Assembly: GCF_001753205.1 (NCBI RefSeq) | Contig: NZ_CP017560.1 | Location: 2,604,001 to 2,668,000, forward strand | DNA from: Sporosarcina ureilytica | Lineage (GTDB): Bacteria > Bacillota > Bacilli > Bacillales_A > Planococcaceae | DNA: 64,000 bases | Direction of reading: 5' to 3' | Part shown: positions 1-64,000 of the stretch, one piece after another | How the letters are laid out: every line of letters starts with the position of its first letter | How positions within the stretch are numbered: the first letter of the stretch is position 1 | The notes under the pieces: model-generated | Told to the model about the DNA's origin: nothing | Database searches by the model: none | Seen by the model: only the letters and a program-made list of their open reading frames with translations | Translations under genes and position numbers: made by a program

Positions 1-700
1 CAATCGCAAACAATGATTGTATTCCTTGAAACCCAGTTCCTAATGGATCGTTCCACGGATCGATATACGATTTAATCCGGTCTAATCGATAAGGTGCAGT
101 AGCAATGAGTGCAACAAAAGCCCCCACCCCAGCGATTCCAATTAAAGTAAAAAAACGTAAAGAGTAGCCCGCGACGAACAATACGACAAACGCAGAGACA
201 ATCAAGATAACGGTCGAGCCGAGGTCTGGTTGCAACATAATAAGTGCAGCTGGCAATAAAATATACCAAAGATGTTTAAAACGAAACACTTTTTTTCCAC
301 TTGTTTCAACCAAACTACTTGCTAGTTTACCAATAAGCGCTACTTTAATGAACTCGGCTGGTTGCAAGCTGAATGGTCCAAGAATAATCCAACTTTGCGA
401 CCCATTTCGAACGGCACCGATGCCAGGTATTTTCACGGCAACAAGCGCAACAATTGCTAAGTAATACAATATCGTCCATACTTTTTGATTGGACGTTAAA
501 GGACTTTTCATAATAAACACTGCAATCCCAATTGATACCAACATGTAAATGCCTTGTTTCACAATAAATGGAGACGAATTTGCATAATGAACTGTCCCCC
601 AATAGGAACCTGCCGAATGCACAAATGCCAATCCAATACACGACAGTGCGAGCGCCGAAGTGACGAACGCAACTTTTAGCTTACCTTCCAGTGAACGCAT
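1..700 (-). CDS. spoVE: SEDS-family glycosyltransferase SpoVE/FtsW, 3' end cut by the window edge
   Basis: Reading the minus strand from ATG at 700 gives an open frame of 233 residues that runs off the left edge. It has the multi-spanning profile of the SEDS family (FtsW/RodA/SpoVE), integral membrane proteins that polymerise glycan strands from lipid II with a class B PBP partner. Diagnostic stretches are NGSQSWIILGPFSLQPAEF near residue 103, QPDLGST near 155 and YIDPWNDPLGTGFQ near the edge. It follows murD by about 43 bases, the position of spoVE in the Bacillus dcw cluster. A second SEDS gene (ftsW) lies at 46221-47393 next to pyc, so this copy is most likely the sporulation paralogue SpoVE, the partner of SpoVD at 3209-5104. 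Spore-specific use is inferred from position. Confidence 0.9.
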   Translation of the reverse strand, partial: MRSLEGKLKVAFVTSALALSCIGLAFVHSAGSYWGTVHYANSSPFIVKQGIYMLVSIGIAVFIMKSPLTSNQKVWTILYYLAIVALVAVKIPGIGAVRNGSQSWIILGPFSLQPAEFIKVALIGKLASSLVETSGKKVFRFKHLWYILLPAALIMLQPDLGSTVILIVSAFVVLFVAGYSLRFFTLIGIAGVGAFVALIATAPYRLDRIKSYIDPWNDPLGTGFQGIQSLFAI

Positions 701-743
701 CCTTCCACAATCGTGTTTTAGTGCCAATTTTTACTTATAAAGG

Positions 744-2093
744 TTAAAGAGACATGACCGCATCAATAAATTTGTCTCCACGTACCTCAAAGCTTGCATA
801 TTCATCCCAACTTGCACTCGCCGGCGACAATAAGATAATATCCTTTTCTGAAGATAAATCGTGAGCCAACTGAACAGCGTGTTCCATTGTTGTTGCTTCT
901 ACAACACTTTTCACTCCACATGATTTGGCAAATTCAGCAAACCTTTTTTTCGTTTCACCAAGTGCGACGACAGCCTTCACATTCTCCATATAAGGTCTTA
1001 ATTCTTCGAATGAATGCCCTCTATCCAATCCACCGGCTAACAATACTATCTGGCTATCAAATGCGGCTAACGCACTTTTAGTTGCCAATGTGTTGGTCGC
1101 TTTCGAATCGTTATAATATTTTCTGCCATGTAACTCCTTCACAAACTGCATACGATGCTTAACACCCGTGAAAGAACTGAGTACGTCAATAATTGCGGAT
1201 TTCTCACAGCCTAGCAAGATTGCTGCAGCTGACGCAGATAATATATTTTCAAGATTATGCTTTCCTGGTAGTTTAATAACTGAGCGACTAATAAAAGGTT
1301 CACCATTCCAATATATTTCATGTTCATCAGCTGATATGCCATAGTCTTTCTTTCCTTCAACAGAAAAAGGAATTTTGATTGCATTAGAGTGTGCCGCAAT
1401 TTCTCGTACAGGTGCTTGATCAGCATTATAAATTAGGAAATCATCATCGATTTGATGCGCTGTAATTTGTGCTTTCGCTTGACTATATGATTCAAAATTC
1501 CCATGGTAATCAAGATGTGCGTCGTATAAATTTGTGATCATCGCGATTTTAGGCCGAAATGTTTCCACGCCCATTAATTGAAATGAAGAAGCTTCTAGCA
1601 CAATGACGTTCTCTTCTTTTGCCTCTTGGGCAACTGAACAAGCAACAGTTCCTATGTTCCCAGCAATGAGTGGTTTCTCATTTCCAATACTCAACATGTG
1701 GTACAACAAAGTCGTCGTCGTTGTTTTTCCATTCGAACCAGTAATCCCGACAATTGGTGCTTCGCTAATTTGATAAGCGATCTCAATTTCGGTCCAAATC
1801 GGAATCTCTTTTTCAATCGCCTGTTGAATCATGCTATTCGTATAAGGGATTCCAGGATTTTTGACGATGACAGCAAAATCCTCATCTAACAAATCAGTCG
1901 GATGCCCCCCACAAATTACTCGAACACCTTCTTTTAATAAAGCAGAAGCTTCCGCGTTATTCTCTAAGGGTGAAGCATCGTTTACTGTCACTTCAGCGCC
2001 CAGTGAGTGGAGTAGTTTCGCAGCTGCGTAACCACTCTTCGCTAAACCGAGCACAAGAATTTTTTGCCCTATAAACTGTTCGGTGTTTTTCAT
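744..2093 (-). CDS. murD: UDP-N-acetylmuramoyl-L-alanine--D-glutamate ligase
   Basis: MurD is the cytoplasmic Mur ligase that adds D-glutamate to UDP-MurNAc-L-Ala using ATP. The 449-residue frame has the family length. It carries an N-terminal nucleotide-sugar fold starting KILVLGLAKSG, the ATP P-loop GITGSNGKTTTT at residues 116-127, the central motif NLYDAHLDYHG, and the C-terminal block LSPASASWDEYASFEVRGD. The residue normally Cys in SPACAS is Ser here. The gene abuts mraY (its first base follows the mraY stop) and precedes spoVE, so it is cotranscribed with the dcw genes. Identification is firm. Confidence 0.97.
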   Translation of the reverse strand: MKNTEQFIGQKILVLGLAKSGYAAAKLLHSLGAEVTVNDASPLENNAEASALLKEGVRVICGGHPTDLLDEDFAVIVKNPGIPYTNSMIQQAIEKEIPIWTEIEIAYQISEAPIVGITGSNGKTTTTTLLYHMLSIGNEKPLIAGNIGTVACSVAQEAKEENVIVLEASSFQLMGVETFRPKIAMITNLYDAHLDYHGNFESYSQAKAQITAHQIDDDFLIYNADQAPVREIAAHSNAIKIPFSVEGKKDYGISADEHEIYWNGEPFISRSVIKLPGKHNLENILSASAAAILLGCEKSAIIDVLSSFTGVKHRMQFVKELHGRKYYNDSKATNTLATKSALAAFDSQIVLLAGGLDRGHSFEELRPYMENVKAVVALGETKKRFAEFAKSCGVKSVVEATTMEHAVQLAHDLSSEKDIILLSPASASWDEYASFEVRGDKFIDAVMSL

Positions 2094-3065
2094 TTACATT
2101 ACCTCCATCAAGACAGGAACAAGAACTGCTACAAAAGCGACACTCCAGAATACGAGGACAACTTTCCATTCAGACCAACCTGATAACTCAAAATGGTGGT
2201 GAATTGGACTCATTTTAAAGACACGTTTTCCTGTCAATTTAAAACTAATCACTTGGATAATAACGGATAATGTTTCAACAACGTACACAATCCCAATAAT
2301 GAGGAGTAACAGCTCTTGCTTGATGAGCACAGATATCATTGCAATTGCCCCACCTAGCGCAAGCGATCCCGTGTCTCCCATAAAGACTTTGGCCGGCTTC
2401 ATATTGAATAATAAAAAGCCAAGCATTGCACCTGCGACAGCAAAACAAAATAATGCAACGTCGTCTTGACCATATTGAAGCGCAAAAACACCTAATCCTC
2501 CGAAGGCAACTGTAGAAGTCCCTGCTACCAAGCCATCTAGTCCGTCCGTTATGTTGACAGCATTGGAAAATCCAACAAGCCAAAAGATTAGAAATGCAAC
2601 ATAAAAGATCCCTAAATCAAGCTTAACGTCGAGGAATGGGAGAGCGACTGTCGTTTCAAAAGGACCCATTTTAAGTAAAAAGAAAACTAAAATTGCAACA
2701 ACAATTTGTCCAATTAGCTTTTGAAGCGACGTCAATCCTAAGTTTCTTTTTAAAACAACAATAATGAAATCGTCAATAAAACCGATAATCCCAAAACCGA
2801 TTAACACAAGTAAAAGAACGATTGTTTGAGTAGTCATTACACCAAATATGTATGAAAGAATTAATGTTGAAAATACAATTGAGGTGAGAAAAATAAGACC
2901 ACCCATTGTCGGTGTTCCTGCTTTTTTTTGATGGGCTTTTGGTCCCTCTTCTCGGATACTTTGCCCAAATTTCATGCGTCTTAGAGCTGGTATAATTCCA
3001 AATCCAGAAATCGCTGAAAGTATAAACGCCACGGCAATAACCGTAGTAGTCATAGCTAATGTCAT
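2094..3065 (-). CDS. mraY: phospho-N-acetylmuramoyl-pentapeptide transferase
   Basis: MraY transfers phospho-MurNAc-pentapeptide to undecaprenyl phosphate, making lipid I at the inner face of the membrane. The frame is open from 3128, but I place the start at the ATG at 3065. It has AGAAGGAG just upstream, and the resulting 323 residues match the family length (about 324 in B. subtilis). The protein is polytopic with the signature [24 protein letters not shown] near the N-terminus, the catalytic DDF and NITDGLDGL regions, and the terminal [14 protein letters not shown] block with its histidine cluster. It sits directly upstream of murD. In B. subtilis murE would lie between spoVD and mraY; here only about 140 bases separate the two genes. 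Confidence 0.97.
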
Positions 3066-3155
3066 GATTTTTTCTCCTTCTATCTGCTGAAACAGTGACT
3101 TCACTTCATTCTGTGTCAGACTTAGCATTGAAATAAATAGTATTTAAAAAGCGGA

Positions 3156-3195
3156 GTAAAGGCCACCTAACCCCCGAGGACTTGATGGCCTTTAC
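3156..3195 (-). terminator. 10-bp perfect inverted repeat after spoVD, possible terminator or attenuator
   Basis: GTAAAGGCCA at 3156-3165 is exactly complementary to TGGCCTTTAC at 3186-3195, with a 20-base loop. Read on the minus strand it follows the spoVD stop codon and is followed by TCCGCTTTTT, a weak T-tract. It lies exactly where murE is found in related genomes. It may partly uncouple mraY-murD-spoVE from the upstream dcw genes. Confidence 0.6.
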
Positions 3196-3208
3196 AATCC
3201 CCCTTTAT

Positions 3209-5104
3209 TCATTCAGTATAAACATGAATGATATCATCAACACTTATTAATGTGTCGACAGCTGGCATTTGGTATTTAACTTTTTCTCCAGACCCATGCC
3301 ATTTAATCTGATAAGTATATAATTGAGTACGCACTGTTTCTTTCGTCATTCCAGTTAAATCCGGGACACGATGGGTAATTTCGTCACCCCAGCGGTAATC
3401 TTTTTCAAGTTGATTTTCTCTTTTTGTGATACCAGCTATTGGAGCAATTTCTTCAATAATCCTACCTACAATTGGCGCTGCAATCACCCCACCAAATTGT
3501 ACAGAGTTTTTAGGATTGTCTACAGCAACATAGACAAGAAGTTCTGGGTCATCCACAGGCGCAAAACCGATAAAAGAAACGATGTATTCTCCGTCTTTAT
3601 AAGCTCCATCTACAACTTTTTGTGCCGTTCCAGTCTTGCCACCAACCCGTAATCCGTCAGTAAATGCACTTCGACCCGAACCATTTGCCACGACCGACTC
3701 CAAAGCTTCCCTTACTTGGATAGATGTTTCTTCACTAATTACTTTCTTTTTCAATTCAGGTTCGAACGTTCGTAAAGTCTTGCCTTTAGCGTCCACGATT
3801 TCCTTTACAATATACGGTTTGTATAAATTTCCACCATTTATCGCAGCAGCTACAGCTTGCACTTGTTGAATCGGTGTTACTGAAATTCCTTGACCAAAGG
3901 AAGTCGTCGCCTGCTCAACAGGTCCAAATGCTTCTTTTGAAAAAAGGATTCCTTTTGACTCTCCTGCGATACCGGAATCCGTTGAACGTCCAAAACCAAA
4001 ATCCTCAATGTATTGGTTTAATTTCTCTCCGCCTAGTCGTTGGCCGATTGTGACAAAACCAGGGTTACAGGAGTTTTCTACAACCTCTAAAAATGTTTGT
4101 TGTCCATGTCCTTGTCTTTTCCAACAGCGAAGTCTCGCGTTTGCAACACGTACAAAACCTGGATCATGAAAGCTTTCTTTGTGAAGATCTACCACTTGCT
4201 CTTCAATCCCAGCGGCCAATGTAATAATTTTAAATGTCGACCCCGGTTCAAAGGTCATCCAAACTGGTAAGTTTCGATTATAAATACTCGGATCAACTTT
4301 TTGGTAATCAGCTGGATGAAAAGTCGGTGCTGAAGCCAATGACAGCAACTCACCTGTTTTAGGATTCATCACGATGGCAAGTGCTTGCGTTGCTTCAAAC
4401 TTTTCCATTGCTTGCAATAATTCTCGCTCTACAATTTGTTGCATCTCTAAATCGATTGTTAATTCAACTGAAGCACCTTCAGCCCCCGTTTTAAAACCGT
4501 CATCTACATGTGGCAAAGGAATCCCTTTTGCATCTGTATACAGTCGAATTCGATCCCCTGTGCCTTGCAAAAACTCGTCGTATGCATACTCTATGCCCGC
4601 TAAACCTTGACCATCATATCCAGTAAAACCGAGTAATCTTGACAAGGCTTCTTTTTTAGGATAATACCTGACAAAATCTACACCTGTATATAAGCCTGGT
4701 ATTTGTAATTTCGCAATATCATCCGCTTGTTTTTTCGTTATATTTTTTCCTTCTGGCGCGATTTTAACCATATATGTTTTTTGTGATAACTTTTTTTCTA
4801 GTTCCTTCGCATCTGCCCGTAATATTTCCGCTAAAGTTGATGCGACATGTTGCACATCTGGATTTTGTGCCGGCATAAAGTACAATGTTGGAGCAAGCTG
4901 ATTCCCTACAATTAGTTCACCATTTCGATCTAAAATACTCCCCCGCATTCCGCCGAACGGTATTTCAATATCCCAGTTTTCTTCTGCACGTCCTTTTAAA
5001 AATTCATGTTTAATAATTTGGACATGAAAAAGTTTAATTAAGACTGCAATACAAAGTAAAAGGAATATAACAAATACTGCTCGCAACCTCTTTTTCGTTT
5101 GCAA
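3209..5104 (-). CDS. spoVD: stage V sporulation class B penicillin-binding protein (SpoVD-like)
   Basis: This is a class B transpeptidase with an N-terminal membrane anchor (residues 8-28), a dimerisation domain, and the transpeptidase active site: STFK at 289-292, SCN at 345-347 and KTGT at 490-493. One C-terminal PASTA domain begins near RVPDLTGMTKE. Length is 631, against about 645 for B. subtilis SpoVD. Cys327 (RCWKRQGHG) and Cys346 (ENSCNPGF) match the redox-active cysteine pair known in SpoVD, which is kept reduced by StoA during spore cortex synthesis; division PBP2B lacks them. Together with its place after pbpB, this supports SpoVD rather than a second division PBP. Its likely partner is the SpoVE at the left edge. 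Confidence 0.92.
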   Translation of the reverse strand: MQTKKRLRAVFVIFLLLCIAVLIKLFHVQIIKHEFLKGRAEENWDIEIPFGGMRGSILDRNGELIVGNQLAPTLYFMPAQNPDVQHVASTLAEILRADAKELEKKLSQKTYMVKIAPEGKNITKKQADDIAKLQIPGLYTGVDFVRYYPKKEALSRLLGFTGYDGQGLAGIEYAYDEFLQGTGDRIRLYTDAKGIPLPHVDDGFKTGAEGASVELTIDLEMQQIVERELLQAMEKFEATQALAIVMNPKTGELLSLASAPTFHPADYQKVDPSIYNRNLPVWMTFEPGSTFKIITLAAGIEEQVVDLHKESFHDPGFVRVANARLRCWKRQGHGQQTFLEVVENSCNPGFVTIGQRLGGEKLNQYIEDFGFGRSTDSGIAGESKGILFSKEAFGPVEQATTSFGQGISVTPIQQVQAVAAAINGGNLYKPYIVKEIVDAKGKTLRTFEPELKKKVISEETSIQVREALESVVANGSGRSAFTDGLRVGGKTGTAQKVVDGAYKDGEYIVSFIGFAPVDDPELLVYVAVDNPKNSVQFGGVIAAPIVGRIIEEIAPIAGITKRENQLEKDYRWGDEITHRVPDLTGMTKETVRTQLYTYQIKWHGSGEKVKYQMPAVDTLISVDDIIHVYTE

Positions 5105-5177
5105 TTCTATAAATTTCCGCAGCGCCTACACCTCACGTTTTTCTACTAACGTATGAGATAGGTAGATTTGCTATTCA

Positions 5178-7406
5178 TCAACCGCCGACAATCGTTTCTT
5201 CAACGTCCTCTATTTCGGGTGCCGGTTTATAGATTTCAGCAGGATGTTGAAGGTGAATGACGATTGGCTCCTTCGTCGAAACAATGATTCCAGGTGATAA
5301 ACTTTGCTCCGTAACATATCCGTCACCAACAATTCTAATATCAAGACCCGTTAACATTTTAAATGACAAAACCATTTTCTTTGACCATCCTGTAAACGAT
5401 GGTAAAGTTGTTTCGCCCTCAGTCTTTAATAATACTACAGAATCCGTAGCAAGCTTTGCGCCATTTTCTGGATACTGAACCAATACTGGACCACCTTCTC
5501 CAATAATGACGGGAGTATACCCCATTTTCTCTAGTTCAGCTGTCGCTTCGGAGACATCTTTTTTAGTATAATCTCCTATCGTAGGTGCCTCAACAGGTTC
5601 TTCTCCAGTTGGTACGATATTCATATACTTTAAGCTACTCTCCATCACAGATTTAAATAACTTCGCAACCGGGTCAGAGCCGATTTCGCCTGGTTTTAAT
5701 TTCGGTTGCTGAACAATAATATACGTAATTAACTGCGGATTTTCAGCAGGCGCCATGCCAATAAAAGAGTATAAGTAATTCGCGTTTCCAGATAAATAGC
5801 CACCCATTCCACTTGGAATTTCTGCTGTTCCCGTTTTGCCTGCCAACGTATAGCCATCCAATGCAAATCTTCTTCCTGTTCCTCCCTCAGCTGTGACTGT
5901 CGTTGCAAGGACTTCTCTCACTTGTTCAGCCGTTGCTTTTGAGATTGGACTTTCTTTCTCAACCGGTTTTTTGCTTTCAATGATTTCACCAGTATTAGGA
6001 TTTTTAATTTCACTAATGACGTACGGCTTCATCATAACACCATCGTTTGCAATAGCGGTTGCGGCTTGAATCATTTGTATTGGCGTCACTGTTGACCCTT
6101 GTCCATAAGATGTGGTTAATCGTTCAGAGGGATAATTATCTAAAATAATACCTGTTGCCTCATTTGGTAAATCGATAGCCGTTTTCTCTCCAAAGCCAAA
6201 TCTACTTATATAATCTATAAATGTTCGATCACCTAGTTTTTCAAGTAAGTACGCCATGGAAACGTTGGAAGACCGTTGGAATCCTTCCAAATAAGTAATC
6301 GTTCCCCATCCCGTTCTGTTGTGGTCACGAATCGTTCGATCATAAAGTGTATATTGACCCGATTTAAAATAAGCGTTCGGATTCCATTTATTTTCTTCAA
6401 TGGCAGCTGCCAATGTAAATATCTTCAATGTAGAACCGGGTTCTATCGTATTCTCTACCGCTTCATTCAACCAATTTGATGTTAAGCCTTCCCGTGTAGT
6501 GGGATCAAATGCCGGTCTTTGACTCATTGCGACAATTGCACCGGTTTCAGGATCAGCCACAATCGCTAACATCTTTTTAGGCGCGTATTCCTCCTCTATT
6601 TCATACATTGCATCTTCTACAAAGTTTTGAATCGTTTTGTCGATGGTTAACTTAATGTCAAAACCATCTTGTGCGGCAACGACTGCCTTTTCTGATTTCG
6701 GCAATGTGAAGCCCCATTTATCTGTTTGAAATTCAACCTTTCCATTCGTACCGGTTAACTCTTTATCATAGGTAGCTTCAAGCCCCATTTTCCCTACTGT
6801 TTTAAATTGGTTATTTTCATCCAGTTCCTTTTGTGCAAAACCAATGAGATAGGAAGCAAATACACCATTCGGATAAAATCTTTTCTTTTCCTCTAAAAAT
6901 AAAATACCAGGAAGCTTTTCATCTGTTTCGGCTAATTCTTCTTTTATCGCAAGAACAGTGTCATGACTAATCTCATTTCCTGCCTTACCAAATTCAACTT
7001 GCTTCCTTACATTCTTCTTAATATCTTCTTCGGTTCTTGTTAATCGTTCTACTAAATCAGCTTTATCCATCGGAATATACTTTGCTAAAATTTCCGCTGT
7101 TTTTTCAGGATCATCAACATGCCTGGTGACATTTTTATCGCTAAGTGTTTCATCCAATACTGCAACTAATCGATAACTAAGCGTATCGGAGGCAATTAAC
7201 TCACCATTTCTATCAAGAATTCTTCCCCGGTCTGCAGTTAATACTGATTCTCGTGCATATTTCGCTTCAGCTAATGAGGCAAGCGCCTTCCCCTCAGCTT
7301 CCCCAGTTATTTGGATAAATAATAATCGGCCAAATAAAAGAAAAAAGAGCCCTCCATAAGCAATAAACATTAGAAAGGCTCCCCATTGGAATCGAAACTT
7401 CTTCAT
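5178..7406 (-). CDS. pbpB: division-specific class B penicillin-binding protein 2B
   Basis: This is the septal transpeptidase partner of FtsW. The frame is open from 7472, but the start fits the ATG at 7406, which overlaps the ftsL stop as ATGA and gives 742 residues starting [14 protein letters not shown]. The features are a short cytoplasmic tail, a transmembrane segment (about 9-31), the PBP dimerisation domain with DRGRILDRNGELIA, the active site STLK (about 325-328), SSN in RSSNVSM, and GKTGTAEIPSG. Two PASTA-like repeats follow the catalytic domain, which is typical of Bacillus PBP2B. Translational coupling to ftsL is likely because no good independent ribosome site precedes this ATG. 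Confidence 0.95.
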   Translation of the reverse strand: MKKFRFQWGAFLMFIAYGGLFFLLFGRLLFIQITGEAEGKALASLAEAKYARESVLTADRGRILDRNGELIASDTLSYRLVAVLDETLSDKNVTRHVDDPEKTAEILAKYIPMDKADLVERLTRTEEDIKKNVRKQVEFGKAGNEISHDTVLAIKEELAETDEKLPGILFLEEKKRFYPNGVFASYLIGFAQKELDENNQFKTVGKMGLEATYDKELTGTNGKVEFQTDKWGFTLPKSEKAVVAAQDGFDIKLTIDKTIQNFVEDAMYEIEEEYAPKKMLAIVADPETGAIVAMSQRPAFDPTTREGLTSNWLNEAVENTIEPGSTLKIFTLAAAIEENKWNPNAYFKSGQYTLYDRTIRDHNRTGWGTITYLEGFQRSSNVSMAYLLEKLGDRTFIDYISRFGFGEKTAIDLPNEATGIILDNYPSERLTTSYGQGSTVTPIQMIQAATAIANDGVMMKPYVISEIKNPNTGEIIESKKPVEKESPISKATAEQVREVLATTVTAEGGTGRRFALDGYTLAGKTGTAEIPSGMGGYLSGNANYLYSFIGMAPAENPQLITYIIVQQPKLKPGEIGSDPVAKLFKSVMESSLKYMNIVPTGEEPVEAPTIGDYTKKDVSEATAELEKMGYTPVIIGEGGPVLVQYPENGAKLATDSVVLLKTEGETTLPSFTGWSKKMVLSFKMLTGLDIRIVGDGYVTEQSLSPGIIVSTKEPIVIHLQHPAEIYKPAPEIEDVEETIVGG

Positions 7407-7774
7407 CGCCCAGGCACAACCTTCACGTTCTTCTCGTTCAGATTTAGTCCAAGTTCTCTCGCTTTCTCCCACACTCTCTCATGTGTAGATTGCTCTTTTA
7501 CTTGGATGGACAATTGTGTATTCTGTTTTGATTGCTGTTCAATTTGAGTGCCAATCGTTTGCACTTCCCGATTTAAATCATTTAACTGGCCTTCCGTATG
7601 CAAAATTACAGATGAAAAGATAACGAGAAGAGAAGCGAATGCGACAAATAACACTTTTTCGCCGGGTGAAAATAACTTACGTGCACGCTTTTCCCCCTGT
7701 TGTCTCTCGGGTGTTACAGGCATTTCTTGTTCATGTACGTGTGTTGAGACGAACTTCCTTTGTTCTAACGCCAT
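7403..7774 (-). CDS. ftsL: cell division protein FtsL
   Basis: FtsL is a small bitopic divisome protein of 123 residues. A basic cytoplasmic N-terminus ([12 protein letters not shown]) precedes one transmembrane helix (about residues 41-59). The extracytoplasmic coiled coil, [20 protein letters not shown], ends in the conserved EKARELGL motif. It pairs with DivIC and DivIB to regulate PBP2B and FtsW. It starts 10 bases before the end of rsmH with GGGGGAAG upstream, and its stop overlaps the pbpB start. Sequence conservation in FtsL is low, so position, length and topology carry the call. Confidence 0.93.
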
Positions 7775-8721
7775 TCTTTAACTTCCCCCTTCATCTTTTC
7801 AGCAATTCTTAACTTCGCAGACCTTGCTCTTTTATTATTTTCTATTTCTTCTGCTGATGGAATCATTGGCTTACGAGTAATCAACTTTAAGATTGGTTCC
7901 ATGCCTTCCGGGATGACAGGTAAATTCCTTGGTAAATCCGGTAACGATGAAGCCTCTTTAAATATTTCTTTACACAGCCTGTCCTCTAACGAATGAAAAG
8001 TAATAACACTTATCCTGCCACCTGGTTTCAATAAAGAGATTGCGTCGGTTAACGAGTCCTCCGCAGCACCAAGTTCATCGTTTACCGCAATCCGAACTGC
8101 TTGAAACACCCTTCTAGCCGGATGCCCGCCTGTTCTTCTCGTCGCGGCTGGAATGCCACTTTTCACAAGTTCTGCCAACTCAGCAGTCGTCTGAATAGGT
8201 GAATCTTTACGTGCAGCTTCAATCTTTCTAGCAATTCCCTTTGAAAAACGCTCTTCTCCATACCGATAAAAGATACGGACAAGGTCTTCATAAGACCAAT
8301 GATTAATCACGTCATAAGCCGTTAAACTTGCTTCTCGATTCATCCGCATATCTAGCGGTGCATCATGATGATAACTAAATCCTCGTTCTGGTGTATCAAG
8401 TTGTGGAGATGAAACCCCTAAGTCGTACAAAATACCATCTACTTGTGTAATCCCAATTTTCATTAATTCATTTTTTAAATCCCTAAAATTCGCATGAATA
8501 AAAGTAATTTGCGATAGATGATTTTTTAATCTTTCTTTCGCTACTTCAATCGCTGTCGTGTCTTGGTCAAAACAAATCAGTCGACCTTTTTCAGAAAGTC
8601 TTTCAACAATTTCCTTACTATGTCCCGCACCACCAAGTGTACAGTCCACGTATATGCCGTCTTCTTTTATATTTAACCCGTCGACGGCTTCATCGAGCAA
8701 TACTGTCGTGTGATTGAACAT
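7765..8721 (-). CDS. rsmH: 16S rRNA (cytosine(1402)-N4)-methyltransferase
   Basis: RsmH (MraW) is an SAM-dependent enzyme that methylates N4 of C1402 in the 16S rRNA decoding centre. The 318-residue protein begins [16 protein letters not shown], the family N-terminus. It has the SAM loop [13 protein letters not shown] and contains [47 protein letters not shown] and the C-terminal [10 protein letters not shown]. It follows mraZ by 27 bases and overlaps ftsL, the standard dcw order. Confidence 0.97.
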
Positions 8722-8748
8722 TTGAGTCCGCCTGCTTTCGTATATTTT

Positions 8749-9180
8749 TTAAAAATCAAAGTCGATAATATTTTCCGCAATATCGTTGAAAGATTCTTCG
8801 GACTCATCATAGTAATCATCCCATAAATGTTTCGCCCATATTTCAATACGGCCCGAAACCCCTATGACAACACAATCTTTTTCAACTTTTGCATAGTTTC
8901 GTAAAGATGCTGGAATATTGATGCGCCCTTGCTTGTCTAACTCCACTTCTGTCGCACCTGAAAAGAAAAAGCGAGTAAATGCACGTGCATCTTTCTTCGT
9001 AACTGGTAACGCTCTTAGCTTTTTCTCAAGAATTTTCCATTCATCCATCGGGTACCCGAAGAGACAGTTATCAAGGCCACGAGTCAATACAAAACTACCG
9101 CCTAAATGCTCCCTAAATTTTGAGGGAACAATTAAACGACCCTTCGTATCGACAGTATGTTGATATTCACCCATAAACAT
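8749..9180 (-). CDS. mraZ: transcriptional regulator MraZ
   Basis: MraZ is a ring-forming DNA-binding protein with two AbrB-like SpoVT folds that regulates the dcw operon. The start is placed at the ATG at 9180 (GGGGTGA just upstream), giving [20 protein letters not shown] and 143 residues, the family length; the frame is open further upstream to 9225. Both DxxGR signatures are present: [13 protein letters not shown] near the N-terminus and [13 protein letters not shown] in the second half. It is the first gene of the cluster and has a clear array of MraZ-type boxes upstream. Confidence 0.96.
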
Positions 9181-9211
9181 ACTCTTCACCCCACTATGTA
9201 AAATAAATGTA

Positions 9212-9235
9212 CCACATCCCCCCACATTCCTCCAC
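9212..9235 (-). promoter_or_regulatory. MraZ operator: three GTGG boxes at exact 10-bp spacing
   Basis: On the minus strand upstream of mraZ, GTGG occurs three times (CCAC on the plus strand at 9212, 9222 and 9232), spaced exactly 10 bp with purine-rich spacers. MraZ is known to bind short direct repeats of this type, one per DNA turn, in front of its own operon. The array lies only about 32 bases before the mraZ ATG, so autoregulation of the dcw cluster is inferred. Confidence 0.75.
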
Positions 9236-9346
9236 CCAAAACCTAAAAATATTTATGAATATCTTTAAAATGTGCCTATCGACTTATTTACAGTCGGATT
9301 GGCTCCTCAATTTAAGGGATTTATACAGCTAACTGAGGCTAGACAT

Positions 9347-9380
9347 AAAAAAACTCACCTTGCATTTTTCGCAAGATGAG
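9347..9380 (-). terminator. rho-independent terminator after bshC
   Basis: CTCATCTTGC and GCAAGGTGAG (minus strand) form a near-perfect 10-bp stem around a GAAAAAT loop, followed by seven T. It lies 17 bases past the bshC stop and separates bshC from the mraZ promoter region. Confidence 0.88.
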
Positions 9381-9396
9381 CCTCTAGTTTTCATGA

Positions 9397-11016
9397 TTAT
9401 AAATATACTACATAATGGGATCCATCATTTTCAAAAGGGAGTGCCAGTAAATCTTTAATTAAAGAAGAACCATATTGATTCAAATATACATACGGATGAT
9501 AAATTCGTTCCTGCAATTGACCATTTGGAAATAATTCTGACTCCATCTTATCAAATTTACGAATAGCAACTTCATGTTTTTCATAAAGTGTATCTTCATA
9601 CTTGTGCTTTAAATAGTTGAATTGTTTTATATGGAACGACAAATTTTGTTGAAGCAATTGATTCATCATCTTTTCTTCTTGACCAAACCATTCACTTAAA
9701 TGTTCGTACTTCATTGCTAAATCCTTTTCCAGCTTGTCGATTTCTTCTATAAAGTTATCATCACGCAGCTTATCAACATAGGCTTTCTTTTCGTTTGTAG
9801 CGGCCCCAGTCATGACTTCTTCTACAGTGAGCGATTTCTCCTTTAACACTTTCTCGGTTTGTCGAGACACTAGCGTAATGGACATCCGGGGAACAAATAT
9901 CGGCATTTTTAGCCCTAAATGATGAAATGCATCTTTTAAAACTGCCCAATACGCTAATTCACCCGCTCCCCCTACAAATGCTAGTACAGGGAATACTAAT
10001 TCTTGCATTAGCGGTCGGGAAGCGACATTGTTACTTAGCAATATCGGTTGTTTCTTCGCAATTTCAAGTATCTCCTCTTCAGTGAACTGAATACCGACAC
10101 CTTCATTGACAAATTGACCATCTTTTCGACTAAGCAACATTCTTCCAGTTTCATGGACATAAAATAAATTCATCGCGTCTTCTTGCGCTTCAATCGGTAC
10201 TCCAAATCCATCGAACTGCAATTGCTTCTCTATTTCTACAATAGATGACGCAATCTCTGCTGATGCTTGAATAAGTTTGCAAAAATATTCACTTTCTAAT
10301 GCTCGTAATGGCTCGAACGCAGCATCTATAAATAACAATCCTTCTTCAGCAAAGAAACCGTTCATTAATCGGACAAAAAATCCAGTGAAAGTTGTTTCTT
10401 TGTCTATCGCATCTAACACCTCAGTTAAACATTCCTCTGTGTGGGATGTTTCGCCAAACTTCTCGAAAATCCCTTTTACAAAGACGGCCATTTTGTCACG
10501 ATCAAACTGTGCGTCTGATGCCATTAATTTCATCACAAATTTATCTTGGATTTGTTCTTTCATCACTTGACCATTCACTTCAGAATAGACATGGTTAATT
10601 TCGTGTAAATCATGGTCTTCTCCCGCCACCCAAAATACAGGTATAACTGGGATACCAAGCGTTTCACGTTGTTCCCTAGCATGTAAAATCACCGTAATTG
10701 CTTTATGAACAGAATAGAGCGGACCAGTTAACACACCAGCCTGTTGTCCGCCAATGACCGTTAATGCATCGTCTTGCATAAGTTCTTCAATATGTTTGTT
10801 TGCGGCGGAGGATAATCCGAAAGGCGTCATAAATGTGCGAATGACATTTGCAAGCTCTTTACGTTGAAAACATCGCTTCTCAAGTTCTTTAATCCTTTGT
10901 CTATAAGAATCTTCATCATTTCCATAATCAAAATATTTATGTAAAAAAGCCTTATTATGTTGATATGCATGTAACACTTTATTTTGAATAGGCAATTCCA
11001 TTTTTTCAAGTTTCAT
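9397..11016 (-). CDS. bshC: bacillithiol biosynthesis cysteine-adding enzyme
   Basis: BshC catalyses the last step of bacillithiol synthesis, adding cysteine to GlcN-malate. The 539-residue protein matches family length. It has a Rossmann-type core with TVIGGQQAGVLTGPLYSVHKAITVI near residue 90, PVFWVAGEDHDLHEINH near 130, and a long C-terminal coiled coil (about 370-480). It lies immediately upstream of mraZ, where the yllA/bshC gene sits in Bacillus. Its own promoter and terminator suggest a single-gene unit. No other bsh gene is in the window. Confidence 0.95.
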   Translation of the reverse strand: MKLEKMELPIQNKVLHAYQHNKAFLHKYFDYGNDEDSYRQRIKELEKRCFQRKELANVIRTFMTPFGLSSAANKHIEELMQDDALTVIGGQQAGVLTGPLYSVHKAITVILHAREQRETLGIPVIPVFWVAGEDHDLHEINHVYSEVNGQVMKEQIQDKFVMKLMASDAQFDRDKMAVFVKGIFEKFGETSHTEECLTEVLDAIDKETTFTGFFVRLMNGFFAEEGLLFIDAAFEPLRALESEYFCKLIQASAEIASSIVEIEKQLQFDGFGVPIEAQEDAMNLFYVHETGRMLLSRKDGQFVNEGVGIQFTEEEILEIAKKQPILLSNNVASRPLMQELVFPVLAFVGGAGELAYWAVLKDAFHHLGLKMPIFVPRMSITLVSRQTEKVLKEKSLTVEEVMTGAATNEKKAYVDKLRDDNFIEEIDKLEKDLAMKYEHLSEWFGQEEKMMNQLLQQNLSFHIKQFNYLKHKYEDTLYEKHEVAIRKFDKMESELFPNGQLQERIYHPYVYLNQYGSSLIKDLLALPFENDGSHYVVYL

Positions 11017-11051
11017 TTTCCAAGCCCCTTTACGTCAATCTCACTCTAAAG

Positions 11052-11080
11052 AGTATACCACTCAACACCATATCGTTGAA
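11052..11080 (-). promoter_or_regulatory. sigma-A-like promoter of bshC
   Basis: On the minus strand TTCAAC (11080-11075) and TATACT (11057-11052) are separated by 17 bp, about 36 bases before the bshC ATG. The interval from here to 11320 (about 240 bases) contains no convincing gene, RNA or repeat that I can see. Confidence 0.6.
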
Positions 11081-11320
11081 AAAAAACGCTTTGATGCGAT
11101 CGGCTAGAGACAAGTTAGAACGAGGATGGCAGCCTTAGCGCGCCGCGTCTAAAAGGAATGCACTCCAAATCCGAGACATCATATCGTCGATGATTTTTGT
11201 CACATACCTAATTCGATTATGAAGTGTTTATCCTGATACGTTTTTAATAGTGCCACATTGGTAAAACGTTAAAACTTCTATGTATTCACAATCTGCTGTT
11301 ATCAAATAGTAGTAACTATA

Positions 11321-11707
11321 TTACGTTACATATTCGATTATCTTCAATACTAACCCAATCAGAATGAGTATCATGTAGGCCGCAATTAATAAAAGGAAAT
11401 ACAAACGCCATACCTTCCGAATAAGACGAATGATTTGAAAATCTTTTACGCGTCTTCGTTCAAATACCGCATATATAATGATTATAGATAGTGCGAGTAT
11501 GACAATCGTATAACCGACGCCATCGCCAAATATCGTATGCGAAATCATATAGATAGAAAAAAATAAAAAAGGAGTCGTCAAATCTGCAATTTTTCTAATT
11601 GTAGGTGCACGTCCGATGCGTTGATATAAAAAAAGTAGACAAACACTTACGATAAACGGAAATACGACGATAACAGCAATTAAATTCGAAAAAAGTACAC
11701 TAACCAT
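11321..11707 (-). CDS. DUF3397-family membrane protein
   Basis: This 128-residue protein is made almost entirely of hydrophobic helices. Four segments are visible (about 5-27, 44-60, 64-82 and 98-122), separated by basic loops such as YQRIGRAPTIRK and FERRRVKD. Length, topology and location beside panE fit the DUF3397 family found in Bacillales, whose function is unknown. Its ATG lies eight bases inside the end of panE, so it is translated from the same message. I can propose no biochemical role. Confidence 0.75.
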   Translation of the reverse strand: MVSVLFSNLIAVIVVFPFIVSVCLLFLYQRIGRAPTIRKIADLTTPFLFFSIYMISHTIFGDGVGYTIVILALSIIIIYAVFERRRVKDFQIIRLIRKVWRLYFLLLIAAYMILILIGLVLKIIEYVT

Positions 11708-12605
11708 TAGGAGCTACCTGCTCGTCAAAAGCGAATAATATACTTTCATACGTCTTTAGGAGAGGTAAATCACGCTGTGTAAGCTGTGCTTTCTGAATCG
11801 TCGCCGATACAATCGTTTCAATTTCCATAGGTCGTCTCGCTAATCGATCCGTTAACATAGATGAATGATTACGAGCAGTATTTCTGCACACCGATTCAAC
11901 AGCAGAGAAGGGTAACTCCTTCCTCATTTCCGGAAAAGCCTTAATCAGTTCATCATAAAGCTCTTTCATCAACTGATGACCGTAAGGATTCGTAAGTAAT
12001 TCTCCATTCGTTATCCCTAAAATGGTCGTAAGCGGATTAATTAAACAATTAATCAGCACTTTCCTCAATAAAATCTGTTCTCCATTTGCATGTCGAATAA
12101 CAGGAAATCTATCATTATCGGCTTGCTCAATCATATTAAACTTACTTTTGTCACCGAACCCTTCGCCTATCGTTACTTTACCCACGCCGTTATGCTTCAC
12201 TGTCCGGTGATCACTTTTGAACGCACCATGTTCAACTGTTGCAAATGCAACATGAGGGGATTCACTTTCTTCTACAAGATTAAAATGTCCAATCCCATTT
12301 TGGATGAATAATAGCGGTGTTTTTATTTCCTTTTCCCGTAGTTCATTTAATACCGCTTTTAAATCTGAATACTTTACAGCAATTAGTACTAATTTTGCAG
12401 TCGCAGCCTCCATCAATCCCGTAACGGCTTTTACTGCTACCACACTTTCCGTCCCATCTTCATTGATGCGACAGATCCCTTCGTTATTAATCCGTTCTTT
12501 CTGCTCATCACATCGAACGATCATCGTTACGTCCAAGCCCGATTCGGATAAATACGAACCCATTAACATTCCTATCGAGCCGGCTCCTACAACTGCAATA
12601 TCCAT
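11700..12605 (-). CDS. panE: 2-dehydropantoate 2-reductase
   Basis: PanE is an NADPH-dependent ketopantoate reductase, which makes pantoate for coenzyme A. The 301 residues begin with the dinucleotide fold MDIAVVGAGSIGMLMGSYL. The family block LRKVLINCLINPLTTILGITNGEL holds the catalytic lysine, near residue 170, and a C-terminal helical domain follows. It corresponds to ylbQ in B. subtilis, which also lies upstream of bshC. It overlaps the DUF3397 gene. Related ApbA-type reductases share this fold, but the syntenic position favours PanE. Confidence 0.88.
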   Translation of the reverse strand: MDIAVVGAGSIGMLMGSYLSESGLDVTMIVRCDEQKERINNEGICRINEDGTESVVAVKAVTGLMEAATAKLVLIAVKYSDLKAVLNELREKEIKTPLLFIQNGIGHFNLVEESESPHVAFATVEHGAFKSDHRTVKHNGVGKVTIGEGFGDKSKFNMIEQADNDRFPVIRHANGEQILLRKVLINCLINPLTTILGITNGELLTNPYGHQLMKELYDELIKAFPEMRKELPFSAVESVCRNTARNHSSMLTDRLARRPMEIETIVSATIQKAQLTQRDLPLLKTYESILFAFDEQVAPNG

Positions 12606-12658
12606 TCACATTTCTCCTTCCTAAGTCATTAAAATTTACACCATATATTTCCACAATA

Positions 12659-12682
12659 ATAGCCCGCACGAATGCGGGCTAT
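12659..12682 (-). terminator. terminator-like hairpin after the carboxylase operon
   Basis: ATAGCCCGCA and TGCGGGCTAT form a perfect 10-bp stem with a four-base loop. It lies between the stop of the carboxyltransferase gene and the start of panE. The T-tract on the minus strand is poor (TATTATTG), so termination may be partial. Confidence 0.6.
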
Positions 12683-12693
12683 GTCAATATTCA

Positions 12694-14235
12694 TTATACA
12701 GGATAAACCGGATGTTTACGCGGAGGTTGTGGTAAATTTTTTGTGCTGTACAATTTGAGTCGATCCGCGAGCACATCTCTTAAGCTAGAAGGCGATACAA
12801 TTTCATCAATAATTAACTCTGAAGCTAATTTATAAATATCGATTTCCTCTGTGTATTCTTTATGTTTCTCTTGTACAAATGCAAGTCTTTCCTTTGGATC
12901 CTCTATCGCTTCAATATGGTTCGAGTAGACTGCATTTACTGCCGCCTCCGGTCCCATAACCGCAATTTGTGCGGTTGGTAACGCAATACACACATCTGGT
13001 TCAAATGCAGGACCTGCCATTGCATAAAGACCTGCTCCATATGCTTTCCTAACAATTACGGAAATTTTAGGCACAGTAGCGGAACTCATAGCCATAATAA
13101 GTTTTGCACCATGGCGAATGATTCCCGCACGTTCTACGCTTGTCCCAATCATAAAACCTGGCACATCAGCAAGGAAAAGAATTGGAATCGAGAACGCATC
13201 ACAAAGATTAATAAACTTTGTCGCTTTGTCCGCCGAGTCCACAAAGAGAACACCACCCTTTACTTTCGGTTGGTTCGCAATAATCCCTACAGGTTGCCCA
13301 TCAATACGTGCAAGCCCTGTAATAATTTCCGGTGCAAACAGTTTTTTGATATCATAAAAACTTCCCTCATCAATTAACGCATCAATTGCTTCATACATAT
13401 CAAATGGAGCGTTTTGATTTTCCGGAATGATTTCTTCTAACGTTCGGCCCGCTTTTGCCTCTATCGATTCTTTAACCGCTGGCTTTTCAGTATAATTCGC
13501 TGGAAAATACGTTAAATAACGACGCGCTTCCGAAATTGCTTCTTGTTCATTGGCAGCAAGGACATCCCCACAGCCACTTACTGAACAATGCATACGTGCC
13601 CCGCCCATTTGCTCTAACGTCACTTTTTCTCCAATTACTTTTTCCGCCATACGCGGAGAACCGAGATACATGGACGCATTTCCATCAACCATAATCACAA
13701 TGTCACAAAACGCTGGGATATACGCACCACCCGCAGCTGATGGTCCGAATAAAATACAGATTTGCGGAATGAATCCCGATAACCTCACTTGGTTATGGAA
13801 GATTTTTCCAGCCCCTCGACGATTCGGAAACATATCTAACTGATCGGTAATACGTGCCCCCGCGGAGTCGACGAGATAAAGCATCGGTACTTGATTTTTC
13901 TCCGCTACTTCTTGAATCCGAATGATTTTCTCAACTGTTTTCGCACCCCATGAACCCGCCTTTACAGTTGAGTCATTCGCCATTACACAGACAGTTTGTC
14001 CATTCACTTTCCCCATCGCTGTCACAACACCATCTGCCGGTAAATCTCCTGCCTCATAATTCGCGAAGCGACCATCTTCCGTATACTCTCCGTTATCGAA
14101 AAGCAATTCTAATCGTTCTCTGACAAACAGCTTATTTTGCGCTTTTAAACGCTCATGATACTTAGGAGCTCCCCCCGCAAAAATTTCTTTAAGCTTGTCA
14201 TCCAACTCTGTATTGTACGTCATTGTTTCTACCAT
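12694..14235 (-). CDS. acyl-CoA carboxylase, carboxyltransferase subunit (YngE/PccB-like)
   Basis: This is the carboxyltransferase component that moves CO2 from carboxybiotin to an acyl-CoA. The start is placed at the ATG at 14235 (GGGAGG seven bases upstream), giving 513 residues. It has the crotonase-type double domain: APKYHERLKAQNKLFVRERL near the N-terminus, the oxyanion-hole glycines in FGPSAAGGAYIPAFCD, and PILFLADVPGFMIGTSVE in the second half. The length and GAGKIFHNQVRLSG resemble propionyl-CoA and methylcrotonyl-CoA carboxylase beta subunits and B. subtilis YngE. The true acyl substrate cannot be read from sequence alone. It is last in a run of biotin carboxylase, carrier protein and this gene. 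Confidence 0.85.
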   Translation of the reverse strand: MVETMTYNTELDDKLKEIFAGGAPKYHERLKAQNKLFVRERLELLFDNGEYTEDGRFANYEAGDLPADGVVTAMGKVNGQTVCVMANDSTVKAGSWGAKTVEKIIRIQEVAEKNQVPMLYLVDSAGARITDQLDMFPNRRGAGKIFHNQVRLSGFIPQICILFGPSAAGGAYIPAFCDIVIMVDGNASMYLGSPRMAEKVIGEKVTLEQMGGARMHCSVSGCGDVLAANEQEAISEARRYLTYFPANYTEKPAVKESIEAKAGRTLEEIIPENQNAPFDMYEAIDALIDEGSFYDIKKLFAPEIITGLARIDGQPVGIIANQPKVKGGVLFVDSADKATKFINLCDAFSIPILFLADVPGFMIGTSVERAGIIRHGAKLIMAMSSATVPKISVIVRKAYGAGLYAMAGPAFEPDVCIALPTAQIAVMGPEAAVNAVYSNHIEAIEDPKERLAFVQEKHKEYTEEIDIYKLASELIIDEIVSPSSLRDVLADRLKLYSTKNLPQPPRKHPVYPV

Positions 14236-14274
14236 TTCATTCCCTCCCATTGATGAATTCCCTTTGCCACTCAA

Positions 14275-14490
14275 TTATTCAGTTATCGTAACAAGTGTGT
14301 CCCCTTCATTCACAAAATCTCCAACATTGGCATTAATCTCTGTGACCTTTCCAGCTACTTCAGCCTCAACCGGAATTTCCATTTTCATAGATTCAAGGAC
14401 CATCACAACTTGTCCAACTTCAACATTATCTCCTACATTTACATTAACCGTAAAAACAGATCCCGCCATCGATGATTTTAATTGTGTCAA
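14275..14490 (-). CDS. biotin carboxyl carrier protein of the acyl-CoA carboxylase
   Basis: This is a stand-alone biotinyl domain of 71 residues that shuttles carboxybiotin between the adjacent biotin carboxylase and carboxyltransferase. The biotin-attachment motif is ESMKME; its lysine is the modified residue. Family glycines are at AGSVFTVNV and AGKVTEI. I place the start at the TTG at 14490, which overlaps the biotin carboxylase stop (AATTGA) and has AAAGGGG ten bases upstream, rather than at the upstream limit of the frame (14523). It resembles YngHB, the short carrier of the B. subtilis yng cluster. Confidence 0.88.
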   Translation of the reverse strand: MTQLKSSMAGSVFTVNVNVGDNVEVGQVVMVLESMKMEIPVEAEVAGKVTEINANVGDFVNEGDTLVTITE

Positions 14491-15848
14491 TTTACTTTTT
14501 CCCCTTTCTGAGCTTCCAACCAATTCGCAATGATTGATGTTGTATACGCACCTTGAATAAACGATTCTTCATTTAGAATCTCAGAAAACAACGGTAGATT
14601 CGTTTTCAATCCTTCTATATTCAAAGTAGCTAAATAGGCTTTTGATTTTTCAATAGCTTCTTCTCTCGTCGCTGCATGCACAATCACTTTGGAAATTAAC
14701 GGATCATAAAACGGCGTTACTTTTCCATTTTCCGCATATCCATTATCTATCCGAACATCATCGTCATTTCCAAGGTCTAATTTTGTAATTTCCCCTGGAG
14801 AAGGCATAAAGGTTATCGGATCTTCCGCATAAACACGGAATTCTAGTGCATGTCCACTCAACTCAATTTGCTGTTGATCGATAACAGGTAATTCATTTCC
14901 TCTAGCAACTTCAATTTGCCACTCTACAAGGTCATACCCCGTTACCTCTTCAGTAATCGGATGTTCGACTTGTAATCGAGTATTCATTTCAAGAAAATAA
15001 ATTTGTTCATTCTCATCAACAATAAACTCGACCGTTCCAGCATTTTTATAATTCACTGCTTTTGCTGCATTCACCGCTGCTTCAAACAGTTGCGCTCTCG
15101 CCTCTTCAGATAAACTAGGCGACGGCGATTCTTCTATCACTTTTTGATTTCGTCTTTGGACGGAACAATTCCGCTCAAATAAGTGAACGATATTCCCATG
15201 ATAATCTCCAAAAACTTGCACTTCAATATGTCTTGCATTTGAAATAAACTTCTCTAAAAAAACAGCATCACTACCAAAATACATTTTCGCTCGATTTTTC
15301 ACCGAGTCAAACTGCTGACCGAGCGCTTGCTCATCCTCACAGCGAATCATACCTACGCCACCACCACCGGCACTCGCTTTTAACATAATCGGATAGCCAA
15401 TTTCAGCTGCAATGCGTTTCGCTTCTTCCAAAGTAGAGACTCCTTCATCTGTTCCAGGGACAACTGGTACCGATGCTCGTTGCATTGTTTGACGAGCTTC
15501 TATTTTATCTCCCATTTTTTGAATCGTCGTCGCATCAGGACCGATAAAAGTAATTCCAGCCTTTTGAACCTGTTCAACAAATGTTGCATTTTCGGACAAA
15601 ATCCCATATCCAGGGTGAATGGCATCTACGTTTTCGCGAATTGCAATTTCAATAATTTCTTGCCCTTTTAAATAAGATTGTTGGATTGGCGGCGGACCAA
15701 TTAGAAATGCATGATCAGCTTCTTTCACAAACGGCATTTCAGCATCTGCCTCTGAATAAACCGCAACCGTTTCAATACCTAAGCGCTTACACGTTCTGAT
15801 AACTCGACTTGCAATCTCCCCACGATTTGCAATGAGCACTTTTTTCAT
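14487..15848 (-). CDS. biotin carboxylase subunit of acyl-CoA carboxylase
   Basis: This ATP-grasp enzyme carboxylates biotin on the carrier protein using bicarbonate and ATP. The 453 residues show the full family pattern: MKKVLIANRGEIASRVIRT, HPGYGILSENATF, the glycine-rich ATP loop MLKASAGGGGVGMI, the catalytic ERNCSVQRRNQKVIEE and MNTRLQVEHPITE. It is the first gene of the three-gene carboxylase set and overlaps the carrier gene. A promoter with an overlapping cre-like box precedes it. The length suits AccC or YngH, and the gene company points to the YngH-type enzyme rather than fatty-acid AccC. Confidence 0.9.
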   Translation of the reverse strand: MKKVLIANRGEIASRVIRTCKRLGIETVAVYSEADAEMPFVKEADHAFLIGPPPIQQSYLKGQEIIEIAIRENVDAIHPGYGILSENATFVEQVQKAGITFIGPDATTIQKMGDKIEARQTMQRASVPVVPGTDEGVSTLEEAKRIAAEIGYPIMLKASAGGGGVGMIRCEDEQALGQQFDSVKNRAKMYFGSDAVFLEKFISNARHIEVQVFGDYHGNIVHLFERNCSVQRRNQKVIEESPSPSLSEEARAQLFEAAVNAAKAVNYKNAGTVEFIVDENEQIYFLEMNTRLQVEHPITEEVTGYDLVEWQIEVARGNELPVIDQQQIELSGHALEFRVYAEDPITFMPSPGEITKLDLGNDDDVRIDNGYAENGKVTPFYDPLISKVIVHAATREEAIEKSKAYLATLNIEGLKTNLPLFSEILNEESFIQGAYTTSIIANWLEAQKGEKVN

Positions 15849-15896
15849 ATTTAATCCCCCTAACGTAATGAAAGTGAATTTCTCGTCCCGTATTCT

Positions 15897-15926
15897 AGTT
15901 TACACGATAACGGAAAGCGTTTTCAA
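15897..15926 (-). promoter_or_regulatory. promoter of the carboxylase operon with overlapping CcpA cre-like box
   Basis: On the minus strand TTGAAA (15926-15921) and TAAACT (15902-15897) are 18 bp apart. Overlapping the -35 element, positions 15925-15912 read TGAAAACGCTTTCC, which matches the cre consensus TGWAANCGNTNWCA at every fixed position except the last. Binding there would block the promoter, so catabolite repression by CcpA is inferred. Confidence 0.65.
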
Positions 15927-15985
15927 CCTTTGTCTGAAAAAAACTACTTTTCCCACGTTTCACTCTACATGCATTAAGTCGCTTA

Positions 15986-16756
15986 TCATGATTTGTTACT
16001 CTTCTGAAGGAAGCGAGCAACTGCCTCGTGGTGCGCATCACTTTCCCATAATATTGAACATTGCCTAACCTCTTCTAGCATTCGTTCTAGTAAAAAGTCC
16101 GCGGTCCATTTTCGTATTGCTACTTTTTTATAAGCCCTATGCACTGACGGATGGATGGTAGACATTTTTTCAAGAAATTGTTGTAACCCTTCTTCAGCAC
16201 TTCCTTCAAATAACATGGTTGCCCATTCTATTTGAAGCATTTCCTCTGCACTATGTACTCTCGCTTCTGATAACAATTTAAATACGCGGTCATGTTTTCC
16301 ATCTTTTTCGAACAGTAATGTTGCGCCACCCCATCCCGTTGTAATGGCTAACGTCCCTTGAATAAACCCAGCTTTCGCTTTACTTGAAACGACTCGATAG
16401 TCACAAGCCATCGCTAGTTCACAACCTCCACCTACAGCCGTACCATTCACAAGGGCAATGACAGGCATTGGTAACGTCGCTAACCGAAATAATAAGTGAG
16501 CCATTCTACTTAACATCGGAAAAGCATCAGCCGCTGTCCATAAAGATTGATATTCAGACAAATCTCCTCCTGAACAAAAAGCTTCTTCACCCGCTCCAGT
16601 AATAACTACGTAAGCAATGTCTGGATTTTTCTCGACTTGTTCCAAGAAATCCTCCAAACCATCCGCAACTGCTGTATTTATTGCATTCCTTCTTTCTGGA
16701 CGATTGATAATAAATTTCGCAATACCGTTATTAACTTCAATTTGATAAGCCATCAT
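15986..16756 (-). CDS. enoyl-CoA hydratase/isomerase family protein
   Basis: This crotonase-fold protein of about 256 residues starts at ATG 16756 or 16753, behind GAGGGG. The CoA-binding and oxyanion-hole region reads FCSGGDLSEYQ, and the second glycine block is ALVNGTAVGGGCELAMACDYRV. Crotonase catalytic glutamates are expected near GGGCELAMACD and further on. Here the second region reads FIQGTLAITTGWGGATLL, where the usual GLxPxxG glutamate context is altered, so hydratase activity is uncertain. It lies upstream of the carboxylase genes in the same orientation, as yngF does near yngE/H in B. subtilis, suggesting branched-chain acyl-CoA breakdown. It is separated from biotin carboxylase by a promoter. 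Confidence 0.8.
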   Translation of the reverse strand: MMAYQIEVNNGIAKFIINRPERRNAINTAVADGLEDFLEQVEKNPDIAYVVITGAGEEAFCSGGDLSEYQSLWTAADAFPMLSRMAHLLFRLATLPMPVIALVNGTAVGGGCELAMACDYRVVSSKAKAGFIQGTLAITTGWGGATLLFEKDGKHDRVFKLLSEARVHSAEEMLQIEWATMLFEGSAEEGLQQFLEKMSTIHPSVHRAYKKVAIRKWTADFLLERMLEEVRQCSILWESDAHHEAVARFLQKSNKS

Positions 16757-16786
16757 TCGCACCCCTCTGCTTATTCATTTCTATTG

Positions 16787-16826
16787 AAAAAAGGCTACCA
16801 AGAGCCATGGTCTCTAGGTAGCCTTT
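16787..16826 (-). terminator. strong terminator after rpmF
   Basis: AAAGGCTACC and GGTAGCCTTT form a perfect 10-bp outer stem, with an extra AGAG/CTCT pairing inside. On the minus strand it ends in six T. It insulates the enoyl-CoA hydratase gene from ylbN-rpmF. Confidence 0.92.
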
Positions 16827-16885
16827 GAAAAGACAGACTTCAAATGATTGAAATGTCCTTCTTAAAGTTATTCAGCAAATTTAAA

Positions 16886-17059
16886 TTATTCGCCTGCAAC
16901 TTCTTTTCCTTTGTAGTGTCCGCATGATTTACAAATGCGGTGTGCTAATTTTAATTCGCCACAGTTATCACATGAAGTCATACCCGGTACTTGTAATTTC
17001 TTGTGAGTACGGCGTTGTTTTGTAACTGTTTTAGATGTTCTTCTTTTTGGTACAGCCAT
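16886..17059 (-). CDS. rpmF: 50S ribosomal protein L32
   Basis: This is a zinc-ribbon ribosomal protein of 57 residues. The start is the ATG at 17059, preceded by AAGGAGGTG, giving [19 protein letters not shown]. The zinc ligands are the pairs CDNC and CKSC, so this is the C+ (zinc-binding) form. It directly follows ylbN, the usual arrangement in Firmicutes. Confidence 0.97.
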
Positions 17060-17085
17060 CTGGGGCACCTCCTTAAACGAACTCT

Positions 17086-17616
17086 TTATTCGTCTTTCTT
17101 ATCAAAAAAATCTGCCAAACTTGCGAGCCTCGGGTCTACTTTCGGTTTACTCTCTTCTAGATGGGCACTATACGCCTCGTCAGTCGTATATGACCAACCC
17201 TTCCCGTCAACCTTCTTCATGTCTTCAGCCCGTTCGCTGTATACTTGAAGTGGGATTTCAAGGAGGATAAGTTCTTCGAAAATAGGGTTCAATTCTACAA
17301 AATCTCCTTCAACAGGATGAATTTCATCATCTGCCTGAAGTACATTTTCATCCCATCCGAAAGTTTCGGTTGATTGGATTGAAAACGGAAAATCTGCGTC
17401 TTCCCAAGTTCGCGCACATGGCAATACAAGCGTCCCTTCAAGTTGAAAGTTACATTCGACTTTTCCTTCACCGATTTTGCAACTTCCAGTTACATGAACA
17501 GGAGCAATAGCCCGTATTTCGGGGTTCCGTTTTATTACGGATTCAAGATTGACCATTTCGTCAAATGGCATATTCCCTTGCCTGTATCTTTGTAATTGAT
17601 TGATAGACCATTTCAC
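17086..17616 (-). CDS. ylbN: DUF177 (YceD/YlbN) family protein
   Basis: This is a conserved partner gene of rpmF. In other bacteria and plastids DUF177 proteins are implicated in 23S rRNA or ribosome assembly. The start is placed at the GTG at 17616 (GAGGTG nine bases upstream), giving 176 residues beginning [14 protein letters not shown], the family N-terminus; the frame itself is open to 17688. The family core is [31 protein letters not shown] perfect sigma-A promoter lies about 30 bases upstream, so ylbN-rpmF forms a strongly transcribed two-gene unit ended by the hairpin at 16787-16826. Confidence 0.9.
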
Positions 17617-17643
17617 GTCGATCACCTCAAGACAACATTCTTG

Positions 17644-17672
17644 ATTATATAATGGGCTGAAAAAGATGTCAA
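17644..17672 (-). promoter_or_regulatory. consensus sigma-A promoter of ylbN-rpmF
   Basis: Minus strand TTGACA (17672-17667), 17-bp spacer, TATAAT (17649-17644): a perfect match to the sigma-A consensus in both boxes and spacing, 27 bases before the chosen GTG start. This suits a ribosomal protein operon. Confidence 0.9.
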
Positions 17673-17681
17673 GATATTTTC

Positions 17682-17711
17682 TTGTCACTTCATCATTCCA
17701 ATAGGTATAAT
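17682..17711 (+). promoter_or_regulatory. sigma-A promoter of tmcAL
   Basis: TTGTCA (17682-17687) and TATAAT (17706-17711) are separated by 18 bp, 29 bases ahead of the tmcAL start. It is back to back with the ylbN promoter; the two -35 boxes are about ten bases apart, so the polymerases may interfere with each other. Confidence 0.75.
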
Positions 17712-17740
17712 AAATTCATTGTAGCAAAGGAGTGAGCATT

Positions 17741-18958
17741 TTGAAAGCAACAGGAATCGTTGTTGAATATAACCCATTCCATAATGGACATAAACTTCAC
17801 GCGACAGAAGCCCGTAAGACAACAAATGCCCAAATAATTATTGCTGTGATGAGCGGTAATTTTCTACAAAGAGGGGAACCCGCTTTTGTAGACAAATGGG
17901 CACGAACCGAAATGGCATTACAAAATGGGATTGATATCGTTTTTGAACTTCCGTACGCCTTTGCAACAGCCCATGCACCGACCTTCGCTGAGGGAGCCAT
18001 TAAGATTTTAGACGCAGCTTGCTGTGATTTCTACTGTTTCGGAAGTGAAGACGGGCATATTCAGCCATTTGAAAATAGTATGGCATTACTTGATAACCAG
18101 CATACACAGTACGAACGAAAAATTAAAGAAGCGGTTCAACATGGAATCAGTTATCCTCAGGCAGTAAATGCAGCCTATAAAGATACGGTTCAAACAGACA
18201 ACACCAATCGACCTTATGTCGACTTATCTAAACCGAATAATATTTTAGGCTTTCATTATATGCAAGCTGCAAAACAAATAAATTCAAACATGCAAGCTGC
18301 AACAATCCAACGCATGGGTGCAGCTTATCACGACGAGGAATTGAAAGACCAAAGAATTGCCAGTGCAACTGGCATTCGAAAATCCTACTTTGAAACGAAC
18401 ACATTACACGACACTCAAAATTTTCTCCCAGGCAGCGTATACCAACTCCTGAAGGCTTGGCAGGGTGACCATTCGGCTTTTGGCAGTTGGAAGTCCTTCT
18501 ATCCACTGTTACGCCTTATCATCTTACGTGATGGCCCTAAACGTCTCGCGCATGTCGCAGACGTCACAGAAGGCATTGAGAACCTTTTTTACCGTGCAGC
18601 TGTCAATCACGATACCTTTGACGGCTTTATGCATACAGTCAAATCCAAACGTTATACGTGGACGCGTATACAACGGATGCTCACACATATTTTCACAGGC
18701 TATTCGTATAATACTCGCTCAAAAATTAACACGCCTACCTACTTACGATTATTAGGCATGACACAAGCAGGACGTCTTTATTTAAATAAACAAAAAAAGA
18801 ACTTTAAGCTTCCAATTGTCAGCAAGGTTTCTTCTTTTTCCGATCCTTCACTGGATATTGATATACACGCCGCCAATCTATACGCATTAGGACTAGGTAA
18901 ATCAGAAATGAATGTAGATTATAAAAATATCCCAATCTTCATCCGCGAATCACAGTAA
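17741..18958 (+). CDS. tmcAL: tRNA(Met) cytidine acetate ligase TmcAL (YlbM)
   Basis: TmcAL makes N4-acetylcytidine at the wobble position of elongator tRNA(Met) from acetate and ATP. The start is the TTG at 17741 behind AAAGGAG, giving KATGIVVEYNPFHNGHKLH; the HxGH nucleotidyltransferase motif is HNGH. Other family blocks are AVMSGNFLQRGEPAFVDKWART, FELPYAFATAHAPTFAEGA and KPNNILGFHYMQA. The length of about 405 fits the family. It is one of few plus-strand genes in this part and faces pbuX, sharing a terminator. Confidence 0.93.
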   Translation: MKATGIVVEYNPFHNGHKLHATEARKTTNAQIIIAVMSGNFLQRGEPAFVDKWARTEMALQNGIDIVFELPYAFATAHAPTFAEGAIKILDAACCDFYCFGSEDGHIQPFENSMALLDNQHTQYERKIKEAVQHGISYPQAVNAAYKDTVQTDNTNRPYVDLSKPNNILGFHYMQAAKQINSNMQAATIQRMGAAYHDEELKDQRIASATGIRKSYFETNTLHDTQNFLPGSVYQLLKAWQGDHSAFGSWKSFYPLLRLIILRDGPKRLAHVADVTEGIENLFYRAAVNHDTFDGFMHTVKSKRYTWTRIQRMLTHIFTGYSYNTRSKINTPTYLRLLGMTQAGRLYLNKQKKNFKLPIVSKVSSFSDPSLDIDIHAANLYALGLGKSEMNVDYKNIPIFIRESQ

Positions 18959-18962
18959 CCAA

Positions 18963-19004
18963 AAAAGCTTGCAGGACCGACCTAATCGTGTCCTACAAGC
19001 TTTT
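18963..19004. terminator. bidirectional terminator between tmcAL and pbuX
   Basis: AAAAGCTTG-c-AGGAC pairs with GTCCT-a-CAAGCTTTT. T-runs exist on both strands, so the hairpin can end both the convergent tmcAL and xpt-pbuX transcripts. Confidence 0.88.
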
Positions 19005-19005
19005 C

Positions 19006-20909
<1,904 letters not shown>

Positions 20910-20984
20910 TCAAATATGAAACGTACCTAGTCTAACTTTGTCATGTCCTCAGGCTTTGAAGCTGTTTCACATCTACAAAAACAC

Positions 20985-21176
20985 AAAAAAACCCGAAGAT
21001 CATGCATCCAATCATAACTTGAGTGGAGCAATGTTCTTCGAGCAACTAATCGAAAGAATTTGAAAAAGAGACGAATTTGCATATACAAAAAGGCTCTTTT
21101 CATTGCTACTCATAGTCGATTTGTTTAAGGCAAATCGGTAGAAACTTGCAGGCCATATTCCCGCGATTATATGAGT
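20985..21176 (-). promoter_or_regulatory. purine (guanine-type) riboswitch with terminator platform
   Basis: On the minus strand the aptamer spans 21176-21108. The P1 arms ACTCAT and ATGAGT pair, and the core has TATAATCGCGGGAATATGG and GTTTCTACCG. The specificity base before GACTAT in J3/1 is C, which pairs with guanine, hypoxanthine or xanthine rather than adenine. Downstream, CTCGAAGA (21042-21035) pairs with TCTTCGGG (20999-20992), followed by seven T: an intrinsic terminator. The expected logic is that guanine binding favours termination and turns xpt-pbuX off. Confidence 0.95.
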
Positions 21177-21197
21177 GAATGTCATTAGAATGTCCTA

Positions 21198-21225
21198 ATT
21201 GTAACACGCCTTATTCGGATTTCAA
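21198..21225 (-). promoter_or_regulatory. promoter of xpt-pbuX
   Basis: Minus strand TTGAAA (21225-21220) and TACAAT (21203-21198), 16-bp spacer, about 20 bases upstream of the riboswitch aptamer. From here to the ylbL stop (about 250 bases) I see no gene or clear structure. Confidence 0.7.
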
Positions 21226-21471
21226 TAGGATTACAAAGTAAATAAAAATTCTTATTCTTCTCTAAATTGGTTGGTTATGCCTATTTCTCGATAGTGAATT
21301 TCTATTCGGTATTCGAACAAACTTGATGTCCACCTTAAGAAAACGCTTCCTAAATGAATTGTTAGCTGTTCGGTATACATCATAATTTTCAAAAGTCAAA
21401 TTGGGCCATCGTTTCGACTAATCAAAAACGAGATGCGAATGTTCCACAAAAATACAACATCATTGTTCGCG

Positions 21472-22533
21472 TTATAAGTCGGATGATTTCGGTTGTAAAT
21501 CATTTAAATAATTAAGCGCGTCATCGATGGTCTTCACTGGAACAATTTTCATTTTCGTTCTTATTGCTTTTGCGGTTTGTAAAGCCTCTTCATAGTTGGA
21601 TTGAATACCGGGGTTCAATTGCCTAACTTCTTCTGGTATCTCATCATCAGGTGCAAAAAAGATTTCAATGCCATCTTTGTCAGCAGCCATCACTTTGAAG
21701 TCTGCACCGCCAATCCTTCCAACTGAACCATCCTCTAACATTTCCCCGGTTCCCGCGATGTGATAGCCTTTTGTAATATCTTCATCCACGAGTAACCGAT
21801 TCAGTATTTCCAACGTAAACATTAACCCTGCTGAGGGTCCGCCAATATTGGAAGTATGGATTGTTACTTCGGGTTTTGTTGTCACAATCCGGTCTTCTTG
21901 AAATTGTATGCCAAGTCCTACACGTCCGTCACCGTTGGGGATTTCTTGTAATGCGACAACTACATCTAGCATTTCTTCATTTCGCTCGACTGTTAATTGT
22001 ACTTCATCCCCAAGTTGCTTTTCGGAAATGTGCTCAACAAACTCACCTGAGGTCGACAGTTTAATCCCGTCAATTTCATGAATAATATCCCCAATTTCTA
22101 ATATATTGGAAGATGCCCCTTTGGGTAGAACTTGCATGACGAAAACGCCGTTCAATTCAATATCGACTGGAATACCAGCTTTCCCAAACGCTACTGTAAT
22201 TGCATTAAACTGCGAATCAGACATGAGCCTTTTTTGACGCAGATTATATTCGGCCTCATTTTCACCATGCCTTCTCACATTTTCTGCCTGCAATAACTTA
22301 CGTTTATCCGAAAATCTGGAAAGTGCATAAGTAACGGGCGTCGTCTTAGACAGAGATATGGTCATTAAGCTGAATGTGCCCATATCCTCCTCATCTCCAC
22401 CAACTACTTCCACAAGAGGCGCAAGGTCGTACGCGCCTCCCGGTTGAGTAATATAACTATCCATTGGATAAAAGAAGAGCCCTGCGAGAACGACTAAAAT
22501 GATTGTTGCAATTCCTATTCTTTTCATTCTCAT
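21472..22533 (-). CDS. ylbL: PDZ/Lon-type S16 membrane-anchored protease YlbL
   Basis: This is an extracytoplasmic serine protease. An N-terminal signal anchor (about residues 5-23) is followed by a PDZ domain (about 115-195, GVFVMQVLPKGASS) and a Lon-like S16 domain. The Ser-Lys dyad is visible as S234 in IGGPSAGLMF and K280 in RIGGADFKV. The 353 residues match YlbL/SepM-type enzymes. The first ATG (22533) has GGAGG nine bases upstream. In B. subtilis YlbL is linked to relieving DNA-damage-induced division arrest by degrading YneA; that role is taken from the family, not seen here. Confidence 0.93.
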   Translation of the reverse strand: MRMKRIGIATIILVVLAGLFFYPMDSYITQPGGAYDLAPLVEVVGGDEEDMGTFSLMTISLSKTTPVTYALSRFSDKRKLLQAENVRRHGENEAEYNLRQKRLMSDSQFNAITVAFGKAGIPVDIELNGVFVMQVLPKGASSNILEIGDIIHEIDGIKLSTSGEFVEHISEKQLGDEVQLTVERNEEMLDVVVALQEIPNGDGRVGLGIQFQEDRIVTTKPEVTIHTSNIGGPSAGLMFTLEILNRLLVDEDITKGYHIAGTGEMLEDGSVGRIGGADFKVMAADKDGIEIFFAPDDEIPEEVRQLNPGIQSNYEEALQTAKAIRTKMKIVPVKTIDDALNYLNDLQPKSSDL

Positions 22534-22620
22534 CTTGTTGCACCTCCATTTTAATAAATAGCATGTTCGTTTTTCACATCACATATATACTATTATCGTC
22601 ATAAATCAAAAAGCGCAGAT

Positions 22621-22721
22621 GTAACTTTCTTAAATTAAATCTCTATGTAAGAGGTAACTTTCCGCCAATATTATGACGTTAATTTCCCACAAACTCAAAG
22701 TATGTTCTTCGTAATTTTCCC
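22621..22721 (+). repeat. four degenerate GTAA(C/T)TTTCC repeats between ylbL and ylbJ
   Basis: GTAACTTTC (22621), GTAACTTTCC (22654), GTTAATTTCCC (22678) and GTAATTTTCCC (22711) lie in one orientation with offsets of 33, 24 and 33 bases, in the divergent promoter region of ylbL and ylbJ. They look like operator half-sites, but I do not recognise a cognate regulator. Confidence 0.45.
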
Positions 22722-22746
22722 AAAACTAATGAAAGGAGCAGAGTGC

Positions 22747-22791
22747 ATGCAGAAGGATTTAAATCGTAGTATGCCGTCATTATATGATTAA
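22747..22791 (+). CDS. 14-codon leader ORF overlapping the ylbJ start
   Basis: ATG at 22747 has an ideal ribosome site (AAAGGAG, eight bases upstream) and encodes a 14-residue peptide ending in TAA at 22789-22791. The ylbJ ATG (22784) lies inside the last codons in another frame, and ylbJ has no good ribosome site of its own. Ribosomes finishing this ORF would be placed to restart at ylbJ, so it is probably a coupling leader. Expression is not proven. Confidence 0.5.
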   Translation: MQKDLNRSMPSLYD

Positions 22792-23671
22792 TATTGCCAT
22801 CATATGGGGCCTTATCTTTCTATTCATTCTACAACCTGGCATCGCACATGAAGGAGCGGAAATCGGAGCGCGACTTTTTATAAGTGCATTACTCCCTTAT
22901 TTGCTTCCCTATATTATTTTAACGCAGTGGTTATTAAAAACTTCCGCCGCAAACACCGATAAGGCTACTTGGAAAAGATATGTGAAAGCATATATTCTAG
23001 GTTCCTTTGGGGGATTCCCAGTCGGTGCGGTCACAGTTTCTGAAATGACAAAAAGAAATGAAATATCAACAAAACAAGGCGGACTTTTATTAGCAGCTTG
23101 CCATGCACCTGGTCCAATGTTCATTATAGGGTTTGTTGGTACCGAATTATTCGGTGATATTCGTAAAGGTTGGATGTTATTAATCGCTATTCATGTCGTC
23201 AACATATTATTTTTCTTGCTTATATCCCTTTTTTTAAACTCGAAAACAAAGTTGCCCAAGGCTAATCTTCCTCCCCCAACAAAAAGGAGTGGAATTCCAC
23301 TTTTAGATGCAATAAAAGACAGTTCGAACGTCATTATTCTCGTTGCAACCACTGTCATTTTTTTCTCATCACTTGGTGCAGTTTTAGCAAATCTTGTTGC
23401 GACTACACTGGATTTCGATACAGGGATTACTCAAACCATTCTTTTATCAGTGTTTGAAATGACTGCAGGCGTCCAGGAGGCTACCGTCCATTTAAGCCAT
23501 TTTACTTTATTCCCTTTGCTCATTGCCGCAATTATTTCTGTTAACGGTTTGAGTATCCATATGCAAGTGGCCGTTATCGCAAAGTCCACTAACCTTTCGT
23601 TACGCCCGTATATTCTGGGGCGATTATGGAGCATTCTTCTCGTACCCATTGTCTTTTATTTTTTATTGTAA
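22784..23671 (+). CDS. ylbJ: YlbJ-type sporulation membrane protein (nucleoside-recognition Gate family)
   Basis: This polytopic protein of 295 residues resembles B. subtilis YlbJ, a sporulation integral membrane protein of the Gate/nucleoside-recognition class needed for spore resistance. It has an amphipathic N-terminus then LLPYLLPYIILTQWLL, the glycine-rich block GSFGGFPVGAVTVSEMTKRNEIS, CHAPGPMFIIGFVG, and six to seven further hydrophobic helices. It is roughly 100 residues shorter than the B. subtilis protein, so it may be a compact variant. Start choice is uncertain because the best ribosome site serves the leader ORF just upstream. Divergent from ylbL. Confidence 0.8.
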   Translation: MINIAIIWGLIFLFILQPGIAHEGAEIGARLFISALLPYLLPYIILTQWLLKTSAANTDKATWKRYVKAYILGSFGGFPVGAVTVSEMTKRNEISTKQGGLLLAACHAPGPMFIIGFVGTELFGDIRKGWMLLIAIHVVNILFFLLISLFLNSKTKLPKANLPPPTKRSGIPLLDAIKDSSNVIILVATTVIFFSSLGAVLANLVATTLDFDTGITQTILLSVFEMTAGVQEATVHLSHFTLFPLLIAAIISVNGLSIHMQVAVIAKSTNLSLRPYILGRLWSILLVPIVFYFLL

Positions 23672-23678
23672 AAAGTAG

Positions 23679-23718
23679 AAGGCTATCATTATATTTTTTT
23701 ACATGATAGCCTTTTTCT
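23679..23718 (+). terminator. terminator after ylbJ
   Basis: AAGGCTATCAT and ATGATAGCCTT form a perfect 11-bp stem followed by TTTTC. It separates ylbJ from the convergent coaD. Confidence 0.9.
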
Positions 23719-23798
23719 TTATGGTTTAGAAATGATAATAACTTGGGCTGTAGATAATTACATAGCTGTCGCATCTAAGCCGGCACCTTACGCTTTTG

Positions 23799-24296
<498 letters not shown>

Positions 24297-24845
24297 TCAT
24301 TTCCCATAAATTGTTAGCGCGATATTTCCATATGTATTTGTTTTTTTTAATTGGAATTCACCATAGCACGCTGATAATTTCACTGCTTTATCATGTTCAC
24401 AAATAATAAGTGCTTGTGCGGAGAGAAGATCTAGGTCTACAGCTTCCTGTGCTAGATCATAGAACTTTTCTTGTGCATAAGGAGGATCAATAAATAAAAA
24501 ATCGATTTTTTTATTTTGCTTACTTAGAAGTTTAAAAGCATTTCGGGCATCAGTTTTTTGAATATGGACTTTCTGTTCATATTGACATTTCTCACTATTT
24601 GAACGAATGATTTCGCAAGCCGCTCGATTTTTCTCAAAAATAAACGCCTCGTCTGCCCCCCTAGACAGCGCTTCTAGTGACAGTGCACCACTTCCTCCAA
24701 ATAACTCTACAACAACCCCCCCATCAAAAAAAGGCCCGATTATATTGAACATAGATTCTTTTACTTTATCTGAAGTCGGACGAGTATTTTCGCCCTTTAA
24801 AGATTTTAAAGGTAACCCCCTGCGTTCTCCTGCTATGATTCTCAT
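24297..24845 (-). CDS. rsmD: 16S rRNA (guanine(966)-N2)-methyltransferase
   Basis: RsmD methylates G966 of 16S rRNA. The 182 residues show MRIIAGERRGLPLKSLKG with TRPTSDKVKESMFNII, the SAM-binding VVELFGGSGALSLEALSRGA, and the catalytic DPPY motif in FLFIDPPYAQEKF. It corresponds to ylbH. It lies between coaD and the stalk-domain protein, which ends 13 bases upstream. Confidence 0.96.
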   Translation of the reverse strand: MRIIAGERRGLPLKSLKGENTRPTSDKVKESMFNIIGPFFDGGVVVELFGGSGALSLEALSRGADEAFIFEKNRAACEIIRSNSEKCQYEQKVHIQKTDARNAFKLLSKQNKKIDFLFIDPPYAQEKFYDLAQEAVDLDLLSAQALIICEHDKAVKLSACYGEFQLKKTNTYGNIALTIYGK

Positions 24846-24858
24846 TCAACTCTCTCCT

Positions 24859-26292
24859 TCACTTAAGTATTGCGATTGGCGTAATTTCAATAACCTTTGA
24901 TGTTTTCTCAATTTCAAGTTGGAATATCCTTATCATGGCAGTCTCTACAAAATAAAACTCATCTTCTATCCGTTCAAATGGCATAGATGCAGTAGCGTAT
25001 CTTTTTTGATTATAAACATAAAAATGTTCTCGCATCGGAAAGCGGTACTTTCTCGAAGCATTTTCGATGTATAGAGAGTGATCATTCACAGTAACTGTAT
25101 AACCTAGTCTTTTCATCACTTCCGAAATTGGATAATACACTTGACTATTCATGACAATCGCATGCTTCTCTAACTTCCCCGTTCCTGAAACAACAATATC
25201 TTGAGGACTTTCCAGTATAAAGGGGTATGGTTGCCCATCAAGTTGACTATTTTTCGTGAAAAAAGATGTCCGGTATCCTGTTACTTGTTCAAAAACTTGG
25301 TTTAACACACCCGCATTTAATACTTGGCCACGTCTTGCTTTAATTTCAACTGTGAGTTTTTCTATTTCCGCCGAAGTTAGCTGACTCTGTAAAACCTTAT
25401 AGGCATTGCGAGATGACTCAGCGCCCATTTCCTCATTTAAAATAAAGGAGGCTGCAATTTCTACAGCAAATGTATCTTCGGAAGATGTTATATACAGTTT
25501 ATCAATTTGATTTAAAATATATTGGTGTAAGGCTATATTCATTTGTTTGTTTTCGGTGATAATAAAGCGATTTGAAGTGATTCGTTCATGTCCTTCATTT
25601 AAAATAATCGTTGAATGCGGAGCTCCTATTATGTTCATCAGGTTTTCATTTTTTTGAATTCCTTCTGGATGTTCCAACATATTCGAACCATACATCGTTA
25701 CACGATCACTTGAATAAACAATATTTTGTCTTTTCTCCTGCCAGTATATATCGGTTACTGCACCTTCTCCAGTAAATAGCGTATAATCGATAAGGTCTAA
25801 TCGCTTATTTCCCACTTCTCGTAAACCAGTTACCCACATGCCACCCCTATTCATTTCATCGGTAAGATGAATAACGGTGGTATTTGGATTTGCATTATGT
25901 AATGTAGCAAAAACTGATATAAACAAATTCCCCTTGACTGTAGAATCGTTTTTAGGCATCACATACGAAATAGATTGTCTCGTTTCCTCGCCTTCGGTAA
26001 AAGCGGTTACATGCTCATCCAGTCGGAAACAAGTATCCTCCCCTTCTACATGACATGTACGATACTCACTCTCTACCGGCCAAACAATTTCCAGACGATT
26101 TTGTGGTAAGTTACTAAAGTGATGGCGAATGATTAATTCATCATGTCTATTAATAATTTCAATTTCCTGATCGTATGTAAATTGATTGCCATTGCCGTTA
26201 GTAGTTGAATCGTTTGCTTCTTGATAATGCACATAGAGTAGAAGTGCGTTAATCAACAAGAGCAATACGAGTGCTGTTGTCATTTTTTTCAA
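24859..26292 (-). CDS. membrane-anchored stalk-domain protein of unknown function
   Basis: I do not recognise a characterised orthologue. The best start is the TTG at 26292 (GGAGG seven bases upstream), giving 477 residues with a signal anchor (about 4-22) and an extracytoplasmic body. The C-terminal 90 or so residues (NSQVYYPISEVMKRLGYTV... and a second half ending KVIEITPI) have the pattern of the copper-amine-oxidase-like N-terminal, or stalk, domain common in Bacillales cell-surface proteins. The central part is rich in beta-type segments and has no catalytic motif I can name. It starts a run with rsmD and coaD and probably shares their transcript, but it is not part of the B. subtilis ylb set. 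Confidence 0.65.
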   Translation of the reverse strand: MKKMTTALVLLLLINALLLYVHYQEANDSTTNGNGNQFTYDQEIEIINRHDELIIRHHFSNLPQNRLEIVWPVESEYRTCHVEGEDTCFRLDEHVTAFTEGEETRQSISYVMPKNDSTVKGNLFISVFATLHNANPNTTVIHLTDEMNRGGMWVTGLREVGNKRLDLIDYTLFTGEGAVTDIYWQEKRQNIVYSSDRVTMYGSNMLEHPEGIQKNENLMNIIGAPHSTIILNEGHERITSNRFIITENKQMNIALHQYILNQIDKLYITSSEDTFAVEIAASFILNEEMGAESSRNAYKVLQSQLTSAEIEKLTVEIKARRGQVLNAGVLNQVFEQVTGYRTSFFTKNSQLDGQPYPFILESPQDIVVSGTGKLEKHAIVMNSQVYYPISEVMKRLGYTVTVNDHSLYIENASRKYRFPMREHFYVYNQKRYATASMPFERIEDEFYFVETAMIRIFQLEIEKTSKVIEITPIAILK

Positions 26293-26416
26293 GTACACAC
26301 CTCCACCTATGCCCACTTCCAACTCGTTTCAAATAAAGTTTTCATTATTTATGTAATAAGGAAAGTTCATCGGCTTTTTTATGACTATCCAAACTAGCCT
26401 AACCAATCCCCGTTCT

Positions 26417-26689
26417 TTAAAGACCGGCTTTATAATCATATTCCTTCGCTTTATCTGGTTTAGCATTTTCATAAGTTGTCTTTAAAAAAGGGCGATAAGA
26501 AGGTACGACTCTTTTTACCGATGAAAGTTGCCTCACTTTTTTCATAACAGTTTCAACGTCTTCCTGATTACAATAAAGGACTACATATTTCATTTTTCTT
26601 GATATATAATGGACATGTCCATATTTTCTAAGTGACTTTGCTTGTCTTAAATTATGCAAATAAATAATTATTCCTTGTCGACTAATCAT
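26417..26689 (-). CDS. ylbG: UPF0298 (DUF2129) protein YlbG
   Basis: This is a small cytoplasmic protein of 90 residues, conserved across Bacilli, of unknown function. The family signature is clear: [44 protein letters not shown] and [24 protein letters not shown]. It keeps its ancestral place in the ylb series. Confidence 0.92.
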
Positions 26690-26810
26690 CTTTTTTCCCT
26701 CTTTTCCTACACACTACAATACCATATGTCTGAAAAGAGCTGCAACTACAATAAAAAACTATACATGGCATTTCATTGTTATGAATAAACTTTACTCGAA
26801 CGATTTATTC

Positions 26811-26870
26811 ATCAATGATCATCGAGGATTATCAATAATCATCGATAATCCCAGATAATCCCAGATGATC
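26811..26870 (+). repeat. six tandem degenerate 10-bp repeats upstream of the GDPD-like gene
   Basis: Six consecutive 10-mers read ATCAATGATC, ATCGAGGATT, ATCAATAATC, ATCGATAATC, CCAGATAATC and CCAGATGATC. Every unit ends in (A/G)AT(C/T), so the motif recurs once per helical turn. The array ends 25 bases before the start of the next gene, in its presumed promoter/leader. It could be a cooperative operator or intrinsically bent DNA. Confidence 0.7.
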
Positions 26871-26894
26871 ACGGTTAACAAAGGAGGAACTATC

Positions 26895-27806
26895 TTGAGA
26901 AGAAAAATAAATGTCGCTCTGACCGTTGGAGCTGCGGGCATTGCTGCCTGGGCTACTTCTAAAGTTGTAACTAAGTCAATCCCTCGCACCGAAAAGAAGG
27001 CATTACAATTTGAAAAACCAATCGTCTTAGCTAACCGTGGTGGCCTACTAGAAGCGCCTGAACATACGAACGCAGCTTTTACGCATGCAGCCTCGCTTGG
27101 CGTCCATGGTTTTGCAGTTGATATCCGTTTAACAAAAGATGAGCAGATTGTCGTATTTCATGATGAATATGTGAATCGAACTACAAATTTCGAAGGGAAA
27201 TTAGCAGATTATACGTTGAGCGAATTAAAAGAAGCCGACGCTGGCTATCACTTTGAAGATAAACTCGGAGAATGTTCTTATAGAGGGAAAGGTGAAACAG
27301 TCTTATCTCTTAAAGAGCTACTAGAGCAATTTCCCCACCTGTTTATTTGTATTAACATTCAAGAAACGCCTGATACATATGAGGGAAGCTTAATTCCTTC
27401 AAAGTTATGGTATCTTATCGAAGAATTGGGTGCCGAAGACCGCCTTGCTGTTACAAGCGCTTATGATGAGCAAGTTGATCGATTTAATTTGTATGCACAA
27501 AACCGGATTGCTATCGGAGCGGGAAATCGTGAAATCAAAAAAGCCTATACTACTTACACAAGCCAATTCGGACATCTTTACCAACCAAATACTGATTTGT
27601 TTTGTTGTCCCCAAAAGATGGGGGTATTCTCAATCGGGAGAGTTGGATTTATCAATTTCTTATCGAAATTAAATATTCCTATCTATTTTAAAGGTGTCGA
27701 TAAACCTGATAATATTACATCTCTTATCAATGCAGGCGCTGCTGGCTTTATTACTGACCAACCATCCGTCATTATGAAAACAATCCAAACTCACGTAGTG
27801 GAATAA
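26895..27806 (+). CDS. GDPD-fold protein with degenerate active site
   Basis: The fold is that of glycerophosphodiester phosphodiesterases. The start is the TTG at 26895 (AAAGGAGG seven bases upstream), giving 303 residues with a hydrophobic N-terminal segment (about 7-20), so it is probably membrane-anchored or secreted. Family landmarks are VLANRGGLLEAPEHTNAAF, the block FAVDIRLTKDEQIVVFHDE and ETVLSLKELLEQFP. In active GDPDs the first motif is HR and the second ExD. Here they are NR (Asn47) and AxD (Ala74-Val-Asp76), while HD (89-90) remains. Loss of one catalytic His and one metal-binding Glu suggests an inactive or repurposed protein. It carries its own terminator. Confidence 0.8.
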   Translation: MRRKINVALTVGAAGIAAWATSKVVTKSIPRTEKKALQFEKPIVLANRGGLLEAPEHTNAAFTHAASLGVHGFAVDIRLTKDEQIVVFHDEYVNRTTNFEGKLADYTLSELKEADAGYHFEDKLGECSYRGKGETVLSLKELLEQFPHLFICINIQETPDTYEGSLIPSKLWYLIEELGAEDRLAVTSAYDEQVDRFNLYAQNRIAIGAGNREIKKAYTTYTSQFGHLYQPNTDLFCCPQKMGVFSIGRVGFINFLSKLNIPIYFKGVDKPDNITSLINAGAAGFITDQPSVIMKTIQTHVVE

Positions 27807-27810
27807 TTAA

Positions 27811-27849
27811 AAAATGCCGGACTTACGAAAATGTAAGTTCAGCATTTTT
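27811..27849. terminator. bidirectional terminator between the GDPD-like gene and ylbF
   Basis: AAAATGC..ACTTAC pairs with GTAAGT..GCATTTTT around a GAAAAT loop. A/T runs are on both sides and the flanking genes converge. Confidence 0.88.
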
Positions 27850-27851
27850 AG

Positions 27852-28295
27852 TTAAGCCGAGCAAGAACAGCCTCCACCAGTACCGCAGCCGCCTCCGCAA
27901 GATGAACCTGTAAAGAAACCATTTCCTGTCGGCACTTTTACTGATTCCGAAACCGTCTTTCCAATAATCATTCCGATTTCATCGAATAGTTGTTGCACAT
28001 CGTTTTCTGCAAGACGAAGCGCAGCTACTTGTTCATTTAAGTCCAACTCTCTTTTACGCAATCGGATATCTTTCATCACAGTTTGATAATCTGGATGGTA
28101 CCGCCCAAACCGTTGCACCTCTTCGTAACGTTCTTTTAGTCTGGTAAATTCTTTTATCGATTTTACAAGAACATCATTCGAATAAACAGCTTCCCGGGCT
28201 TTATTATATTCTTCAACGACCTCAGACGAAGCCATGATTTTAATAAGTTCTTCCGCATGTTCGATGATGGTTAGCCATTCATCAGTGATTAGCAT
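27852..28295 (-). CDS. ylbF: YlbF (RicF) regulatory factor
   Basis: YlbF is part of the YlbF-YmcA-YaaT (Ric) complex, which carries Fe-S clusters and promotes RNA processing, competence, biofilm formation and sporulation in B. subtilis. The start is the ATG at 28295 (GGAGGGG upstream), giving 147 residues. It has a helical core with RYEEVQRFGRYHPDYQTVMKD and ELDLNEQVAALRLAEND, the KVPTGNGFF segment, and a C-terminal Gly/Cys tail (SCGGGCGTGGGCSCSA) with four cysteines like those implicated in cluster binding. Confidence 0.94.
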   Translation of the reverse strand: MLITDEWLTIIEHAEELIKIMASSEVVEEYNKAREAVYSNDVLVKSIKEFTRLKERYEEVQRFGRYHPDYQTVMKDIRLRKRELDLNEQVAALRLAENDVQQLFDEIGMIIGKTVSESVKVPTGNGFFTGSSCGGGCGTGGGCSCSA

Positions 28296-28365
28296 TAGAT
28301 ACATCCCCTCCACTCTCCCTTAATCATAACAGATTAATTTGAGTTCGTGAATGGACAAGGCTTAA

Positions 28366-29814
28366 TTATATATTCGCCAATAAGGCCTGCTCTGCTATTT
28401 CAACGTCAGAAAATGGGAGTATTTCCTCCCCAATATGTTGGGTTTTTTCATGTCCTTTCCCTGCAATTAAAACGATATCCCCCGCTGACGCATTGGCAAT
28501 TGCACGTTGAATCGCTTTAGCTCTATCGATTTCTACTTGGACATTGGGACTTTCCGAGACAAATCCTGCTGTAATATCTTGAATAATGGCTAAGGGATTT
28601 TCATTTCTTGGATTATCAGAAGTTACCAAGACAGTAGAAGAATAGAATGCCGCGATTTCCCCCATCTCTTTTCTTTTTCCTTTATCTCGATTCCCGCCAC
28701 AGCCAAAAACAGTAATAATCCTCTCTCGACATTCTTTTGCGAGTGATTGTAATACAATTTTTAATGCATCAGGCGTATGCGCATAGTCGATAATAACTGT
28801 TACGCCATTACGCTCTATCCTTTGCATTCGGCCCTCAGGTAATGATAATAAACGTGTATTAGTTAAAATATCCTTCAATGGAAAAGAGAGGATGTGCAAG
28901 GCGCTTATTGCTGCTAATGCATTCATTTGATTAAACATTTCAAAAACCGGGAGTGTTAATTCATAGTCATAAGAAGATATTTTTACTTGATAAGCTCCGT
29001 TTTCATTGATTAGTCGGATGTCTGCCGTCTCTCCCGTGCCGAAAAAAGTAATCGGTTTCGTAGCATTTTTTATCATGTCAATACATGCATCATCATCACG
29101 ATTCACAACAAGATGTTTTGCCATGTGAACTAGCTTTTGCTTTGCTTGAATATATGCTTCTTTACTTCCGTGTTCATCATAATGGTCAGCACCTACATTT
29201 AGTAAAATACCAATATCAATCTCACAATCCTCCAACCGATTGGTGGATAGTCCGAGCGAAGAAGCTTCCATGACGATATGCGTAATACCCTTTTCCTCAC
29301 AATCTCGTAGTAACGGATGAAGATACTCCGCAGGTAACGTGGTCATTGATGGAATATCGTAGGTAGCCCGCACGCCATCAATAAATACGCCTAACGTTCC
29401 AATAACAGCCGCACGCACCCCTAAACCACTTAATAGTTGACCAATAAAACGGCTTACCGTCGTCTTGCCATTTGTTCCTGTTACTGCAATTATTGTTAAC
29501 CGTTCTGACGGATTCCCGGATAATCTTGCACTCGCATGCGATAAAAACTTTCTGCAATCCGGAACGATGATCAACGGAGTATCACAAGATATATCAATGG
29601 ATAGCGGCCTATCAAGTACAATTGCCGCTGCTCCCAGCCGAATTGCCTCTTCTATATATGAAATCCCGTCCACTTTCTCTCCTTTCCTTGCGATAAATAG
29701 GAACCCAGGTTTGACAGCTTTAGAGTTTTCGGTAACGCCCACCACTGGAACACTATATTTTGCACCAGTAAACGTACACGGCCAGTCTTTTAATAACTCT
29801 TGTAAAAGTAGCAC
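28366..29814 (-). CDS. murE: MurE-type UDP-MurNAc-tripeptide ligase with DAP-specific motifs, outside the dcw cluster
   Basis: This is a Mur ligase of the MurE class, which adds the third residue to UDP-MurNAc-L-Ala-D-Glu. The frame is open to 29916, but the GTG at 29814 has AAGGGGAG just upstream and gives the normal MurE N-terminus (VLLLQELLKDWP) and 482 residues. It has the P-loop GTNGKTT (about 113-119), the DHYDEHG region and the lysine that is carbamylated in relatives (AYIQAKQKL). The specificity loop reads DNPRNENP (about 400-407), followed later by GKGHE. DNPR with GKGHE is the meso-diaminopimelate signature; lysine-adding MurE lacks the Arg. murE is missing from its usual dcw position at 3.1 kb. 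Whether this is the only MurE or a spore-specific paralogue cannot be decided from this window. Confidence 0.85.
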   Translation of the reverse strand: MLLLQELLKDWPCTFTGAKYSVPVVGVTENSKAVKPGFLFIARKGEKVDGISYIEEAIRLGAAAIVLDRPLSIDISCDTPLIIVPDCRKFLSHASARLSGNPSERLTIIAVTGTNGKTTVSRFIGQLLSGLGVRAAVIGTLGVFIDGVRATYDIPSMTTLPAEYLHPLLRDCEEKGITHIVMEASSLGLSTNRLEDCEIDIGILLNVGADHYDEHGSKEAYIQAKQKLVHMAKHLVVNRDDDACIDMIKNATKPITFFGTGETADIRLINENGAYQVKISSYDYELTLPVFEMFNQMNALAAISALHILSFPLKDILTNTRLLSLPEGRMQRIERNGVTVIIDYAHTPDALKIVLQSLAKECRERIITVFGCGGNRDKGKRKEMGEIAAFYSSTVLVTSDNPRNENPLAIIQDITAGFVSESPNVQVEIDRAKAIQRAIANASAGDIVLIAGKGHEKTQHIGEEILPFSDVEIAEQALLANI

Positions 29815-29966
29815 TCGACTCCCCTTCCCGAACATTTTGTCATGAAGCGAATATATTATTGAGAAAGAATCGATTAAAGCTTTAGTTGAGAAATTGAATA
29901 AGAATTGATTTAACACCTATTCAGTTCCGACAAGATGAATTCCTTCTGAATTGAAGTTTCAATTTA

Positions 29967-29994
29967 TCGTATGAAAATGATGTTTCGAATGACA
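29967..29994 (-). promoter_or_regulatory. possible mother-cell (sigma-E/sigma-K-like) promoter of the murE-type gene
   Basis: On the minus strand CATACGAT (29974-29967) matches seven of eight bases of the sigma-E -10 consensus CATACAAT, and CATACGATA fits the sigma-K -10 CATANNNTA. A partial -35, GTCATTCG, lies 12 bases upstream at 29994-29987; this spacing is shorter than typical. It is suggestive only. Confidence 0.35.
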
Positions 29995-30016
29995 CGAAGA
30001 AAGTTGGGGGACTTTT

Positions 30017-30748
30017 ATGATTGTGCAAAAATTTGGCGGAATCGCCATGCAAAATGAAGAAATGAGAAACTTCTGTATGAACCACATACAAGATGGCATT
30101 AAACAGTATAAAAAAATCGCCGTCGTCGTATCTGCAATTGGTCGATTAGGGGACCCATATGCAACGGACAGCCTAATTAATCTTTCCGAAGCCTTTGCAT
30201 CGGATTACGTCGCTCGAGACCTTGTAGCGTCCTGTGGTGAACTTATAGCATCTGCTGTCCTGTCAGCCGAATTGCATCAGTTCGGGGTATCCAATACAGT
30301 TCTCCACGGCAAACAAACAGGGATATTAACAACAGGCAATTTTGGTGACGCTTCTATTGATTCCATTGACACATCCATCATTCTTAAATCCTTTGAACAA
30401 GTTGATTGTGTAATCATTCCAGGTTTCCAAGGAATGGATAAGTCAGGACACGTGATGACTTTAGGGAGGGGAGGAAGTGATTTAACAGCGGTTGCACTGG
30501 CTGATTCTCTCAACGCTTCTCACGTAGAATTTTTTAAAGATGTTCCCGGGGTATTAACAGGAGACCCTGACTTTGTTTCGGACTATGATAAATACGACTT
30601 TCTAAGTTTCGACGAATTTCTTAATCTACTTAATGGCGAAAATACAATCATTCAAAAAAGGGCAGCAGTACTTGCGAAGGAAAAAGCGATTCCATTATAC
30701 GTTAGAGGAATCGCTAGTACAGAAACAGGGACTTGGATTGCAACATAA
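30017..30748 (+). CDS. aspartokinase catalytic domain without ACT regulatory domain
   Basis: This 243-residue protein covers only the amino-acid-kinase domain of aspartokinase (aspartate to aspartyl phosphate, the first step to DAP, dipicolinate, lysine, threonine and methionine). Visible motifs are IVQKFGG (K5), the glutamate in SCGELIAS, VIIPGFQG, MTLGRGGSDLTAVALA and FFKDVPGVLTGDPD. It stops at PLYVRGIASTETGTWI, where normal enzymes (about 400 residues) continue into two ACT domains, and no ACT remnant lies downstream. The loop after KFGG is IAM instead of the usual TS/SS. It has GGGGGA upstream of the ATG and is divergent from the murE-type gene. Lack of ACT predicts insensitivity to end-product inhibition. 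Confidence 0.82.
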   Translation: MIVQKFGGIAMQNEEMRNFCMNHIQDGIKQYKKIAVVVSAIGRLGDPYATDSLINLSEAFASDYVARDLVASCGELIASAVLSAELHQFGVSNTVLHGKQTGILTTGNFGDASIDSIDTSIILKSFEQVDCVIIPGFQGMDKSGHVMTLGRGGSDLTAVALADSLNASHVEFFKDVPGVLTGDPDFVSDYDKYDFLSFDEFLNLLNGENTIIQKRAAVLAKEKAIPLYVRGIASTETGTWIAT

Positions 30749-30769
30749 AATTTTTCAATTCGTAAACAG

Positions 30770-31861
30770 TTATCTTTGTCGCTTACTATCAACAGTTGAT
30801 TTGATGAATGTTTGAGTGAAATAATTATTATACGCGCCAGTTCCTAAATGAGTGAAGTCTTTATCTAACATTACTTTTCGGTGATCTGTTGAGTTCATCC
30901 AACCGTGCACCGCTTCTATTGCATCGACGTAATCGAATGCGGTGTTTTCACCTGCTTTTTTATGTTCAATAGAGGCATTCTTCAGTCGACTGGACAAATT
31001 CTCTTCTTTATTCATGTCTTCTTGCAAGTTATTTTCCAATGCAAGAAACTCACTATGTTTATGCGCAAAGCTGCTTAAGAAATAATCGCCTTGTAATTCC
31101 GATACTCGATGTTTCACTCGCTGTATATTGGTTAACTCAAAGATTTGCCGCTCAATTGTCCTATCTACTTCAATTTGTAATGTAGAGGACGGGGGTTTGG
31201 AAATAAGCAATTCACCCATATACGTCATTTCATATGGTTGATGAAGCACTAATGTAGCAGGATCAATAAATCGTACACCTGCAAGTCCATTACTCTCTTT
31301 ATCAATATACAGCTGTGCAAATAAATCCTTATAAATAATTAAAGGGCGGCTATGTAGATCTTCGCTATTTAACGAAAACGTATAAATATTATCTGCAACA
31401 TTCACATCTACTTCGGAGCCTACAATTGTAAAACGATAAATATCACTTATATTTTGACCGATCTCAAATGGTGCAACATTCGAAGTCTCATCGGCTGTAT
31501 AAAGCTGATTAACAATTCCATCGCGTGTAACACCAACCATGAGTCTTTGGTCTTTCTCATATATCCACCAATCATAATGATAATTAGATGGTTCGATACG
31601 CTTCGGCTTACCCAACACTTCAATTAAAGTGTCTACAGGCTCTCCAACATAAATAGAGATACCTTCCTCTGGACGGGCTGACTGTGGAATCGCTGAGCCT
31701 ACCCCTTTATTCTCAACTGGTACCGCAGTCCCTTGCTTAACGGGTGCCTCTAGCGGTTCATTTTCTTTTACGCGCTCTCCCGTAATATAGAAAACGAGAA
31801 GAACAGCAATTAGTAGGATAGCTATTCTAAATATATTTTTCAACCAAATCCCTGCTTTCAA
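30770..31861 (-). CDS. ylbC: membrane-anchored CAP-domain protein (YlbC-like)
   Basis: The 363 residues begin with a signal anchor (about 8-27) and a proline/glutamate-rich linker. An N-terminal CAP-associated domain (about 65-205) follows, with EVLGKPKRIEPSNYHYDWWIY. The C-terminal CAP/SCP domain (about 225-350) begins IFELTNIQRVKHRVSEL; it contains the CAP histidines in AHKHSEFLA and ends with GENTAFDYVDAIEAVHGWMNSTDHRKVMLD. The domain order and position in the ylb series match YlbC. CAP proteins of Bacilli are extracytoplasmic; molecular function is unknown. Confidence 0.85.
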   Translation of the reverse strand: MKAGIWLKNIFRIAILLIAVLLVFYITGERVKENEPLEAPVKQGTAVPVENKGVGSAIPQSARPEEGISIYVGEPVDTLIEVLGKPKRIEPSNYHYDWWIYEKDQRLMVGVTRDGIVNQLYTADETSNVAPFEIGQNISDIYRFTIVGSEVDVNVADNIYTFSLNSEDLHSRPLIIYKDLFAQLYIDKESNGLAGVRFIDPATLVLHQPYEMTYMGELLISKPPSSTLQIEVDRTIERQIFELTNIQRVKHRVSELQGDYFLSSFAHKHSEFLALENNLQEDMNKEENLSSRLKNASIEHKKAGENTAFDYVDAIEAVHGWMNSTDHRKVMLDKDFTHLGTGAYNNYFTQTFIKSTVDSKRQR

Positions 31862-31971
31862 CTAAATTTAAACAATCGTTCTATGTATCCTACAATTTTG
31901 TTAGTTTTTCTCCAGTAAAATGATATCTTTAAATAATGCCATCATCTATTCCCATCGACACAATGTTGTCA

Positions 31972-32000
31972 TTGCAACTATCATGAAATTGTTCTATTAT
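31972..32000 (+). promoter_or_regulatory. promoter of the YugN-like gene
   Basis: TTGCAA (31972-31977) and TATTAT (31995-32000) with a 17-bp spacer, about 50 bases before the start codon. Confidence 0.6.
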
Positions 32001-32051
32001 GGATAGGTATAGTGTATTTTCTGGATAATCGATAAAAGGAGGATTCAATCT

Positions 32052-32420
32052 ATGTATATTGAAAATACTGGCATTGAAAATATCGTTTCGGATTTATTCA
32101 TACTTGACGAAATTATGCTACAACACGATTTAATTCGTGGTGGACAATGGGACTACGAGCGCGTTACATATGATAAAAAGTATACGCTTAAAGAAGGTAC
32201 TTTTTACTTACGCGTTTTCGGCTTCGCAACAGAAGGCGATGTCGACGCACGTGACGCAATTATCCAACTTAAAAAACCTGTGATTGGGAAGCACTACTAC
32301 CCATTTGGCGTAGAATATGGTGAAGACGAACATTTCCCTAAAAGCCTAATCAAAGATTGTGAAACAACACTTAAGAAAGTTTTAGTTGCATTAGAAAAAC
32401 ATAATTTAAAGACAGTTTAA
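32052..32420 (+). CDS. YugN-like family protein
   Basis: This is a soluble protein of 122 residues with AAAGGAGG near the ATG. The central part, GGQWDYERVTYDKKYTLKEGTFYLRVFGFA, with HYYPFGVEYGEDEHFP further on, fits the YugN-like family of Bacillales, small proteins of unknown function. It is a single-gene unit with its own promoter and a strong terminator, transcribed divergently from ylbC. No catalytic residues stand out. Confidence 0.75.
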   Translation: MYIENTGIENIVSDLFILDEIMLQHDLIRGGQWDYERVTYDKKYTLKEGTFYLRVFGFATEGDVDARDAIIQLKKPVIGKHYYPFGVEYGEDEHFPKSLIKDCETTLKKVLVALEKHNLKTV

Positions 32421-32429
32421 TTTTTCGAT

Positions 32430-32460
32430 AACCGAAGAACCTCAAGTTCTTCGGTTTTTT
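32430..32460 (+). terminator. terminator after the YugN-like gene
   Basis: AACCGAAGAAC and GTTCTTCGGTT form a perfect 11-bp stem with a five-base loop and a trailing T-run. Confidence 0.95.
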
Positions 32461-32560
32461 AGTAAATAAAAGTGTATCCTCATACATACTTAAAAATATC
32501 TATTCAAATCTAAATAATTGGTTATAATTAAGGTAACAAGAATTACTGGAGGAATGGTCA

Positions 32561-33619
32561 TTGTCCAAATGGTTTACTAAACGTAATTTCATCATATTAC
32601 TAAGTGTTATATTCATTATACTAATTTTCCTATATATTATCCCAGTTTCCTTACCAATTATTTTTGCGCTTCTTACAGCATTACTAATCGATCCCCTTGT
32701 TAGACTCGTAGAAAAGCAATTTAAATGGAATCGTAAACCAGCTGTTATCTCAGTTTTCATCTTTATTTTAGCAATTATCTCTTCGCTATTATATTATACT
32801 GTTACTCGTCTTATAGGAAAGATAATCGACTTTACGCACGCAGCTCCTGGTCATTTCAATACATTATCCGGCTTTTGGATTGATATGCAAAATAAACTAT
32901 TCCAATATACAGCGGGCATGCCAACAGAAGTTATTGAATCCATACAGGAATCGTTCAAAAATATATTTGACTCGATAAGAATAGCCATCCTTGAATTGTT
33001 GAGCTATGATAAAATTACTTCACTCCTAACTGACGTGCCTAACTTTCTTGTTAGTTTAATCGTCTTCATAATTGCACTGTTTCTTTTTATGCTAGAATTA
33101 CCAGAACTTAAGAAATTATTATTTAAGTATCTCACAAAATCTACAGAAAAAAAAGTACGATTTATGGTGACAAAACTAAATTCAATTCTATTTGGATTTG
33201 TGAAAGCGCAATTTCTTGTGAGTCTAATTATTTTCGCTGTTACACTTGTTGGACTCTTATTAATAAAACCTAAATACGCCATCATTATGTCCGTCATCAT
33301 TTGGATCATTGATCTTATCCCTATATTGGGGTCAATCATTATTCTCGCGCCATGGGCATTATATTATTTCATAAGTGGCGATGTGGGAACAGGAACCCAA
33401 CTAACAATTCTAGCAATTATTCTTCTTGTGATTCGTCGAACAGTCGAACCAAAAGTAATGGGGTCCCAAATTGGTCTAAAACCATTACCAACCCTAATTG
33501 CAATGTTCATCGGCTTAAAACTTATGGGCTTTCTTGGTTTCTTTATTGGTCCGCTTGTTGTTATTTTATTTACTACAGCACGCGAAGCAAACATCATTCG
33601 CGTTAATTTCAAAATTTAA
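32561..33619 (+). CDS. AI-2E family transporter (PerM-type permease)
   Basis: This polytopic membrane protein of 352 residues, with a TTG start behind GGAGGAATG, belongs to the AI-2E/PerM family. The N-terminus has a helical hairpin (about 10-28 and 30-45). A long extracytoplasmic amphipathic stretch (about 80-155) is followed by five or six helices, including the family segment IIWIIDLIPILGSIIILAPWALYYF and the C-terminal RRTVEPKVMGSQIGLKPLPTLIAMFIGLKLMGFLGFFIGP. Bacillus relatives include YtvI and YueF; substrates are mostly unknown, and some members are Na+/H+ antiporters. It converges on ctaG. Confidence 0.85.
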   Translation: MSKWFTKRNFIILLSVIFIILIFLYIIPVSLPIIFALLTALLIDPLVRLVEKQFKWNRKPAVISVFIFILAIISSLLYYTVTRLIGKIIDFTHAAPGHFNTLSGFWIDMQNKLFQYTAGMPTEVIESIQESFKNIFDSIRIAILELLSYDKITSLLTDVPNFLVSLIVFIIALFLFMLELPELKKLLFKYLTKSTEKKVRFMVTKLNSILFGFVKAQFLVSLIIFAVTLVGLLLIKPKYAIIMSVIIWIIDLIPILGSIIILAPWALYYFISGDVGTGTQLTILAIILLVIRRTVEPKVMGSQIGLKPLPTLIAMFIGLKLMGFLGFFIGPLVVILFTTAREANIIRVNFKI

Positions 33620-33643
33620 TAGGGACAATCGCTTTATAAGACT

Positions 33644-33674
33644 AAAAAGTAGAGGAATTCTCCCTCTACTTTTT
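33644..33674. terminator. bidirectional terminator between the AI-2E transporter and ctaG
   Basis: AAAAAGTAGAGG pairs with CCTCTACTTTTT around a short loop, with A- and T-runs at the two ends; the genes converge here. Confidence 0.9.
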
Positions 33675-33688
33675 ATTTATTCCTATTT

Positions 33689-34612
33689 TTAACTGTTTGC
33701 TCGTAATTCTTGATGTTTTAATAACTCTTGTCTCGTAATTTCATCAGCATTATTACGTTCTTCATTTGCCCACGTAAAGAAGATTTTCCCGATAACAAAT
33801 ATATAAATCATTTCCTGTGCAACCTTCATTAAAATACCACCAAGCTGTTGGTCATATAAAGAAGACATACTTGTAAACATTTCAGGTCCGGAGATTCCAA
33901 GACCAGATAGTCCCGCTAGCGTTCCAGGCGGTACACAGAGTGCCATGGCTTGCAACCATGCATCTCCGTTTGTATATGTATCGTACACAGCTACGTCCGC
34001 AAAAATGATTAATGTACAAGCAGGTGTGATTAGGATAGCACTTAATACAACGTATCCAATTTTCTTTAAACCGTGTAATTTTGGTTGTCCTTCCAGTGTA
34101 TTCACAAGTGGCCACCATAGAAATATCGCCGACATGAAAATAGTAGCAGTAAACATTCCATGCAAAATTAAGTTTAACTTAACATTGTCAAGTATTAACG
34201 GGTAATGATAAGCTGAAAATAAAAAACTAAACATAAATAAACTAATAAGCGGCTTTGTGAAGAGGCCAAAGAGTACATCGATAATCTTCACTTCCAATAA
34301 CCTTGCCCATACCCAATTTGGTATCCCCATAATCAATAACGGCGCAACACCTAATAATAGAAACGCCATTTGAGTCATGTGTACGGAGAATAAGATATGC
34401 CCCAACAAATCGACCGGAGAACCTTTTAAAATATAAAGAAGTATCATTCCACTTAAAAAAAAGATTACTTGCTTACGCGTTAAAGCGGTGGAATTTTCAA
34501 ACTTATGACGCCATTTAACTGTGATTAAAAAATAAATCAGTACTACCACCACTAATGACAAGAAATACCACGGACTCCATAATGCACGAAATCCAAATAT
34601 ACTTAAAGGCAT
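33689..34612 (-). CDS. ctaG: cytochrome c oxidase assembly factor CtaG
   Basis: CtaG of the Bacillus type is a multi-spanning membrane protein (307 residues, seven or so helices) needed for active caa3 oxidase. Markers are FGFRALWSPWYFLSL at the N-terminus, SVHMTQMAFLLLGVAPLLIMGIPNW with a conserved His, FSAYHYPLILDNV, and PACTLIIFADVAVYDTY. It lies downstream of ctaF but beyond a terminator hairpin, so it probably has some separate expression. Confidence 0.94.
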   Translation of the reverse strand: MPLSIFGFRALWSPWYFLSLVVVVLIYFLITVKWRHKFENSTALTRKQVIFFLSGMILLYILKGSPVDLLGHILFSVHMTQMAFLLLGVAPLLIMGIPNWVWARLLEVKIIDVLFGLFTKPLISLFMFSFLFSAYHYPLILDNVKLNLILHGMFTATIFMSAIFLWWPLVNTLEGQPKLHGLKKIGYVVLSAILITPACTLIIFADVAVYDTYTNGDAWLQAMALCVPPGTLAGLSGLGISGPEMFTSMSSLYDQQLGGILMKVAQEMIYIFVIGKIFFTWANEERNNADEITRQELLKHQELRANS

Positions 34613-34708
34613 TCACCAACACTCCTTTATAACAGTCTCTGTTCATATTATAAAGCAATACAAACCTATAACTCAATGGATGAACTATGACAAATTCAAT
34701 GAATAATA

Positions 34709-34746
34709 AAAACTCGTACAGAAGTAGATTCTGTACGAGTTTTTTA
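34709..34746. terminator. terminator after ctaF
   Basis: AAACTCGTACAGAA pairs with TTCTGTACGAGTTT, flanked by A- and T-runs. On the minus strand it ends the ctaCDEF message ahead of ctaG. Confidence 0.9.
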
Positions 34747-34769
34747 TGCGACCTATTTAACTATACAGT

Positions 34770-35132
34770 TTATACGTATAGTGGGTTCCACCAAACGATT
34801 GTAACGAATGTAAGAACGATTAAGAATGCTAGTAATGCTCCAGTAAACATGAACATTTCTGGTATTCCGTGCCCTTTTTCATTCATGTGCATAAAGTAGT
34901 AAAGTTGTAATCCGACTTGCACAGCAGCAAACAACAGAATGACTGGAATTACATAGAACTTAGAGAACCCGATTACATCCGCATTTGAAGCTAGTACGAT
35001 CGAAAATGAAGTGAGTGTCAAGAATATCATCATTGAGAACATAATAACTTGAGCACGCATTCCTTTTCTAGCGCGAATTCTTGAAATTTCTACTTCACTT
35101 GGTGTTTTTTCATAAATTTCGATGTCCGCCAT
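34770..35132 (-). CDS. ctaF: cytochrome c oxidase subunit IV
   Basis: This is the small membrane subunit of the caa3 oxidase: 120 residues with three hydrophobic helices (about 29-48, 58-80 and 90-112) and the family segment VGLQLYYFMHMNEKGHG. It is cotranscribed one base after ctaE. Confidence 0.93.
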   Translation of the reverse strand: MADIEIYEKTPSEVEISRIRARKGMRAQVIMFSMMIFLTLTSFSIVLASNADVIGFSKFYVIPVILLFAAVQVGLQLYYFMHMNEKGHGIPEMFMFTGALLAFLIVLTFVTIVWWNPLYV

Positions 35133-35133
35133 A

Positions 35134-35760
35134 TTAACCTACCACTCCCATCAAATAGACTGCAGTGAAGATAAATACCCAGATGACGTCAATGAAATGC
35201 CAGTATAGTGAAAATGTATAATATTTTGTTGCGTTATACAAGTTCAATCCACGCTTTGCATTTCTGAAAATGAGTAACGTAATCCAAACGAGTCCAATTG
35301 CTACGTGGAAACCATGCGTCCCTACAAGTGTATAGAAAGATGAACTAAACGCACTATTCCCGTAAGTGAAACCTAGTTGTACGTAGTGAGTGAACTCATA
35401 CACTTCAAGCATCAAGAAACCAAGACCTAGAAATGCTGTAATTCCTAGCCAGAGTTGCATCTTCCTGAAGTTGTAATTTCTCAGATGATACATTGCATAA
35501 ACACTTGTTAATGAAGATGTTAATAATAGCATCGTCATAACAAATACAAGCGGTAATTCATAAAGCTCTTGTGTCGAAAACTCGAGACCAGCTGGCCCTT
35601 TGTTTTTTAATGCTAAGTATGTTGCAAATAGCGTAGCAAACAAAATTACTTCTCCGCCAAGGAAAAGCCAGAAACCAACAAATTTATTTTTCGCCTCAAA
35701 TGTAGCTGTTTCCGGGTTATCAGGCCAAGTCTCAGGGGTGAATTTCTTATTCAAATCCAT
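35134..35760 (-). CDS. ctaE: cytochrome c oxidase subunit III
   Basis: The 208 residues form five membrane helices. Typical blocks are NKFVGFWLFLGGEVILFATLFATYLAL, which carries the conserved Glu, FTHYVQLGFTYGNSAFSSSFYTLVGTHGFHVAIGLVWI, and the ending HFIDVIWVFIFTAVYLMG. Its first codon overlaps the ctaD stop by one base, so the two are translated in tandem. Confidence 0.96.
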   Translation of the reverse strand: MDLNKKFTPETWPDNPETATFEAKNKFVGFWLFLGGEVILFATLFATYLALKNKGPAGLEFSTQELYELPLVFVMTMLLLTSSLTSVYAMYHLRNYNFRKMQLWLGITAFLGLGFLMLEVYEFTHYVQLGFTYGNSAFSSSFYTLVGTHGFHVAIGLVWITLLIFRNAKRGLNLYNATKYYTFSLYWHFIDVIWVFIFTAVYLMGVVG

Positions 35761-37634
35761 TATTTTTGACCCCCTTCACGCTTCATATCCCTTAAGATTT
35801 CTTCTTTAGGAACATAGTATCCTAAATCATCTTTTACAGAACGAATTGACATTGTAACAAAAGTCCAGAACAGACCGAACACTAGAAGTGATAGTCCCCA
35901 AGACGTTTCCAAACGGAACATTGCTCCGAATCCTGCCATAAATAATCCAAATGACATTAAGAACGGAATAATTGAACCATGTGGCATATGAATATCTTGT
36001 AGCGGAACTGCCGGTGTAACACCTGATTTGTTACCTTCTGACTTTTCAATCCATACAGTATCCAATCCACGCACAAGTGGTGTTTGTGGGAAGTTATAGT
36101 AAACCGGTGGTGATTGAGTTGCCCACTCAAGTGTACGACCATCGCCCCACGGGTCATTTCCGACACGCTCATTCTTAACTGTTGTGATGATAATGTTGAT
36201 CACAAGAACAATTACACCAACCGACATAAAGAATGCACCAACTGTACTAATATAGTTTGCTGCATTCCAACCCTGTCCATCCATGTACGTAAATACGCGT
36301 CGTGGCATTCCCCAGAATCCTAACCAGTGTTGGATAAGGAATGTCATATGGAATCCGATAAAGAATGTCCAGAATGTTAACTTTCCAAGACCTTCGCTCA
36401 ACATTGTACCGAACATTTTCGGCCACCAGTAGTGAGTAGCAGCTAAAATACCGAGTACGACACCACCAACAATTACATAGTGGAAGTGAGCGACGATGAA
36501 GTATGAGTCATGCAATTGGTAATCAAGTGGTGCTGCACCTTGCATAATTCCTGTTACTCCACCCATTACGAATGATGGGATAAATGCGATTGCATAGAGC
36601 ATTGGTACTGTAACTTTAATGCTACCGCCCCACATCGTCAGTAACCAGTTAAAAATCTTCACACCCGTAGGTACGGCAATTGCCATCGTCGCAACTGCGA
36701 AAATTGCGTTTGCTGTTGACCCTAAACCAACCGTGAACATGTGGTGAGCCCAAACCATAAATCCTAAGAAACCAATAAGTACTGTTGCAAAAACCATTGA
36801 AGTATATCCGAACAAACGCTTTCTCGCAAATGTTGGGAATATTTCAGAGAAAATACCGAAAGCCGGTAAGATTAAAATATAAACTTCAGGGTGACCAAAT
36901 ATCCAGAAAATATGCTCCCAAATAATTGTGTTTCCACCCATTGTATGGTCGAAGAAATTACCACCAAATAGTCTATCGAATGTTAAGAAGAACAACCCAA
37001 TTGTAAGTGGTGGGAATGCGAATAAAATCATTGCCGATGCGATAAACGTAGTCCATGTGAATAGTGGCATACGCATATACGTCATTCCCGGTGCACGCAT
37101 GTTAATGATCGTTACAAGGAAGTTAATCCCCGACATTAACGTACCTCCACCTGCAATTTGTAAACCGATAGAGTAAAAGTCAACACCATGTCCTTCAGAC
37201 GTGATTGCTAATGATGTATAAGAAGTCCAACCAGCATCAGGTGCTTGCCCCATAAACCATGAAATGTTTAAGAACAATCCACCGAAGATAAACATCCATA
37301 ACCCTAGTGAGTTAATGAATGGAAACGCTACGTCACGTGCACCGATTTGCAGTGGCATAATCGCGTTCATAAAACCGAATAATATAGGCATGGCTGCAAG
37401 GAAAATCATCGTCGTTCCATGCATCGTAATTAACTGGTTAAATAACCCAGCACTAATCAGGTCGCTATTTGGGTGAAGAAGTTGAATACGAATAAGTACT
37501 GCTTCAATTCCACCGAGTACGAAGAAGAATCCTCCACCTAGCAAATAAAGGATACCTATCTTCTTATGGTCAACTGTCGTCAACCAGTCCCATAGCCAGG
37601 CGCCAAAGCCTTTCTTTTGAGCAACTGAACTCAC
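35760..37634 (-). CDS. ctaD: cytochrome c oxidase subunit I (caa3 type)
   Basis: This is the catalytic haem-copper subunit, 624 residues and about 14 helices. The low-spin haem ligand is in ITMHGTTMIF. CuB and cross-link residues are in FWIFGHPEVYILILPAFG and AHHMFTVG, and the high-spin haem region is AHFHYVIVGGVVLG. The extended C-terminal part is typical of Bacillus caa3 oxidases. It lies between ctaC and ctaE in the standard order. Confidence 0.98.
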   Translation of the reverse strand: MSSVAQKKGFGAWLWDWLTTVDHKKIGILYLLGGGFFFVLGGIEAVLIRIQLLHPNSDLISAGLFNQLITMHGTTMIFLAAMPILFGFMNAIMPLQIGARDVAFPFINSLGLWMFIFGGLFLNISWFMGQAPDAGWTSYTSLAITSEGHGVDFYSIGLQIAGGGTLMSGINFLVTIINMRAPGMTYMRMPLFTWTTFIASAMILFAFPPLTIGLFFLTFDRLFGGNFFDHTMGGNTIIWEHIFWIFGHPEVYILILPAFGIFSEIFPTFARKRLFGYTSMVFATVLIGFLGFMVWAHHMFTVGLGSTANAIFAVATMAIAVPTGVKIFNWLLTMWGGSIKVTVPMLYAIAFIPSFVMGGVTGIMQGAAPLDYQLHDSYFIVAHFHYVIVGGVVLGILAATHYWWPKMFGTMLSEGLGKLTFWTFFIGFHMTFLIQHWLGFWGMPRRVFTYMDGQGWNAANYISTVGAFFMSVGVIVLVINIIITTVKNERVGNDPWGDGRTLEWATQSPPVYYNFPQTPLVRGLDTVWIEKSEGNKSGVTPAVPLQDIHMPHGSIIPFLMSFGLFMAGFGAMFRLETSWGLSLLVFGLFWTFVTMSIRSVKDDLGYYVPKEEILRDMKREGGQK

Positions 37635-37666
37635 TTGTTTTACCTCCTCTACAATTTCAAGTTACA

Positions 37667-38758
37667 TTACTTTTCTACTGATAATCCCATTAGGTAGCCT
37701 GCTAATGCATCCAATTCTGCATCTGATAAATGGTCGAATGCCGGCATCGTATTACCTGGTTTGTATTTCTGCGGATCTTTAATCCATTCTTTCAGTGATT
37801 TTTCATCGTGGTCCATGAAACCTGCAACGCGGTTACGATCACCAAATGTTGTTAAGTTTGGCCCAACAGCACCTGAATGCTCAACCCCCAAGTAAGCTGG
37901 ATCGCCAACGCCACTTACTGCGTGACATGAAATACAACTTTCCGCAAAGAGTGCTTCTCCTTGGTCTGCAGATGCCTTATCTGCTGTAGCACCTTCTGTC
38001 GCTTGCATTGCAAGAACCCAATCATCAAACTCAGCACGTGTTAATGTTTTAACTTTAAAGTCCATCAAAGCGTGTGATGGTCCGCAAAGCTCAGCACATT
38101 TCCCGAAGAAAACGCCTTCTTCAAGATCGCGTGAATCCTTTTCAAAAATCAAGTAAAACTTGTTAACGTTTTCAACGTTGTTATCAAGCTTACCGCCGAC
38201 TGCCGGAATCCAAAATGAGTGTTTTACGTCCGCAGCGATTAGGTTGAAGTATACTTTTTCATCCATTGGAACAACTAACTCTTGCGCTGTAGTAACACCT
38301 AATTCTGGATAGTCAAACTCCCACCAGTATAGTTTCGCCGTTACATCAACGACCAAATTTTCAGCATTGCCATCATCATCTACTGCACCCATTGCAGAAA
38401 CATTACCTAACTTATAAGTATAGTAAACTGTTGGCACTGCTAGCAAAAGAACTAAAAGAATTGGAATAACTGTCCAAACAAGCTCTAACACGTTACTTCC
38501 TTCAACTTGCTCAGGAACATGATCTTCACCAAGCTTCGAACGTCTGAAGCGGAGTAGAGCTATTACGTAGATAATTACAACTACTAGTATTACGAATAAC
38601 ATAATTCCCGAAGATAATAGCAACAAGTTAAACTGGTCTTTCGCAACTTCACCTGCTGGAAGAAGTGTAGAGATTTCCTCCTGACCGCAACCTGCAAGGA
38701 AAATAGTAAGCGCTGTTAGTAATGTAAATAGTCGCCACTTTTTAAGTCCTTTCATCAT
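37667..38758 (-). CDS. ctaC: cytochrome c oxidase subunit II with fused cytochrome c domain
   Basis: This is a lipoprotein subunit: the signal ends in the lipobox LAGC, followed by two membrane helices and a CuA cupredoxin domain with SFWIPAVGGKLD and the CuA motif CAELCGPSHALM. It continues into a C-terminal cytochrome c domain with the haem motif CISCH and the methionine ligand near NTMPAF. The fusion identifies the caa3 type, which takes electrons from cytochrome c. It is the first gene of ctaCDEF. Confidence 0.97.
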   Translation of the reverse strand: MMKGLKKWRLFTLLTALTIFLAGCGQEEISTLLPAGEVAKDQFNLLLLSSGIMLFVILVVVIIYVIALLRFRRSKLGEDHVPEQVEGSNVLELVWTVIPILLVLLLAVPTVYYTYKLGNVSAMGAVDDDGNAENLVVDVTAKLYWWEFDYPELGVTTAQELVVPMDEKVYFNLIAADVKHSFWIPAVGGKLDNNVENVNKFYLIFEKDSRDLEEGVFFGKCAELCGPSHALMDFKVKTLTRAEFDDWVLAMQATEGATADKASADQGEALFAESCISCHAVSGVGDPAYLGVEHSGAVGPNLTTFGDRNRVAGFMDHDEKSLKEWIKDPQKYKPGNTMPAFDHLSDAELDALAGYLMGLSVEK

Positions 38759-38865
38759 CGCCTAATCATACCTCTCTTTCAATTAATATCTTGATAAGTG
38801 CAGGGATAAATTACCCCTATTTATATGAATTCCTATTTAAAAGAAAGAATTCCAATGAGATAGCG

Positions 38866-39789
38866 TTAAACAAATAACGAGAATATAATAATTGATACAA
38901 ACAAGATTGTCATATAGTTAAGTGAGTAAACAAACATTCCTGTCGCCCACTTCAAATCATCCTTCGCTTTAAATCCTCTGATTGCAAAGTAAGCCCAACC
39001 AATATTTAATATCGTAGCGAGTATCATAAACACAATTCCTAAATCAGCTAATAATAATGGTAACGGAAATAAGAGAAGCACCCAGCCTAACATCGAAACT
39101 TTCGTTCTAGTAAACCCTTTTACAACTGGTAGCATCGGTATATTCGCCGCGCGATACTCTTCTGTACGTCTCATTGCAAGTGCATAAAAATGAGGCGGTT
39201 GCCAAATAAACATTATCAAAAACAATGCCCATGCCCCTGCCCCGAGTGTCGGCTCAACTGCTGCCCAACCTATTAAGGGAGGAATTGCACCAGAAATACT
39301 TCCAACAACTGTATTACTCACATGTTTTCTTTTAGACCACATTGAATAGAGTACTACATAGCTGAATACCCCGGCAAGTCCCCAAAGCCCGGCAGTTGTA
39401 GATGCAGAGAATAATAATAACTCTCCGATGGCAATGAATGTAAGCGCAAGTGCCAACACAGCCGAAGCGTTGAATCGTCCAGTCACTGTCGGTCTAGATT
39501 TTGTTCTCGACATAATTGGATCAATATCGCGGTCTATTAGATTGTTCAATGCGGCGGACCCTGCAATGATTAAGCCCGAGCCCCCTAGCGCAAATAAAAG
39601 TAAATCTAAGTTTGCTAGAAACTTTAATGGACTTAATTGCATCGCGAGAAAAAAACCAGTGAAAACAGTAATCATATTCGAATTAACTATACCAATCTTA
39701 ATTAGTGCTAAGAAATCTTGAAATACTGTTGTCGTTTTTTCCGCGGCCGCAGAATCAACCGTTGCCGATATTATACGACCGTTTGACAT
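38866..39789 (-). CDS. ctaB: protohaem IX farnesyltransferase (haem O synthase)
   Basis: CtaB is a polytopic prenyltransferase that converts haem B to haem O for the oxidase. The start is the ATG at 39789 behind AGGTGGGGG, giving 307 residues. The prenyl-diphosphate binding motif reads NNLIDRDIDPIMSRTKSRP, and the second conserved region is MWSKRKHVSNTVVGSISGAIPPLIGW. It lies upstream of ctaC and is divergent from ctaA, as in B. subtilis. Confidence 0.97.
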   Translation of the reverse strand: MSNGRIISATVDSAAAEKTTTVFQDFLALIKIGIVNSNMITVFTGFFLAMQLSPLKFLANLDLLLFALGGSGLIIAGSAALNNLIDRDIDPIMSRTKSRPTVTGRFNASAVLALALTFIAIGELLLFSASTTAGLWGLAGVFSYVVLYSMWSKRKHVSNTVVGSISGAIPPLIGWAAVEPTLGAGAWALFLIMFIWQPPHFYALAMRRTEEYRAANIPMLPVVKGFTRTKVSMLGWVLLLFPLPLLLADLGIVFMILATILNIGWAYFAIRGFKAKDDLKWATGMFVYSLNYMTILFVSIIIFSLFV

Positions 39790-39954
39790 ATTCCCCCACC
39801 TTTCGTCTTTTTTCAAATTAACTTCTTATATACTTCACTATATCGAAAATTAGAGAAAATTTCTATACTAAAACAAAAAATCTCAAGGAACTGCGCTTTT
39901 CATCGACATAATTGTCACAATCCATACTCTATAATAAAGCATTTCTACTAATCA

Positions 39955-39996
39955 ATTGTGAAGTTGAGAGGTCTATTTGATGAACTTTTTGTGAAA
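39955..39996 (+). promoter_or_regulatory. two ResD-like boxes in the ctaB/ctaA divergent region
   Basis: ATTGTGAAG (39955-39963) and TTTGTGAAA (39988-39996), 33 bases apart in the same orientation, match seven and eight of nine bases of the TTTGTGAAT motif described for ResD. ctaA is a known ResD-dependent gene in B. subtilis. The 330-base region between the ctaB and ctaA starts holds no gene. Confidence 0.5.
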
Positions 39997-40118
39997 ATGA
40001 TGTTGTACCTAATGTTTACGGTCTGTATCCGTTGTCATTTCGCCCTTCTTTCGTTATCATCATAGCTAGAGGAGTATTCATATTAAATTAACATCATTAC
40101 TAAAGTAGGTGTCATTTT

Positions 40119-41030
40119 TTGAGATATCATAATTTTTTAAAGTGGTTTGCCGTCTCTTCAACCATTGGGATGCTGTTCATTTTACTTGGCGGTGCACTAG
40201 TTACAAAGACTGATAGCGGAATGGGATGCGGACGCCATTGGCCAGGCTGTAATGGGCAACTTATTCCAGATGTCATTACTGCAGAAGTTCTTATCGAATT
40301 TTCTCATCGCATTGTCACTGGTGTCGTTGGCATTCTAATTGTTATTTTGGCGGTTTGGTCATGGAGAGCACTCGGTCATGTACGTGAAACTAAATTTCTA
40401 GCTTTCATGGCCATATTTTTTCTAGTTTTACAAGCACTAATCGGAGCTGCCCAAGTTTTGTGGGGCCAAGGCGACTTTATTTTAGCCCTTCACTTTGGAA
40501 TCTCACTGATTTCTTTTGCCTCTGTGTTATTACTAACTTTAATCGTTTTTGAAGTTGACAAAAAATACGATACACAAAACATTCGAGTTGGGAAACATCT
40601 AAAATGGCATACAATTGGCGTTACTATCTATTCTTACATAGTCGTTTATACAGGAGCACTTGTCCGTCATACAAACTCTGAACTCGTCTGTCTAGATTGG
40701 CCTTTTTGTGATAACTCAGCTATTGGATTCCCTACCCGTTTCCATGAATGGGTTCAAATGGGTCACCGTTTTGCAGCTGCACTCATTTTCATCTGGATTT
40801 TGTACATAATGGTACATGTAGTGCGGCATTATAAAGGCCAACCTGTCTTTTATTGGGGATGGATTATTTCCTTTATACTCGTCCTTGCCCAAGTGATTAC
40901 AGGTGCAACCGCCATTTTCACTCAGTTAAACTTGTATATCGCATTGCTCCACTCGTTATTTATTTCACTCTTATTCGGGCTATTAACCTACATGATACTG
41001 CTCGTGTTTAGAAGTAAACGTTCTTCCTAA
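40119..41030 (+). CDS. ctaA: haem A synthase
   Basis: CtaA oxidises the C8 methyl of haem O to give haem A. The 303-residue protein has eight helices and a TTG start with AGGTG upstream. Conserved features are [23 protein letters not shown], with the cysteine pair of the first extracellular loop, [28 protein letters not shown], with the second cysteine pair, and [12 protein letters not shown]. The haem ligand histidines fall in the EFSHR and MGHR motifs. Divergent from ctaB. Confidence 0.96.
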
Positions 41031-41032
41031 AT

Positions 41033-41067
41033 AATAAGGCCACCTTCACTATAAGGTGGCCTTATTT
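41033..41067 (+). terminator. terminator after ctaA
   Basis: AATAAGGCCACCTT pairs perfectly with AAGGTGGCCTTATT, followed by TAATTTTATT. The insertion sequence lies about 70 bases beyond it. Confidence 0.93.
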
Positions 41068-41204
41068 AATTTTATTGTTTTCTCGATATATTTTCTGACT
41101 TTTTCCTTCCTTGCTCTCTATCCCCTAATATTTTGGTTCTATGTCAAATGTTGGGGTGATGTGTTTTGCACGTCACCCTATTTTTATGATTTATTCTTTG
41201 ACAA

Positions 41205-41333
41205 GTTGATTTCCGCTCCAGGTGGACGCGTTCGGCGGGGCGTGCGGTGAGCCGCTTCCTTCGCTTCGCTCCGTCCAGGGTCTCACCTGTCACGCTTCTC
41301 CCGCCCGAGTCGCCACCTTACACTCCAATCAAC
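41205..41333. repeat. intergenic palindromic repeat, copy A, inside the IS
   Basis: The ends are GTTGATT and AATCAAC (perfect 7-bp inverted). Inside, GGTGGACGCGTTCGGCGGG pairs imperfectly with the reverse complement of the block ending GAGTCGCCACC, and GCGTGCGGTGAGCC pairs with GGTCTCACCTGTCACGC. The whole 129 bp can fold into one long hairpin. It is GC-rich against an AT-rich background and shares its left end with copy B at 55867. Confidence 0.8.
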
Positions 41334-41360
41334 AGATAACCTTCTTTTATACTTTGTTCA

Positions 41361-42578
41361 TCATCCTACTAAATGAGTGCCAATTGTTTTATATTTGATG
41401 TTTAATAAAACCTTTGCTCTCGCATGATCAAAACGTCTAAAACCATATGCGTTCCTCTTCATTACTTTTGTTTTATTATTAATTCCTTCTAAAAATCCGT
41501 TGGAGTAATTAAAGGCGAAACTATTTAAAATTTCAGGTTGCCAGTTCTTCAATGTGCGAATCGCTTTCAAGAAAGCGGGAATATTCGCGTCTTCTACCTT
41601 ACGGTAAAAGGCTTTCAATCTTCTTTTGATTTCTGGCATATCATCTGATTTCTTCGCCCAATCAAACCACTCACAGTATGCTTCTTTCAGTTCATAAGCT
41701 TTCTTTAACTCATTAGAAAATCCTGTATAACGATCCAAATAGAAACGATTCTTTTCAGTTAACTGATCACTTCTTTTATACAATACAAATCGCATTCGCT
41801 TACACTTCTTTCGGTCATATGCATGCCAATCCTTTTGTACTTTTCGACGTACTTCATCAATCGCCCAATAAATATAACGACAGAAGTGAAATCGATCCGC
41901 TACGATGACAGGCCGTCCCAGTGCTTGATTGACTGCTGCTTTAAAACTTGGATTCATATCCATCACGACGAGTTCTACTCGTGATCCATATTTATAAAGA
42001 TATTCCTTAATCGTATCTTTTCTTCGATTAGGTAAAATATCAATCGGTTCATGTGTATCGGCATCCGCAATGACTAATTGAAACTTGCCAGCGTCTGTAT
42101 CACCTTTATATTCATCAATTGCGATTCTTTTAGGAAGTTGAGTTTTCATCGTTAAATATTCTTTGCCGCTTTTCTTAAAACGTCTCATAATTGTAGCGCT
42201 TGATGTCCCCAGGCTTTCTGCAGCTTCCTTAAAAGTCTTTGCTTTAAAAGAACGTATTTGGGCCACTTGATTCCATTCTTTTGAATAACGTTGGTATTTG
42301 TCGACAAAGGATGTGTCCTCTGAAAATCTTTTACCGCAGCCACACGCATAGCGACGACGTCGATAGAATAAAACTGTTAAACGCTCGAAAAGTTTTAAAT
42401 GATTAATTTTTCTTATGCGATAATCATGAACCTTTTCGGTATAGGCATGACAAGATGGGCACTTATGAGCTTTTATGGGTAAAGATACATAGAGTGCTAC
42501 TCTTTCACCAACTTCTTCTATTTTCTCAATGATTACTTCTTTTAATCCTGGGATTTTCATGTTAAAATTCATTTGCAC
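41361..42578 (-). CDS. ISL3-family transposase
   Basis: This is an intact 405-residue DDE transposase. The N-terminal zinc-binding region has two pairs, CPSCHAYTEKVHDYR and CGCGKRF. A helix-turn-helix follows (about 105-130, TFKEAAESLGTSSATIMRRF). The catalytic acidic residues fall in AIDEYKG, VVMDMNPSFKAAV and GFLEGINNKTKVMKR. No frameshift or stop is seen, so the element may be active. The start may be the GTG at 42578 or the ATG six bases further, both behind AGGATAGGTG. Confidence 0.95.
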   Translation of the reverse strand: MQMNFNMKIPGLKEVIIEKIEEVGERVALYVSLPIKAHKCPSCHAYTEKVHDYRIRKINHLKLFERLTVLFYRRRRYACGCGKRFSEDTSFVDKYQRYSKEWNQVAQIRSFKAKTFKEAAESLGTSSATIMRRFKKSGKEYLTMKTQLPKRIAIDEYKGDTDAGKFQLVIADADTHEPIDILPNRRKDTIKEYLYKYGSRVELVVMDMNPSFKAAVNQALGRPVIVADRFHFCRYIYWAIDEVRRKVQKDWHAYDRKKCKRMRFVLYKRSDQLTEKNRFYLDRYTGFSNELKKAYELKEAYCEWFDWAKKSDDMPEIKRRLKAFYRKVEDANIPAFLKAIRTLKNWQPEILNSFAFNYSNGFLEGINNKTKVMKRNAYGFRRFDHARAKVLLNIKYKTIGTHLVG

Positions 42579-42711
42579 GGGTCACCTATCCTTTACTTTT
42601 TTCTAGTCAATTAAAGTATAAAAGAATTAGGTGATCTCGTGCATATTTTTTTGCTGAATTGTTTTGAAACCCCAACATATATAATAGAACCAATATTTTT
42701 ACTTAAATCAT

Positions 42712-42756
42712 AAAAGCACTCAGAATTCGACCTAGCCGAAATTCTGAGTGCTTTTT
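42712..42756 (-). terminator. terminator after pyc
   Basis: AAAAGCACTCAGAATT pairs with AATTCTGAGTGCTTTT, with T/A runs at both ends, ten bases past the pyc stop and just outside the IS. Confidence 0.92.
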
Positions 42757-42765
42757 ATTAGTTAA

Positions 42766-45700
42766 TTAGTCCGCCATTTCAATAAGAAGATCGCCTGTAG
42801 CAATCGATTCTCCAGCGGTTACATATATTGCCTTTACTGTACCGTCATACGGTGCTTGAATTGTGGTTTCCATCTTCATCGCTTCAGTTATGAGTAAGTG
42901 GTCGCCTCTTTTCACTTTCGCCCCTTCAGATACAGCAACTTGTAAAACAGTTCCTGGCATTGTTGCGCCAATATGCGCTTGATTTGAAGGATCAGCTGTC
43001 GTCTTTCTGATGACATCAGATTCCACATTGACATCTTCGATAATGACTTCACGTGGTTGACCGTTCAATTCGAAATAAATGACCCTTGTTGCATCGGATT
43101 GCGGCTCACTAATAGAAACAAGTTTAACAATTAAAGTCTTTCCTTTTTCAATTTCGACTTCAATTTCTTCGCCTAGACGCATACCATATAAAAATTCTGG
43201 TGTATCGATAACCGATACATCACCAAATTCTTGATGCATTTGTAAATATTCTCCGTACACTTTCGGATAGATTGCATAGGACAATACTTCCTGCCTTGTC
43301 GCAGGTCGATTCAGCTTTTTAGTTAAATCAGTTTGCAATTCATCAAAATCAACATCTTCAAGTAATTCGCCAGGACGAATTGTAATCGCTTCTTTATCTT
43401 TCAAGACAACTGCTTGTAATTCTTTAGGGAATCCACCATGTGGTTGTCCGATATAGCCAGCGAAAAACTCTATCACTGAGTCAGGGAAGTCAATAGACAT
43501 TCCACGTTCAATTACTGAATGTTCATTAAGATCGTTTTGAACCATGAATAACGCCATATCTCCTACGACTTTTGATGAAGGTGTTACTTTTACAACATCA
43601 CCGAACAATAGATTGACTCGGGAATACATTTCTTTAACTTCTTCCCAACGCTCTCCTAATCCAACTGCTCTTGCCTGTTGTTGTAAGTTTGAATATTGCC
43701 CCCCCGGCATTTCATGAACATAAATTTCAGAATGCGGACTCATCATACCGCTTTCGAAGTGCTGGTAATATTTCCGAACATCTTCCCAGTAGTGAGATAA
43801 GCTTTCTAAGCCATTTACATCTGCACGAACTTGACGCTCGTTTCCTTGCATTGCATAGTATAAAGAACTTGCCGAAGGTTGTGATGTAAGCCCTGCCATT
43901 GAACCAAGTGCAGTATCTACAATATCAACTCCTGCATCAATTGCACGCGCATACGTATAGATTCCGTTGCCACTTGTATCATGTGTATGGAGATGAATTG
44001 GTAAATCTGTTGTTTCCTTTAATTCTGAAATGAGGCGATATGCCGCTTCCGGCTTCAATAATCCAGCCATGTCTTTAATAGCCAAAATATTCGCGCCTGC
44101 CGATTCTAAGTTTTTCGCCATTTCTTTATAATATTGAACCGTATATTTATCACGCTTATCATCTAATATATCACCTGCGTAACAAATCGCCGCTTCCGCA
44201 ACTTTCCCTGCTTCACGCGTTGCATCAATCGCCACTTCCATACCTTTGATCCAGTTTAAACTATCAAATATACGGAATACGTCGATTCCGGCTTCAGCTG
44301 AATTTTTAACAAACTCGCGGATGACATTGTCTGGATAGTTTGTATATCCAACCGCATTTGCCCCACGGAATAACATTTGGAACAATACATTAGGAATTTG
44401 TTCACGTAATTTAATGAGACGATCCCATGGATTTTCCTTTAAGAAACGATAAGCTACATCAAATGTCGCCCCGCCCCACATTTCCATTGAGAATAAATTA
44501 TGCATGATTCTAGCTGTTTCAGGTGCAATTTCCAACATGTCTGCTGTACGCATTCTTGTTGCTAATAGGGATTGGTGGGCATCCCTAAATGTCGTATCAG
44601 TGATTAGAACATCATTTTGTTCTTTAATCCAGTTCACTAATCCCTCTGGGCCTTGCGCGTCTAATATTTGCTTCGTTCCGCTTAATGGCGCCGTCGATAA
44701 GTCGATTGCAGGCTTACGGGCATCTTGATAAACCGGCTTAGACTGCTTGTCAATTCCCGGAAAACCATTGACAGTTACGTTCCCAATATAATTTAAAATC
44801 TTTGTACCTCTATCTAACCGAGTTGGAAATTCAAATAATTCTGGTGCAGTGTCAATAAAGCTTGTGTCATAGTCGCCAATAAGGAAACTCTTATGTTTCA
44901 CCACATTTCCAAGGAATGGAATGTTCGTTTTAATTCCTCGTATTCTGAACTCTTGTAAGTTACGGTCCATTTTAGCTGCCGCTTCTTTGAAAGTCATTCC
45001 CCAAGTGGATACTTTTACAAGTAGCGAATCGTAATGAGGTGTAATAACAGCACCTTGGAAACCATTTCCCGCATCTAACCGAACACCAAACCCTCCACCA
45101 GAACGATATACCATTAGTTTTCCTGTATCTGGCATAAAATCATTCAATGGATCTTCGGTTGTCACTCGAGACTGAATTGCGTAACCAAATAATGGAACGT
45201 CTTCTTGTTTAGGAATCTGAACAGTGTCGCCATGAAGGTCTTTCCCATCCGCAATATGTATTTGGGAATGCACGATATCAATACCTGTCACCATTTCTGT
45301 GATTGTATGCTCAACCTGAATGCGTGGATTTACCTCAATAAAGTAAAACGACCCATCTGCGACAAGAAATTCAACCGTTCCCGCGTTTACATAACCGATT
45401 TTTTCCATCAATTGCACAGCTGCATTACAAATTTCAACACGAAGATTGTCATCTAATGAAATTGAAGGTGCAGTTTCAACTACCTTTTGATGACGGCGCT
45501 GGATAGAGCAATCCCTTTCAAATAAATGGACAACATTCCCGTGGGTGTCTCCTAGTATCTGAACTTCTATATGCTTTGGCTTATCGATAAACTTTTCAAC
45601 ATACATTTCATCTGATCCAAATGCTGCTTTCGCCTCTGATTTTGCCCGGTCATATGCTTGTTTAACTTCTTCTGCAGAATGAATAATTCTCATCCCACGT

Positions 45701-46203
45701 CCGCCGCCGCCCAAGGAAGCCTTCACCATGATTGGGTAACCGCTCGATTCACCGAATGCTAATACATCTTCATATGAAGATACAGGACCGTCACTTCCTG
45801 GAATAACGGGTAAACCAGCTGCAATCGCTTGTTCACGTGCCTTTACTTTATCACCAAACATTTCAAGATGTGTCGATGTCGGGCCAATGAAAATAATTCC
45901 TTCTTCTTCAAGCCTTCTTGCAAATTCGGCATTTTCCGCTAAAAATCCATATCCTGGGTGAATCGCATTTGCACCGCTATTCTTCGCGATTTCAATAATT
46001 CCTTCGATGTCTAAATATGCATCAATTGGATTCTTACCTTTACCTACGAGGTAAGATTCATCCGCCTTATATCGATGGAACGAGCCACTATCCTCTGTCG
46101 AATAAATACCGACTGTTGAGATTTCTAATTCAGTACATGCTCTAAATATACGAATCGCAATTTCTCCACGATTCGCAACGAGTAATTTAGTGATTCTTTC
46201 CAT
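42766..46203 (-). CDS. pyc: pyruvate carboxylase
   Basis: This anaplerotic enzyme makes oxaloacetate from pyruvate, bicarbonate and ATP. The 1145 residues hold all three modules: biotin carboxylase (1 to about 460; LLVANRGEIAIRIFRACTEL, the ATP loop KASLGGGGRGM, ERDCSIQRRHQKVVE); carboxyltransferase (about 535-1000; TDTTFRDAHQSLLATR, EMWGGATFDVAYRFL, HLHTHDTSGNG, the metal site region); and a C-terminal biotinyl domain with EAMKMET near residue 1110. An acetyl-CoA activation region lies between them. The gene follows ftsW by 17 bases, as in B. subtilis. Confidence 0.98.
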   Translation of the reverse strand: MERITKLLVANRGEIAIRIFRACTELEISTVGIYSTEDSGSFHRYKADESYLVGKGKNPIDAYLDIEGIIEIAKNSGANAIHPGYGFLAENAEFARRLEEEGIIFIGPTSTHLEMFGDKVKAREQAIAAGLPVIPGSDGPVSSYEDVLAFGESSGYPIMVKASLGGGGRGMRIIHSAEEVKQAYDRAKSEAKAAFGSDEMYVEKFIDKPKHIEVQILGDTHGNVVHLFERDCSIQRRHQKVVETAPSISLDDNLRVEICNAAVQLMEKIGYVNAGTVEFLVADGSFYFIEVNPRIQVEHTITEMVTGIDIVHSQIHIADGKDLHGDTVQIPKQEDVPLFGYAIQSRVTTEDPLNDFMPDTGKLMVYRSGGGFGVRLDAGNGFQGAVITPHYDSLLVKVSTWGMTFKEAAAKMDRNLQEFRIRGIKTNIPFLGNVVKHKSFLIGDYDTSFIDTAPELFEFPTRLDRGTKILNYIGNVTVNGFPGIDKQSKPVYQDARKPAIDLSTAPLSGTKQILDAQGPEGLVNWIKEQNDVLITDTTFRDAHQSLLATRMRTADMLEIAPETARIMHNLFSMEMWGGATFDVAYRFLKENPWDRLIKLREQIPNVLFQMLFRGANAVGYTNYPDNVIREFVKNSAEAGIDVFRIFDSLNWIKGMEVAIDATREAGKVAEAAICYAGDILDDKRDKYTVQYYKEMAKNLESAGANILAIKDMAGLLKPEAAYRLISELKETTDLPIHLHTHDTSGNGIYTYARAIDAGVDIVDTALGSMAGLTSQPSASSLYYAMQGNERQVRADVNGLESLSHYWEDVRKYYQHFESGMMSPHSEIYVHEMPGGQYSNLQQQARAVGLGERWEEVKEMYSRVNLLFGDVVKVTPSSKVVGDMALFMVQNDLNEHSVIERGMSIDFPDSVIEFFAGYIGQPHGGFPKELQAVVLKDKEAITIRPGELLEDVDFDELQTDLTKKLNRPATRQEVLSYAIYPKVYGEYLQMHQEFGDVSVIDTPEFLYGMRLGEEIEVEIEKGKTLIVKLVSISEPQSDATRVIYFELNGQPREVIIEDVNVESDVIRKTTADPSNQAHIGATMPGTVLQVAVSEGAKVKRGDHLLITEAMKMETTIQAPYDGTVKAIYVTAGESIATGDLLIEMAD

Positions 46204-46220
46204 CTAATTCACTTTCCCTT

Positions 46221-47393
46221 CTACTTCATTTTCTTGTTCTCATATTTAACAAACATCGAAACATTCATCAAAATTCCCACGGCGGCTGACATTAAAATCA
46301 CCGAAGTTCCTCCATAACTTATAAAAGGGAGGGGTACACCGGTTAGCGGGATAATACCTGTTAATCCGCCTAAGTTAACAAACGTCTGAATACCTATCAT
46401 ACTGCCTATGCCTGCAGCGAGCATTCGAGCATGAGGATCTCTTGCTCTTAGTGCGATACTTAATGCGCGTAAAACGATAAACCCTAATCCGCCAATCACA
46501 ATCGCCACACCTAGAACGCCTAATTCTTCTGATATGACAGCCATTATCACATCAGTATGCGGTTCGGGTAAATACCCCATTTTTTGAATAGAGTTTCCAA
46601 GACCATGTCCTTTTACGCCACCAGATCCAATCGCAATATAACCATTTGCAATTTGAAAACCCGATCCTTGAATATAATCAAATGGATTTAAATAAGATAA
46701 TAACCTACCTTTTCGACTGCCTGTCATAATGTCATCCCATTTAAAATATAGAAGGAGTGACACCAATAATAAGCATACAGAAATAATACCACTTAACTTC
46801 AAAAAAGTATTCTTATTTAATCCGCTTGCAGCAATGACAGAAAATGCCCCGACAATGATAATGAAGGACGTACCAATATCCGTTTCTAACATAATCGAAC
46901 CAATTGCAATGACTAGAATTCCAACAGGTGGCATAATTGACTGGTTGATGCTGTCGATTGTACCTCGCTCATATTTTTTGGCAAAAACACTAGCAAAATA
47001 AACGAGAATAATAATTTTTGCAAGCTCTGATGGTTGAAAATTGACACCAGCAAGATTAATCCAACTTTGTGCACCTAGCTGTTCTCTACCGTATCCAAAT
47101 ACATGTACAAGTCCCAGAAGTATTAGCATGCCGATGACGGAAGCAATCATTAATTTCTTTCTCTTATAATTTTTGTACGGAAAAAAAGCTGCAACGAAAA
47201 AGGCAGGAAATGCAATCGCTAAGTTCATGATTTGCTTTCGAAAGAAATGATCAGGTTCAAAGTCATAATACCCTACTGCCCAGACGAGACTCGAACTATA
47301 AATCATGACTAGTCCGAATAAACACAAAACTAAGTAGGTGAAAAAGAGTGGAAAATCAAAATTTCTCACAAATTGTTTTACATAATTACGCAT
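46221..47393 (-). CDS. ftsW: division SEDS glycosyltransferase FtsW
   Basis: This SEDS polymerase with ten helices (390 residues) is the expected partner of PBP2B in septal wall synthesis. Motifs are FRKQIMNLAIAFPAF, GAQSWINLAGVNFQPSELAKI, ETDIGTSFIII and the C-terminal FVNLGGLTGIIPLTGVPLPFISYGGTS. It stands outside the dcw cluster next to pyc, as in Bacillus, and is distinct from the SpoVE copy at the left edge. Confidence 0.94.
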   Translation of the reverse strand: MRNYVKQFVRNFDFPLFFTYLVLCLFGLVMIYSSSLVWAVGYYDFEPDHFFRKQIMNLAIAFPAFFVAAFFPYKNYKRKKLMIASVIGMLILLGLVHVFGYGREQLGAQSWINLAGVNFQPSELAKIIILVYFASVFAKKYERGTIDSINQSIMPPVGILVIAIGSIMLETDIGTSFIIIVGAFSVIAASGLNKNTFLKLSGIISVCLLLVSLLLYFKWDDIMTGSRKGRLLSYLNPFDYIQGSGFQIANGYIAIGSGGVKGHGLGNSIQKMGYLPEPHTDVIMAVISEELGVLGVAIVIGGLGFIVLRALSIALRARDPHARMLAAGIGSMIGIQTFVNLGGLTGIIPLTGVPLPFISYGGTSVILMSAAVGILMNVSMFVKYENKKMK

Positions 47394-47548
47394 AATATAA
47401 CCCTCTTTTTCCTAATCGATTCCATTCCGATTTTTTCCTTAATCATTTAACGCTTTGTTTCAACATTTTAACGAATTGCAGAATTACGTGACAAAACATT
47501 CCCTAGAAATGCTAGTAATACAGTTAACGACCAAAGATACTTAAACAA

Positions 47549-47578
47549 AAAACTCAAACCCTGTAGTTAAGTTTGAGT
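47549..47578 (-). terminator. terminator after ylaN
   Basis: ACTCAAAC pairs with GTTTGAGT around an 11-base loop, followed on the minus strand by six T. Confidence 0.85.
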
Positions 47579-47585
47579 CTTCTGC

Positions 47586-47867
47586 TTATTCCTTCGTATA
47601 TAAGTCGTGTAAGACTGTCATTTCTTTCTCAAGCGAAGAAAGGATTTCATTCCCTTGCTTTCGTTCTATTAGACCAAGCTTCACAGCAAAATCAATTTCC
47701 CGTGCCAGTCCAAACATTTGGGTGTCTAACACCTCTTCGTATAATGGACATTGAGGCATCGTCAAATGATCCATCTGTACTTTAATTAGTTGCGCGATTT
47801 TATCGGCATCTATTTGCAGTTGCTTCATGGCCTTTTCCTGATATGTTTCTTGTAATTCAATATCCAT
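47586..47867 (-). CDS. ylaN: YlaN family protein (DUF1507)
   Basis: This is a small helical protein of 93 residues, conserved in Firmicutes. The signature stretch is [22 protein letters not shown], with [18 protein letters not shown] before it. In B. subtilis and Staphylococcus YlaN acts in iron homeostasis and interacts with Fur; that role is taken from the family. It lies upstream of ftsW with its own terminator. Confidence 0.92.
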
Positions 47868-48048
47868 GAGGACGCCCCCATCAAGCTATTATTTCTTCTG
47901 TTGACTATTAATAAATTGTAGCTTTCACATCCGAAAATTGCAAGTGTTTCCTTTTTTAATTCACTGATTTGACACGCTTACCCTTTTCACATATTCAAGA
48001 AAAAGGTATACTGACAGTAGCTCGTTATTTATGTAGGGGGATGCAATA

Positions 48049-48549
48049 ATGAAAACAGTCATTCAAATTACAGGAAACGTTCTTCATTCTATTACACTAG
48101 ACCCAGGAATATGGATCTTTGACGATCGTCGCATTGACTTAGATTCTTTTTTCACCAAAGATTATATTGAGAAAGATGAACTCGAGGAATATAAAAGAGC
48201 AATTGGAAAGCATTGGTCTCGCGAAATTATGGAAGGAGCTACCTTCCCTCCAACATTAGAAACAGAAAGACAATTTGAAGAGTCAAAAGATATTACAGGT
48301 ACGTATGGGATTTATTTACATCACTTTTTAAAAAATGCGGAACCAAATGAAGCAGCAACTACAATTACATTTAAAACTGAAACAAATAAAGATTTCTCAT
48401 TTCCAATTCAAATGGTAGATGATTTCATTTTAAAATACAGCATTGACGGGAAGCCGATTCGCGAGGACGGTCCAGTACACGTTCTTCTAAAAGATGGTTC
48501 AAATAAAGATGAGCCAATTAAAAACGTTATCGAAGTAAATATTGCTTAA
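48049..48549 (+). CDS. conserved Bacillales protein, YlaL-like by position
   Basis: This soluble protein of 166 residues has GGGGGATG just upstream of the ATG. It opens with KTVIQITGNVLHSITLDPGIWIFDDRRIDL and has a beta-rich C-terminus (TITFKTETNKDFSFPIQMVDDFILKYS). No catalytic motif or membrane segment is visible. It precedes ylaI in the same direction, separated by 18 bases, and sits where the yla genes lie in B. subtilis, so it may be YlaL. I do not assign a function. Confidence 0.7.
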   Translation: MKTVIQITGNVLHSITLDPGIWIFDDRRIDLDSFFTKDYIEKDELEEYKRAIGKHWSREIMEGATFPPTLETERQFEESKDITGTYGIYLHHFLKNAEPNEAATTITFKTETNKDFSFPIQMVDDFILKYSIDGKPIREDGPVHVLLKDGSNKDEPIKNVIEVNIA

Positions 48550-48567
48550 TTTAGGAGGTGCTTAGAT

Positions 48568-48771
48568 ATGCGCGTTAAATGTGTTATTTGCGATGAAATC
48601 GGCCAACTTCCTGATCACGATGCACTCGCAAAAAAATTGCGGAATCGACCTATTCATACATTTATGTGCGCCGACTGTAACAAAAGAATTGAACAGAAAA
48701 CTTTAGCACGGGTAGCGACTGGTAATTTCATTTTTCGTCGTAGCTCGCATCCAATAGAAAAAAACTTTTAA
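48568..48771 (+). CDS. ylaI: YlaI (DUF2197), small zinc-ribbon protein
   Basis: The 67 residues start MRVKCVICDEIG with AGGAGGTG upstream. Two cysteine pairs (CVIC and CADC) with LRNRPIHTFMC between them are typical of DUF2197/YlaI and probably bind zinc. Function is unknown. It is likely cotranscribed with the preceding gene and followed by a strong terminator. Confidence 0.9.
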   Translation: MRVKCVICDEIGQLPDHDALAKKLRNRPIHTFMCADCNKRIEQKTLARVATGNFIFRRSSHPIEKNF

Positions 48772-48784
48772 CTTTCTATAATTT

Positions 48785-48815
48785 AAAAGGCGTTCGAGTA
48801 ACTCGAACGCCTTTT
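48785..48815. terminator. terminator after ylaI
   Basis: AAAAGGCGTTCGAGT pairs with ACTCGAACGCCTTTT: a perfect stem with a very small loop and flanking A/T runs, serving the convergent ylaI and ylaH. Confidence 0.93.
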
Positions 48816-48829
48816 TCATTGCGATTAAA

Positions 48830-49195
48830 TTAAGCAATTGAATCTGTCTCTTCACCCTTATATTCATTCATCCGACGTACCCGATAAATGATTAAGATGA
48901 GCGCTGCAACAATTAACCCTTCGACAATAGGTAAGAAAAATGCAAGGAATGTCAATACGAGACATCCTAAAAACAGGAATGTATAGATTATTACACTTTG
49001 GTAAATTTTCAACTTCTTTGCGAAGCCTAATTTATAGACTAATGCAGACATTAAGAAAACAACTGCAAATAGTACATATCCAGCTATCGTATAATCCATG
49101 TCACCAGTTACAGTAGGAGACCCTAATATTTCATAAATGAATCGTGAAATCCCCGACATTCGTCCAAATACAAACTCAGTTTCTTGAGGATTCAT
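48830..49195 (-). CDS. ylaH: YlaH-like membrane protein
   Basis: This 121-residue protein has three hydrophobic helices (about 39-58, 69-87 and 89-104), a polar N-terminus (MNPQETEFVFGRMSG) and a charged C-terminus. The topology and its place directly after typA fit YlaH of Bacillus. Function is unknown. Confidence 0.85.
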   Translation of the reverse strand: MNPQETEFVFGRMSGISRFIYEILGSPTVTGDMDYTIAGYVLFAVVFLMSALVYKLGFAKKLKIYQSVIIYTFLFLGCLVLTFLAFFLPIVEGLIVAALILIIYRVRRMNEYKGEETDSIA

Positions 49196-49227
49196 TTAAC
49201 TCATTCCTTTCATCGTCATGACAAAAG

Positions 49228-51069
49228 TCATTCTTTATTTTTTGCTGCTCTTTTCGTTGCACGATCACGTTCGCTTTTTCCAAGAATCTTCTTACGTAAA
49301 CGAATAGACTCTGGTGTTACTTCACAGTATTCGTCATCGTTTAAGTATTCAAGTGATTCTTCAAGTGTCATGATTTTCGGCTTTTTAATAGTGACAGTTT
49401 GGTCTTTTGTTGCTGATCGAATATTAGTCATTTGTTTTGCTCTTGTCAAATTCACTGTTAGATCATTATCCCGACTATTTTCTCCAACAATCATACCCTC
49501 GTATACTTCTGTACCTGGCTCAACAAAAATCGTCCCACGTTCTTCTACATGCAAAATACCATAAGGTGTTGCCTTGCCATTCTCCATCGACACAAGCACA
49601 CCATGTGTACGTCCTCCGACATTTCCTGTCACCATTGGTTGATAACTTTCAAAAGTATGATTCAAAATACCATACCCTCTTGTCAACGTTAGGAATTCAG
49701 TCGTATAGCCAATTAATCCACGAGCAGGAACGTTAAACACTAAACGAACAGTTCCTGTACCGTTATTTACCATATCAATCATTTCGCCTTTTCGTTGACC
49801 GATTGATTCAATTACGGATCCTGTATGTTCTTCAGGTACTTCGATTTGAACTCTTTCTATCGGCTCACATTTCACACCATCGATTTCTCGCACAACGACT
49901 TGAGGTTTCGAAACTTGCAATTCAAATCCTTCTCGTCGCATATTTTCAATTAAAATGGATAAATGTAATTCTCCCCGACCCGATACGATCCACGAATCCG
50001 CTCCCGACGACTCTACACGTAGTGAGACATCTGTTTGAAGCTGCTGGTTTAAACGTTCTTCAATTTTACTTGAAGTCACCCATTTACCTTCACGACCCGC
50101 GAATGGGCTGTTATTTACCAAAAACTGCATTTGTAAAGTCGGTTCATCAATATGAAGCGTTGGCAGTGCTTCAGGATGTTCAACCGGACAAATTGTATCG
50201 CTAACATCAATACCTTCAATGCCTGAGACCGCTACTAAATCCCCTGCATATGCTTCTTGAATTTCTACGCGTTTCAACCCAAGAAAGCCTGATAATTTCG
50301 TAATACGGAAATTTTTAATCGCCCCGTCACGTTTAATTACAGATACTTGTTGTCCAACTTTTATCGTCCCACGGAATACTCGTCCAATTCCAATTCGACC
50401 AACATAATCGCTATAATCTAAGAGCGATACTTGGAATTGCAACGGCTCATCATGATTATTAATTGGTGCAGGAATATTTTCTAAAATGGCATCATAAAGA
50501 ACCTCTAAAGTGTCTTCTTGTTCAGCAGGATCTGGTGATAAACTTGCAGTACCATTGAATCCTGAAGCATAAATGACAGGAAACTCAAGTTGCTCATCAT
50601 TTGCATCAAGTTCAATAAACAACTCTAATACTTCATCTACCACTTCTTCAGGTCTTGCAAATTCACGATCGATTTTATTCACAACGACGATTGGTTTTAG
50701 GTTTTGCTCTAATGCTTTTTTCAAAACAAAGCGAGTTTGCGGCATACAACCTTCGTAAGAATCTACAACTAAAATAACTCCGTCAACCATTTTTAGAATC
50801 CGTTCAACTTCCCCACCAAAATCCGCGTGACCTGGCGTATCAAGGATGTTAATTTTTGTATCTTTGTATTCAATTGCAGTGTTTTTTGCTAAAATAGTTA
50901 TTCCACGTTCACGTTCGATATCATCCGAATCCATTGCACGATCTTCGACTTGTTCATTTGTACGGAATATACCGGACTGCTTTAACAACTGATCGACAAG
51001 TGTCGTTTTTCCGTGATCGACGTGGGCAATAATTGCGATATTTCTTAAATCAGTACGTTCTGTTGTCAT
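49228..51069 (-). CDS. typA: ribosome-associated translational GTPase TypA/BipA
   Basis: This EF-G-like GTPase of 613 residues acts in ribosome assembly and stress or cold adaptation. The G motifs are AHVDHGKTTL (G1), RGITILAKN (G2), DTPGHADFGGEV (G3) and VNKIDR (G4). The elongation-factor domain II and the BipA-specific C-terminal domain (RGYGILNHTFESYQP, GRTHGVLVSMENGKATPYGI) are present. It corresponds to ylaG and lies upstream of ylaH. Confidence 0.97.
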   Translation of the reverse strand: MTTERTDLRNIAIIAHVDHGKTTLVDQLLKQSGIFRTNEQVEDRAMDSDDIERERGITILAKNTAIEYKDTKINILDTPGHADFGGEVERILKMVDGVILVVDSYEGCMPQTRFVLKKALEQNLKPIVVVNKIDREFARPEEVVDEVLELFIELDANDEQLEFPVIYASGFNGTASLSPDPAEQEDTLEVLYDAILENIPAPINNHDEPLQFQVSLLDYSDYVGRIGIGRVFRGTIKVGQQVSVIKRDGAIKNFRITKLSGFLGLKRVEIQEAYAGDLVAVSGIEGIDVSDTICPVEHPEALPTLHIDEPTLQMQFLVNNSPFAGREGKWVTSSKIEERLNQQLQTDVSLRVESSGADSWIVSGRGELHLSILIENMRREGFELQVSKPQVVVREIDGVKCEPIERVQIEVPEEHTGSVIESIGQRKGEMIDMVNNGTGTVRLVFNVPARGLIGYTTEFLTLTRGYGILNHTFESYQPMVTGNVGGRTHGVLVSMENGKATPYGILHVEERGTIFVEPGTEVYEGMIVGENSRDNDLTVNLTRAKQMTNIRSATKDQTVTIKKPKIMTLEESLEYLNDDEYCEVTPESIRLRKKILGKSERDRATKRAAKNKE

Positions 51070-51167
51070 GATTTCACTCCATTAATCTTTTTAAGTATGC
51101 GTAACTGTGTTATTATAGCATATGAAACAATAATTTAGAATTTATCAGAATAGACGGAGGGTTTTGA

Positions 51168-51353
51168 TTGAAAGATATAAAATGGGTTTTCGTGCTATAC
51201 TCAATTGCAGCCGTTTTAGCCATGTGTTCAATTGGTGTCTCTGTAGCGCTTAGCAGTCTCTTCGGCATTATCCTATCCATCGTTGCATTAATTTTCATTA
51301 TGGGATATGGGTTTAAAACGAAAAAGAAAATGCGTGAATTGGGTACCCTTTGA
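51168..51353 (+). CDS. ylaF: YlaF-like small membrane protein (DUF5325)
   Basis: This 61-residue protein, TTG start behind GGAGGG, has two tight membrane helices (about 6-27 and 30-48) and a basic C-terminal tail (YGFKTKKKMRELG). It is divergent from typA, matching ylaF next to ylaG in B. subtilis. Function is unknown. Confidence 0.8.
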   Translation: MKDIKWVFVLYSIAAVLAMCSIGVSVALSSLFGIILSIVALIFIMGYGFKTKKKMRELGTL

Positions 51354-51402
51354 CATACACTTTCTAGTGTGGTGATTCGTTGAATAAAGATACATATTCC
51401 CT

Positions 51403-51433
51403 GCCGAAAATCCGTAATGATTTTCGGCTATTT
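51403..51433 (+). terminator. terminator after ylaF
   Basis: GCCGAAAATC and GATTTTCGGC form a perfect 10-bp stem with a six-base loop, then TATTTTTAT. It reaches the stop of the convergent suhB-type gene. Confidence 0.88.
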
Positions 51434-52228
51434 TTATCTTTTCCTCTGTATATACTTCATTAACAATTCATCATGCAAACCTGCTCGTGCGACAATAAAT
51501 GGCTCTGGACCAAGTAAGGAAGGCGTTTCTCCTTCTAGATTCGTCGAAATCGCACCAACCTCTTGTGCAATGACCATGCCGCCCGCAATATCCCAAGGCG
51601 ATAGCCGCATGGATACGTATGCACCTAATTTACCAGATGATACATATGCAAGTTCAAGCGCCGCCGAACCATAGGAACGCGTTCCACGACAATCCTGGAT
51701 TAAGCCAAGCAACTTTTCATGATCAATATAACGATTTGGTACCACCCATCTTGCATTAATTCCGATGATTGATTCTTCTATAGACGCTACCCCCAATTTA
51801 GGTAGCCGCTCATCATTCACATAAGCGCCTTCCCCTCTTTTAGCGGTATATAATTCATCTCTTAACACATCGTAAATATAGCCAAGTATTCCAACGCCAT
51901 CTTGATAAATGCCTAATGAAATTGCAAAGTTACGTTTTTGGTGTACAAAATTCATCGTTCCATCAATCGGATCAACTATCCAGATCGTCCCATTTAACGA
52001 TTTAATCTCATCCCCAAATCCTTCTTCCCCCAATATTTTATGGCCAGGAAATGACGTCTGAATCTGTTCGATAAAAAACTGCTCAATCTCTCGATCGATA
52101 TTTGTCACTAAATCATTTGCATTTGATTTCGAGTCAATATGTATGTGATCAAAAAATGACAACCTAATCTTATGTCCAGCTTCTTTTATTAAAGATTTTG
52201 CGTAACGATCAATTAATCCCCAGTCCAA
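51434..52228 (-). CDS. suhB: inositol monophosphatase family protein (YktC-like)
   Basis: This Mg-dependent phosphatase of the FIG superfamily has 264 residues. The metal motifs are GEEGFGDE (Glu), DPIDGTMNFVHQKRNF and the C-terminal WDIAGGMVIAQEVGA. B. subtilis YktC is an inositol-1-phosphatase, and SuhB-type proteins can also act on related sugar phosphates or NADP. It lies close to yktA and yktB, as in B. subtilis. Confidence 0.9.
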   Translation of the reverse strand: MDWGLIDRYAKSLIKEAGHKIRLSFFDHIHIDSKSNANDLVTNIDREIEQFFIEQIQTSFPGHKILGEEGFGDEIKSLNGTIWIVDPIDGTMNFVHQKRNFAISLGIYQDGVGILGYIYDVLRDELYTAKRGEGAYVNDERLPKLGVASIEESIIGINARWVVPNRYIDHEKLLGLIQDCRGTRSYGSAALELAYVSSGKLGAYVSMRLSPWDIAGGMVIAQEVGAISTNLEGETPSLLGPEPFIVARAGLHDELLMKYIQRKR

Positions 52229-52268
52229 TTCATTTCAGCCCTTCCCTATTGCTCCTTTTATAAGTATA

Positions 52269-52330
52269 GCAAAAAAGACACTCGTTTACACCGTTCTCAA
52301 TTCGAGATTGTGCAACCGAATGTCTTTTTT
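52269..52330. terminator. hairpin with long T-run downstream of the small gene at 52342
   Basis: AAAAAGACA..TCG pairs with CGA..TGTCTTTTTT across about 30 bases; both strands have long A/T runs. Confidence 0.65.
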
Positions 52331-52341
52331 TTTTGAAACCA

Positions 52342-52539
52342 TTACGCAAAACCATTTAAAGTTTCTAGCTCACGATGGATTTCGGCTAGCCTTTTTTTAC
52401 TTTTCCGCTCTTCCATTTCATCTTTTCGCTGAATTGCATCGAACAAAGTCGCCAGTTCATAATCAAGTTCAAGTTGGAGTACTTTCACATATTCTTTTTC
52501 AACATCCGCTTTTCGTATCACATGCACGACTTGTTTCAT
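52342..52539 (-). CDS. small conserved-looking coiled-coil protein, unknown
   Basis: Starting at the ATG at 52539 (AAGGGG upstream; the frame is open to 52548) this encodes 65 residues. After a short beta-like start (KQVVHVIRK) it is one charged amphipathic helix (EKEYVKVLQLELDYELATLFDAIQ ... RKSKKRLAEIHRELETL). A good ribosome site and a downstream terminator support a real gene. I do not recognise a named family. Confidence 0.6.
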   Translation of the reverse strand: MKQVVHVIRKADVEKEYVKVLQLELDYELATLFDAIQRKDEMEERKSKKRLAEIHRELETLNGFA

Positions 52540-52698
52540 TAAAAACACCCCTTCTAAATTTGATGTGTTTCACTATTCCGTCTATTATCATTAAGATATG
52601 CAGTTCAAGGAATATATTCTAGTCTTACGCCTTGTAAAATTTATTATTCCCAAGTTTCTGTTATGATAAACGTAAATTATTTAAAGGAGATAGGAAGT

Positions 52699-53319
52699 AT
52701 GAATTCGAATCACTATTTTTGGACGGCAGATGATTTTGATGTATTTACCATAGATGGTCTCGCGAATAGAATGGGAGCTTTGCAAACGCTTGTTCAACCA
52801 AAGTTCGAAATACTCGGACGGCATTTTGCAGATCGACTATCCGCGCGTGGGCGTGATGAATTTTTCCCACATGTTGCAAAACATGCACGTAGAACCGTCA
52901 ATCCCCCTACAGATAGCTGGGTCGCAATCGCACCTTCTAAAAGAGGTTATAAAGCTTTGCCTCATTTTCAAATTGGACTTTGGAATACACATCTCTTTAT
53001 TATTATCGCTGTCATTTATGAAAATCCAGATAAAAAAGGCATCGCTGAAAGACTTGAGCTTAATACCAATAAACTTCTAGCTTTGCCAGATACATTTATC
53101 GTTTCCGGCGATCATATGAAACCCGATGCTCAGTACATAAGCCAAGAAAATCTTGAAAAATTATTAACAAGACTTCAATCAGTAAAGAAAGCTGAATTCT
53201 TAGTTGGCCGTCACTTAACTAAAGAAGATGCAACCAAAATGAGCGAAAAACAATTTATAACATTCGCCAAAGAAACCGTTGAGCGACTTCTTCCCATATA
53301 CGATGTCATCATTGGATAA
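52699..53319 (+). CDS. yktB: UPF0637/DUF1054 protein YktB
   Basis: This 206-residue soluble protein starts at the ATG at 52699 (AAAGGAG upstream), not at the earlier in-frame ATG at 52663. Family blocks are FWTADDFDVFTIDGLANRMGAL, LSARGRDEFFPHVAKHARRTVNPP, PHFQIGLWNTHLFI and the C-terminal FAKETVERLLPIYD. Function is unknown. It is convergent with yktA. Confidence 0.9.
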   Translation: MNSNHYFWTADDFDVFTIDGLANRMGALQTLVQPKFEILGRHFADRLSARGRDEFFPHVAKHARRTVNPPTDSWVAIAPSKRGYKALPHFQIGLWNTHLFIIIAVIYENPDKKGIAERLELNTNKLLALPDTFIVSGDHMKPDAQYISQENLEKLLTRLQSVKKAEFLVGRHLTKEDATKMSEKQFITFAKETVERLLPIYDVIIG

Positions 53320-53453
53320 ATGTAGTCGACTAAATGATTTATTTTTAATTTATTGTTATCACTCTATGTGTAGTTAGTGTATGCATTTCTTAAAAATTAT
53401 ACTGTGTTTTTGCAAACTTTAATTTTTTAGTGGCCATAATCCAGCAAAACAAA

Positions 53454-53485
53454 TGTAGACAAAGTCAACTTTGACTTTGTCTACA
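53454..53485. terminator. perfect 15-bp palindrome between yktB and yktA
   Basis: TGTAGACAAAGTCAA and TTGACTTTGTCTACA form a near-loopless inverted repeat between convergent genes. T-runs are weak, so it is a likely but not certain terminator. Confidence 0.65.
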
Positions 53486-53505
53486 AGCTTGCTTTTCATT
53501 CTCTT

Positions 53506-53778
53506 TTATGTTCCTTTGATTAATTTGTCTCCATCACTATTTCGTGCATCTCTTACAATTGGATAACTCTTATAACCACTTGCTTGTTCAAACTCTCTAA
53601 ACAATGTTTTTTCTTCTGACATTGATGGAACAATTTTCTTGAATTCTCGGTAAGCCTCTAAAACTTCCGTGCGTTGAACGCCTTCTTCGTAAGCTCTTTC
53701 AATTACTGTATAAAAAGAAGTTACCGCGATAATTTCATCCGTAGACCAATCACCACGTAGCGGATAATTATAATCCAT
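53506..53778 (-). CDS. yktA: UPF0223 protein YktA
   Basis: This is a small acidic helical protein of 90 residues. The family pattern is YNYPLRGDWSTDEIIAVTSFYTVIERAYEEGV, YREFKKIVPSMSEEKTLFREFEQASGYKSY. Function is unknown. It follows the nitronate monooxygenase-like gene by 17 bases and is probably cotranscribed. Confidence 0.92.
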   Translation of the reverse strand: MDYNYPLRGDWSTDEIIAVTSFYTVIERAYEEGVQRTEVLEAYREFKKIVPSMSEEKTLFREFEQASGYKSYPIVRDARNSDGDKLIKGT

Positions 53779-53795
53779 TTAAACTTCACCTCACA

Positions 53796-54758
53796 TTATC
53801 CAAAATTCCAATTTTCCCGGATTTTTTCAGCTTCCTTTACCATTCGTTCAAATAATTCCGCAACTGAAGGGACGTCATGGATGAGACCCGTTACTTGTCC
53901 CGCCCAACCGAAGCCGCTTTCCACATCGCCGTCATAAATAAACTTACGGTTTGCTGCACCACTAATATAATCTTTTAATGCCTCATAGTCAGCTTTTTCG
54001 CTTTCCAATTGTAAGATTTTCTCCGTCCACGGCCCTGAAATTGCACGTGCGGGTGCACCGAGTGAGCGTTTAATAATCGTTGTATCCGTTTCACTGCTCG
54101 ATAATAAAGCATCTATGTATGCTTCTGAAGCGTGGACACACTCTTTCGTCGCTATAAATCGTGTTCCCATCTCAATTCCTTCAGCACCTAGCGCATGCGC
54201 CGCCATCCAGCCACGGCCATCGCCAATGCCACCTGAAGCGATAACAGGGATGGACACTGCATCGACAACTTGAGGTGTCAATACCATTGTCCCGACATCA
54301 TCACGACCTAAATGGCCGCCACCCTCTTGGCCAACGACCATGACAGCATCCGCACCTAACTCTTCAGCTTTGACCGCTTGGCGCTTCGCTGCAACAAGAA
54401 CTAGCTTCTTAACATTCGTATTTTGAAGCTGTTCAAAAAAAGGCGTTGGATTTCCACCAGTGATCGACATCACTTCAACACCTTCTTCCAACGCAACATC
54501 GATCATATGTGAATATGGGCGTCCGTGTTGTCCAATAGCAAAGTTGACTCCAAATGGTTTATCTGTCATCTTTTTCACTTTTTGAATTTCTTCACGTAGC
54601 GCATCTGGAGATCCCAAACTCATCGCTGTAATTTGCCCCAGTCCTCCCGCGTTTGATACCGCAGCACACAGATCTGCATAAGCTAAATAAGCTAAACCAC
54701 CTTGAATAATTGGATATTTAATTCCTAAACTTTCTGTTACCCTTGTTTTCCATTCCAT
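53796..54758 (-). CDS. nitronate monooxygenase/enoyl-ACP reductase II-like flavoprotein
   Basis: This FMN-binding TIM-barrel protein of 320 residues (ATG at 54758; frame open to 54788) belongs to the 2-nitropropane dioxygenase superfamily. Motifs are YPIIQGGLAYLAYADLCAAVSNAGGLGQI, FGVNFAIG, QEGGGHLGRDDVGTMVL, VIASGGIGDGRG and GAEGIEMGTRF. Members include nitronate monooxygenases, which detoxify propionate-3-nitronate, and FabK. The EGGGHLGRD stretch suits the superfamily, but I cannot separate the two roles from sequence alone. Confidence 0.85.
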   Translation of the reverse strand: MEWKTRVTESLGIKYPIIQGGLAYLAYADLCAAVSNAGGLGQITAMSLGSPDALREEIQKVKKMTDKPFGVNFAIGQHGRPYSHMIDVALEEGVEVMSITGGNPTPFFEQLQNTNVKKLVLVAAKRQAVKAEELGADAVMVVGQEGGGHLGRDDVGTMVLTPQVVDAVSIPVIASGGIGDGRGWMAAHALGAEGIEMGTRFIATKECVHASEAYIDALLSSSETDTTIIKRSLGAPARAISGPWTEKILQLESEKADYEALKDYISGAANRKFIYDGDVESGFGWAGQVTGLIHDVPSVAELFERMVKEAEKIRENWNFG

Positions 54759-54883
54759 TTTTAGAATGCACCTCCACACAATACTCATTCGTCATGAGCT
54801 AATAAAATCCTTTTAAAAAGGTCGAATAAGTCAATTTGACCTTATCCAACCATTTGGCTCGACTTATGAATTCATCCTTGCGT

Positions 54884-55699
54884 TCACTCAACACCTTGAA
54901 TCGTTTCCGGATCAATAAAGTCATAGCCTTTCGCACGTAATCCTTCAACAATGTCCTTTAAGGCTGCAGCCGTCCACTCCCGGTCATGCATTAATAAATT
55001 CGCCCCATCACGCATGAATTCAGTGTTCACCATAATATCTGCCAACGCTTCCGCTTCCATATACTGTTTTTCCCAATCATAACCATACGTCCAGTTCATT
55101 AACAACATGCCATCATCCGCTACAATTTCTTTACTATAATCGGTGTTTTGTCCAAATGGAGCGCGGAAAAACTTTGGACGTTCACCAATGACTTGCTCTA
55201 CTACATCACTCACGGAAACGATTTCATCTTTTTGCTCAACCTCAGATAATTGTTGTAGGTTCGCATGTGTTTTTGTGTGATTGCCAATCGTAAATCCCAT
55301 TTCATAAATTTCCTTTAAAACCGCCTTTTCTTCATCGGTATTTAGAAAATGTCCATTTACGAAAAAAATGGCTGGTACATCCAGCTCTTTTAACGTTTTT
55401 GCCATATAAAGTGCATATTTATCTGGTGCATCATCAATTGTAAGCAATACCACTTTTGAATTCGCATCGTCAATCGGTTGAAATCCCCAGCTTTTATCTA
55501 GTAAGTAAAGCGGCTTGATTTCATCATCCTCAACATACGAGACCTCTTCTAGATTTTTATCTTCTTCATCTTCACTCACTTGTTCTTCCGCTACTGTCGC
55601 GTCTTCACTTTCACCTTCTAACACTTCCTTGTTTTCCTGTGTACAGGCTGCCAATAGTAAAATTAGCATTGTAAGTATGTAGATAAAACGTTTGCTCAT
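54884..55699 (-). CDS. lipoprotein polysaccharide deacetylase
   Basis: This is a secreted NodB-type deacetylase. The start is the ATG at 55699 (AAAGGGTGG upstream), giving 271 residues with a lipoprotein signal ending LLAAC and an acidic linker. The NodB motifs are LLTIDDAPDK (Asp pair), FTIGNHTKTHANL (HxxxH metal site), RAPFGQNTDYSKE, and LLMHDRE near the C-terminus. The metal triad D-H-H is intact. Likely substrates are peptidoglycan or another surface glycan; which one is not determined. Confidence 0.9.
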   Translation of the reverse strand: MSKRFIYILTMLILLLAACTQENKEVLEGESEDATVAEEQVSEDEEDKNLEEVSYVEDDEIKPLYLLDKSWGFQPIDDANSKVVLLTIDDAPDKYALYMAKTLKELDVPAIFFVNGHFLNTDEEKAVLKEIYEMGFTIGNHTKTHANLQQLSEVEQKDEIVSVSDVVEQVIGERPKFFRAPFGQNTDYSKEIVADDGMLLMNWTYGYDWEKQYMEAEALADIMVNTEFMRDGANLLMHDREWTAAALKDIVEGLRAKGYDFIDPETIQGVE

Positions 55700-55866
55700 T
55701 GTGTACCACCCTTTCAATCCGTTTTTCATCATACAATATAATGATAGATACCCGCTAGTTGATTCGTTAAATGATTGAGTCAAGTTTTTGGGGCACTATT
55801 TTAATCTGAGGTTTTCTCTTCTTGAACATTTTAGTAATCCGTTTTTAAACATGCCAAATAAACCAC

Positions 55867-56065
55867 GTTGATTTCCGTTCCGAGCGGACGCGTTCCGTGG
55901 GGCGTGCGGTGAGCCAATCGCAAAACGTAGATTGCGATTTGCCGTATTTCTGCGGTTTGTGTAGAAATTAAGGCATCCTGTTATACATTCCTGCTCCCAA
56001 ACGCTTCGCTTTTCGGTCGCAAAAGCCGTTCTTCGTTACGGCTCTCGCTCTGCACTCCAATCAAC
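55867..56065. repeat. intergenic palindromic repeat, copy B
   Basis: It begins GTTGATTTCCG and ends CTCCAATCAAC. The first 50 bases (GGACGCGTT..GGGGCGTGCGGTGAGCC) closely match copy A. The middle differs: it holds the block CGCAAAAGCCGTTCTTCGT, which recurs in copy C. Length is 199 bp. It lies in the gene-free stretch upstream of the deacetylase gene. Confidence 0.75.
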
Positions 56066-56139
56066 AGAGATTCCTTATACATCAGTTTCTGAAAATACAA
56101 ATAACCCACATAGATTTCCTTTATAAAAAATAATCTACT

Positions 56140-56436
56140 TGATTCAAATTCCTTGAAGTCCTAGTCACCGAAGGACTCAGCATTACTTCTATTTGCAGAA
56201 GATGTTGGCGAATTGATTCATGACTAATTACTGAGTAGCCTAGAAGTTCTTCTAATGTGGAAGCACTTCTATAAGACTGCCCTTCAATTGAAAGCGCTCT
56301 TTATCGCGGTTCTCCGAGTATCTGATCTAACTCTGTTAAGAGTTGGCTGAATGCATCTATATGTTTGTAGAAGTGTTCTAAATAAATCTGTTTCAATCTC
56401 TTTCAATGTCGGTAATTTCATGTTATTTATAATCAT
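56140..56436 (-). pseudogene. decayed ISLre2 (UPF0236)-type transposase fragment
   Basis: On the minus strand three frames in turn give pieces of one protein: MKLPTLKEIETDLF, then LEHFYKHIDAFSQLLTELDQ and RDKERFQLKG, then GQSYRSASTLEELLGYSVIS and HESIRQHLLQIEV. These match, in order, the N-terminal region of UPF0236/ISLre2 transposases, with a stretch missing before GQSYRSAS and everything after about residue 120-140 lost. It is a dead remnant carrying frameshifts and an internal deletion. Confidence 0.75.
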
Positions 56437-56438
56437 GT

Positions 56439-56494
56439 GGGTTCTCTACTATAGTGTTTGTGTGCAAACTTCACTATATAAAGAGCCCTTTTTT
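56439..56494. repeat. hairpin beside the transposase remnant
   Basis: GGGTTCTCTACTATAGTG and CACTATATAAAGAGCCC are imperfect inverted repeats followed by TTTTTTC. It may be a terminator or a relic of the end of the decayed ISLre2-type element. Confidence 0.5.
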
Positions 56495-56530
56495 CATGCT
56501 TTTAAATCTTAATAATTCCATGTGCACCCC

Positions 56531-56774
56531 AATTAATCGGAGTGGAAATCGGCGAGTGCTCTCAAACGCTTCGCTTTTTGGTCGCAAAAGCCGTTCTTCG
56601 TGACGGCTCTTCCAGCGGGAACAGCGCGAGCTAGCCGAACAGCGAAGGGTTCGGTTTGTATAATTTTGCGGTCTTTGCAAAATTATACAGAAGGCTTTTG
56701 CCCCGCAGGAGCGCAGCGACGAGGAGATTGAAGCCGTGCCCGCGGAAAGCGTCCGATTGGAACGGAGATTAATT
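56531..56774. repeat. intergenic palindromic repeat, copy C (inverted relative to B)
   Basis: The ends are AATTAATC and GATTAATT. Its right part read in reverse, CTCCGTTCCAATCGGACGCT, followed by TTCCGCGGGC, resembles the left ends of copies A and B. The middle shares AAACGCTTCGCTTTT and CGCAAAAGCCGTTCTTCGT with copy B. It also contains a perfect 13-bp inverted pair, TGTATAATTTTGC/GCAAAATTATACA. Length is 244 bp and it is GC-rich. Confidence 0.72.
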
Positions 56775-56892
56775 GTGTTGTGGAATTTTTATTTATCCCC
56801 CACAAACATTTTACTCATACTCGTTAAAATCTTTATGCTAAAAAACAGCTATTCTATACGCCACTATGCATAACACTATGATTATACAAATC

Positions 56893-56923
56893 TAAAAAAG
56901 CCTACAAGGATATCCTCGTAGGC
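56893..56923 (-). terminator. terminator of the pdhABCD operon
   Basis: GCCTAC-a-AGGA pairs with TCCT-c-GTAGGC, followed on the minus strand by six T, 16 bases past the pdhD stop. Confidence 0.9.
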
Positions 56924-56938
56924 AATTCATTCCTATTA

Positions 56939-58345
56939 TTACATCATATGGATTGGTTTACCAAGAGCAACTTCCGCTGCTTCCATCGTAATTTCCCCTA
57001 GTGTCGGGTGCGCGTGAATTGTCATCGCAATGTCTTCAAGCGTCATGCCTGCTTCGATTGCAAGACCAAGTTCAGAAATCATATCTGACGCGTTCTGACC
57101 AACGATTTGAGCGCCTAGTAGAAGTCCATCTTCTTTGCGCGCAACAAGTTTCACAAATCCATCTGTTGAATCAAGTGCGATTGCACGTCCGTTTGCAGCA
57201 TATGGGAAACGACCTGCAGTCACTTCATATCCTTCATCTTTTGCCTGTTGCTCATTCAGACCAACTGTTGCAAGTTCAGGTTCTGTGAAGCACACCGCCG
57301 GAATCGCTAAGTAATCAACTTCAGACTTTTCACCTGAAATCGCTTCCGCAGCAATTTTCGCTTCGTATGATGCTTTATGTGCTAGTTGTGGACCTGCTAC
57401 AATATCACCAATTGCATAGATTGAGCTAACATTCGTACGACATTGCTTGTCTACTTCAACAAGTCCGCGGTCATCCATTTTCACGCCAACTTGCTCAAGT
57501 CCTAGTTCATCCGTATTCGGACGACGACCAACAGTAACTAATACGTAGTCTGCTTCAACTGTTTTCTCTTCTCCGCCCACTTCGTATGTAACCGTAACAC
57601 CATTCTCTGTTTCTTCTACACCTTTAGCAGATGCCTTCGTTACAATTTCCACACCTTTTTTCTTCAAGCCACGTTTGACTAATTGTGTCATTTGTTTTTC
57701 GAATCCTGCTAAAATGTCTTTTGCACCTTCAATAATCGTTACTTCTGATCCAAGGTTTGCGTACGAAGACCCTAACTCAGTACCGATGTACCCCCCACCG
57801 ATAACAACTAGCTTACCCGGTAATTCCGTAAGGGCTAAAGCGCCTGTTGAGCTAAGAACGCGCTTGGAAAATTTGAAACTTGGAATTTCGACTGGACGTG
57901 CACCAGTTGCTACAATTGCGTTTTTAAACTTGTATGTTTGTGCGGATTTTTCATCCATCACACGTACAGTGTTTTCATCAACGAAATAAGCTTCACCGTT
58001 CACGATGTCAACTTTATTCCCTTTAAGCAACCCTTCAACGCCGCCTGTTAGTCTCGATACAACACCGTCTTTGAATTCTTGTGCTTTCGTGAAATCTAGT
58101 TTTACATCTGATGCAGAAATCCCCATTGCGTCTGATTCCTTCGCACTAACAAAACGTTGTCCTACAGAAATTAACGCTTTTGATGGAATACAACCGACGT
58201 TTAAACAAACGCCACCAAGCTTGTCTTTCTCAACAATTGTTACTTTTTGGCCCAGTTGTGCCGCGCGAATTGCAGCGACATAACCTCCAGGGCCAGAACC
58301 GATAACGAGCGTGTCAACTTCAACTGGAAAATCTCCTACAACCAT
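56939..58345 (-). CDS. pdhD: dihydrolipoamide dehydrogenase (PDH E3)
   Basis: This flavoprotein reoxidises the lipoyl arms of the pyruvate dehydrogenase complex. The 468 residues have the FAD loop [22 protein letters not shown], the redox disulphide [15 protein letters not shown], the NAD loop [14 protein letters not shown], and the C-terminal dimer-interface active-site block IHAHPTLGE. It is last in pdhABCD and may also serve other 2-oxoacid dehydrogenases. Confidence 0.97.
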
Positions 58346-58348
58346 TTT

Positions 58349-59665
58349 TTACGCCTCCATTAATAATAGTTCTGGATTGTTTAGCAATCTCTTAATGTGA
58401 TTCAGTGCGTGTTGTGCTGTAGCTCCGTCCATCATTCTGTGGTCGAATACGAGTGATAGTGCGAGCATCGGTGCTGCAACGATCTCACCATCTTTAACGA
58501 CTGGCTTTTCAGCAATTCGTCCAATACCAAGAATGGCTACTTCAGGGTGATTAATGATTGGTGTAAACCATTGTCCACCTGCGGAACCAATATTAGTAAT
58601 CGAACAGGATGCGCCACTCATTTCAGCTAATGACAACTTACCGTCACGCGCCTTCACTGCAAGTTCGCTAATCTCCTTCGAAATCGCAAAGACCGATTTA
58701 CGATCTGCATGTTTAATGACAGGTACGAGAAGTCCGCGGTCCGTATCTGCTGCAATTCCGATATTGTAATAATGCTTTTGAATGACTTCCTCAGTTGCAT
58801 CGTCGTAAGATGTATTAAGCTCTGGGAATTCACGCAAAGTGCTTACAAGCGCCTTAACAATATATGGCAAATACGTAAGCTTAATATCTTTCTCTGCCGC
58901 GATGCCTTTGAATTTATTGCGGTGCGCAACAAGTTCAGTAACATCTACTTCATCTAATAATGTAACATGCGGAGCCGTATGTTTCGAGTTTACCATCGCT
59001 TTTGCGATAACTTTTCTCATGCTAGAGATTTTTTCACGCGTTTCTGGGAACTCACCTTCAAGTGATACTGGTTGCTGTTCAGCTACTGCTGCTGGTTGTT
59101 CAGCTGACTGTGCCGCTGGTTGTTCACCAGAAGTCTGCCCCCCACTCATGAACGCTTCAATATCTTCTTTAAGCACTCGCCCATTTTTCCCGGAACCCGC
59201 AACTTGACGAATATCTACGTCATTCTGACGTGCAAATTTACGTACAGATGGCATTGCGATCACACGACGGTTCGGATCAACATCTGCTTTTTGTGTAATT
59301 GACGGTGAAGTAGATTTCTGCTCGTCTGCCTTCACTTCTTCTTTTTCAACTTCTTGACCTTTTTCAGCTGTCGCTTGTACTTGTTCTTCTGTATCGGCAG
59401 AATCTTCTTCAAATAGATGCTCATATCCTGGTGCATCAATTTGAATTAATGAATCTCCAACTACAGATACTGTACCTTCAGCAACTAGAAGTTTCTCAAC
59501 AGTTCCAGCAACCGGAGATGGTATTTCAACTACAGCTTTGTCGTTTTGAATTTCACAAAGTATATCATCTTCATCAATTTTTTGGCCTTCTTCAACATGC
59601 CACTTTACAATTTCACCTTCATGGATACCCTCTCCAATGTCAGGTAAACGGAATACATATGCCAC
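58349..59665 (-). CDS. pdhC: dihydrolipoamide acetyltransferase (PDH E2)
   Basis: This is the core subunit of PDH. The start is the GTG at 59665 (GGAAGGG upstream), giving [18 protein letters not shown] and 438 residues. It has one lipoyl domain with the lipoylated lysine in [13 protein letters not shown], a charged linker, an E1/E3-binding domain ([22 protein letters not shown]), and an Ala/Gln-rich linker. The catalytic domain contains the active-site [11 protein letters not shown]. Only three bases separate it from pdhD. Confidence 0.97.
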
Positions 59666-59711
59666 ATGATTCACCCTTCCTACTTTTTCTATCTTCCTTT
59701 TGTCTCATTAA

Positions 59712-60689
59712 TTAAAACGTCAATACTTTTTTCGCAGTTTCTGCAATATCATTTGCATCTGGTAACCAAGCGTTCTCACCTTGTGCATACGGATAAATTG
59801 TATCTGGTGCCGCTACACGTAGAACCGGCGCTTCAAGACTTAAAATTGCGCGCTCCGTAATTTCTGAAACTACGTTTGCTGCAATACCTGCTTGTTTTTG
59901 TGCTTCTTGAACAACAATCGCACGGTTTGTCTTTTCAACGGACGCAATAATTGTTTCAATATCAAGCGGCTGTACTGTACGTAAGTCAATTACTTCAACA
60001 GAATGGCCTTCTTTTTCTAATGCTTCAGCTGCTTTCAAGCTCTCATGCACCATCGCACCATATGTGATAATAGATAGGTCTGTCCCTTCACGCTTTACAT
60101 CTGCTTTTCCAAGTGGGATTGTGTACGCCTCTTCAGGAACTTCCTCTCTAAATGAACGGTATAACTTCATATGTTCAAGGTAAACTACAGGGTTTTCATC
60201 ACGAATCGCTGAAATAAGTAGTCCCTTTGCATCGTATGGCGTTGATGGAATCACAACTGTAACACCTGGTTGTTGCGCCATTAATCCTTCAAGGCTATCC
60301 GCGTGCATTTCAGGCGTTGCAACACCGCCACCGAATGGAGAACGAATGGTAACTGGTCCATTGAAACGTCCACCACTTCTAAATTGCATACGTGCAAGTT
60401 GTCCACTGATGGAATCCATCACTTCGTAAACAAAACCGAAGAATTGAATTTCCATGACTGGACGGAAACCTGTTAATGATAAACCAATTGCAAGTCCACC
60501 AATACCAGACTCTCCTAGCGGTGTATCAAAAACACGGTCTTCTCCAAATTCTTTTTGCAAACCTTCAGTCGCTCTAAATACACCACCATTATTACCAACG
60601 TCTTCACCGAAGACGAGAACGTTTTCATCATTTTTTAACTCGGTTTTCATTGCATCGTTAATTGCTTGAATCATCGTCATTTGTGCCAT
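59712..60689 (-). CDS. pdhB: pyruvate dehydrogenase E1 beta
   Basis: This thiamine-diphosphate enzyme subunit of 325 residues has the family start [54 protein letters not shown] and [16 protein letters not shown]. It pairs with PdhA as an alpha2beta2 E1 and follows it by three bases. Confidence 0.97.
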
Positions 60690-60692
60690 CGG

Positions 60693-61835
<1,143 letters not shown>

Positions 61836-61880
61836 TTATGAATTAATTACATAGACATTAGTACAACTTACTTCCCTTCA

Positions 61881-61909
61881 AGTATACTCAACTTTGATTA
61901 CGCGGTCAA
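61881..61909 (-). promoter_or_regulatory. sigma-A promoter of pdhABCD
   Basis: Minus strand TTGACC (61909-61904) and TATACT (61886-61881), 17-bp spacer, leaving a leader of roughly 65-70 bases before pdhA. Confidence 0.8.
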
Positions 61910-62032
61910 ACTATTGGAATCCCTAACTTCTATTGGTTTTAAAGTTTTCTAAATTAACATTTTATAACAATCTGTACTAATACAACAGCGAGGCTGTATT
62001 GCATCAGATGGTTTGCTAATTAGTCATTCTCA

Positions 62033-62068
62033 TAAAAAAAAACGAGTACGTCTTAATACCGTACCCGA
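62033..62068 (-). terminator. terminator after the YkyA-like gene
   Basis: CGGGTACGG and CGTACTCG pair around a TATTAAGA loop on the minus strand, followed by nine T. Confidence 0.88.
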
Positions 62069-62079
62069 TTTATCCATAC

Positions 62080-62727
62080 TTATTTACTTTTATTCTTCTT
62101 GAAATATGCAAACGCTGCATCTTTTGTTTCGTTTAAGCTGTTCGTTGCCTCGTTAAATTCTTTTATCGCATTAGTCACTTCATCATTTTGTGCATTCAAC
62201 GCCTCAACTTTTTGTTCAAGTTTTGTTATATCTATCTCTTCAACAAGGAGCATTTCATATAGTTCACCTTGTAACTTTGTTAACTTCTCATATTTATCTA
62301 CAAATATTGTATGAGTTTGATAGCGATGATCAATTGCATTTTTTAACTTCACGACTTCAGCTTTTGTATCGCCCTCTGATTTTTTCTCGATTTTATCTAT
62401 ATCAGAGACTAACTTCATTGCACTTTCCATTGATTTTGTTTCTTCTTTAATATGTATTTTTCGTTTTTTAAGTAATGCTTTCATTTCTTCGATATTGGTT
62501 TTTAGTTTTTCATTTTCTTCTTGCGATAGCTCCATCGTTTGATTAAAAAGATTTTGTTCGGTTTGTTCAATTTTAGTTAAGTCTTTTAGACCGTCACGGT
62601 ACGTTTTTTCAGCTTCATGCATTTCTGATAATACATTCGAAAGTTCATCTTCGATTGTTGAACCTAATGTACAACCTGATAATACAAACATGACACTTAA
62701 AACAATCATCAGCATGTATTTCCTCAC
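62080..62727 (-). CDS. ykyA: YkyA-like cell-surface lipoprotein
   Basis: The 215 residues begin with a lipoprotein signal whose lipobox is LSGC (Cys19). The rest is almost entirely alpha-helical coiled coil rich in Glu and Lys, with segments such as SEMHEAEKTYRDGLKDLTKIE and KLEQKVEALNAQNDEVTNAI. Architecture and position next to pdhA match YkyA of B. subtilis, annotated as a putative cell-wall-binding lipoprotein. No enzymatic motif is seen. Confidence 0.87.
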   Translation of the reverse strand: MRKYMLMIVLSVMFVLSGCTLGSTIEDELSNVLSEMHEAEKTYRDGLKDLTKIEQTEQNLFNQTMELSQEENEKLKTNIEEMKALLKKRKIHIKEETKSMESAMKLVSDIDKIEKKSEGDTKAEVVKLKNAIDHRYQTHTIFVDKYEKLTKLQGELYEMLLVEEIDITKLEQKVEALNAQNDEVTNAIKEFNEATNSLNETKDAAFAYFKKNKSK

Positions 62728-62785
62728 AACAATATCCCCCCGATTTCTTATGAATTATAGTAGTTAATTTAAATTTATTCAAGTG

Positions 62786-62927
62786 AGTCAATTTCATAAT
62801 TACCTAAAACCGCTAAGCTGTTAGAATATATAGTTGAGAACGGTTTAACTCAACAGAGGCAATTTCATAATTACCCAAACTATATATTCTATCGGCGCAG
62901 CGAATAGATTGGATTATGAAATTGACT
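62786..62927. repeat. 142-bp nested palindrome upstream of def
   Basis: The outer ends are a perfect 15-bp inverted repeat (AGTCAATTTCATAAT at 62786-62800, ATTATGAAATTGACT at 62913-62927). Inside is a second perfect 14-bp inverted pair (TAGAATATATAGTT at 62822-62835, AACTATATATTCTA at 62878-62891). CAATTTCATAATTACC occurs twice in direct orientation (62789 and 62860). The structure looks like a short non-autonomous element or a complex hairpin, ending 85 bases before the def start. Confidence 0.8.
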
Positions 62928-63012
62928 AAAGTATACATTGAAATCCTTTCAAGCTAATTATCATTCGATTATACTGTTGTATATAACTAAAAGGCTGAAA
63001 GGAAGTTGAAAC

Positions 63013-63570
63013 ATGATTTTAATGAAAGACATCGTCCGCGAAGGTCATCCTTCGTTACGGAAACGAGCCGAGGAAGTGAGACTCCCGCTAACTGAACAGG
63101 ATAGAAAATTGGGAGAAAATATGCTTGAGTACCTAAAAAACAGCCAAGACCCGGAACTGTCCGAGAAATATCAGTTACGTCCTGGCATCGGACTTGCTGC
63201 ACCTCAAGTAAATGCATCCGTTCGAATGTTTGCACTACACATTACAGAAGTAAAAGGTGAGCCACTCAGTTTCGTTGCAGTAAACCCAAAAATCGTAAGT
63301 CATTCCGTTGAACTAACATATTTAACTTCAGGCGAAGGTTGCCTATCGGTTGATAGAAACGTAGACGGATATGTTCCACGTTATGCACGCATTACGATTA
63401 AAGCATTTGACTTAGATGGCAATGAATTCAAGAAAAGACTAAAGGGACTCGCATCAATCGCATTCCAACACGAACTTGACCATTTAGATGGCATCATGTT
63501 TTACGACCATATAGATAGTAAACATCCGTTTAAAGAGATTCCTAACGCAATTCCATTCGAACGAAATTAA
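63013..63570 (+). CDS. def: peptide deformylase
   Basis: This Fe/Zn metalloenzyme removes the N-formyl group from nascent proteins. The 185 residues carry the three motifs: GIGLAAPQ (about 60-67), EGCLSV with the metal Cys, and QHELDHLDG with HExxH. The long insertion before GIGLAAPQ is typical of the Gram-positive type II (DefB/YkrB) enzyme. ATG at 63013 has AAAGGAAG upstream. In B. subtilis ykrA lies between this gene and ykzG; it is absent here. Confidence 0.96.
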   Translation: MILMKDIVREGHPSLRKRAEEVRLPLTEQDRKLGENMLEYLKNSQDPELSEKYQLRPGIGLAAPQVNASVRMFALHITEVKGEPLSFVAVNPKIVSHSVELTYLTSGEGCLSVDRNVDGYVPRYARITIKAFDLDGNEFKKRLKGLASIAFQHELDHLDGIMFYDHIDSKHPFKEIPNAIPFERN

Positions 63571-63609
63571 TAAAGTGCGCAAACTACTCGTTATTGAACA
63601 CCATACGAC

Positions 63610-63638
63610 TTGACAGAAAGTTCAGAACAGGATATAAT
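63610..63638 (+). promoter_or_regulatory. perfect sigma-A promoter of a very short transcript
   Basis: TTGACA (63610-63615) and TATAAT (63633-63638) are exactly consensus, with a 17-bp spacer. Transcription would start near 63645 and meet the terminator at about 63770, giving an RNA of only about 125 bases. Confidence 0.88.
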
Positions 63639-63655
63639 ATCTGTTAAGGAGTGAT

Positions 63656-63733
63656 ATGGCCATGTACAAGCGCCTAAAACGCAAAGTGTTGAAACGGCTC
63701 AATGGCATACTCGGAAAAAAGACGATTGCATAA
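63656..63733 (+). CDS. 25-codon ORF for a highly basic peptide, or small RNA gene
   Basis: ATG at 63656, or the in-frame ATG at 63662 ten bases after AAGGAG, opens an ORF of 25 (or 23) residues ending at TAA 63731-63733. The peptide has nine Lys/Arg and no acidic residue (YKRLKRKVLKRLNGILGKK) and would form a cationic amphipathic helix. It has its own consensus promoter, ribosome site and terminator, so the unit is transcribed and probably translated. I know no named homologue. The transcript could also act as a regulatory RNA. Confidence 0.65.
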   Translation: MAMYKRLKRKVLKRLNGILGKKTIA

Positions 63734-63739
63734 ATTTTT

Positions 63740-63770
63740 AAGCCGCCCCCAATATTTGGTCGGCTTTTCT
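63740..63770 (+). terminator. terminator of the mini transcription unit
   Basis: AAGCCG (63740-63745) pairs with CGGCTT (63761-63766), followed by TTCTTT. It lies seven bases after the stop codon of the 25-codon ORF. Confidence 0.8.
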
Positions 63771-63843
63771 TTATTTTAATGATATGACGTGATAATATAG
63801 AGAGAAAGATTTCAATTGAGCGTTTAAAAAGGAGAGCAAAAAA

Positions 63844-64000
63844 ATGATCTATAAAGTTTATTATCAAGAAAACGTGCTAGAAGTACCAGTCCGCGAAAAT
63901 ACAAAAAGCATGTATGTTGAAGCTGGCTCAGAAAGAGAAATTCGTCAATTACTAAAAGGCCGAAATCTCAATATTGAATATATCCAGTTATTAGAAGGTA
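63844..64000 (+). CDS. rpoY: RNA polymerase epsilon subunit RpoY (YkzG), cut by the window edge
   Basis: ATG at 63844 with GGAGAG upstream opens [19 protein letters not shown], then [18 protein letters not shown], which matches YkzG/RpoY (about 70 residues). This is the small epsilon subunit that binds core RNA polymerase in Firmicutes. Only the first 52 codons are in the window. In Bacillus it is followed by rnjA (RNase J1), which would lie just outside. Confidence 0.93.

Follow-up and report, generated by a model that had tools for sequence, protein, structure and literature searches.

The window analysed here is a stretch of 64,000 nucleotides of Sporosarcina ureilytica (positions 2604001-2668000 of a complete genome that forms one 3.44-Mb contig), and coordinates are counted from its first letter unless the contig is named. 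On its minus strand, at 28366..29814, lies murE2, a gene predicted to encode a UDP-MurNAc-L-Ala-D-Glu ligase of the meso-diaminopimelate (DAP) type; divergent from it, at 30017..30748 on the plus strand, is a gene for a DapG-like aspartokinase of 243 amino acids that lacks ACT domains. Beyond murE2 follows ylbF (Com_YlbF; 27852..28313, minus strand), and beyond the kinase gene a CAP_assoc_N plus CAP gene (30770..31861, minus strand), which we take to be ylbC. A previous reading made from the sequence alone (the sequence-only reading) had placed the pair within the ylb series, and it does indeed lie between ylbC and ylbF. The arrangement is general: in 20 of 20 fetched loci, drawn from 12 genera, ylbC flanks murE2, with the kinase gene between them or not, and ylbF occupies the opposite flank. 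Open reading frames of under 150 amino acids without a match were left out of this display; among those displayed, extra frames intervene between murE2 and ylbF in two loci (one in L062, two in L070).

The longest open reading frame of murE2 covers 28366-29916 of the minus strand and would give 516 amino acids. Most relatives align only from further in, several of them carry stop codons in the first part, and a GTG at 29814 is preceded by a strong ribosome-binding site, GGGAAGGGG; therefore the true protein probably begins at this GTG and has 482 amino acids. The start codon and ribosome-binding site together occupy 29812..29830 of the minus strand (cgggaaggggagtcgaGTG), and a similar layout is seen at other loci of the same genus. 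The alignments described below used 28366-29817, i.e. one extra codon.

MurE2 belongs to the MurE family, scoring 442 bits against TIGR01085 (cut-off 257.3), and also exceeds the cut-off of the DAP-ligase model NF001126 (444 against 373 bits). In an alignment of 21 MurE2 rows, D401, N402 and R404 are invariant, as is the GKGHE stretch, and the specificity motif reads DNPR, DNCR, DNAR or DNSR in all 21, so that the motif is of the meso-DAP type; a MurE-class ligase with DNPR and GKGHE was what the sequence-only reading had recognised here. The closest structure is the T. maritima lysine/D-lysine MurE (264 bits), which tells against the DAP reading, with the DAP enzymes of M. tuberculosis (2WTZ, 243 bits) and E. 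coli (1E8C, 231 bits) also matched, and the protein falls outside the L-Lys type, with only 164 bits to the S. aureus enzyme 4C12 and with Arg where that type has Ala in the motif. In PMC3829189 the DNPR residues of E. coli MurE are described as required for the DAP carboxyl group, and the same source reports that S. aureus MurE did not gain DAP activity on the change A409R; DNPR alone is therefore insufficient to make a DAP enzyme.

A search of the whole genome, where a second murE of the lysine type had been called for, returned exactly two MurE proteins over the family cut-off: MurE2 and a second one, MurE1, encoded at 2697912-2699393 of the contig, beside prfC and 64 kb from MurE2. The closest structure to MurE1 is the S. 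aureus L-Lys enzyme 4C12 at 438 bits, the next reaching 314, and the likeness extends to the gene's position, since S. aureus murE presumably also lies beside prfC; MurE1 differs from that enzyme in reading DDPR and not DNPA. DDPR is found in 18 of 18 MurE1 rows and DNPR in 9 of 9 outgroup MurE rows. Other than MurE2, none of the family's MurE that were examined carried DNxR. The arginine of the motif is retained in both MurE1 and MurE2, and the exchange of asparagine for aspartate in MurE1 would place a negative charge at the site of the DAP carboxyl group. The congener Sporosarcina highlanderae F6_3S_P_2 has the same two MurE types as the window genome. The species description of Sporosarcina highlanderae gives endospores and A4alpha peptidoglycan based on L-Lys-L-Ala-D-Asp (PMC10628120).

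The dcw cluster of the window comprises mraZ, rsmH, PBP2X-like and SpoVD-like penicillin-binding proteins, mraY and murD. It was said to lack murE, and none was found in it: a gap of 80 bp separates the SpoVD-like gene from mraY (the two genes span 2094..5104, minus strand). MurE2 as merely the displaced dcw gene was considered and rejected, as the MurE tree places it in a deep clade of its own, on a long branch, outside the housekeeping DAP MurE of other Bacillales. That position also weighs against the DAP reading. MurE2 shares with the housekeeping meso-DAP enzymes (E. coli 1E8C, M. tuberculosis 2WTZ and those of Bacillaceae and Listeria) the family, the DNPR and GKGHE motifs and a near full-length match, but unlike them it is encoded outside dcw, is not the sole MurE and is tied to spore formers.

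This last point comes from a survey of 261 genomes of the family in 19 genera (labelled g1-g19, that of the window being g1); the genomes are related, so the counts below are not independent. MurE2 (E up to 1e-80) was found in 193 of them, belonging to 12 genera, with one match per genome. For spoIVA, 197 genomes gave a match at E up to 0.001, 192 of them above the model cut-off, and when the two sets were compared by reading genome rows, the spoIVA-positive set proved to be the same 193 genomes plus four of genus g4 (G012-G015). Among these four the spoIVA match is weak or split in three (5.6e-10 in two pieces, 1.5e-50, and 1.3e-37 in two pieces) and long in one (5.4e-141); one MurE2 genome, G244, has only a partial spoIVA match (6.6e-34). 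None of the 64 genomes without a spoIVA match carries MurE2.

MurE1 (E up to 1e-100) has a wider distribution: it is present in 237 of the 261 genomes and 17 genera, including all six genera without a spoIVA match, so that genomes lacking spoIVA have MurE1 and lack MurE2. It is missing from 24 genomes (19 of g14, four of g4, and G247), and a search of 40 selected genomes showed that all 24 carry a divergent MurE instead; MurE2 is therefore always accompanied, in the same genome, by one or more MurE of the vegetative type. Some genomes hold further MurE-like paralogues of unassigned role. When the non-spore label is placed on the MurE1 tree (18 rows, g4 left out), five changes are needed, three of which are forced by supported branches, and MurE2 has therefore been lost repeatedly together with sporulation.

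It could be argued that MurE2 has a vegetative or stress role, as a second MurE that gives a mixed Lys/DAP wall and is unlinked to sporulation, since an organism with an L-Lys wall might also use a DAP-type enzyme while growing. Such an enzyme would not be expected to be missing from 64 of 64 genomes without spoIVA, spread over several lineages, nor to have the mother-cell-type box that lies upstream of murE2 (see below), and the wall of the congener is described as of the L-Lys type (PMC10628120); we therefore regard this explanation as highly improbable. Alternatively, adjacency and co-occurrence may reflect no more than shared ancestry, with MurE2 having a role outside the cortex, in recycling, the coat or a natural product. 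The relatedness of the genomes surveyed and the unassigned MurE-like paralogues speak for this, but it fits poorly with the repeated loss along with sporulation, with the intact DNxR and GKGHE motifs in all 21 MurE2 rows, with the single MurE2 match in each genome, and with the failure to see a further DNxR MurE among those examined in the family; it too has very little probability in our estimation.

The second gene of the pair was described in the sequence-only reading as an aspartokinase reduced to its catalytic domain and lying back to back with murE, and both points hold. Pfam finds AA_kinase (PF00696) alone, at 123.6 bits, in this protein, whereas in the genome's LysC ACT domains are found in addition. 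The best NCBIfam model is PRK08210, which we take to be the DapG-type model; it is matched at 243.7 bits over positions 3-246 of 405, well below its cut-off of 474, and since the C-terminal ACT part is absent the protein is not a full-length DapG. The orthologues end near a GT-W-I stretch at which LysC continues into its ACT part, and the open frames of the kinase in all 111 genomes that have it run from 237 to 318 amino acids, lengths that leave no room for the ACT domains of a complete aspartokinase. Thirteen orthologues from six genera share with LysC the invariant residues K5, S39, T50, E75, R151, S154 and D155, presumably those that contact aspartate and phosphate; with the AA_kinase domain, these conserved substrate-binding residues identify the protein as an aspartokinase. 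In the orthologues KFGGTS is replaced by K[FY]GG[IV]A, and KD mostly takes the place of the TD that precedes the DP loop. Because of the change in KFGGTS it is possible that the activity of the kinase is lowered.

Further aspartokinases had also been proposed as something to look for in this genome, which contains five AA_kinase genes. Their sizes, sequences and neighbours point to LysC, a ThrD/YclM-like aspartokinase, ProB, PyrH and the ACT-less kinase.

At E up to 1e-42 the kinase was detected in 111 of the 261 genomes, in six genera, and by its coordinates it adjoins murE2 in divergent orientation in 110 of these, in line with the proposal that the two are conserved as neighbours; in the remaining genome, G215, they are on separate contigs of a 290-contig assembly. 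It is absent at the same threshold from 82 of the 193 MurE2 genomes and from six of the 12 MurE2 genera, and so is a common partner of MurE2 and not an obligatory part. In the MurE tree the six genera without it group together as a single clade (nine rows, support 100/100), which suggests that the kinase was lost once. The earlier proposal that the pair is a DAP module for sporulation is supported in its main part, as MurE2 tracks spoIVA across 261 genomes; the kinase half is the weaker one and does not hold as a fixed component.

In B. subtilis dapG is located between asd and dapA of the dipicolinate (dpa) operon. In this genome the operon has the order dpaA-dpaB-asd-dapA; a single base separates its last two genes, and dapG is absent from it. 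At the strict 474-bit cut-off a full-length DapG was found in none of the 261 family genomes, and in one of 14 control genomes, five of which, B. subtilis among them, gave a signal. Matches to NF006068 below the cut-off were considered as DapG candidates and rejected: four of them, taken from genera that lack the kinase, were retrieved, and each proved to be LysC at a lysC-uvrC-sdh locus. The kinase is thus like B. subtilis DapG (aspartokinase I of the dpa/spoVF operon) in its best NCBIfam model and in its step of the pathway, but differs in lacking the C-terminal ACT part and in sitting at murE2 and not in the dpa operon. It is best read as a putative DAP-pathway enzyme stripped of its regulatory domains. 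Judged by the missing ACT domains, it is somewhat more likely than not that it is freed from feedback by lysine.

The alternative here accepts MurE2 as the sporulation DAP ligase but supposes that the kinase is not feedback-free: an ACT beta-subunit from LysC could act on it in trans, it could serve mainly dipicolinate synthesis, or it could be a weak or regulatory remnant. Type-II aspartokinases work with separate beta-subunits, and the lack of the kinase from half of the MurE2 genera, together with its altered KFGGTS and TD motifs, would suit this explanation. Opposed to it are the invariance of the seven contact residues, the adjacency to murE2 in all but one of the kinase-bearing genomes and a conserved promoter-like box of its own, though that box was defined post hoc. 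We consider the alternative a plausible one, somewhat short of an even chance, and retain the feedback-free kinase as the preferred reading.

The region between the two genes was inspected for promoters. The −10 consensus is CATAnnnTA for sigma-K and CATACAnT for sigma-E. A candidate mother-cell-type promoter of murE2 lies at 29965..29995 on the minus strand, made up of GTGTCA (29995-29990), 16 nt, and CATACGATA (29973-29965). The set of upstream regions was obtained from 102 loci, of which 11 had no recognisable N-terminus and seven no start, leaving 84; 76 of these contain CATAnnnTA in the 160 bp that precede murE2, against a shuffle mean of 4.1 and a maximum of 11, and hence a −10 element of the mother-cell sigma-E/K type is present. 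The eight misses (one of g2, seven of g12) read CATACGATG or CATACGCTG, one base off. In g14, 14 loci were given, one of them a g4 locus of another MurE, and the nine that matched the search pattern all have CATACGATA. Upstream of murE1 the box was found in none of 16 regions. GTG[AT]C[AG] stands 14-17 nt upstream of the CATA box in 57 of the 84 regions; a sigma-K-style −35 element, nACn at a spacing of N15-17, is present in 40 and fits only part of the genera. In a second count based on longest-ORF starts, the box was found at murE2 in 15 of 20 loci and at the kinase gene in 6 of 12, and among control genes at ylbG in 5 of 18, at the gene at 24859-26322 in 3 of 10, at ylbC in 3 of 20 and at ylbF in 2 of 20, the lowest neighbour having 0 of 20. 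In spoIVA upstream regions from eight genomes, for which no shuffles were made, the strict box is near the start in five, two of them CATACGATA, and the other three have a CATA box that ends in TG, one base off; the region upstream of dpaA gave no clean positive control. A search with Rfam over 23000-36000 of the window gave nothing above the gathering score.

An element of the same style faces the other way. The candidate kinase promoter in the window is at 29831..29858 on the plus strand, with AACA (29831-29834), 15 nt, and AATATATTA (29850-29858). An element of this kind lies within 150 nt of the kinase gene in 59 of 63 loci (0.9 in shuffles) by a pattern that was loosened post hoc, after inspection of the sequences; the strict box is present in 39 of 63 (shuffle mean 3.0). 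The window is itself one of the four misses at 150 nt, its box appearing when 200 nt are searched. The element shares some of its length with the leader of murE2, and may therefore owe some of its conservation to that gene. Of the 63 kinase loci 56 were long enough for the predicted starts, set 8 nt past the boxes, to be compared, and 53 had both boxes. In 22 loci from five genera the starts of murE2 and of the kinase are predicted to lie −1 to +8 nt apart, which rejects a wide overlap of the two transcripts; each polymerase would have to cross the opposite promoter. In g1 the spacing is from −33 to +73 nt.

Taken together, the two MurE types, their motifs, the co-occurrence with spoIVA, the synteny, the conserved boxes and the lack of dapG from the dpa operon lead us to conclude that MurE2 is very probably a sporulation-dedicated meso-DAP ligase for the cortex, in which substrate choice and expression are the parts that we infer, together with timing, compartment and relief from feedback. 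For compartment and timing the argument draws on the style of the promoter and on the biochemistry of Bacillus sphaericus. Linnett and Tipper reportedly described, in the 1970s, a sporulation-specific DAP-adding activity in extracts of that Lys-walled organism, and its activity, timing and compartment are those predicted for MurE2. No assignment of a gene to a sporulation DAP-adding ligase was found among the matches listed from the open-licence literature, as judged from titles and the starts of abstracts, and the assignment of MurE2 may tentatively be considered novel.

The mechanism that we propose runs as follows. During growth MurE1 would make the L-Lys precursor for the vegetative wall. 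In the mother cell, promoters of the sigma-E/K type would turn on murE2 and would probably activate the adjacent kinase gene as well. The kinase would phosphorylate aspartate and so direct carbon towards DAP (and dipicolinate) and, without ACT domains, could escape shut-down by lysine, threonine or DAP. MurE2 would then make UDP-MurNAc-L-Ala-D-Glu-DAP, and the mother cell would thereby supply the cortex with exported lipid II of the DAP type, lysine remaining the third residue of the vegetative wall. In its widest form, towards which we lean only slightly, each sporulating member of the family would have two wall chemistries, with the sigma cascade switching between Lys and DAP by way of the MurE genes; an ancestral module of murE2 and a decapitated DapG, on facing promoters, would have replaced dapG of the dpa operon and given a lysine-proof supply of DAP, and the kinase would later have been lost once in one clade.

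If true, this would give a gene to the sporulation-specific DAP-adding activity reported from Lys-walled Bacillus sphaericus, and would describe a developmental switch of peptidoglycan chemistry that is made by the exchange of one ligase. Why DAP is needed in the spore cortex, a question of long standing, would become directly testable. MurE1 and MurE2 would provide natural pairs, probably differing in the third residue that they add (DD as against DN in the motif), on which specificity could be mapped, and the kinase would be a natural ACT-less aspartokinase. For the family, MurE2 is a marker that separates spore formers from non-spore formers in the genomes searched.

The candidate promoters of murE2, the DAP-type murE of the window, and of the divergent ACT-less aspartokinase gene face each other at 29831-29995. 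The predicted start sites of the two genes almost coincide in five genera other than that of the window; within the window's genus their spacing varies. In the dipicolinate operon of the same genome (L253:3357-6760) the aspartokinase gene dapG is missing, and the dpaA product is short and divergent (257 aa, with a score of 86 bits where the cut-off is 261), unlike dpaB, which is normal.

MurE1, the ligase taken to build the growth wall, is replaced by a divergent Mur ligase in 19/19 genomes of genus g14, in all four of genus g4 and in G247 (fetched loci L186-L192, from G133, G139, G128, G140, G015, G012 and G247). The four sequences read (L186, L188, L190 and L192) contain ITATNGKTS, and neither DNPR nor GKGHE was found in them. 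Since the aldehyde dehydrogenase near the divergent ligase of L192 resembles, by eye, the one near MurE1 in L020, this ligase may be an in-place substitution for murE1; as a guess, the divergent enzyme is perhaps an L-ornithine MurE. Two further kinds of additional MurE-like paralogues (L193-L202) occur in some genomes of g14, g4, g19, g5, g13 and g12. The window's genome also encodes, at loci 9 kb apart, a pair of proteins that resemble Mur ligases; each is about 500 aa long and has GTCGKT in its P-loop (L004, G000:C1:2144405-2145313; L006, G000:C1:2153531-2154439).

In g4, murE2 was not found in any of the four genomes (G012-G015), and three of these give weak or split matches to spoIVA, the survey's marker of spore formation; this genus may now be in the course of losing sporulation.
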